Origin: Deltaproteobacteria bacterium
GTDB lineage: Bacteria > Myxococcota_A > Polyangia > JAAYKL01
Direction of reading: 5' to 3'
Assembly: GCA_030621515.1 (NCBI GenBank)
Contig: JAUXHN010000021.1
Span: forward strand, 1-35,901
Length of the DNA: 35,901 nt
Made by a program: the position numbers and the translations under genes. This document shows, piece by piece, positions 1 through 35,901 of this stretch. Numbering within the stretch: the first letter of the stretch is position 1; every line of letters begins with the position of its first letter. Under the pieces are notes generated by a model. It was not told where the DNA came from. It was given only the letters and a program-made list of their open reading frames with translations, and did no database searches.

Positions 1-719
1 TTCTTCGCCACACCACCGTTCCCCGCGCCCCGATCGGCCCCCACCACCCCCATACGGACCTCACCGGACGCGATGAGCGCGGCCGCCGCCGCATCAGGCA
101 CCACCGTGACGTCGATCCCGTCCCGCTTCAGTTCCCATGCCGTCAATCTCGCTCCTTGCAAAAAAGGACGTGTCTCGTCCGCGATGACCCTCACCTTCTT
201 CCCCTGCGCAACCGCCGACCTGATTACACCCAATGCGGTTCCCCACCCACCGGTCGCCAGAGCCCCGGCATTGCAATGAGTGAGGATCGTCGCCTCGTCG
301 GGAACGAGCTCGGCCCCGAAGCTTCCCATCGCCTTGCAGTTGGCGATGTCTTCCCGAAGAATCGACTCCGCCTGTGCGAGCAGGGCCTCCGCACCTTCGT
401 CGATGTGCTCCTTCATCCTCTCGATGGCCCAGAACAGGTTCACGGCGGTTGGCCTGGTGCTCGCAAGAAGATCGCAGGCTTCCGAGATCGCATCCACATT
501 CCCATCGGACACCCTCGCGGCCAGCGCCACGCCGAATGCCGCGGCGACACCTATGGCCGGAGCCCCCCGGACGACCATGTTGCGAATGGCATCCGCCACC
601 TCCCGCACATCCCGGTATTCGTTGTACCGTTCCTCGTGGGGCAGGATCCGCTGATCGATCATCACGACGGCATCGTCCCGCCAGAACACGGTGTATGCTT
701 CGCTCTCATGTTGCTTCAT
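1..719 (-). CDS. mtnA: S-methyl-5-thioribose-1-phosphate isomerase (3'-truncated by window edge)
   Basis: Reverse-strand translation from ATG at 719: MKQHESEAYTVFWRDDAVVMIDQRILPHEERYNEYRDVREVADAIRNMVVRGAPAIGVAAAFGVALA...ILTHCNAGALATGGWGTALGVIR...DETRPFLQGARLTAWEL; typical MtnA motifs. Open to window start, so absent from the ORF track. Confidence 0.9.
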   Translation of the reverse strand, partial: MKQHESEAYTVFWRDDAVVMIDQRILPHEERYNEYRDVREVADAIRNMVVRGAPAIGVAAAFGVALAARVSDGNVDAISEACDLLASTRPTAVNLFWAIERMKEHIDEGAEALLAQAESILREDIANCKAMGSFGAELVPDEATILTHCNAGALATGGWGTALGVIRSAVAQGKKVRVIADETRPFLQGARLTAWELKRDGIDVTVVPDAAAAALIASGEVRMGVVGADRGAGNGGVAK

Positions 720-811
720 CGGGCATTTCCTCCGGGAAGACCCGCAATCATACATGAAATTCAATAAAACGCTTGCCTGTACGCTCACAGTGTAATAATT
801 TACATCTAGCA

Positions 812-1966
812 ATGAAATACAAATCGCCAACAGCAGATCTGCCGGAACTCACGGCGGAACTGGAGGAGTTGCAGCGCCAGGCAACCGTGGGCCACGTGGC
901 CACGGGAGTTGCGCACGAGTTCAACAATATCCTCACAGCGCTCCTCGGATGGACCCAGCTGGCCAGACGAGCGGTCAATGGAAACGCCCAGGCGAGCAGC
1001 GCCCTTGAAACCATCGAGAGCAATACCAGGCGCGCCAAGCAGATCGCTTCGCAGCTTCTCGACATCGCGAAGCCGGGGAACGATTCGGACCATGTGTTCT
1101 CACCCCTGGAAACGGCACAGGAGGCTCTTCGACTTCTCGCGTGGGATCTGAAGGCGTCCCACATCACGGTCTCCAGCGAGCTGACCTCCAGGGCCGCGTG
1201 CCTCGGCAACGCCACCAAGATGCTCCAGGTGTTCGTCAACATCATCCGCAACGCCATGGACGCCACCCCTCCGGGGGGATCCCTTCAGGTGTCGGTCACG
1301 GATGACGACGATCACATCCGGATAGTCTTTTCGGACAGCGGAAACGGGATCCCGGCGGACGATCTGGACAGGCTGTTCACCCCTTACTTCTCCACCAAGA
1401 CCAGGAGCGGCGACCGGACCGGAGGCACCGGGCTCGGACTGGCCATCTGCAAGAGGATCGTGGAAAGTCACCGAGGAACGATCACGGTGTCATCGCAAGT
1501 ACCCGGTGGAACCGCGTTCACCGTCTCGTTGCCTGCCACGAATGAGCCGATGCCACAGGAGCGCAAGGAGGAGGAGGTCAGCTCCACCATCCCGCCTGGA
1601 ATAGCGGTGCTGGTGGTGGATGACGATCCGGATATCTGCGAAATGATCCGCACGGCCTTTACCCTGAGAGGGGCTCACGTGGAGTCGGCCGTCAGCGGCG
1701 AGGACGCTCTGGAAATCACCAGACGCGAGCAATTCCACGCGGCGTTCGTCGACTTCTCCATGACGGGGCTCAGCGGTCACGATCTGGGACGCGCCCTGGC
1801 ACAGGCCCAGCCTTCCATGCCCATCGTCTTCATGAGCGGAGTGGAGATCCCGAACGAAGAGAAGCCCTACTACGCCGACTTCCTGAAAAAACCTTTCGAC
1901 CTGCACGAGATCCAGTGCAAGCTTCGCGAGATCATCGACGTTGATCGAAACTCGAGTAGCAGCTAA
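812..1966 (+). CDS. Soluble hybrid sensor histidine kinase with C-terminal receiver domain
   Basis: H-box VAHEFNNILTALLGW, N/G boxes (NIIRNAMDATPPGG, DSGNGIPADDLDRLFTPYFSTK, GGTGLGLAICKRIVE), then REC domain VLVVDDDPDICEMI...AAFVDFSM...FLKKPF. No TM or sensor domain upstream. ATG at 812 preferred over 773. Confidence 0.88.
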   Translation: MKYKSPTADLPELTAELEELQRQATVGHVATGVAHEFNNILTALLGWTQLARRAVNGNAQASSALETIESNTRRAKQIASQLLDIAKPGNDSDHVFSPLETAQEALRLLAWDLKASHITVSSELTSRAACLGNATKMLQVFVNIIRNAMDATPPGGSLQVSVTDDDDHIRIVFSDSGNGIPADDLDRLFTPYFSTKTRSGDRTGGTGLGLAICKRIVESHRGTITVSSQVPGGTAFTVSLPATNEPMPQERKEEEVSSTIPPGIAVLVVDDDPDICEMIRTAFTLRGAHVESAVSGEDALEITRREQFHAAFVDFSMTGLSGHDLGRALAQAQPSMPIVFMSGVEIPNEEKPYYADFLKKPFDLHEIQCKLREIIDVDRNSSSS

Positions 1967-1976
1967 ATTCCCTGGA

Positions 1977-2948
1977 ATGGCATCGCAACTTCAGACCGTG
2001 GATAGACCGATAATTCTGGTGGCCCTGGGCGGACACGCCTTCATGCAGCACGGCGAGAAGGGAACGGTAGAGGTCCAGGAACGCAACGCGGCGAAGATAT
2101 GCAATATGATCCAGACCCTCATCGACCGGGACTTCAACATCGTGATCACCCACGGAAACGGGCCCCAGGTGGGCAATCTCCTCTTGCTGAACGAGTCCGG
2201 TGACGAATCCATCCCCAAGATGCCCCTCGACGTCCTCGTCGCCCAGACCGAGGGGAGTCTCGGATATTTTCTACAGCAGGCGATGCTCAACGAGCTGCGC
2301 AATTCCGCAAAGAAGCGGTACGTGGTCACAGTGATCACCCAGGTGCTCGTCAACCCGGACGACGAAGCTTTCCAGAAACCCACCAAGCCTGTGGGGCCGT
2401 TCCTTACCCAGCAGGAGGCGGAGCACCGCAGGGATGAGCTCGGCTGGCAGATCGTGGAGGATTCGGGCCGCGGCTGGCGGAGGCTGGTTCCCTCGCCGAT
2501 TCCCGTAAAGGTGGTCCAGCGGCACATGATCCGCGAGTCCGCAGAGGCGGGAAACATAGTTATCGCGGCGGGGGGCGGCGGAATTCCGATAATCAAGAAG
2601 AACGACGGCACCTTCGAGGGAGTAGAGGCGGTCATCGACAAGGATCTGACGTCTTCCATCCTGGCGACCGAGATCGGTGCCGAGATCTTTGTAATTCTCA
2701 CCGAGGTCCCGCAGGTCTACACGGGTTTTGGAACCGACAGGGAGCGGCCCATCGGAGCCATCACATCAGAGAGACTGAAGGATCTCGAGGGAAAGGGTGA
2801 GTTCCCGACGGGAAGCATGGGGCCGAAGGTTCAGGCGGTGCGCGAATTCCTGGACCGGGGCGGCAAGAGAGCCATCATCACCAGCTCGGAGACCATGTCC
2901 GAGGCCCTCCTTGGAAGAGGTGGAACTCACATTATTGGAGGGTGTTGA
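1977..2948 (+). CDS. arcC: Carbamate kinase
   Basis: IILVALGGHAFMQHGEKG..., NIVITHGNGPQVGNLLL, VIAAGGGGIPII, AVIDKDLTSSILATEIGAEIFVILTEVPQVYTGFG, GSMGPKVQAV: carbamate kinase motifs. Starts 10 bp after the kinase stop. Confidence 0.93.
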   Translation: MASQLQTVDRPIILVALGGHAFMQHGEKGTVEVQERNAAKICNMIQTLIDRDFNIVITHGNGPQVGNLLLLNESGDESIPKMPLDVLVAQTEGSLGYFLQQAMLNELRNSAKKRYVVTVITQVLVNPDDEAFQKPTKPVGPFLTQQEAEHRRDELGWQIVEDSGRGWRRLVPSPIPVKVVQRHMIRESAEAGNIVIAAGGGGIPIIKKNDGTFEGVEAVIDKDLTSSILATEIGAEIFVILTEVPQVYTGFGTDRERPIGAITSERLKDLEGKGEFPTGSMGPKVQAVREFLDRGGKRAIITSSETMSEALLGRGGTHIIGGC

Positions 2949-3261
2949 AAGCTCCCTCCAGCATCGTGCTCCCACCACGCTCGCAAGATACCGGCATCAC
3001 CTTCTCGACAGCGTCGATCACCGCGTTCACCACGCCCTCCAGAGCCTTGACCGGATCGGAACGCCAGACCACAGCCGAGACCCTTCGCCCCGGAAGGATG
3101 ACATCCACTCGGCCCTGAACCCTTCCATCCACCTGCCGAATATTGACCCTCACCGGGTGCCGGGAACCGACACTGAGAACCACGCGCCTGCACCTGAGCA
3201 GCAACTGCTCCTCGAGATCCTCGTCCATGCTGAAACCTTCAATTCGTAAGTCGTAGTCCAT
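2932..3261 (-). CDS. Small protein with possible HPF/RaiA (S30EA-like) fold
   Basis: MDYDLRIEGFSMDEDLEEQLLLRCRRVVLSVGSRHPVRVNIRQVDGRVQGRVDVILPGRRVSAVVWRSDPVKALEGVVNAVIDAVEKVM; pattern of strands plus C-terminal helix resembles ribosome hibernation factors. ATG at 3261 has an upstream GGAG. Family call weak. Confidence 0.5.
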   Translation of the reverse strand: MDYDLRIEGFSMDEDLEEQLLLRCRRVVLSVGSRHPVRVNIRQVDGRVQGRVDVILPGRRVSAVVWRSDPVKALEGVVNAVIDAVEKVMPVSCERGGSTMLEGAFNTLQ

Positions 3262-3540
3262 GATATCTCCGTTGTTCAGCCATTCAACCACCATGCCTGC
3301 ATTTGCTATATGCACGATGAATGCCAGGTCGCCCGGTGATGGCAAAAAGCCGCCTATACCTGGTTAACATTGGGATATCACCGCAGAAAACACCGCACAG
3401 GACCGAATTGCATGGGAGCATGTCACGCCGCCGACACACCCAGAGTCGTGAATATGCGACAAACAGATCAGGATTATGAGAATTTTCACGCGCACGAAAT
3501 GTCAAAACATCAGCCGCACATCGATTGATAGCTTCACCAT

Positions 3541-3569
3541 TTGACCGCCTAGGAGGAGGCGGGTAGCAT
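3541..3569 (+). promoter_or_regulatory. Candidate promoter with palindromic spacer (TTGACC-N17-TAGCAT; CCGCCT-AGGAGG-AGGCGG inside spacer)
   Basis: TTGACC at 3541-3546, TAGCAT at 3564-3569, perfect 6-bp inverted repeat 3545-3550/3557-3562. Gene start at 3612 with AAGGAG upstream. Confidence 0.4.
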
Positions 3570-3611
3570 AGCTTTGCTCGCATGGGGACCCTATACAAGG
3601 AGTTCGACGAT

Positions 3612-4559
3612 ATGAAAATCGCCAAGATGATTACCCTGTTCGCAGCCGCCTGGTTTCTTCTGTCAGTGGCCATGACAGGTTGTACGTGCGTCATCAATCA
3701 CTATCATTACTCAAAGCCCAGACCGCAATACGTCTCCGGCCCGCCACCCGCAATCATAGAGGAGGCTCCGCCTTCCGCACCCTCCGACTACCACGTGTGG
3801 ATCTCCGGATATTGGGACTGGGACCTGTCGGAGGAAACCTGGACATGGGAAGAAGGCTGCTGGGAAGTACCTCCCCGGGACGACATGACCTGGAGGGAGC
3901 CGTCCTACAATGACAACGACGGAGACTGGGTCTACGTTCCGGGTAGCTGGAGGGACGACGATTCCGATGAATACGAACACGGCATTCTCGCGGATCCACC
4001 CCGCTGGATCGGCCCCCCCACGGACGACACCGATGGCGTCGAGGCCAAACACATGCTCGGCCCGCCCATCGACAACGGGGACGGCGATGCCAAACGCATG
4101 CTCGGTCCACCTATCGACACCGGGAGCGACGATTCCGAACAGATGGCCGGTCCACCCCCCGACGACGATCCGGATAACACCGCCATTGACAAGAAGCAGT
4201 CGCGCAAGATGAAGCCGGTCATACCGGATCCTCCCTTTCCTCGGGGAAGGAAGGTCGTCAAATCGGAGGATTCCAACCCGTACGGCAGCCCCCCCGAAAT
4301 GGAACGCAAGACCGTGAAGCGCAAATCACGCAAGTCACGGGACGGATCCTCTTCTGGCAAGAAGGTGAAAAAGAGGGAACCGAAGAGAGAGAGCGAATCA
4401 AAAAAGAAAAGGTCGAAAAAGAAAATCGAGTCGAAGAAAAAGACCGAGTCGAAAAAGAAAACTGAGTCGAAAAAGAAAAGCCAACCGAAAAAGAAGAGCC
4501 AGCCGAAAAAGAAGAGCGACGACCCGGACGACAGACGGGGCAAGAAAAGGGATCGCTGA
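3612..4559 (+). CDS. Lipoprotein with YXWGXW-like aromatic repeats, acidic/Pro middle and long Lys-rich C-terminal tail
   Basis: Signal/lipobox MKIAKMITLFAAAWFLLSVAMTGCTC; YHVWISGYWDWDLSEETWTWEEGCWEVPP and DWVYVPGSWRDD; repeats MLGPPID..., tail KKKRSKKKIESKKKTESKKKTESKKKSQPKKKSQPKKKS. Confidence 0.72.
   Translation: MKIAKMITLFAAAWFLLSVAMTGCTCVINHYHYSKPRPQYVSGPPPAIIEEAPPSAPSDYHVWISGYWDWDLSEETWTWEEGCWEVPPRDDMTWREPSYNDNDGDWVYVPGSWRDDDSDEYEHGILADPPRWIGPPTDDTDGVEAKHMLGPPIDNGDGDAKRMLGPPIDTGSDDSEQMAGPPPDDDPDNTAIDKKQSRKMKPVIPDPPFPRGRKVVKSEDSNPYGSPPEMERKTVKRKSRKSRDGSSSGKKVKKREPKRESESKKKRSKKKIESKKKTESKKKTESKKKSQPKKKSQPKKKSDDPDDRRGKKRDR
4394..4520 (+). repeat. In-frame short tandem repeat (about 18 nt; ES/QP-KKK hexapeptide units)
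   Basis: Repeated gagtcgaaaaagaaaac / ccgaaaaagaagagc units encoding IESKKKTESKKKTESKKKSQPKKKSQPKKK. Confidence 0.75.
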
Positions 4560-4565
4560 CTTTTG

Positions 4566-4596
4566 CCCTGCTTCGCTCCTGCGGAGCTTCGCAGGG
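4566..4596. repeat. Hairpin 1: CCCTGC-TTC-GCTCC-TGC-GGAGC-TTC-GCAGGG
   Basis: Outer 6-bp arms 4566-4571/4591-4596, inner 5-bp arms 4575-4579/4583-4587, symmetric 3-nt internal loop. Confidence 0.7.
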
Positions 4597-4651
4597 TAGC
4601 ACAAGGACAATCCACCAAGACAAACATCAACTCGTTATCGTCTTCGTGCCA

Positions 4652-4687
4652 TCCTGCATAGCTCGGTGACAGCCGAGCGGCGCAGGA
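4652..4687. repeat. Hairpin 2: TCCTGC-ATA-GCTCGG-TGACAG-CCGAGC-GGC-GCAGGA
   Basis: Outer 6-bp arms 4652-4657/4682-4687, inner 6-bp arms 4661-4666/4673-4678; same architecture as hairpin 1. Confidence 0.7.
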
Positions 4688-4706
4688 CAGACGTCGGATG
4701 TCATAC

Positions 4707-4772
4707 GCGGGGGTTCAAAAGGGCGAACACCCGCCGTCGCATGGCTATGGCGGGCCAGGCTCCGGTTCGCCC
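4707..4772. repeat. REP/MITE-like structured element with two alternative pairings, abutting the downstream stop codon
   Basis: GCGGGGGTTC (4707-4716) pairs with GAACACCCGC (4725-4734) with one mismatch; alternatively GGGCGAAC (4721-4728) pairs with GTTCGCCC (4765-4772) and CCCGCC (4730-4735) with GGCGGG (4749-4754). Confidence 0.55.
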
Positions 4773-7700
4773 CTACTCGTCTTCTTTCATGTAACCCAGT
4801 TGTTTGAGGACGCGCTTTTGCTCGTCTGAGAGATCGTCCACTACAGCTTTCGCTGCGCCCTGACGGGCGGCTGCTGCTGCGGCGTCGAGGGCTTGCAGGG
4901 CCTTATCGAGATGTTTTTCCGAGACCTGCGAGATGTCGGTGGTCTCGCCGGGATCCCTGTCCACACCGTACATTTCGACTGGCGCGAGGCCCCTCGGGTT
5001 GCCCTCGTTTGCCTTGATGAGCTTGAACTCACGTCCCTCGTCCGCGTACCGGATCGAGGTGAGGACGTTACCCTGGTGGTCCTCCTCGGCGAAGACCGGC
5101 GTACGCGCCGACTGAGGAGCGGGTGCGCCCTGCATCTCGTCGGGGATCTCCAGCCCGGCGCTGTCAATGATGAGCGGCGCCACATCCAGCAGACGCATCC
5201 AGTCGCTCACCTCGACTCCCCCCGAGATGCCCGAGCTCGCCGGATACTTGACGATGAACGGGATCTTCAACTGCTCGTCGTAGAGGGTGGTCCCGTGCCA
5301 GAAGCCGCCGTGCTCGCCGAACTCCTCCCCGTGATCGGAGACCATTACCACCAGGGTTTCGTCGTAGATTCCCCGTTTTTTCAGGCCGTCCATGAGCCGA
5401 CCGAACTGCCTGTCCCAGTACACGACCTCACCGGCGTAAAGTTCCTTCATCTCTTTTATCAGCGCCTCGTCGTTCGGATCCGGGTTGGGGTTGGCCCGGT
5501 GGGAGATGCCGTATCCATCGAAAGGGTGCCGAAAATAAGGATCGTGCACGTCCATGTACGAGAGGAACATGAAGAACGGGCGAGCCTTGTCCCTCTTGTC
5601 CAGCCTGGCCAGCGCCTCGTCGGTCACGACCTCGCCGATCACGTAGTAGTCCTCTGGAGCCTCCTCTTTACCCCGGAATCTGGCGGAGATCTTCTTGGCA
5701 ACTTCCACGAAGATCAGCTTGGCCTGCTCGTCTGTCGATCCGAACGGCAGGTCGGGGGAGAGGTAATTGTAGTCGAAGAACCCCTGATTCACGTTGAAGA
5801 ACGGCGTCAGGTTGAAGTTGGTCGCTATCCCGATGGTCTCGTATCCCCCGTCGTTCATGGCCTCCGCCAGGGTTGTTATCTCGTCGGGCAGGACCGAGCC
5901 CTTGAGCGTGGCAGTGTGGGACGACGGATAGCGCCCGGTCAGGATTGTGCAAACGGACGGCCTGGTCCAGGACGCCTGGGCAAATGCATTGAGATAGACC
6001 ACACCGTCCGCGGCGAGCTCGTCGAGCCTGGGTGTCAGATTCTTCTCGCAACCGTATGCTCCAACGTAGTCCGCCCGGTGGGTGTCGTTCATGACGAGCA
6101 CCACGTTCGGCCGGTCCGCCTTCGGGGCGGGACCCATCTTCACTTCTCTGGACGGCCTGCCCACCGCCTGCCAGAGCACCACCAGAACCCCGGCGAGCAC
6201 GACATAGATGATGATCGCGAAACGCGTGGAGCCCAGACGCTCCCGCTTGCCCGATAACACCTTCCGCAACAACCAGCCGAAAACAACGCTCACCACCAGT
6301 AAACCGGCACCGAGAACGAGTACCGCGCCCAGCAGTTTCGGAGAAAAGAGGCTCGCCTTCTCCCCGAATACGTCCCGCTGCAAAAAGAAGAAACCGATGA
6401 CCATCGAGAACAGGGAAAACAGTGAGAACCCGATGAAGGTACCCGTGTGAATCGGCGGCGTGGCGGGTTTGCCCACCAACCTGCCGGCCAGGGCGAATAC
6501 AACACCGACCCCTGCCCCGATGACCGCCAGGAGCGGCCCGTACAGGACGGCAGCGTATCCCGGCAGAGACCAGTCGACCACACCGCCGACCAGCCAGAGG
6601 CGCACTGAATCGAAGATCGCCACCCCCAGTCCGGCCATCAGCCCGGCCCCCAGCCCGGTCAACCCGTACTGCACGATTGACGGCAACGGTCCCGTCGGCT
6701 CACTCACCTCGACCTCGTCCTCCAGTTCCTCATCGTCTTCATCCACGCCGAGATTTATGGCGTCGCGCTGGGTCTTCATGACCTCGTAATAGTCACCCTT
6801 GCGGATCAGCCATACGGGACCTCCGAACAGGCTGATGATCTCGCCCACCAGGTATCCGATAAAAGCGTAGATGGCCGCGATGGGACCGAGGAAGAACACG
6901 AAGACGCCCTCGCGCATTCCTATTCCGGCGATGGAGAGCGGAAGGACGGTGGCGCCGATCATCAGCGCCCCGGTTGCAAACAGATCCTGCGCGGGAACGA
7001 TCTCCAGGATCGCCCGGGAAGTGCAGAAATACATGCCGATGGTGCAGATGTGAACACCGAAGCCGATGGCGAGCGCCTTGACCAGGTACAGCTTGCGCTT
7101 TTCGTAGGCGGCCACCGCCCGAACCGCCTTGTCCACCTTCTTGCGAATCGGGCTGGACTTCGGGATGAACTTGTCGGCTATCCACCTGATGAGCCCCGGC
7201 CTGAAGAGGACCATCATGGACACCGTCATCATCCCCACGAAGAACAACCCCATCATCACCAGGGATGTGGTGTTGACCTGCTTGTTCGCAAAAAGGCTCC
7301 GACCGATGGGGATGGCCATGAGCAACAGGGACCCGAGCACGAAGAAACCGATCAGCTTCTCCACGAATATTACCGCCAGTGAACGCGCCACCTTGCCGGT
7401 GTATCGAGCGATGTCATACGCGCGGTAACCGTCGAGCCCGGAGGTCCCCGGCGCAAAGGACCCGATGAATCGACCGATGAGGAAGGACTCGACCAGGTGC
7501 TTCAGGGGAATACGAAATCCCTGTCCCTCGAGCAGCACCTTCCAGCGCCAGATGGTGCACCACATCCCCGTCCCCTTGACCACGAACGCGAGGACGATCC
7601 AGATGACGGAAATCTGGATCCCCTCCTCCATGATGGCGGCGATCTTTCCGTCCGCCAGCAGGTGATGGATGATGAGCGCCACCAGGCCGATGGAAAACGT

Positions 7701-7985
7701 GAACTTTGGAATCCAGAATTTCTTCTTGGGCAAGGATCCGATGAGGATCAGGAACAGCCCCACCAGGGAGAAGAAGGCCTTGCGGGCGAACTGGTTGTTC
7801 CACACGACCATCTCCCGCTCGAAATCGGAGGTGAGCTGTGCGGCCTGTTCCACGTCCAGATCCGCGCCGATCGTCGGGGCTGCGGGAGGGTCGAACCAGA
7901 GCCCCACCGCCTGATAGCCGAAGTACCCGAGCACAAGTGCGCCCACCAGAACTATTGCAATTCGTAAGTACTTGCGATTGCTCAT
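4773..7985 (-). CDS. Fusion: N-terminal LPG-synthase TM/UPF0104 flippase-like membrane domain + further TMs + C-terminal sulfatase/alkaline-phosphatase-superfamily hydrolase
   Basis: N-term ...WRWKVLLEGQGFRIPLKHLVESFLIGRFIGSFAPGTSGLDGYRAYDIARYTGKVARSLAVIFVEKLIGF...; C-term PNVVLVMNDTHRADYVGAYGCEKNLTPRLDELA...SWTRPSVCTILTGRYPS...VMVSDHGEEFGEHGGFWHGTTLYDEQLKIPFIV. Confidence 0.85.
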   Translation of the reverse strand: MSNRKYLRIAIVLVGALVLGYFGYQAVGLWFDPPAAPTIGADLDVEQAAQLTSDFEREMVVWNNQFARKAFFSLVGLFLILIGSLPKKKFWIPKFTFSIGLVALIIHHLLADGKIAAIMEEGIQISVIWIVLAFVVKGTGMWCTIWRWKVLLEGQGFRIPLKHLVESFLIGRFIGSFAPGTSGLDGYRAYDIARYTGKVARSLAVIFVEKLIGFFVLGSLLLMAIPIGRSLFANKQVNTTSLVMMGLFFVGMMTVSMMVLFRPGLIRWIADKFIPKSSPIRKKVDKAVRAVAAYEKRKLYLVKALAIGFGVHICTIGMYFCTSRAILEIVPAQDLFATGALMIGATVLPLSIAGIGMREGVFVFFLGPIAAIYAFIGYLVGEIISLFGGPVWLIRKGDYYEVMKTQRDAINLGVDEDDEELEDEVEVSEPTGPLPSIVQYGLTGLGAGLMAGLGVAIFDSVRLWLVGGVVDWSLPGYAAVLYGPLLAVIGAGVGVVFALAGRLVGKPATPPIHTGTFIGFSLFSLFSMVIGFFFLQRDVFGEKASLFSPKLLGAVLVLGAGLLVVSVVFGWLLRKVLSGKRERLGSTRFAIIIYVVLAGVLVVLWQAVGRPSREVKMGPAPKADRPNVVLVMNDTHRADYVGAYGCEKNLTPRLDELAADGVVYLNAFAQASWTRPSVCTILTGRYPSSHTATLKGSVLPDEITTLAEAMNDGGYETIGIATNFNLTPFFNVNQGFFDYNYLSPDLPFGSTDEQAKLIFVEVAKKISARFRGKEEAPEDYYVIGEVVTDEALARLDKRDKARPFFMFLSYMDVHDPYFRHPFDGYGISHRANPNPDPNDEALIKEMKELYAGEVVYWDRQFGRLMDGLKKRGIYDETLVVMVSDHGEEFGEHGGFWHGTTLYDEQLKIPFIVKYPASSGISGGVEVSDWMRLLDVAPLIIDSAGLEIPDEMQGAPAPQSARTPVFAEEDHQGNVLTSIRYADEGREFKLIKANEGNPRGLAPVEMYGVDRDPGETTDISQVSEKHLDKALQALDAAAAAARQGAAKAVVDDLSDEQKRVLKQLGYMKEDE

Positions 7986-8004
7986 AAAACTATCATTCCT
8001 TCGG

Positions 8005-8025
8005 TTGGTAAAAACGCGTTACCAA
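8005..8025. promoter_or_regulatory. Candidate operator palindrome TTGGTAA-AAACGCG-TTACCAA in a divergent intergenic region
   Basis: Perfect 7-bp inverted repeat 8005-8011/8019-8025, between divergent genes starting at 7985 (-) and 8172 (+). Confidence 0.4.
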
Positions 8026-8171
8026 TACAATGTCGTCTTTGATACGCCAACGTCAATTTTTTACCCGAGCCCTCAAGTATTTATTCTTTGACTTGCGACT
8101 TCTGACACAGATTGATATGAATGTATTTCTACAAGTCTTTTGCAACAATGACCGCCTCTTGGGGAGGGTAG

Positions 8172-8885
8172 ATGTTCTCTTTACTGGTACGACGCGACGG
8201 CCTCATAGAACCGCCTTCAATTGGCGAGACGGACGTCCACTGTCATATCCTTCCAGGACTGGATGACGGCCCGTCCGACCAGCGTGGATCCCTCGCCATC
8301 GCCCGATTGCTCATAGAGATGGGAATAAAAAACGTGGTGGCCACCCCCCACGTGATCTCCGACCTGTACCCCAACACCACCGAGGCCATCCTGGACAAGG
8401 TGGAGGTCATGCGCCGCCTCATGGTGGACAGCGGACTCAATCTCAACATCATGGCCGGCGCCGAATACTACGCCGAGGGCGCCCTGCTGGACAGGATCGC
8501 ACGGAACGACCTGCTTTCGTTCGGCGATGAACGATACGTGCTCTTCGAATCCCCCGTGGAGAGCCAGCCGATGGTCCTCGAGGAGATCGCCTTCAGTCTC
8601 AAGTCGGCCGGGTATACACCGTTGCTGGCGCACGTGGAGCGATACAGATACCTGCAATCGAACCACGATCAGGTCGTCCACCTCAAGCAAATGGGCGTTC
8701 ATTTCCAGGTGAACCACCCGTCGTTCATGCTTCCCAAGACCAGCCGCCGCGGCGAGATGGCTCGTCGGCTCTACATCAAGGGCATGGTCGACTTGCTCGG
8801 AACCGACATGCACCGCGCAACCTCCGAGGCGCAGCCTTACGCGCAAACCCAGCGCCGCTCGTCATGGTCCGGATTCAGGAAGTAA
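8172..8885 (+). CDS. CpsB/CapC-type PHP-domain tyrosine-protein phosphatase
   Basis: ETDVHCHILPGLDDGPSDQRGSLAIARLLIEMGIKNVVATPHV...LLAHVERYRYL...MVDLLGTDMHRA: PHP metal-ligand motifs typical of CpsB/Wzb-analog phosphatases. GGGGAGG upstream of ATG. Confidence 0.85.
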   Translation: MFSLLVRRDGLIEPPSIGETDVHCHILPGLDDGPSDQRGSLAIARLLIEMGIKNVVATPHVISDLYPNTTEAILDKVEVMRRLMVDSGLNLNIMAGAEYYAEGALLDRIARNDLLSFGDERYVLFESPVESQPMVLEEIAFSLKSAGYTPLLAHVERYRYLQSNHDQVVHLKQMGVHFQVNHPSFMLPKTSRRGEMARRLYIKGMVDLLGTDMHRATSEAQPYAQTQRRSSWSGFRK

Positions 8886-8889
8886 CGAT

Positions 8890-11271
8890 TCAGCTTTCCT
8901 GGGTATCGGTGGTCCGCGATCCGTAATACGAACCCCGGTAGTAGTGATAGTAGCCCCCGCGTCGCGTGGTAACGCCGTTGATCACCAACCCCTTGACCAG
9001 GTCCATCTTCCTGTGAGTCTGCCCGGACAGCTTGAGCGCCGCACGCCTGCATGCTCTGGGACGAACCACGAAGAGCATCATGTCCGAGAACCGGGAGATC
9101 ACCAGGGAATCCGCCACGAGCAGCGGCGGAGTGTCGAGGAGAACATAGTCGTAGGTGTCCCGCCATCGAGAGACGATATCCGCCAGAGCATCGGACGACA
9201 GGAGTCTCTGGGACTCCGGTGGCTCGTTTCCAGCGGGTACCACGTCCACGTTCCATTGCTCGATATGCCTTACCGGATCCTTGGTTCGCCCCACCAGACA
9301 GTCGGAGATGCCCGGAGAACGCGGAACTCCCCACATCCTGTGCTGAGCGGGCCTTCGAAGATCGAGATCAACAACCACCACCCGTTGACCGGCCTTGGAC
9401 AGAGCTATTGCCAGGTTCGATATCACCGTAGACTTCCCCTCGGACGCCTCGGATGAAGTTATCTGGATGACTCGGATGGGTTTCCCCTCCACCTGGGAGA
9501 ACTCCACGTTGGTTCGCAACGTGCGAAAAGATTCCGCAGCCGGCCCCTTGGGCGCCCCCCATATCTCCGCGATGAGCGGATCCTTGCCCACCACCAATCC
9601 CAGATCCTTGAGGTTGGGAATCACCCCGTAGGGCGATAACCCGGCCATGGTCTTGGCCTCCTCCTCGTCCCTTATTCTGGGATCGATGGCCCTTCGGAGG
9701 AAGACCGCACCCATCCCGACGATCAACCCCAGAAACGCAGCGAGGATCATCGTGGTCAGGCGCCTCGGCTTGCTCTTCTTGAAGGGCGTCGTAGCCGCGT
9801 CGATTATCCGTTTGTCCGTGGTGGTTGACGCCTTGAGGATATTCGCCTCCTCGAGCTTGGTCATGAGGAAGGTGTACAGTTCCTGGCTCACCTCCATCTT
9901 CCTTTTCAGGGACGCCATCCGGCGCTCCTTGTCGGGATAACTCGACAGCTCCGCCTGGATTTCGTCCAGCGCGCGACCGATCCCCCGACGCCTCTCCTTG
10001 ATTCGGTTACGGGAGGCCCGGACGAGTTCGAGCACCTGCACCCTCACTCTCCGGATCTCTTCGTTTAGCCTGACTACCTCCGGGTGGGTGGCCGTCATGT
10101 CTGACAGCAGGGCCTGGCGCTTGAGCTCCAGCTCATTCAACGCGCCGATGGCCTGTCCTAGAAGCTCGTCGTCAAACAGGAAGTCTCCGGTCAGGAAAAC
10201 CGGGCCGCCTTTTTTTCGCACCCGGGCGATCTCGACGACGACCGAAGAAAACAGCTCCTCCTGGATTCTCACCTTGCGAAGCTCCAGCTCCAGTTCGGCG
10301 CCGCCGCTGATGAGTTCCTTCGCCTGCTCGGGCAACATCACCCCGCCCGACTCCTCCAGAAAGACCTGCAGATCGCTCTCCGCCGACTCCAGGCCAATCC
10401 TTATGCTCTCGAGCTGATTCTCGATGAAGGTGGCCGAGAGATCCGCCCTCTTGGTTCGCCACCGGATGGCGAAACCCATGTAGACATCCATGATCTCGTT
10501 GATAAGATCCCTGGCCAGGGTGCGATCCTGATGCATCAACGAGATCCGCACCAGGTTGGTCTCCTTGCGTCCTCCAATGCTCTCCACCGAGATCCGCTCG
10601 ATGATATCTTCGGCGAGCTTGTCGTCGGGCACGATGGTAACGTCGATCTCCGCCCCCGGCGCGGGGCCCTTGCCCTTGCCAACCGAAAAGTGAACACCTC
10701 GCCTGTCGAAACGCCCGCCCACAGGAACGGTCACCGGAGCATCGCCGGACACCACCACGTCGAAGCCACCTCCGGACAGAGCGGTGAACGTCGCCTCGAG
10801 ATTTCTCTCCACCCAGTCGTCCACGTAGCAGCCCTCGATCACACGTCTCAGGGCGCGCAGATCCTTGTCGAGGGGCGACTTGCCGCCCAGAGTGACGCCG
10901 ATATCGATTGTAAAATCCGGGATCTTCTGTGTAATGCCCAGACCCAGTCTGTGCGCGGCCTGTCCGATTATGTACTTGCTCCTCAGGATCTCCACTTCGG
11001 TCTCCACCGGAGACGGCCGCCCGATTCCGGAGAGTTCCAGCAGGGCGCTCGCGCCCGCCGAATCTGAAGAGGAAACCTGCAGGACCCCCGAAGAACTGTA
11101 CTGAGGCACAACGAATATCAGGTACGCGCCCGCCGCCAATATCACCAGAATGAACGGCACAACCAGGGTGCGCCATTCATCGAGGAGGATCACCAGGTAC
11201 TCGGCGATGGAGGTTTCGTCGTCCTCGATCTGGTCGGGTATTGGAACCTCTTTTTGGGGATCGTCCGTCAA
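8890..11271 (-). CDS. Polysaccharide co-polymerase with BY-kinase (Wzc-like tyrosine autokinase)
   Basis: N-term Wzz domain with TM, coiled coil, second TM; Walker A TSSEASEGKST, Walker A' VVVVDLDLRRP, Walker B YDYVLLDTPPLL; C-terminal Tyr cluster RRGGYYHYYRGSYYGSR. TTG start overlapping the upstream gene's stop (TTGA). Confidence 0.9.
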   Translation of the reverse strand: MTDDPQKEVPIPDQIEDDETSIAEYLVILLDEWRTLVVPFILVILAAGAYLIFVVPQYSSSGVLQVSSSDSAGASALLELSGIGRPSPVETEVEILRSKYIIGQAAHRLGLGITQKIPDFTIDIGVTLGGKSPLDKDLRALRRVIEGCYVDDWVERNLEATFTALSGGGFDVVVSGDAPVTVPVGGRFDRRGVHFSVGKGKGPAPGAEIDVTIVPDDKLAEDIIERISVESIGGRKETNLVRISLMHQDRTLARDLINEIMDVYMGFAIRWRTKRADLSATFIENQLESIRIGLESAESDLQVFLEESGGVMLPEQAKELISGGAELELELRKVRIQEELFSSVVVEIARVRKKGGPVFLTGDFLFDDELLGQAIGALNELELKRQALLSDMTATHPEVVRLNEEIRRVRVQVLELVRASRNRIKERRRGIGRALDEIQAELSSYPDKERRMASLKRKMEVSQELYTFLMTKLEEANILKASTTTDKRIIDAATTPFKKSKPRRLTTMILAAFLGLIVGMGAVFLRRAIDPRIRDEEEAKTMAGLSPYGVIPNLKDLGLVVGKDPLIAEIWGAPKGPAAESFRTLRTNVEFSQVEGKPIRVIQITSSEASEGKSTVISNLAIALSKAGQRVVVVDLDLRRPAQHRMWGVPRSPGISDCLVGRTKDPVRHIEQWNVDVVPAGNEPPESQRLLSSDALADIVSRWRDTYDYVLLDTPPLLVADSLVISRFSDMMLFVVRPRACRRAALKLSGQTHRKMDLVKGLVINGVTTRRGGYYHYYRGSYYGSRTTDTQES

Positions 11272-12338
11272 TTGGCCATCCGATCGTAGGTTCGCGTGGC
11301 GTGATCCGCGCCCAACAGGAAGGGAAGGATCTGCTCCATGTACCGGCTCAGGGTTGTCAACGTTGTGGGGGATACCACGATGCGGTCGCCGGGCTGCAAC
11401 AGGATTCGATCACCGTTGTCCAGAATGGAATCGTAGGAGAGCGTGTACACGGTGGGCTCCTGCCAATTGCCCCGTATCAGCTTGATGTTCCTCTCCCTGG
11501 CCTCGACATGGAGGATCCCTCCCACGGAGGCGATCGCCTGTGCCAGACTGAGCCTTCCCCTCTCTATCTTCACCAATCCCGGTTTTTTCACCTCGCCGAA
11601 AACATACACTTTCTGGTCTTCCGAACTGGGGATGTAAATCAGGTCGCCGGATTTCAGGTAGATGTTGCGGCTCATATCCCCACGCAGCAGGATATCCGCG
11701 AGGTTGATGGGAAGCAGGGTCTTGTTGCGCACCACGTACGCGCGCTCCAGGTTCCCCTCGGGTAACACGCCCTTCGCCAGACCGATGGCCTCGAGCAGGG
11801 TTGTGTCGCCGTCCACGGGAAACACGCCCGGTGCCTTGACCTCCCCCAAAACGTAGTACTTTTGTGACTCGTACTGGAGAACGTCCACGGTCAGGTGAGG
11901 CTCCTTGACGTACGCCCCGATGTGCTCTTGTAAAATCCCGTGGATCTCCTCCACCGTGTACCCGGTGACCGGAATCGGACCGATTATCGGAAGGTATATA
12001 TTGCCGTCCTTCTTGACGATTGTGCCGACGATCCCGCGATTGAAATCCCTGGCGGAGGAGAACTCCTCGTGCTCGAGCACCGTGATGTTGAGAATATCGT
12101 TGGGCCCGATCCGATATTCGTCCACCTGAGGCGGAAGCTCCGTGGCCACCTCCTCCACATTCAACGCCCTCGCCGCCAGAGGAACCTCGCTACCCTCTGC
12201 AGGCGACTTGAGGAGGTCTTCCAGATCTCCTTCCTTGGGCGTCGGCCCCACGTGGGGCCCCCCGCATGCGCCGAGCCACGCACAGAGGATCACGACCCCC
12301 GCCGTCCACAAAATCGCCCTGGTACGTTTTACATTCAT
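11268..12338 (-). CDS. Polysaccharide export outer-membrane lipoprotein (Wza-like, SLBB domains)
   Basis: MNVKRTRAILWTAGVVILCAWLGACGG lipobox; YRIGPNDILNITVLEHEEFS...GNIYLPIIGPIPVTGYTVEEIHGIL...; repeated SLBB-like V(L/F)GEVKxPG blocks. ATG at 12338 preferred to the 12563 ORF start. Confidence 0.9.
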   Translation of the reverse strand: MNVKRTRAILWTAGVVILCAWLGACGGPHVGPTPKEGDLEDLLKSPAEGSEVPLAARALNVEEVATELPPQVDEYRIGPNDILNITVLEHEEFSSARDFNRGIVGTIVKKDGNIYLPIIGPIPVTGYTVEEIHGILQEHIGAYVKEPHLTVDVLQYESQKYYVLGEVKAPGVFPVDGDTTLLEAIGLAKGVLPEGNLERAYVVRNKTLLPINLADILLRGDMSRNIYLKSGDLIYIPSSEDQKVYVFGEVKKPGLVKIERGRLSLAQAIASVGGILHVEARERNIKLIRGNWQEPTVYTLSYDSILDNGDRILLQPGDRIVVSPTTLTTLSRYMEQILPFLLGADHATRTYDRMAN

Positions 12339-12405
12339 AACAAACACGAAATATGGCATTTCCAACATGCTATTACAATTTTCGGGAACCCAGTAGAATG
12401 TTGCC

Positions 12406-13416
12406 ATGAATAAAATGATCACACTGCTCAAAAAGGCCGGCGAATTATGCGGATTGGCCATCGTCGGGTTTCTCCTGATCTGCGCGACCGGGTGCGCGGA
12501 TGATGACGGGGAAAAGCTGATACTCATCGAAACGATAGATCTGCCCGACGGCAGGGTAGCCATGCCCTACAGCGCCGTGCTCGAGGCGAGCGACGTGTCC
12601 GGGCCGGTCACATGGTCGGTCACTGCGGGGGATCTGCCTCCGGGGCTGAATCTGTCTCCACTTGACGGCGCGATAACGGGCGAGCCGTCGAAATCCGGAA
12701 GCTACGGATTCACGGTTCAGGCGCAAGATGACGACGGAACCGATGAAGTTGACCTGCAGATCGCCATCCCCACCCTGGTACTGATGAGCGGTTTCGAACC
12801 CTTCGGCATTTACGACACCAATCCTTCATACGAGGCCCTGATCCCTCTTCACGAGCAATTGATCTCGAGCCTGGACATTCGGATAATCGAGATTCCGGTC
12901 ACGTGGGAGTCCGGCTGGACGTCCCTTCTGGATGAGATCGATGATCTCAACCCGGACGTGGTGGTGGGAACGGGCGTGGCCGGCTCGGACGCCATGCGGT
13001 TCGAGACCCTCGCGAGAAACGAAGCCTCCGGCAAGGATGAGGACGACGTGACCCTGAGCGGGGAACCGGTGGTGGAGGGCGGACCGGCCACCATCCCGGC
13101 GGAAATGCCCGTGTCTCAGATGTCCGATGCAATGGAAGACGGCGGCTTCGACACGATGATATCGGACAATGCGGGCGATTTTCTGTGCAACCACGTATTT
13201 TACAACCTGATGTACCATGTGGACAACAGCGACGATCCTCCCGTCGCCGCGGGCTTCATACACGTGCCGCCCGCTCTGAATAGCGGAACCTTCTCGGTGC
13301 AGGACATCACCGCCGCTCACATACTCGGCCTCGAGGCGCTGTCGGCCTGGCTGGATTCGGATCGGGATGTCGGCGATACCGTCGTTTCCACCCACACGGC
13401 CCCGATCTACCTCTGA
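12406..13416 (+). CDS. Lipoprotein with putative Ig (He_PIG-like) domain fused to pyroglutamyl-peptidase I (C15)-like domain
   Basis: LLICATGCADD lipobox; Ig-like PYSAVLEASDVSGPVTWSVTAGDLPPGLNLSPLDGAITGEPSKSGSYGFTVQAQD; C15-like MSGFEPFGIYDTNPSYEAL, GTGVAGSDAMRFETLARN, ISDNAGDFLCNHVFYNLMY, AGFIHVPPA. Confidence 0.82.
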   Translation: MNKMITLLKKAGELCGLAIVGFLLICATGCADDDGEKLILIETIDLPDGRVAMPYSAVLEASDVSGPVTWSVTAGDLPPGLNLSPLDGAITGEPSKSGSYGFTVQAQDDDGTDEVDLQIAIPTLVLMSGFEPFGIYDTNPSYEALIPLHEQLISSLDIRIIEIPVTWESGWTSLLDEIDDLNPDVVVGTGVAGSDAMRFETLARNEASGKDEDDVTLSGEPVVEGGPATIPAEMPVSQMSDAMEDGGFDTMISDNAGDFLCNHVFYNLMYHVDNSDDPPVAAGFIHVPPALNSGTFSVQDITAAHILGLEALSAWLDSDRDVGDTVVSTHTAPIYL

Positions 13417-13418
13417 TC

Positions 13419-14258
13419 TCAAATGCCGAAATAGATTCCCACGGTGCCCATGGCCATGGGCTCGTTTATCATGGAGCGCTTCAGCTCGAGCATGGGCACC
13501 TGCCCCACGAGCAGATTGGTGGAGATCATCCCCCCGAGTTGAAAACCGAAATCGCCCGTGATGCGGGATCTCCAGAAGATGGATCCGACAACGTTCCAGG
13601 TGACCTTTTCCACGCCTGGCCGCGGATCGTGCCGGATGGTGGGCAGTAACTGGATCTCCGCGCCCAGCACGTGGCCGTCGAACAACATCACGGACGTCCG
13701 CAGGCCCACCCCCGTCACTCCCTGCACGTCTTTGTACACGCTGAACACGCGACCGAACACGTGGGGCTCGACCCTGAGACGCCGCATCGGGCTGAAGTGG
13801 AGCCAGAACCCCAGCTCTCCTCCGCTGTCCATGACGCCCCCCGGTCTGAGCTTCACGCCGTCGGTCCACGCGCTGTCTACCCGGTGGGTCAGGTAGGCCG
13901 CTTCCAGCGTGAACACATCGACGAGGGGAAACCGCATCCCCACCTCATGACCGAAGGAGAGGAGGGAGTCGTCACTCCACCACATTCCTCCTATCGTGTG
14001 ATGCCCGAACAGGCCTGCGCGCTCATCGAAGGCGAAGTTCCAGGTGAGGCCGCCCTCGAGGACGGCGGACGTGTCGTTGGCCAGATTGCCTATCTGGGGC
14101 ACATACGCGCCCGAGCCGTTCAGGGAAACCGCGACCTGCCTTGCGGGCGGCAGGTATCCGCCGGAACGAACAGCAGGATTGGGCCAGTCGGCACGGGCAC
14201 CCGACGCCACCGCCAGGCTCACCAGCACAACCGCAATAATGTTGATCGATGTTCTCAT
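13419..14258 (-). CDS. Secreted, putative outer-membrane beta-barrel protein
   Basis: Signal peptide MRTSINIIAVVLVSLAVASGARA followed by alternating aromatic/polar strand-like sequence, e.g. LTWNFAFDERAGLFGHHTIGGMWW, GELGFWLHFSPMRRLRVEPHVFGRVF. Confidence 0.55.
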   Translation of the reverse strand: MRTSINIIAVVLVSLAVASGARADWPNPAVRSGGYLPPARQVAVSLNGSGAYVPQIGNLANDTSAVLEGGLTWNFAFDERAGLFGHHTIGGMWWSDDSLLSFGHEVGMRFPLVDVFTLEAAYLTHRVDSAWTDGVKLRPGGVMDSGGELGFWLHFSPMRRLRVEPHVFGRVFSVYKDVQGVTGVGLRTSVMLFDGHVLGAEIQLLPTIRHDPRPGVEKVTWNVVGSIFWRSRITGDFGFQLGGMISTNLLVGQVPMLELKRSMINEPMAMGTVGIYFGI

Positions 14259-14341
14259 TCGCACATTGCCACAATTGACCACAATCGAATGTCGGTGTAA
14301 CCCAATTGTGTGTTTTCCCTCATATCAGCCGGAGCGATCAT

Positions 14342-16159
14342 ATGAAGAATAGTCGGATAAGCGCCTTTTTGATATCGGTTTTTACGCTTGCGATACTGTG
14401 TTCCCTGGTCGGGGCACAAGCGCGGAAAAAGGGCGGCGACCCGGTTTCAAAGGACACCTACACGCTGTTCGCGAGCGGCGATACCGCCCTGGCCAGGTGG
14501 GTGCACAACGGCTACTACGAAAAGGGCCCAAAGCGCTGCCTCCTGGACCTGAAAGACCTGATATCCGGCGCGGATATCGCCATGACAAACCTCGAGTGCG
14601 TCGTGGCTTCCTGCGGAACGTTCGGCGACAAGGGAGAGCGACGCCCGTTTCTGTATCGGGGACGCCCGGAGCTCCTCGACATCATCACCGAGGTCGGATT
14701 CGACGTGGCAGTGGTTGCCAACAATCACTCGGGAGACTACGGCCCCGACGCGTTTCTGGAAGAGCTCGAACTCCTGAAGGCAACCGGCATGGCCGCAGTG
14801 GGCGGAGGTCGGAACAAGGCGGAGGCATCGACACCTACTTACGTTCAGGCCGGCGATGTCATCGTTGCTTTTCTCGGCGCCGAAACCAAATTCCCCAAGT
14901 TCGCCGCCACCGACACATCCCCCGGCAACTTCTATGCAAAGGAATACTCCAACCTGGAGAATGCCCTGAAGGAGCCGATCGCGGTTGCCAGGAAGCATGC
15001 CGATCTGGTCGTTTTCACCCCACACTGGGGAGACAACTGGACGGACGAACCCACCGGGAAACGCCGAAAGCTCGCCCGAGCGATAATCGATATGGGCGTG
15101 GACGCCATCCTGGGACACTCGGCGCACCACATTCACGGCATCGAGATATACAAGGGCAGACCCATCGTCTACGACATGGGCTCGTTTTTCTTCGATACCG
15201 TGATGCAGAAACGAATGCGCCTCGGGGCCGGCTACGTCCTCACGTTCAGCAAGGCCGGCTTCACAAAGCTTACCATCCATCCCCTCAAGCTGCACTCAAA
15301 CCGGACCGTCTTCGCGAAGGGCGCCGTATTGGAGAAGATCCACAAGCTCCTCATCGATCTCACCGCCGGGTTCGGCACAGGCGTTGCGCCGGTGGTCGAA
15401 GGCGACACTCTCGTTTTTTCATTCTCCCCCGAGGTGCCTCCCACACCGCCGACTCTGAAACCAGAGAACATCCACAAGACAGGCCAGACCAGGAAGCTAC
15501 CGCAGGAGCTCAGATCCAGAAAAACAAACGTAGTCTTCGACACCCCCCCCGGGTGGACAGAGGGTTTCGATTCCATTCCACTCGACAACGGTGTCACCAT
15601 AATCGGCGCCCGCAACCCGGAGGCGGTCTGGCCCCGCAGGGCTTTCACCGCTGAGATAGCGCTGAAGGTTCCCGGCCCCCTCGAGAAGGCGCGATGGGAA
15701 GCCTCGATCAGGGGAGTGCAAAGAGACGGGGAAGAGACCTTCGTCTGGAGACACCCAATCGCCGACGGCGGCTGGCTGCCCTATATCTGGGAGCCCGGAC
15801 AGATCGTCGTTGACCGCACGCTCGTTCGCCCGAAGACCGTCCCCGAGGGCACCTACGATCTCTACTGGAGATTCGAGAATCTATCAAAAAGAACCCACGC
15901 CGCCCCTGTAAACAAGGCCCAGGGAGACTCCGAAGGGTTCGTGCACATCGGCGAGATCCTGATCACCAGGGAGAACATCCCCTCGGGTCCGGCGGGCGTC
16001 TCATGGGACGGCATGCTGCCGCCGAAGGGTGAGGTTCATCCACAAATGGAGCCCGGTGTTCCCCTGTGGCCCTTCTTCGCCGGGGGCGGCGCAGTGCTGC
16101 TGATCATCATCGTCGTGGTGGTGCTCGTCCTCAAGAAGCGGGCCAAAAAAAAGAAATAG
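14342..16159 (+). CDS. CapA-family (PGA_cap metallophosphatase-fold) protein, secreted with C-terminal TM anchor
   Basis: Signal MKNSRISAFLISVFTLAILCSLVGA; FASGDTAL, IAMTNLECVV, VVANNHSGDYG, VFTPHWGDNW, ILGHSAHHIHGIEIYKGRPIVYDMGSFFFD; C-term FAGGGAVLLIIIVVVVLVLKKRAKKKK. Confidence 0.88.
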   Translation: MKNSRISAFLISVFTLAILCSLVGAQARKKGGDPVSKDTYTLFASGDTALARWVHNGYYEKGPKRCLLDLKDLISGADIAMTNLECVVASCGTFGDKGERRPFLYRGRPELLDIITEVGFDVAVVANNHSGDYGPDAFLEELELLKATGMAAVGGGRNKAEASTPTYVQAGDVIVAFLGAETKFPKFAATDTSPGNFYAKEYSNLENALKEPIAVARKHADLVVFTPHWGDNWTDEPTGKRRKLARAIIDMGVDAILGHSAHHIHGIEIYKGRPIVYDMGSFFFDTVMQKRMRLGAGYVLTFSKAGFTKLTIHPLKLHSNRTVFAKGAVLEKIHKLLIDLTAGFGTGVAPVVEGDTLVFSFSPEVPPTPPTLKPENIHKTGQTRKLPQELRSRKTNVVFDTPPGWTEGFDSIPLDNGVTIIGARNPEAVWPRRAFTAEIALKVPGPLEKARWEASIRGVQRDGEETFVWRHPIADGGWLPYIWEPGQIVVDRTLVRPKTVPEGTYDLYWRFENLSKRTHAAPVNKAQGDSEGFVHIGEILITRENIPSGPAGVSWDGMLPPKGEVHPQMEPGVPLWPFFAGGGAVLLIIIVVVVLVLKKRAKKKK

Positions 16160-16165
16160 TCCCGG

Positions 16166-18028
16166 CTACGGCCCCGCATCCTTCCCCGTATCGGGTGACC
16201 CATCGCCGGTGATCTTCGCTCGGGATACGATGGCGCCGGCCCCGGAATCGATGACAGGAACCTGCTTCGCCAACCATCGGACAAAAGCCATCTGCAAATC
16301 GTGAGAACCGTACGCGGCATCGTGTATGGGCTCATCGCGCATGATGCCAAATGACTCGTTGCTCCACATCTTTGCCTGAAAAAAGACCAGCAACTCGCCG
16401 CCGCCGACAGCGAAGCGCCTGGCGATGGTGATCTCCCTGTCGTCCAGGGTTCTGGCGCTCACGAAAGGAGCTCCCTGTTCGACGACCACATCCAACAGAT
16501 AGGACGTCGCCTCCTCAAGCTTCGTCGGAACGGCGTAAGTTCCACGCCCGTTGTATTCAGGGCTCAACGCGCCACCGCATATTCCTGCGGGAAGATCGAG
16601 CTCCCTGGAAAGGAAAGGATAGCTCCCCTCTATCCTGGCCACCTGGTTCATCTTCCCGACCTGCATCTGCTCGGGGCGCACATTACCTCCGGGCGTCTTC
16701 ATGACCAGATCCGGAACAAACCGCACGAGCAGCTGAACGGTACCCTGTTGCGGCTCCGCCGGATCGACCAGGAGCACTACCCGCTGCCCCTCCTTCAATC
16801 TCGCCTCAATATTGGCCAGATCCTTTTCATCGTACTCCTTCATGGGATCGGCCAGTACGAGCACATCGGCTGGATCGGCCAGGTCCAGAAGGCCCATGGT
16901 GAACAAACGGGGATCTCGCGAGAAATTGATGAACATGGGATGAAACCCCCTGCGATCCCGCAGGCCCGGGTTCCAATCGGTGTGGTTCAGATCGAAACCC
17001 AGCTTCAGTCCCACAGGAGGAATATCCGCAATGTGGGGATCTTCGTTCTCTCGCTTTGCGAGCCAGGCGAAGGTGTTCATGGCGAACCTGTAGTTGTCCG
17101 CGATCCCGAGCCACTGGACCCCCAGCGTGTTGTGATCTCCTATCACGACAACTCTCCCCTTGCCCTTCTCCAACGCGGCAAACAGCGGGATATCCGGCCC
17201 CGTGGCCTCACCGGGCTCAACTCTTCTGTTGGAGTGCTTGCTCGGCTTGTGGGTGATGTAGTTTCCAAAATCGGAGTGGCCGTCGTCGGAGAGGAACGCT
17301 ACCCCGTGCTCCGTCTCCAGCGGACCGCCTCCGAGCCAGCTCGTCTCCCTCAGTTTGCGCGTCACCGGGTGCTTTTCGTAATGCATAATACGAATCAGGA
17401 TAGAGTTATTCCCAATGGTGTAGCCGTTCAACGTCTTTTCCCGGGCATAGGCTGAGGGGATCTTCACGCCGAACTGCTCGAGCATTGGATTGAGAACTTC
17501 GGCATTGTCATACGCGTTGTTGTGCTCCGACACGACGAACAGCCCACCCCCCTCATTCACGAACCGCCCGATGGCATCTATTTCCATGGTGGTGAGCTTC
17601 TCCAACTTTCTGTCCGGCTTCGATCTCCCCCCCGGTATGAACGTGGGCACGTTGAAAAACAGGATGTCGTAATTCTTGAGAAGATCATAATCGAGGGTTC
17701 CCTCGCGAAACTGCCGATAACGAAAATCGTGCGCGATCAAATTCTGGAGCAACCTGCTTGTCGATTGGGAATGACAATATCTGAACTCATGATCGTCAAA
17801 GACAAAGTCGGGCCTGGCCTCCCACTGGTGGGCCGAATCCACCAGTATCTTCGTCCTGCCCTCGCCGATCCACGGCTCGATGACCTTGTGCATGTCGATT
17901 TCTTCAGGAGAATCGCACGCAGCCCCGCCGAGCAAGACGCCGAACAACAACGTCGAAATAGCCGCCGCCTGAATGCAACGAATGTTTCCTTTTATAAACA
18001 CAATAGATTCAGCTCCTTCCGGCCACAT
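16166..18028 (-). CDS. Probable lipoprotein with GATase-like (DUF4350/GldG-type) fold, unknown function
   Basis: Hydrophobic N-term IQAAAISTLLFGVLLGGAAC; TKILVDSAHQWE..., YDILFFNVPTF, IGRFVNEGGGLFVVSEHNNAY, GKGRVVVIGDHNTLGVQW resemble DUF4350-like unknowns. Start uncertain (GTG at 18001 possible). Confidence 0.6.
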   Translation of the reverse strand: MWPEGAESIVFIKGNIRCIQAAAISTLLFGVLLGGAACDSPEEIDMHKVIEPWIGEGRTKILVDSAHQWEARPDFVFDDHEFRYCHSQSTSRLLQNLIAHDFRYRQFREGTLDYDLLKNYDILFFNVPTFIPGGRSKPDRKLEKLTTMEIDAIGRFVNEGGGLFVVSEHNNAYDNAEVLNPMLEQFGVKIPSAYAREKTLNGYTIGNNSILIRIMHYEKHPVTRKLRETSWLGGGPLETEHGVAFLSDDGHSDFGNYITHKPSKHSNRRVEPGEATGPDIPLFAALEKGKGRVVVIGDHNTLGVQWLGIADNYRFAMNTFAWLAKRENEDPHIADIPPVGLKLGFDLNHTDWNPGLRDRRGFHPMFINFSRDPRLFTMGLLDLADPADVLVLADPMKEYDEKDLANIEARLKEGQRVVLLVDPAEPQQGTVQLLVRFVPDLVMKTPGGNVRPEQMQVGKMNQVARIEGSYPFLSRELDLPAGICGGALSPEYNGRGTYAVPTKLEEATSYLLDVVVEQGAPFVSARTLDDREITIARRFAVGGGELLVFFQAKMWSNESFGIMRDEPIHDAAYGSHDLQMAFVRWLAKQVPVIDSGAGAIVSRAKITGDGSPDTGKDAGP

Positions 18029-18086
18029 TTACAAGATTTCACCAGGATGATAGATTCCCCCAACGGCTCAGTCAATCGGAGATCTC

Positions 18087-19160
18087 ATGCGCAACGCCAT
18101 CGTCATCGTCCTTGTATTCCTGATCTCGGCATGTCAGTGCGCCGATCCCGTTGCCGTCGACAAGGTTCGCCCGCAGACGGCGCAGGTGACCTTCGCCGGC
18201 GGAATATCCCTCCCCCGATCCATGAACCGGCTGTTCAAGCCCGGGCAAACGATAAGACAACGCAGGAGATTTCTGCGCCCCAGGCTTGTGCGAATTTACG
18301 AGCTTCTCAAGGGACCCGATCTGATCAGTCACAACACGGCCACGGTTGCAAGCCTGAGCACCATTCTGGACAATGACACGTCCACCCCCGATCCGCGCCT
18401 GGCGGAGATACTCAACCTCGCGGGATTCGACGCGATCTCCATCGCCAACCCCGTTGTCGCGAAGGCTGACGAGAAGGGCGTTGAGTCCACCGTGGACGCG
18501 CTTCGCGATTTTCGGATTTCGTCCATCGGCCTGGCAAAAGACCGAATCCCGGAACCTGTCCGGGTTGTTCTGGCCGGCATAGAGGTCTGCTTTCTTGGAG
18601 TTCATCTTTCAGGGCAGGCAGAACCGCCCGACGCCGGCAACTCGATCGCTTCGTGGATCGTCTCGGAGATCGAAACGGCCACATCCAGTATCCGCAATGC
18701 GGTGACGCAGGCCCGAAAATCTGCGGATCTCGTAATGATCGTTTACGGACCCGACAGGTCCATTGACGACAAGGTACGACGGGATTTTGCGCGGGACATG
18801 ATTGACAAGGCGGGAGCGGACGCGGTGCTCGGCCATCGGTCGGGCGCCTTCGAGGGCATCGAACAGCGAGGCGGCGGTATCATCATCCACAACCCGGGCT
18901 TCGCCATGAACCCCAATCTGGAGAAAGAAAAATCCGCCAGTTCCCTGGTCTTCCGCCTGCACATCGACAAGAAGGGCGTCAGCTGGATCGAGGCGCAGCC
19001 CATAAGGGTACGTCGGCACAAGACGTCCATCGGCATGGGCGAGAAGAGAACCCACCAGGTCATCCGAAAACTCATAGATCAATCGAAGAAACTGGGAACG
19101 GAAGTCCTCGCCGAGCACGGTCGCGGCATCTGGGACAGACCGGATAACAAGTCTCAATAG
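18087..19160 (+). CDS. CapA-like lipoprotein lacking the canonical active-site motifs (putative pseudoenzyme)
   Basis: Lipobox MRNAIVIVLVFLISACQC; colinear with the CapA at 14342-16159: VTFAGGISL, LISHNTATV, ISIANPVVAKADE, LVMIVYGPDRS, AVLGHRSGAFEGIEQRGGGIIIHNPG. Confidence 0.7.
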   Translation: MRNAIVIVLVFLISACQCADPVAVDKVRPQTAQVTFAGGISLPRSMNRLFKPGQTIRQRRRFLRPRLVRIYELLKGPDLISHNTATVASLSTILDNDTSTPDPRLAEILNLAGFDAISIANPVVAKADEKGVESTVDALRDFRISSIGLAKDRIPEPVRVVLAGIEVCFLGVHLSGQAEPPDAGNSIASWIVSEIETATSSIRNAVTQARKSADLVMIVYGPDRSIDDKVRRDFARDMIDKAGADAVLGHRSGAFEGIEQRGGGIIIHNPGFAMNPNLEKEKSASSLVFRLHIDKKGVSWIEAQPIRVRRHKTSIGMGEKRTHQVIRKLIDQSKKLGTEVLAEHGRGIWDRPDNKSQ

Positions 19161-19549
19161 CGCAGGGCGTTCGCCGATATCGTAAAGACCGAGACAAAAC
19201 CGGGCTCCCCGCCCTTCACCAGGCGCCAGTAGTACGTCCGACCCGGCTCGAGTTTCTTGAGCCTGTGCGTGTTTTTCACGACCGCCTCATCCACGATCAT
19301 GGTTGAAAAAGTTAAGTCATCGATTGCGACCTGGAGCCTCAATTCACCCTCGCCGTTTCCCTTGCTCCACTGCAACTGGACGTGATCTCTCACCAGGTTC
19401 AGCCCGTGCGGCGGGTGCTGGGGCATGGGATCCACGCTCGAGGTCACCGTCTCGATGGCCGACACCAGGACCACACAAAAGAGACAGACGGGAATCAGGT
19501 AAACGCGCAACCACGCGGCGATCCGCGGTATCAGGCCGGTTCGGGTCAT
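19154..19549 (-). CDS. Small single-TM protein with Fn3-like extracytoplasmic domain (cassette A, small subunit)
   Basis: LRVYLIPVCLFCVVLVSAIETV TM, then GLNLVRDHVQLQWSKGNGEGELRLQVAIDDLTF...LEPGRTYYWRLV. ATG overlaps upstream stop (ATGA). Homologous by eye to 28743-29153 and 29156-29539. Confidence 0.7.
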   Translation of the reverse strand: MTRTGLIPRIAAWLRVYLIPVCLFCVVLVSAIETVTSSVDPMPQHPPHGLNLVRDHVQLQWSKGNGEGELRLQVAIDDLTFSTMIVDEAVVKNTHRLKKLEPGRTYYWRLVKGGEPGFVSVFTISANALRY

Positions 19550-22029
19550 GCCGTCCTCCTTCTGAGCCGCGCGAGCACGCCCGCGACCGACAGCAACCAG
19601 GCGAACAGCGCGATCGCGGCAGCGGCGATGCTGGTGAACATCAGGGCTACATGTCGATCGGGCATCCTCCACTCGAAGGACAGATCGTGCGCCCCTCGTG
19701 GAACAACCACGCCCACCATGTCAGGCCCTGCGGGAAACACCGGGAGCGCCACGCCATCCAGGCGGGCATTCCACCCGGGAACCGCCTTGGTGGGAAGAAT
19801 CGCCACCACATCCTCGAGGGTGTCGATCTCGAATGTGTAACGTTGACTCGAGTGATGTGGGCCGGGCTTCATTTCAATCCGTGCCACCTCGATTCCCGGG
19901 TCGTCATCCTCGCGATAGGCTCGAGTGTGTGCATTGATCTTGTTTCGGGTCTTGGCGTTCAGGGCGGTCCAGAATGACGATGACGATCCGAGGCGAGTGG
20001 TTTCCACTCCCTCGATGTCGAAGGTCGACATGACAAGCCCCCCCCGCGCCGAGAAATCCGCCAGCGCCTCCCGGTCATCTGAAAGCTTGCGCCCATCCAC
20101 GTAGAGCACCCTGAATGACCGACCCAACAGGCCGCTCTCCTCGAGAGAACCCGCCGTAACACGCATGGGGACGGGGATCTTTTCATCCCTCAATTTCCCG
20201 TAAAAACGCGAGACCCAACCCTTTACTATCCATGTCCACTGGGCGCCGGAGCAGACCACAGGCAGCGGCTCGCCGCGCAGAGGGCGAAGGAAACTGTCCT
20301 TTCCGGAGTCCAGAAGGAAGTGATCGGCGTTTTTTTCTTTTGCCCTATCCTTCCCGTTCGGTAGTCGTTCATATATGGGAACCCCGTCGGCATCGCGCGC
20401 CTTGAGGTACTTTTCCACGTGAACCGCCCTGCCGGAAATGAAACGGACTCCGGAGAGGGCCAGCATATCGATTTTCTTCGGCGATCTGCTCGTCGCCGCA
20501 CAAAACTGGAACGTTGTGGTCGGCCCGACGCTGCCCCAGTGGGAGCACGGCGTTCTGTAGCCTTTCGCAACCAGCCACGACTTGTACGATCCCCATTTCT
20601 GTCGACAGAGAACCGCAAAGGGATACCCCTTTTCCTCGAGGGAACCGTGGGCATCGACCATGGAGTCGAGAATCGCCTGCGGGTGCACGCGTACGTGCCT
20701 CTGTGAAAGGATGACTATCTCCGCGCAACAGGCCACCACGCCCGCGACGGATCCCGTGATCAAAAGAGCCGCGAGAACTCCACGAGCGGGGGATCCCCTG
20801 ACGGCCACCACCCTCCAGGCGTGCCTGGCCACGAACTCCAGGCCCACGCCACACAGGCCGAAGGCGAAAAGCTCTATGAGGTAGGTGCATCTGAAAGTTT
20901 GTATGATCTTCATGAATGGCAAATGGCGTAACCACGGATAGTCGTCGGGACCTGCGAAGAGCACCAGGGAGAAAGCAAGCCCACTTAAAAGAAACCTGTT
21001 TGATGTTCGACGAATCCCCATGATCGCCACGATCATACCCAGAGCCGTGAGCGCGGTAACGATGGGCATCCGCGTTCTCCTGGTACCTCCTATGCTGACC
21101 TTGTCCATCAGCTTGTCCAGGGGATCTGTCTGTTTGCCGTGAACCACACGAGGATCGTCGAGCAGCCTGCCGCTCGCCGCGAGCGCCACCATCTCGTCCC
21201 TGGAGACACTGGTGAACCACCATCGCTTTGCCTGCCCCCGGACGATCGAGTCCGGAACGGCTCGCATTTCCAGGGTGTGCTCGATGAACGGAAACACCCA
21301 GAAGGCGACCAGAGCCGCGCCGAAAAGCGCAAACAACACGAGCCTGACCGCGCTGCCACGGATCCGCACGGGCGCGACGAGGTAGTACAGGACTCCAGCG
21401 CACACCGCGTAGATCGCCATCATGGCGTGAGAGAGAAAGGCTGCCGCGAAGAGCAGTGAGGTTGACGACCAGCGATTGTTACCCCGCAGCATGCCGACGA
21501 AACTACCGAGAAACAGCGGGAAGAAGAGCGCCCCCATGGCCTGGGTTGCGATGCCGATTCCGTGATACGCCTCAAACGAGTTTCCGAAAGATCCGACCGA
21601 TATGGCGGCGACGAGGGCGCCGGAGCCCGCCGCGAATCTGCGCAACCCGAGCGCTCGAAGGAAGTAGCAATACGAGAGCGGCGACAGGGAAAAGCAGATC
21701 GTCACCATCAGGTTGTGGACGAACCTCATATCCAGGCCGGTGAGAGATTGAATCGCCACGACCTTCAGGTAGAACAGCGCCTGGTAGAAGCGCAACAGGG
21801 GGAGGCCCACATCCACAGCCACAGGACCGAACAGGTTGTCGCCGGCATCGAGCGCATGAGCCAGGGCGTACTCGCTGAGCAGGTGGTACACGTTGTCGCC
21901 ACCGTTATCGACGACGGGCCCGAGCAGATCGTGATGGGCGATCGCGATCACCACGCCCGCCACCGCCGGCAGCGCCCAGTGAGCCCACTTCCAGAAACTC
22001 AGAAGCGCTATCCTCATACGAGACACCAA
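19546..22029 (-). CDS. Large multi-TM YfhO/PTPS_related (GT-C-like) membrane protein (cassette A)
   Basis: GGDNVYHLLSEYALAHALDAGDNLFGPVAVDVGLPLLRFYQALFYL..., GSFGNSFEAYHGIG, SHAMMAIYAV, RCTYLIELFAFGL; C-terminal beta domain VPGWNARLDGVALPVFPAGPDMVGVVVPRGAHDLSFEW. Confidence 0.75.
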   Translation of the reverse strand: MVSRMRIALLSFWKWAHWALPAVAGVVIAIAHHDLLGPVVDNGGDNVYHLLSEYALAHALDAGDNLFGPVAVDVGLPLLRFYQALFYLKVVAIQSLTGLDMRFVHNLMVTICFSLSPLSYCYFLRALGLRRFAAGSGALVAAISVGSFGNSFEAYHGIGIATQAMGALFFPLFLGSFVGMLRGNNRWSSTSLLFAAAFLSHAMMAIYAVCAGVLYYLVAPVRIRGSAVRLVLFALFGAALVAFWVFPFIEHTLEMRAVPDSIVRGQAKRWWFTSVSRDEMVALAASGRLLDDPRVVHGKQTDPLDKLMDKVSIGGTRRTRMPIVTALTALGMIVAIMGIRRTSNRFLLSGLAFSLVLFAGPDDYPWLRHLPFMKIIQTFRCTYLIELFAFGLCGVGLEFVARHAWRVVAVRGSPARGVLAALLITGSVAGVVACCAEIVILSQRHVRVHPQAILDSMVDAHGSLEEKGYPFAVLCRQKWGSYKSWLVAKGYRTPCSHWGSVGPTTTFQFCAATSRSPKKIDMLALSGVRFISGRAVHVEKYLKARDADGVPIYERLPNGKDRAKEKNADHFLLDSGKDSFLRPLRGEPLPVVCSGAQWTWIVKGWVSRFYGKLRDEKIPVPMRVTAGSLEESGLLGRSFRVLYVDGRKLSDDREALADFSARGGLVMSTFDIEGVETTRLGSSSSFWTALNAKTRNKINAHTRAYREDDDPGIEVARIEMKPGPHHSSQRYTFEIDTLEDVVAILPTKAVPGWNARLDGVALPVFPAGPDMVGVVVPRGAHDLSFEWRMPDRHVALMFTSIAAAAIALFAWLLSVAGVLARLRRRTA

Positions 22030-22054
22030 ACTCGATTTACCTTTGTTGAGAAGT

Positions 22055-22107
22055 CCTTCACTCGTTTACTTGTCTACCTTCGAATGATATTTTTTTCAAA
22101 ATACCGT
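22055..22107 (+). promoter_or_regulatory. 53-bp promoter/operator repeat, copy 1
   Basis: CCTTCACTCGTTTACTTGTCTACCTTCGAATGATATTTTTTTCAAAATACCGT; TTTACT-N17-TATTTT; inverted repeat over the -10. 48/53 identical to copy 2. Confidence 0.6.
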
Positions 22108-22123
22108 TCGAATGGAGGACGAG

Positions 22124-23512
22124 TTGTTCAAGAAAATGCCGGATGTTTTCGTGATCGTGTTCGCGCTGATCGTCATTGCGGCGGCGCTTACATGGATCCT
22201 CCCCGGCGGTGCCTTCGAGCGGAGAAAGGAGATAGTCGATGATCACGAGCGGGAGGTGGTTGTCGAGGGGTCTTTTCGCTTTGAAGAATCGAAACCGCAA
22301 CATTTTCACGTTTTCACCGCGCCGCTAAAAGGTTTTCTGAAACTCGCGGACATAATTGTGTTTATCTTTTTGGTGGGCGGTTCATTTTACATACTCAATG
22401 AGACCGGAGCGATATCCGCGGGCACCCACAAGCTAGTGAAGGCACTGCGCGGAAGGGAGCTCCTCGTGATTCCCATCGTGATGGTCTTCTTTTCATTTTT
22501 CGGGGCGGCTTTTGGAATGTGCGAGGAGGCCATGCCCTTTGCGTTGATCTTCGTCCCGATGGCGATTGCCCTCGGATACGACTCCATAGTGGGAGTATGT
22601 CTCACGTTTCTCGCTGCGGGGGTCGGCTTTGCGGGGGCGTTCCTGAACCCATTCACGCTGCAGATTGCTCAGGGGTTGGCCGGCATACCGCCGGTGTCAG
22701 GTCTGGGATACCGCCTGGTGGTGTGGGGCATTGTCACCACTCTGGCGATCGTCTGGGTGATGATCTACGCGACGCGGATCAAAAAGGATCCGAAGAAGAG
22801 CCCGATGTATGAGCTCGACCGGAAGCGGCGCGCGGAGATTCTGAAACATCAGGCGGCGCATTCGGTGTTCAGCTGGCGTCATGGTCTGAGTCTGGGGCTA
22901 CTTGCGATCACCATCGGCGTCATGATCCTCGGGGTTATCGCGCTTGACTGGTACATCGTGGAACTCGGTGGTCTCTTCTTCGCCATGGGGGTGTTGACCG
23001 GCGTGGTATCCGGCATGGGTCCCAACGCGCTCGCAAGGTCCTTTATTGCCGGCGCAAAAGATATGGCCGGCGCCGCCCTGGTGGTTGGTTTTGCCGGTGG
23101 AATCCTGGTTATCCTGGACGAAGGCAACATCATGGATACCATTCTGTACGGAATGGCCAGCGCAACCTCCAGCTTGCCGTCCATGCTGGCTGCGGACGCG
23201 ATGTACGTTATCCAGATGGGGTTGAACTTCTTCATCCCATCAGGTTCCACCAAGGCCGCCCTGACGATGCCTCTGATGGCTCCGCTGGCGGATCTCTCGG
23301 GAATCACCCGCCAGACGGCAGTGCTGGCGTATCAACTCGGTGACGGATTCACCAACATGATCATTCCCACTTCCGGCGTGACCGTCGGCACCCTGGCCAT
23401 GGCCAGGATTCCGTTTCAGAAATGGGCCAGGTGGAATCTACCCATGCAGGTTGTGTTTTTTTTCCTGTCACTTGGTTTGCTCGTCTGGCCGGTTCTCACT
23501 ATGTGGGAGTAG
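22124..23512 (+). CDS. YfcC/DcuC-superfamily (C4-dicarboxylate or basic amino acid antiporter-like) membrane transporter
   Basis: VFALIVIAAALTWILPGGAFERR, GAAFGMCEEAMPFALIFVPMAIALGYDSIVG, NPFTLQIAQGLAGI, FFIPSGSTKAALTMPLMAPLADLSGITRQTAVLAYQLGDGFTNMIIPTSGV. TTG at 22124 preferred over ATG 22112 because GGAGGA is at 22114-22119. Confidence 0.8.
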   Translation: MFKKMPDVFVIVFALIVIAAALTWILPGGAFERRKEIVDDHEREVVVEGSFRFEESKPQHFHVFTAPLKGFLKLADIIVFIFLVGGSFYILNETGAISAGTHKLVKALRGRELLVIPIVMVFFSFFGAAFGMCEEAMPFALIFVPMAIALGYDSIVGVCLTFLAAGVGFAGAFLNPFTLQIAQGLAGIPPVSGLGYRLVVWGIVTTLAIVWVMIYATRIKKDPKKSPMYELDRKRRAEILKHQAAHSVFSWRHGLSLGLLAITIGVMILGVIALDWYIVELGGLFFAMGVLTGVVSGMGPNALARSFIAGAKDMAGAALVVGFAGGILVILDEGNIMDTILYGMASATSSLPSMLAADAMYVIQMGLNFFIPSGSTKAALTMPLMAPLADLSGITRQTAVLAYQLGDGFTNMIIPTSGVTVGTLAMARIPFQKWARWNLPMQVVFFFLSLGLLVWPVLTMWE

Positions 23513-23601
23513 TCGGCGGCCCGGGGTAAAGCCGAGTGAGGTGTTCTATCTGGTAAATGCAGGCTGGAAAAATCGCCATGCTCCCCCTCTCAATGTGAAA
23601 C

Positions 23602-23654
23602 CCTTCACTCATTTACTTGTCTACCCTTGAATGGTATTTTTTCCAAAATACCGT
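23602..23654 (+). promoter_or_regulatory. 53-bp promoter/operator repeat, copy 2
   Basis: CCTTCACTCATTTACTTGTCTACCCTTGAATGGTATTTTTTCCAAAATACCGT; TTTACT (23612-23617)-N17-TATTTT (23635-23640); perfect inverted repeat GGTATTTT-TTCC-AAAATACC (23633-23652). Confidence 0.6.
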
Positions 23655-23703
23655 CGCCAAAAGAGGACTTGCGTAACCACATTTTTTTTCACAGGGTTTC
23701 CGA

Positions 23704-25146
23704 TTGCTTTTCAACTCCTACATCTTCCTGTTCGCTTTTCTTCCCCTCGCGTGGATAACGTTTCGGGTTCTTTCCATGGTGGGTCTCATCAGAGGCGCCA
23801 TCGCCTGCCTGACCGTTGCGTCACTCGCCTTCTATTCCTACTGGAACCCTCCGTTCGTCCTGCTGATTCTCTTCTCCATCGTCTTCAATTTCATCTGGGG
23901 AAGCTTCCTGACCCGCGCAGGGACCAGGAAACGATGGCGACTCTTCATTGGAGTGGCGGTGAATCTGAGCCTGATAGGCTACTTCAAGTACACCGGTTTT
24001 TTCATTGAAAACGCCAACGCATTGTTCAGCCTGAGTTCGAAAGTCCCGGACATATTCCTGCCGCTGGGAATCTCTTTCTTCACCTTCCAGCAAATCGCAT
24101 ATCTCGTCGATTGCCACCGCGGCATCACCAGGGAGCACAGCTTTTTACAATATTGCCTCTTCGTGACCTTCTTTCCCCAGTTGATCGCGGGACCGATCGT
24201 GCATCACGGCGAGATGATGACCCAGTTTTCCGACGAAAGGACTTTCCGTTACAACCCCGAAAACATGGCAACGGGCTTCGCGATCTTCTCCATGGGCCTG
24301 TTCAAAAAGGTCATCATCGCCGACACCCTTTCACCATGGGTGGCCGACATTTTTGATGGAAACGGCGAACCTGCCATGTTGGTAGCTTCGTGGATCGGCA
24401 GCCTGGCCTACACTTTCCAGATCTATTTCGACTTCAGCGGATACTCGGACATGGCGCTCGGCCTGGGGCATTTCTTCAACATCAAGATACCCATCAACTT
24501 CGACGCTCCGTACAAATCCAGAAACATGGTGGAGTTCTGGCAACGCTGGCACATGACCCTGTCCCGCTTCTTGCGCGAATACCTGTACATTCCGCTGGGC
24601 GGCAACCGCAAGGGCACACCGAGACGGTATGTCAATCTCATGGCCGTCATGCTCATCGGCGGCCTCTGGCACGGAGCTGCATGGACCTTCGTCTTCTGGG
24701 GAGGGCTCCACGGGCTCTACCTTTGCATCAACCACGGTTGGGGCAAGATCTCCACCAGATTGGGGTTCAGGCTTCCGCTCGTTTTGGCGTGGGCGCTGAC
24801 CTTCGTCGCGACGGTCTTCGCGTGGGTGTTCTTCAGAGCCGCGACCTTCGGCGCAGCGACTAATATCATCAAGGGGATGGCGGGCTTCAACGGCGTGGAG
24901 AATATGAGGGCCACCTTGCTCAACTCTTCAAACAATGAGTTGATGCCCTGGTTTCCCGGAGACGAGCGGGTCGTGATCCTTATCGCCCTGCTGGCGATGT
25001 GCGTCTCCATGCCCGTGGGCTGGAGATGGGCGCGGGAGAGATTGAAGAGGCTGACTGTCCCCGGAGCGATCTTCGCGGGCTTGCTGTTTTCGTCATCGGT
25101 GCTCGGACTGACACGGATATCCGAGTTCCTTTATTTTCAGTTCTGA
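23704..25146 (+). CDS. MBOAT-family O-acyltransferase (AlgI-like)
   Basis: LLFNSYIFLFAFLPLAW, FKYTGFF, LPLGISFFTFQQIAYLVD, FFPQLIAGPIVHH, NFDAPYKSRNMVEFWQRWHMTLSRFLREYLYIPLGGNRKG, GGLWHGAAWTFVFWGGLHG. TTG start. Confidence 0.92.
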   Translation: MLFNSYIFLFAFLPLAWITFRVLSMVGLIRGAIACLTVASLAFYSYWNPPFVLLILFSIVFNFIWGSFLTRAGTRKRWRLFIGVAVNLSLIGYFKYTGFFIENANALFSLSSKVPDIFLPLGISFFTFQQIAYLVDCHRGITREHSFLQYCLFVTFFPQLIAGPIVHHGEMMTQFSDERTFRYNPENMATGFAIFSMGLFKKVIIADTLSPWVADIFDGNGEPAMLVASWIGSLAYTFQIYFDFSGYSDMALGLGHFFNIKIPINFDAPYKSRNMVEFWQRWHMTLSRFLREYLYIPLGGNRKGTPRRYVNLMAVMLIGGLWHGAAWTFVFWGGLHGLYLCINHGWGKISTRLGFRLPLVLAWALTFVATVFAWVFFRAATFGAATNIIKGMAGFNGVENMRATLLNSSNNELMPWFPGDERVVILIALLAMCVSMPVGWRWARERLKRLTVPGAIFAGLLFSSSVLGLTRISEFLYFQF

Positions 25147-25160
25147 CGGGCAAAGTGACC

Positions 25161-26327
25161 ATGAACCACAAATGGAAAATCTGGCTGCTCGCATTTTTGA
25201 TGACGGTATTGCTCTGTCTGGGAGGCATCACAATCTACCAGGTATCGGTCGATCCTTTCGGCGTGTGGAGGTCCGACACAACCGCAGGATACAACAACTA
25301 CAAGATCGCCCAGAAGCAGACGGAACGGGTCTTCAAGATGTATCAGTACGAGATGATAAAACCCGAAGTTGCCTTCTTCGGATCGTCGCGGACCAACTAC
25401 TGCACCCCTCCCGAGTGGCCAGGCGTGACAGACGAGAAAGTATACAATTTCGGTATCACCGCCGTTCATATCCCTGAAGAGAAGTTCTACCTTGACGCGG
25501 CCCTCGATATTCACACGCCAGGGATCGTCGCAATCGCCGTTGACCTCCTCCAGTTCAGTTCCAGATACAACAGGCCTCACAAGGGGTACTCGGAAGACCG
25601 CCTCTGGATGATGACCTTCCACAGGATGACGTCCCTGGTCTCCAAGCTCAAGGATACGGTCCTCTCGTTCGACGCGATCGGCTCTTCGATGGAAGTCACA
25701 GAAGCGAGCGAAAGGAACCCGGACGCAACCTACTACGACCGCGGGTGGGACACCGTACGGCTAACCAGGTGGCCAACCGGGCGCGCGAAGTTCAGGCAAA
25801 TTCTCTTTCGGTATCACACCAACACGTACGCCAAGTTCAGGCGATCCTTCTTCAACTACAAGAAGTTCGAGGTGATGATCGAATCTGCGAAGAAAAAGGG
25901 CGTGAAGGTCGTGATGTACACCAACCCCGTGCACGCGGATTTTCTGATGGCGTACGACATCAACGAGCTGTGGGAAGAGTTCGAGTTCATGAAACGCGAA
26001 ATCGTCAAGCTCGGCCCGCTGTGGGATTTCAACTACATCAACGACGTTTCCAAAAACCGCGACAACTACATCGACCCCTCACATTTCAAGATCTCGATCG
26101 GCCGCCGGATCACCAGCATCCTCGGCAACAACGCCTCCGAAGAAGGAAAGGACTTCGGCGTGATCCTGACCGAGGACAACATAGAGAAAATTTTGATTGA
26201 ACAACGGTCTGCCTTCGATGAATGGAAGACCAGGGACACAGCTGTCTACTACATGCTCGAGGAGGCCCGAGAAGACAGGAACAAGGCGAGGTTCCATCAA
26301 AAAGCCATACGGCTCATCGGGAGGTAG
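25161..26327 (+). CDS. SGNH-like/AlgJ-type membrane-anchored protein, partner of the MBOAT
   Basis: N-term TM WLLAFLMTVLLCLGGITIYQV; VDPFGVWR; KPEVAFFGSSRTNY (GxS block) and NYIDPSHFK (DxxH block). ATG at 25161, 14 bp after MBOAT stop. Confidence 0.72.
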   Translation: MNHKWKIWLLAFLMTVLLCLGGITIYQVSVDPFGVWRSDTTAGYNNYKIAQKQTERVFKMYQYEMIKPEVAFFGSSRTNYCTPPEWPGVTDEKVYNFGITAVHIPEEKFYLDAALDIHTPGIVAIAVDLLQFSSRYNRPHKGYSEDRLWMMTFHRMTSLVSKLKDTVLSFDAIGSSMEVTEASERNPDATYYDRGWDTVRLTRWPTGRAKFRQILFRYHTNTYAKFRRSFFNYKKFEVMIESAKKKGVKVVMYTNPVHADFLMAYDINELWEEFEFMKREIVKLGPLWDFNYINDVSKNRDNYIDPSHFKISIGRRITSILGNNASEEGKDFGVILTEDNIEKILIEQRSAFDEWKTRDTAVYYMLEEAREDRNKARFHQKAIRLIGR

Positions 26328-28743
26328 GTTTTCGCAACTTCCTTCTCAGGCGGCCGGCTCCCAGGAAAACCCCAAACCCGAGCAATCCGACCCATCCGAA
26401 AAGAGAAATGCCCATGGATACGCTCTCGAGCACCGTGGCCTCGTACGCAAAGCGAACCTCGTGTTCTCCCGCCGGAACGATCACCGCAACCAGGTCCGGG
26501 CCGGTGCTCATCACGGTCACCGATTCGCCGTCCACATAGGCTCGCCAATTGTCGAAGAACTGCATGGAAAGCACCAGCAAGGTCGCTTCAGAGGAAGTCA
26601 CCTCGTAAACGAGCTGCCCCGGATCCTCCGCTCCATCCATCCTCCGCATCGAGGCTCCGACCGCTTCTCGAGGCGACAGTTCCAGAACCCCCTCCCACGT
26701 GGAATCATCCTTCCCAAATACACGCGTCTTTACACCCTCTATGTCCATGGCCGATATCAGCTTCTTGCCAGACCTGGCGATCGCCTTCAGGGCGGGAAGA
26801 TCATGTTGGAGGTTACTGTCATCCAGGTACATCACCGCGTCGACCGAATCGATCAGGTCCTCCCGGCCGAGGACCGATGACGGCGCTGTCAGCATCCAGG
26901 GTGTCGCCGCTTCGCCCACCTTCGAAGCCCATCTGCGCACCCATGACTTGCTCAACCAGTACCACTGCCCGGGGCTCGCCACGATGAGCACCCGCGGCCC
27001 CGCCAGTTCGTGCAGCATGGCAGCGTTCAGATCCTCTACCACCGTCATCCTGCCTGTCCGGCCGAGTTTTTTGTATTCTCCCGGCCTCGCTTCAAGCAAC
27101 TGATCGACTCCATCCTTGCCGATCACCATGAACCGAACTCCCATAATTCTTGCGTACCGGGACGCATTCCACATCCTTCCGAGCGGACCACAAACATGAA
27201 GGTTCAACGTAGGTGACGGTGAGGTCCAGTGGTTGCAAACGGTCTGGTAACCACCCTTGACCTCCATCCTGTGCTCGAGCGCATACCTGAACTTCCTGCC
27301 GGGCCGCCGAAACTTGACCGCTACCCGTTTGGGGGCATCGGTTCCCTGCGCCCTGTTGAGTATGCGCACGACCTTGTCGAAGTCTTTCACGTCCCAGAAA
27401 TCCATCATGGGGGTGACAATGCGTATCATCGTCAAGACAAAGCCTGTCGCAATAACGAACGCCCCTGCAACGACAATGTACTTTACGACCACCCTCGGAA
27501 ACGGCCTGATCGCCAACCTGTAGGCCAGCGCTCCGAGCCGGTAGGCGCCGAATGCGGCCAGGGCCATGCAGAAAAACTCAATGAAGTAGCTCACCCTGAA
27601 AGCCTGGACCTTGTTGACCAGCGGCAGTCGAAACAGGAGCGGAAAATCGTCTGTTCCAAGGAGGAACATCACTCCGGTCGCAAGTCCGGCGATCAAAAAC
27701 CGATTCTTGGGATCCCGAATGCCGATTATGGCAAAGATGATTCCCACGCCGGTCAGCAGCGTAAAAAATGGAAATCTCTGGTTGGCGGTCCCGGCCATGT
27801 TCAACTTGATTTCGGACTTGGCGTCAGGAGAATCATCCATCTCACCACCGTCCAGCAGCCTCCCCGAAACCAGAAATCGCCCCATCTCATCCGGCGCCAG
27901 GCCCGCAAACCAGAAAATCCGATCCGGGCGAGCGACAATATCGGAGACGGGCTTCTTTTGCTGCTGCATGTGAACAAATGGCAGCACCCACCCGGCAGCA
28001 AGCACGCCGGCCAGCACCGCCGCGGTCCCGAGTTTCAGCCATATCTCCTTCTTCGCGGGAAGATAGATCAACACGGCCAGCAGGGCTGCAAACGCCGCAT
28101 ACACGGCAAACATCGCGTGAGCAAGAACCGTCAGCGCCATCAATACCCCGGCGGACACCACTTTGCGGCCATCCTTGATGATGTCGATCAACGCCGCCAT
28201 TGCCAGGGGCATCAAGACCGAGGCCAGTACCTGGGTGAGAAACCCCATCTCGTAGTAAGCCTCGAAGGAATTGGAGGTACCGTTGATGGAACCGATGCAG
28301 AGCAGCCCTGCGGCGCCCGCCGCCATGGGGTGAAACCCAAGAGAGAGACAGAATTTGCGGTACGACCAGGGGGTGGCCGCAAACAGAAACGTGATCATCC
28401 AGTTGTGCACGATCGTCGTCGAAAGACCCGTGATGAGCTGGATGGTCCCGCCCATCAAGTATTGGAGAAATTGATAGAACCGGAAACCCGGGAGACCGAA
28501 CATTGTTGGAAGCAACCCCAGCGGATTGCGTCCGGCGGCGATGGTCTGCGCTGTGAGGTTTTGCGTGGACTGGTGGAAGTTGTCGTCCCATGCGATGCTG
28601 GATTCACCCTTGAGAAACGGATAACAAAGGTAGATGACCAGGCCCGATGCGATGGCGGGCAGAACCCAGGTCATCGCCTTCGCCGCTCTATCGACGATTC
28701 GCTCTGGGAAACGGGCTTCCGTGTTGTCTCCTGACTCAATCAT
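26314..28743 (-). CDS. Large multi-TM YfhO/PTPS_related (GT-C-like) membrane protein (cassette B)
   Basis: AWDDNFHQSTQNLTAQTIAAGRNPLGLLPTMFGLPGFRFYQFLQYL, GTSNSFEAYYEMG, AHAMFAVYAAF, RVSYFIEFFCMAL; C-term FFDNWRAYVDGESVTVMSTGPDLVAVIVPAGEHEVRFAYE. ATG overlaps upstream stop (TAATG). Confidence 0.75.
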   Translation of the reverse strand: MIESGDNTEARFPERIVDRAAKAMTWVLPAIASGLVIYLCYPFLKGESSIAWDDNFHQSTQNLTAQTIAAGRNPLGLLPTMFGLPGFRFYQFLQYLMGGTIQLITGLSTTIVHNWMITFLFAATPWSYRKFCLSLGFHPMAAGAAGLLCIGSINGTSNSFEAYYEMGFLTQVLASVLMPLAMAALIDIIKDGRKVVSAGVLMALTVLAHAMFAVYAAFAALLAVLIYLPAKKEIWLKLGTAAVLAGVLAAGWVLPFVHMQQQKKPVSDIVARPDRIFWFAGLAPDEMGRFLVSGRLLDGGEMDDSPDAKSEIKLNMAGTANQRFPFFTLLTGVGIIFAIIGIRDPKNRFLIAGLATGVMFLLGTDDFPLLFRLPLVNKVQAFRVSYFIEFFCMALAAFGAYRLGALAYRLAIRPFPRVVVKYIVVAGAFVIATGFVLTMIRIVTPMMDFWDVKDFDKVVRILNRAQGTDAPKRVAVKFRRPGRKFRYALEHRMEVKGGYQTVCNHWTSPSPTLNLHVCGPLGRMWNASRYARIMGVRFMVIGKDGVDQLLEARPGEYKKLGRTGRMTVVEDLNAAMLHELAGPRVLIVASPGQWYWLSKSWVRRWASKVGEAATPWMLTAPSSVLGREDLIDSVDAVMYLDDSNLQHDLPALKAIARSGKKLISAMDIEGVKTRVFGKDDSTWEGVLELSPREAVGASMRRMDGAEDPGQLVYEVTSSEATLLVLSMQFFDNWRAYVDGESVTVMSTGPDLVAVIVPAGEHEVRFAYEATVLESVSMGISLFGWVGLLGFGVFLGAGRLRRKLRKPTSR

Positions 28744-29153
28744 TATCGGTAGGGAATCATCGCGGGTGTCGTCTCGAAGCACGACGTGACCGCATCGGCA
28801 TCGTCGAGCACCCGCCAGCAGTATTTTTTCCCTCTGTCCAATCTGGGAAGAACCAGGCTTGTTTTTCTGGTCTTCTTGCTCAGCACCAGCTGTTCGAAAT
28901 CACCGTCAACAGCAACCTGAACCGCAAACTCACCGTCATGGTCGCCGCTTCGCCATGAGAGTCGAATCCTTTCCTCATGAGCAACATACCCGTCGGGCGG
29001 GATCTGCGGCGCCGGGTCGACCCCGAAAATTGTGCCGGCAAGGATCTCGCAGACGACCAGAATCACAAGAGCGCCGGTCACACCGTAGCTGACCGTCGGG
29101 CGAACTCCTGCCCTGAGCTGGTCCATGTCGATCCTGGGTTTCTTCTTTTTCAC
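28743..29153 (-). CDS. Small single-TM Fn3-like protein (cassette B/C)
   Basis: GALVILVVCEILAGTIFGV TM; PPDGYVAHEERIRLSWRSGDHDGEFAVQVAVDGDFEQLVLSKKTRKTSLVLPRLDRGKKYCWRVLDDADAVTSCFET. Start GTG 29153 or ATG 29126. Confidence 0.7.
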   Translation of the reverse strand: MKKKKPRIDMDQLRAGVRPTVSYGVTGALVILVVCEILAGTIFGVDPAPQIPPDGYVAHEERIRLSWRSGDHDGEFAVQVAVDGDFEQLVLSKKTRKTSLVLPRLDRGKKYCWRVLDDADAVTSCFETTPAMIPYR

Positions 29154-29155
29154 TC

Positions 29156-29539
29156 TCAATACGGCACAAGATGCCTGGCGGTCTTGAAGCACGACATCCG
29201 GGCGTCGTCATCATTGTAAACCCGCCAGCAGTACTTGCGCCCTCCCTCCAGTCCTGAAACGAACACCTTGTTGCTCCTGGTTTCCTTTTGAAAAAAAAGC
29301 TCCTTTTTGTCACTCCCCGCGAACACCTGCAACTCGAATGCTTCTTTCTCGTCTCCCGGGGTCCAGATCAGTTGCGTTCTACTCCCGTGAACGACATACC
29401 CCTCGGGCGGCGTCTGCAGACCAGGCGCTTCAACGAGCACAAGGCTGGTAAAAATCTTGAAAACGGCGTAGACGATCAACAAAGATACCGCTCCGTATCG
29501 CCACGCCCTTTCAAGAACTCTTTTCAATGCAACCTTCAT
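29156..29539 (-). CDS. Small single-TM Fn3-like protein (cassette C)
   Basis: AVSLLIVYAVFKIFTSLVLV TM; PPEGYVVHGSRTQLIWTPGDEKEAFELQVFAGSDKKELFFQKETRSNKVFVSGLEGGRKYCWRVYNDDDARMSCFKT. ATG overlaps upstream stop (ATGA). Confidence 0.7.
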   Translation of the reverse strand: MKVALKRVLERAWRYGAVSLLIVYAVFKIFTSLVLVEAPGLQTPPEGYVVHGSRTQLIWTPGDEKEAFELQVFAGSDKKELFFQKETRSNKVFVSGLEGGRKYCWRVYNDDDARMSCFKTARHLVPY

Positions 29540-32055
29540 ATTTTTCTCTTCCTGTATGCAAAAACAACAACCGGAAAAACAAACACAAAGATCCACGTCA
29601 ACCCTGAAATAACAAGATACACTATCTCACTTGAAGGCGTTTCCCATTGAAACACAACTGTGTGACGACCTTCGGGAACAACCGCCGCCACGAAATCAGG
29701 TGCAGCGGCAAAAACCGCCTGCTGTTTCCCGTCGACCGTGGCGCTCCAACCAGGGCAGAACATCTCGGGCAGAACCACCACGGACTGTTGATCAAGCACT
29801 AGATCGTAAACAAACGGCCCACCGATGTGAGCCTCGATCTCCTCGATCTCCACGCCTTCTTCAACATCATCTCCGCGCAAGGTTCCAAGAAGGCTCGGAC
29901 CATCGGTCTCGATCCTGGTTGTCTCCGCGCCGGGAATCTCCTCCACACTGCGAACTTCCTTGCCGCTGTTCGCGAACTCACCAAGGATTTTTTCGTTCGA
30001 TTTGTCGAGAATATTGGCCGAAAGCACCCACACCGCATCCACCGAACCAAGAATTCTCGCATCTATCGGCGCTCCGGCGTCAAGTCGTATGGGCGTCGGG
30101 GGTCCGTTGATCCCCTTCGTCCTCGAGAGCCTGGAGAGCCACGCCCTCCCCAGCTGAAACCACTGTACGTCATTCGAGATGACGAGCACGGCGGGCCGAG
30201 CAACCCAGAGGTATCGGGCTCCCGTATCTGCATACAGATAATATCCACCACCTAGCTTCACTTGTTTCATCACTTTTTGACCGCTGAAAGTAACATCATT
30301 CAGGAAGGTCGCCTGTTTCCGGTTCACAAGATACTGACCGATTCCCATCTTCCTCGTTGCGGAGACATTTCTGCCCGGAGAGAACAACGGCTGGCAGATG
30401 TCGCTGGTGATGGTGGCCCCGATCACTCTCCAGTGACCGCATACGGCACGGTAACCCTTGTATTCCAGATAGTGCATCAGTCGCTTGTTCTTGATGAAGC
30501 GTCCGTGAGTGAACAGGGTTCTACTGGGAAAACGGTCGAGGGCGGGCTCGGTCACCACCTCTCCTCTTTGCAACCTTTTCAGCGAACCGGGACTGACATG
30601 AGCGGTGGCTATCTGGTGCACGAGGTGGATGTAGCCACCAAGAGCGGCGACCAGGAAACATCCGGCCGTCACCATGGTGGTTCGACGACCGACTCCCGGC
30701 AGTTTCCTGATAGATCTTCCAATGAATACCACCGCGATCTCAATCCCGGATGCTGCCAGTCCAAACGCAAAGAACTCCAGCAAATAGGTGCATCTGAAGA
30801 ACTGGATCCTCTTTGAAAAGGGAAGATAACCCAACCAGGGCACGTCGTCCGGACCCATTATCAACAGAAAAGAAAAGATGAACCCGGCAATCAGAAAGCG
30901 ATGAGGTGTTGATCTGAAACGTGTCAGGCAGAGTAGAAAACCCAGCAAGGTTATCACGGTCAAGACCGGCGGTCGCGAGAACGATGCGGCCAGAATGTTG
31001 AGCTTGTCCGTAAGCCTGTCATCGTCATCCTGGGGAGATGCTTCCTTCCTCGTCTGGCGAGCGTCATCCAGAAGCCTGCCCGTGAACAACAATCGCGTGG
31101 TCTCAGATGCGGTAAGACCGTTGTTGAAGTGCGCTGCCCACGGACGCGCAACGATGTCCGGCTCCGGCCTGAACCGTTCCCGAAGCGTCACGAAGGGTAC
31201 GAACCAGAATGCAACGAGCAATCCGGCAAGCACTCCGAACGTGACAAATGGCTTCCAGATTCGTTTGACATCCCAACGATTTACGAAAAACAAAAGCCCG
31301 CCGGCGAAGACCGCATAGACCGCCATCATCACATGGGCAACGAACGCCAGCGCAAACAGGACCGCCGCTCGCACCGGTCCTCTCCCATCCCTCAACATCC
31401 TGGCAAACGCGCCAATGAACAGGGGGAAAAATACAGCGCCCAGCAACTGACTGATAATACCCAGACCAAAATATGCCTCATACGAATTGGCGAAGCCACC
31501 GACGGAGATCAGTGTAAGAAGTGCCGCCAATCCAGAGGTCAACTCTCTCATCCCGATTGAGAGATAACACCAGCGCAGACAAAAAGGCGTCAGCGCGAAA
31601 AAGAAAACAATCAGCAGGTTGTGAATCAGCAAGACATCCACGCGGGTAACAAAATGCGCATATCCGGTCACCAGGTACAGCAGCGGCTGATAGAACTTCA
31701 GTATGGGCGTGCCGAAGTTCAGTGAAATAGGCCCAAACGGGCTTCTGCCCTCGTTGATAGCCCTGGCGACTTCGGCCTCGCAGGCAAGGTGGTAGTTGAG
31801 ATCACCCGACTGATCGATGATATCCTTCGACAACATGCCCCGGGTGGTGAACAGGATGATCGCGCAGGCCAGAATAGCCAGCATCATTCCCGGATTGGAC
31901 TTGACGTATTCGGTGACCCGCCTCAAGACGCCCCTTTTTGCCTTGCGTGTTGCATCTCCTTTTTTGTAAATTGGTGCGCTTTCGTCAACCTTATCTTCGG
32001 GGGCGACGCCGGGATCGTTTGCAGGAGAGGAGCCGGCTTTGAAAAAATCACTCAT
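29536..32055 (-). CDS. Large multi-TM YfhO/PTPS_related (GT-C-like) membrane protein (cassette C)
   Basis: DQSGDLNYHLACEAEVARAINEGRSPFGPISLNFGTPILKFYQPLLYL, GGFANSYEAYFGLG, AHVMMAVYAVF, RCTYLLEFFAFGL; C-term FCPGWSATVDGKQQAVFAAAPDFVAAVVPEGRHTVVFQWE. Start uncertain: ATG 32055 or TTG 31926 (SD-like AAGGGG upstream). Confidence 0.75.
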   Translation of the reverse strand: MSDFFKAGSSPANDPGVAPEDKVDESAPIYKKGDATRKAKRGVLRRVTEYVKSNPGMMLAILACAIILFTTRGMLSKDIIDQSGDLNYHLACEAEVARAINEGRSPFGPISLNFGTPILKFYQPLLYLVTGYAHFVTRVDVLLIHNLLIVFFFALTPFCLRWCYLSIGMRELTSGLAALLTLISVGGFANSYEAYFGLGIISQLLGAVFFPLFIGAFARMLRDGRGPVRAAVLFALAFVAHVMMAVYAVFAGGLLFFVNRWDVKRIWKPFVTFGVLAGLLVAFWFVPFVTLRERFRPEPDIVARPWAAHFNNGLTASETTRLLFTGRLLDDARQTRKEASPQDDDDRLTDKLNILAASFSRPPVLTVITLLGFLLCLTRFRSTPHRFLIAGFIFSFLLIMGPDDVPWLGYLPFSKRIQFFRCTYLLEFFAFGLAASGIEIAVVFIGRSIRKLPGVGRRTTMVTAGCFLVAALGGYIHLVHQIATAHVSPGSLKRLQRGEVVTEPALDRFPSRTLFTHGRFIKNKRLMHYLEYKGYRAVCGHWRVIGATITSDICQPLFSPGRNVSATRKMGIGQYLVNRKQATFLNDVTFSGQKVMKQVKLGGGYYLYADTGARYLWVARPAVLVISNDVQWFQLGRAWLSRLSRTKGINGPPTPIRLDAGAPIDARILGSVDAVWVLSANILDKSNEKILGEFANSGKEVRSVEEIPGAETTRIETDGPSLLGTLRGDDVEEGVEIEEIEAHIGGPFVYDLVLDQQSVVVLPEMFCPGWSATVDGKQQAVFAAAPDFVAAVVPEGRHTVVFQWETPSSEIVYLVISGLTWIFVFVFPVVVFAYRKRKI

Positions 32056-32749
32056 TTTACTGACTCTGAACGAGATCGAGGGGATCACCGCGCTCCACGA
32101 TCAGATTCCATTCGACGCCGCCGACGAGGTGCTCATCGTGGACGGCGGATCGACCGACGGCACGCTGGAGTTCCTCGAGAAGAAGAAACTTCGCGTCGTG
32201 GGGCAGGAAAAGAAGGGGCGCGGAGAGGCCTTCCGCATAGCTTTCGAGGAGACCGACGGAGACGTCCTGTGCTTCTTTTCCCCCGACGGCAACGAGGACC
32301 CGTCCGACATTCCCGGGCTCTTCGCGGCGGTTGAAGCCGGCGCGGACATGGCCATCGCCCGCCGTTTTGGAAAAGGCGCCAGGAACGAAGAAGACAACCT
32401 GACGCTTCCTTTTCGGGCCTGGGCCAACCAGGGTTTCACGCTCCTTGCCAATCTCGCCTTCAACGGACGCAGTGTCTTTTTTAACAGGGAGTCCTACATC
32501 CGGGACACTATCAACGGATACCGGGCGATCACCCGCGACGCCTTTTCCAGGCTGAACGTCGACGCGCAGGGATTCCTCATCGAATACCAGATGTCCATGC
32601 GCGCCATGAAGCTCGGCCTCTCGATAACCGAGATCCCGACCATCGAGAGCGACCGGATCGGCGGCGAGAGTACTGCCACCTCCCTCCCGACGGGGTTCCG
32701 ATTCATACGCGGACTCATGCGAGAGATCGCTATTGGTCGCCGCTTCTGA
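32039..32749 (+). CDS. GT2-family (DPM1-like) glycosyltransferase
   Basis: KSLILLTLNEIEGITALHDQIP...DEVLIVDGGSTDGTLEFL...GRGEAFRIAFEETDGDVLCFFSPDGNEDPSDIPGLFAAVEAGADMAIARRF...NGYRAITRDAFSRL. TTG start. Confidence 0.85.
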   Translation: MKKSLILLTLNEIEGITALHDQIPFDAADEVLIVDGGSTDGTLEFLEKKKLRVVGQEKKGRGEAFRIAFEETDGDVLCFFSPDGNEDPSDIPGLFAAVEAGADMAIARRFGKGARNEEDNLTLPFRAWANQGFTLLANLAFNGRSVFFNRESYIRDTINGYRAITRDAFSRLNVDAQGFLIEYQMSMRAMKLGLSITEIPTIESDRIGGESTATSLPTGFRFIRGLMREIAIGRRF

Positions 32750-32758
32750 TCTGCTTTT

Positions 32759-33934
32759 TCAGTACTTTTCGAGGCAGCTGGCAAGGACTTCGAGATCTGC
32801 CTCCGTGAGCTCCGGGTAATTCCCGCAGTAGAATCCACACTCGTCCACCTTTTGTGTCCCGGGCAGATCGTAGTTCCTGGAGCTGTGCTTTTTATAGAAA
32901 GGCTGGTTCTGGATGTTCCCGGCGATCATGGGCCTGATCTCCACGCCGGCGCCGGCGAACTGCGCAAGGTACGACTGCCTCAGATCCGGCGTCTTGCAGA
33001 GCACCGGAAAGGCGAAGCTGGACAGCACGTCGATGTTCGATCGGTCTAAATCGCTGAGATCCGGGTTTTCCCTGGACACCGCGGCGAGCAAGTCGTAGTT
33101 GCGTTCCCGCGCCTCGACCGTCTCATCCAGAAAGTCCATCTGGCAGGAGCCCATGAACCCCGTGATCTCCGTGGGCCGCATGTTGTAGCCGAGATCGTAA
33201 AATGTGTATTTCGCGTCGAACTCCGAATCCACGTTGTATTTCTTTCGCCACTTGCGTTGCTGGGCGGCCGTCAAATTTCGATCCCATCCGTTGGCGCGAA
33301 CTATCCGGAGCATCTCGGCCAGCTCCTGGTCATCCGTGCACACCATTCCCCCTTCGATGGTCGACATGTGATGCGCGATAAAAAAAGAGAAGCTCGTCAT
33401 TTCTCCAAAAGAACCCGCCTTGCCCTCGGGCAGCACCGTTCCGAGCGCCTCGCAGTTGTCCTCCAGAAGTAAAACTTCGCGTTCGTCGCAGATCTTCTTT
33501 ATCTTACCCAGGTCCCCTGCGAACCCCATGGCGTTTGTGATGAAGAGGGCGTCCAGGTCCGTCTCCTCGAGGCGCGCCTTGAGATTCTTCGACATGACGT
33601 TCAGCGTCGACGTCGAGCAATCCACCGGCACCGGCTCAAGACCCAGCTGGAAAAGCGGCATGACGTTGGTCGACCACGTCAGAGACGAAAACCCCACCCG
33701 ATCGCCCCGTGACAGGAGGCCCAGGTTAACCAGGGTCTGAAACATGGCCAGGTTCGCGCTGCCTCCGCTGTTGAACAACACCGCGTCCTTTGCGCCCTGG
33801 TAGCCGGCGAATGCCCTCTCGAATTTTCTGCATTCAGGGCCCATGCTGAACCGATTGGTCGTCGCGATGAACCTGGCGAGCCGCTCCTTTGTCTCGCTTG
33901 CCTGCAGGAACGGGTTCTTCATTAGTGGAATCAT
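32759..33934 (-). CDS. DegT/DnrJ/EryC1/StrS-fold PLP enzyme with His in place of the catalytic Lys (ColD/RfbH-like sugar 3-dehydratase)
   Basis: FNSGGSANLAMFQTL, LLEDNCEALGTVLPEGKAGSFGEMTSFSFFIAHHMSTIEGGMVCTDDQEL, GYNMRPTEITGFMGSCQM. Confidence 0.82.
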   Translation of the reverse strand: MIPLMKNPFLQASETKERLARFIATTNRFSMGPECRKFERAFAGYQGAKDAVLFNSGGSANLAMFQTLVNLGLLSRGDRVGFSSLTWSTNVMPLFQLGLEPVPVDCSTSTLNVMSKNLKARLEETDLDALFITNAMGFAGDLGKIKKICDEREVLLLEDNCEALGTVLPEGKAGSFGEMTSFSFFIAHHMSTIEGGMVCTDDQELAEMLRIVRANGWDRNLTAAQQRKWRKKYNVDSEFDAKYTFYDLGYNMRPTEITGFMGSCQMDFLDETVEARERNYDLLAAVSRENPDLSDLDRSNIDVLSSFAFPVLCKTPDLRQSYLAQFAGAGVEIRPMIAGNIQNQPFYKKHSSRNYDLPGTQKVDECGFYCGNYPELTEADLEVLASCLEKY

Positions 33935-33936
33935 CT

Positions 33937-34902
33937 CTACTCCTTATCGGCCGCTGCTGTTTTGATCTGACGATATTCCCGGATGGTCTGTGCGATCCCC
34001 TGCTCCAGAGTTATCCTGGGACTGAACCCGATCTCATGCATGCGTGAAACGTCCAGACACTTTCTGGGCATGCCGTCGGGTTTGGAGGTATCCCATTCAA
34101 TAGCTCCGTCAAAGCCGGTCTCGTGAGCGATGAGACCAGCTAGCTCCCTGATGGTCACGTCCTCACCCCAACCCACGTTGATGAACTCTCCGGATTCGTA
34201 ATGTTCCATGAGGAAAAGGATCCCGGCGGCGACATCGTCCACGTGCATGAACTCCCTGCGCGCCGTCCCGGTTCCCCAGACGGTCACCACCGACTGATTC
34301 TCGTCCACCGCATCCACGAACCGTTTTACCAGCGAGGACAATACGTGAGCGTGCCGCGGATCGAAATGGTCGTTGGTGCCATAGAGGTTGCAGGGCATGA
34401 CGCTGATGCCGTTGAATCCATATTGCCGCCGGTAGTACTCAATCATCTTGAGCCCTGCGATCTTTGCCACCGCGTAGCCCTCGTTGGTCGGCTCTAACGG
34501 GCCGGTCAGGAGATGTTCCTCCTTCATGGGCTGGGGACAAAGTCGGGGGAAGATGCACGAACTGCCAAGGAAACAGAGTTTCTGCACCCCGCTGAGGTAC
34601 GCCTGGTGAATGACGTTGTTCTGCATCATCAGGTTCTCGTAGAGGAACTGCGCAGGGTGGTCCATGTTGGCCTGGATCCCGCCCACCCGCGCCGCAGCGA
34701 GCACCACCGCATCCGGACGATGGGCCCTGAACAGGTCGGCGACCAGAGCCCCGTCGCACAGATCCAGATCGTCGATGGTTCGCCACAGAAGATTCTCGTA
34801 CCCCCGCGCCTCGAGCGCCCGCACCACCGCCGAGCCGACCATCCCGTCGTGGCCGGCGATATAGATCGTGGCATCCTTGTTCATTTTCCAGCTCTTGTTC
34901 AT
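33937..34902 (-). CDS. GDP-L-fucose synthase-like / ColC-like epimerase-reductase (SDR)
   Basis: IYIAGHDGMVGSAVVRAL, AARVGGIQANMDHPAQFLYENLMMQNNVIHQAY, FLGSSCIFPRLCPQPMKEEHLLTGPLEPTNEGYAVAKIAGLKM, NLYGTNDHFDPRHAHVLSSLVKRF. ATG 34902 overlaps dnaE stop (ATGA). Confidence 0.88.
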   Translation of the reverse strand: MNKSWKMNKDATIYIAGHDGMVGSAVVRALEARGYENLLWRTIDDLDLCDGALVADLFRAHRPDAVVLAAARVGGIQANMDHPAQFLYENLMMQNNVIHQAYLSGVQKLCFLGSSCIFPRLCPQPMKEEHLLTGPLEPTNEGYAVAKIAGLKMIEYYRRQYGFNGISVMPCNLYGTNDHFDPRHAHVLSSLVKRFVDAVDENQSVVTVWGTGTARREFMHVDDVAAGILFLMEHYESGEFINVGWGEDVTIRELAGLIAHETGFDGAIEWDTSKPDGMPRKCLDVSRMHEIGFSPRITLEQGIAQTIREYRQIKTAAADKE

Positions 34903-35901
34903 CGAAAGTCCACCCCCGAAACGCCGTCGAACTTGTCTAGATCCTGAAGCAGGTCGTCGCTCGGAGCAAGCCTGAACTGCTCCGGAAGATCAATAGTCGT
35001 GACCGATTTGCCGGAAATGGTCACCTCGATGTACGCATCGCATCGTCCCGGGTGTTTTTCGAGCAGTTTCTTCAGGGCCTCCATGGTGACGGCCTGAAAA
35101 ACGGTGCCGTCTATCTTGAGGTGCACTTCCTTCGTCAGCCTGGCCCGCACGTCAACAAGCGGAACGGCCTCGGTCAGCAGGATCTTCAACTCCTCACCCT
35201 CGTCGCGCTCCTCAAACCTCAGCGTGCCCTTAATCAGCAGGGGATCATCCGACTGCAAGACATCGGAAAACTCCTCGAGATGTTTGGAATAGACTATCAG
35301 ATCCACTCGACCGAACAGATCTTCCACGGCGCCGATCCCTATTCGCTTGCCCGTCTTGGTCTTTCGCTCCTCATAGTCCACTATGATCCCGGCGATCGAC
35401 ACCTCGTCACGATCCTTTCGTCTGCTCAAGTTTGAGGTGTTGCAACCGGTCAGGCGTGACGCCTCCGCCGCGTATCTATTCATGGGATGTCCCGACATGA
35501 AGAAGCCAAGGGACTCCTTCTCGTGAAACAGGATCTCGCGTTCGTTCCACTCCCTGCATTCGCCGTAGCGCGCGCTGCTTGCAAGATCATCCCACTCCTT
35601 GCCATCTTCTATTCTGGGCGCGAGCGCGCCGAAGAAATCGATCTGCCCGGCCTCCCTGTCTCTCTGAGCCGTCCGACCACGCTCTATTGCGCTGTCCAGC
35701 GCCCCAAACACCTGCCCGCGATTCACCCCCTTGCCAAGAGTGCAAAAATCGAACGCTCCGGACTTGATAAGCGACTCGATCACGCCCCTGTTGACCTTGC
35801 CCAGATCCACGCGCATCGTCAGATCGAAGACATCCTTGAACGGGCCGTCTTCCCTGGCCTCGATGATCACCTTGAGGGCGGATGCACCCACTCCCTTGAT
35901 C
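34899..35901 (-). CDS. dnaE: DNA polymerase III subunit alpha, C-terminal part (5' end outside window)
   Basis: IKGVGASALKVIIEAREDGPFKDVFDLTMRVDLGKVNRGVIESLIKSGAFD..., FHEKESLGFFMSGHPMNRY, then OB-fold VSIAGIIVDYEERKTKTGKRIGIGAVEDLFGRVDLIVYSK. Confidence 0.92.
   Translation of the reverse strand, partial: IKGVGASALKVIIEAREDGPFKDVFDLTMRVDLGKVNRGVIESLIKSGAFDFCTLGKGVNRGQVFGALDSAIERGRTAQRDREAGQIDFFGALAPRIEDGKEWDDLASSARYGECREWNEREILFHEKESLGFFMSGHPMNRYAAEASRLTGCNTSNLSRRKDRDEVSIAGIIVDYEERKTKTGKRIGIGAVEDLFGRVDLIVYSKHLEEFSDVLQSDDPLLIKGTLRFEERDEGEELKILLTEAVPLVDVRARLTKEVHLKIDGTVFQAVTMEALKKLLEKHPGRCDAYIEVTISGKSVTTIDLPEQFRLAPSDDLLQDLDKFDGVSGVDFR

Follow-up and report, generated by a model that had tools for sequence, protein, structure and literature searches.

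Divergent large/small gene cassettes in a deltaproteobacterial polysaccharide locus suggest two-part sugar transferases in bacteria

Introduction

Why would one polysaccharide locus hold three divergent versions of the same gene pair, each encoding a large polytopic membrane protein and a small companion, and what might the two proteins do together? The locus lies in a window of 35,901 nucleotides (the whole stretch of DNA analyzed here) from an uncultured, myxobacterium-like deltaproteobacterium with a genome of 4.64 Mb in 346 contigs, a fragmented MAG, as are those of its relatives. An original prediction, made from the letters of the DNA, had drawn attention to the gene pairs. Here, we follow them through related genomes by alignment, phylogeny, and structure prediction. 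The results suggest that the cassettes encode two-part sugar transferases, a kind described mainly in eukaryotes. Taken as a whole, the reading that we favor, and think rather probable, is that each cassette specifies a two-subunit GT-C enzyme that decorates a periplasmic polysaccharide using polyprenyl-phosphate sugars.

Results

Three cassettes in a polysaccharide locus

The three large genes (A, B, and C) and three small genes (a, b, and c) belong to two types, I and II, and are positioned in the window as follows:

19154..19549, minus strand: small a, type I, 131 aa counted from the ATG
19546..19549, minus strand: ATGA stop/start overlap of large A and small a, the same in both congeneric orthologs
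19546..22029, minus strand: large A, type I, an 827-codon ORF for a polytopic membrane protein with a predicted GT-C fold
19555..19561, minus strand: AAGGAGG, a strong Shine-Dalgarno-like motif for small a, inside the 3' end of large A
26314..28743, minus strand: large B, a divergent type II member, downstream of small b
28743..29153, minus strand: small b, type II, with a Cys pair (YCWR...SCF)
29156..29539, minus strand: small c, type II, with the Cys pair
29536..32055, minus strand: large C, type II, overlapping small c by ATGA at 29536-29539

Along the minus strand, the gene order is C-c-b-B ... A-a. The junction of large A and small a reads ...AAGGAGGACGGCATGACC..., in which the ATG of small a shares four bases with the TGA of large A, and the AAGGAGG motif sits five bases upstream of that ATG. 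The original prediction had described this overlap as identical to that of large C and small c, and both are indeed present. Small b, on the other hand, lies upstream of large B, and these two genes share one base (TAATG) and no ATGA.

Across genomes, the exact ATGA overlap occurs in 9 of 9 cassettes in which the large gene precedes the small one (A and C in three genomes each, the second copy of genome G007, and both copies of genome JAADFL). In cassettes with the reverse order, the genes overlap by 1, 14, or 17 bases or are separated by short gaps. Mapped onto the tree of large proteins, the gene orders require no more than two changes. Bacterial genes often overlap by ATGA; the significance of the overlap therefore rests on retention across lineages rather than on any one instance. 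We suggest that such coupling might provide matched amounts of large and small.

The window is a polysaccharide locus. It also encodes a CpsB-like phosphatase and two PGA_cap proteins, in addition to the following genes:

8890..12563, minus strand: Wzc-like chain-length/tyrosine kinase and Poly_export/SLBB export protein, a polysaccharide export context
22112..23512, plus strand: YfcC/DcuC-type transporter, adjoining A in all three congeners
23704..25146, plus strand: MBOAT O-acyltransferase (DltB/AlgI-like), context
24999..26327, plus strand: DUF1574 protein, partner of the MBOAT protein, context
32039..32749, plus strand: GT2-family glycosyltransferase, similar to dolichyl-phosphate sugar synthases (P. 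furiosus DPMS, AglJ)
32759..34902, minus strand: DegT-type aminotransferase and GDP-L-fucose synthase-like epimerase, a sugar-nucleotide context

A transporter and an O-acyltransferase pair had been predicted between the copies on the opposite strand, and the YfcC/DcuC-type, MBOAT, and DUF1574 genes match that description. The function of the transporter is probably unrelated to the cassettes. B/b, MBOAT, and DUF1574 are missing from between C/c and A/a in the congeners; in G001, genes for a 784-residue protein and a PGA_cap protein take their place.

A family of paralogs inherited as pairs

Pairwise alignment, which had been put forward as a check on the kinship of the three larges, gave strong BLASTP matches throughout (350, 337, and 303 bits, with E-values of 8e-112, 6e-107, and 1e-94, for the pairs A/C, C/B, and A/B, respectively). 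The alignments run over ~780-820 residues and large A is about 30% identical to B and C over its full length. We rejected similarity through generic transmembrane segments alone, since the alignments also span the soluble C-terminal half. Smalls b and c are 25% and 21% identical to small a, and Pro, Trp, and Tyr positions are invariant in the alignment. The count of three large and three small paralogs in ~13 kb stands, but the term "third copy" understated the family, because the source genome has at least five larges and four smalls. Two loci elsewhere in the genome had been missed: one (G000:C94) encodes large E, the nearest paralog of A (50%), together with its own small, and the other (G000:C336) encodes large D (35%) without a small.

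Both proteins are present in 13 of 14 searched genomes of the same family, and in 12 of these 13 the small gene adjoins the large one. In G009, the two lie on different contigs, and both are retained. Another class of the same phylum has the pair in one genome (G319, apparently the same as JAADFL), with both genes at both loci. Elsewhere among 318 class genomes and 377 phylum genomes, there were just partial, distant matches. The related records come from Deltaproteobacteria or Myxococcota MAGs. Some larges may act without a small partner, since no small lies near the large in two lineages (C336/C385 and G006:C157); MAG fragmentation could account for part of such absences, while at C336 and C157 the neighboring sequence is present and contains no small.

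An initial 29-row tree with distant outgroups placed B beside a very long outgroup branch. The outgroups were then dropped, and the large tree used here was built without them. It has two deep clades (support 99/99), and the small tree has the identical two-clade split (support 100/98). Type I larges are A, E, the single-copy orthologs of other genera, D, and the second G006 copy, whereas type II comprises C, B, the second G007 copy, and the two JAADFL copies. When larges and smalls were re-paired within genomes, 3 of 3456 arrangements, the observed one included, had a distance correlation at least as high as that of the physical pairs (0.857), and the best alternatives amounted to a swap of JAADFL 1/2 or of B/C, nothing more. 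Co-phylogeny, the proposed check on pairing, hence supports it. Physical linkage accounts for part of this agreement, so the matching trees show co-inheritance of the cassette, not contact.

A predicted fibronectin-III partner

The small protein has a single N-terminal membrane helix, with basic residues before it, and then a fibronectin-III (FnIII) sandwich. The best Foldseek matches of its AlphaFold2 model (pLDDT 84.7) are FnIII domains, and the small profile matches titin FnIII; single-sequence matches to Pfam fn3 are weak. The YCWR...SCF Cys pair is found in most type II smalls, and type I smalls mostly have YYWR at the same place. The predicted topology would place the FnIII domain on the periplasmic side of the membrane, where the big domain of large also lies. 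We propose that small is a single-pass subunit whose FnIII domain sits beside the periplasmic region of large, where it might stabilize large or help to hold or position the acceptor.

Alternatively, large could be a GT-C glycosyltransferase and small not its subunit at all, but the dedicated acceptor of large, or an independent FnIII protein of the periplasm whose gene stays with that of large in the operon. Secreted proteins commonly contain FnIII modules, the gene for a glycosyltransferase sometimes lies next to that for its substrate, and the larges that have no small nearby would fit as well. We nevertheless consider this unlikely: small is ~130 residues long, Trp, Tyr, and Pro are conserved at positions in its core, the alignment of smalls has no visible Ser/Thr-rich tail, and the pairing has been maintained through both deep clades with agreeing phylogenies.

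A predicted GT-C catalytic subunit

The AlphaFold2 model of large A (24 sequences; pLDDT 84.9, pTM 0.85) has a GT-C transmembrane core and an extracytoplasmic loop after TM1 with juxtamembrane helices. Compared with the PDB, this model had 18 matches at E<=0.001, every one a GT-C enzyme or an OST assembly. The closest were AftD (E 8e-10), AglB, AftA, PglB, STT3 subunits, ArnT, and DPY19, with modest whole-chain TM-scores to GT-C structures (0.3-0.5). By sequence, large had no match to solved structures at E<=1. A periplasmic C-terminal region of roughly 360 residues is predicted between the last two membrane helices of large A, and the loop there measures 364 residues in A, 330 in B, and 334 in C. 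Asp45 is invariant in all 23 rows covering the position; it belongs to the first periplasmic loop, which follows TM1, and immediately precedes the first of the juxtamembrane helices there. We suggest that Asp45 is the catalytic residue, and that large, as the catalytic subunit, might bind a polyprenyl-phosphate-linked sugar within the membrane and transfer it onto a periplasmic glycan.

Weak Pfam matches among members point to two families, PTPS_related (8 of 24) and YfhO (7 of 24). For YfhO (PF09586; curated cut-off 28.5 bits), B (25.1 bits) and C (23.2 bits) fall below the threshold and A has no match. A class-level relative, L025, scores 35.7 bits, above the cut-off, as well as 101 bits with the large family profile, and links the large family to YfhO. 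The match to PTPS_related (PF10131; cut-off 26.4 bits) covers the N-terminal 170 positions; D (32.1 bits) and E (27.6 bits) are above the threshold, whereas A (14.5 bits) and B (22.7 bits) are below. We know of no established function for PTPS_related. NCBIfam gave sub-threshold matches alone for large and small, such as a weak C-terminal PgfM1/PgfM2 glycosyltransferase match. We predict from fold and profiles that large A is a glycosyltransferase with a GT-C fold and that its relatives are the YfhO/PTPS_related families.

A candidate donor synthase is next to large C. The GT2 gene is head-to-head with large C, and its product resembles dolichol-phosphate mannose synthase (E 1.8e-11) and AglJ. 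The same neighbor of C is kept in genome G002; in G007, a GT2 fused to a methyltransferase is directly upstream, its end being the start of the type II large. Upstream of one type II large, JAADFL encodes a small membrane protein that resembles TMEM234. No flippase was recognized within the window, and the genome has one GtrA-family flippase candidate, on another contig. Most type I loci have no adjoining donor synthase. We rejected the type I neighborhood as a clue to substrate, as its genes mostly differ from genus to genus and share no pathway.

Could large instead be a different GT-C-fold enzyme, for example a polymerase or ligase whose substrates are complete lipid-linked repeat units, and not a transferase of single sugars? 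Two oligosaccharyltransferases, AglB and PglB, are among the best structural matches, and the window has Wzc/Poly_export-type export genes and no recognized Wzy or WaaL gene. The top structural matches, however, are single-sugar arabinosyltransferases (AftD), and the YfhO architecture suits the modification of a glycan by single sugars. Moreover, a GT2 resembling synthases of polyprenyl-phosphate monosaccharides adjoins C, and five divergent copies per genome are better suited to decoration than to polymerization. This makes a polymerase or ligase quite improbable, and we return to large as the catalytic half of a decorating enzyme. The divergence of the paralogs, in which the original prediction had seen subfunctionalization, is consistent with different substrates, and we suggest that A/a, on the one hand, and B/b and C/c, on the other, might differ in the sugars or linkages that they add to the polysaccharide of the locus.

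The cassettes in the window are ancient

In the tree with homologs, as had been proposed, A/a grouped with 1:1 orthologs from two congeneric genomes (89% and 86%), and A, E, and C each have separate orthologs in the congeners. The window trio thus joins ancient cassettes, A/a of type I with B/b and C/c of type II, which bears out the suggestion that the copies are not recent duplicates. A fast-diverging local tandem triplication, with clades arising from long-branch effects, is very hard to credit even though all three cassettes lie inside 13 kb and the branch of B is long: the neighbors of A/a in the window are more distant from it than are its relatives in other genera and at other loci of the genome, and a single clade of smalls a, b, and c was rejected (p-AU 0.001), so that trees and AU tests contradict a recent event. 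We also considered A and E as a genus-level duplication, which the large tree rejects (p-AU 0.009) and the small tree does not (p 0.22).

Discussion

A GT-C enzyme is of a known kind, and what appears to be new is a conserved bacterial partner subunit. The sole comparable two-part architecture that we found, by analogy, is the eukaryotic GPI mannosyltransferase I (PIG-M/PIG-X, Gpi14/Pbn1), where a GT-C catalytic subunit works, as proposed here for the cassettes, with a single-pass partner that has an extracytoplasmic beta-sheet domain (PMC12653191, PMC9306709). The likeness that we can point to is one of architecture, and the membrane helix of the partner is C-terminal in PIG-X but N-terminal in small. 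It is conceivable, and we advance it tentatively, that a bacterial lineage evolved obligate heterodimeric GT-Cs, each with a co-inherited single-pass FnIII subunit, as an independent counterpart of PIG-M/PIG-X multiplied into parallel sets that decorate surface polysaccharide. We found no description of a GT-C enzyme with a fibronectin-III subunit in the open-access papers searched, and one may exist elsewhere. The cassettes are natural candidates for two-protein glycosyltransferases in bacteria. They also come with built-in controls, since some paralogs have a small and others lack one, the pairs fall into two classes, and the genes occur in either order, so that the role of a non-catalytic subunit can be tested through partner swaps.

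Several single enzymes and systems resemble parts of the proposed assembly. YfhO, of the CsbB-GtcA-YfhO lipoteichoic acid system of B. subtilis and S. aureus, is likewise a polytopic GT-C-like protein with a related C-terminal domain and a big extracytoplasmic region between its last two helices, a loop of 389 residues in the B. subtilis protein (PMC5836110). Its hosts are Gram-positive and have lipoteichoic acid, unlike the cassette host, and no single-pass FnIII partner of YfhO is described in the literature examined. Three-component periplasmic glycosylation systems (GtrA/GtrB/Gtr and the GT136 system of PMC11127046) share the theme of a polyprenyl-phosphate sugar synthase, a flippase, and a GT-C enzyme that modifies a periplasmic polysaccharide; the cassettes differ in the small FnIII subunit that they add and in the placement of the GtrA candidate outside the window. 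Lastly, mycobacterial AftD, the best structural match of large A, is also a GT-C enzyme with large periplasmic domains, but it is much larger and the sequence identity is low (12%).

Variation among large/small cassettes

At three loci, no small protein (the single-helix plus FnIII partner) lies near the large, GT-C-fold membrane protein: L121 (contig C336 of the window's own genome), L122 (C385 of the congeneric genome G001) and L119 (C157 of G006). These larges have a reduced length of 783-795 residues, and large D, the paralog on C336, is missing stretches ahead of the last periplasmic domain. G009 keeps both small and large, on separate contigs (L116 and L115), and there a methyltransferase comes after the small.

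Comparison with L123 and L124 revealed that the interval between cassettes C/c and A/a (window 22060-29150) differs among congeners. It holds cassette B/b together with MBOAT and DUF1574 proteins in the window, the transporter alone in G002, and a 784-residue protein without a family plus a PGA_cap protein in G001.

Large C (minus strand, ATG at 32055) overlaps head-to-head by ~17 bases with a GT2 gene (32039-32749, plus strand, TTG start at 32039), and hence there is no space between them for a conventional divergent promoter. The start of either GT2 or large C may be incorrect.

Other proteins in the window

4773-7985, minus strand: single 1070-residue protein fusing an LPG-synthase-type membrane region to a sulfatase-family domain
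12406-13416, plus strand: lipoprotein-like protein with an Ig-like (He_PIG) domain and a pyroglutamyl-peptidase-like domain
14306-16159 and 18087-19160, plus strand: two divergent PGA_cap (CapA-like) proteins

A DUF4350/ABC_transp_aux-like protein sits between the last two, all inside 5 kb.
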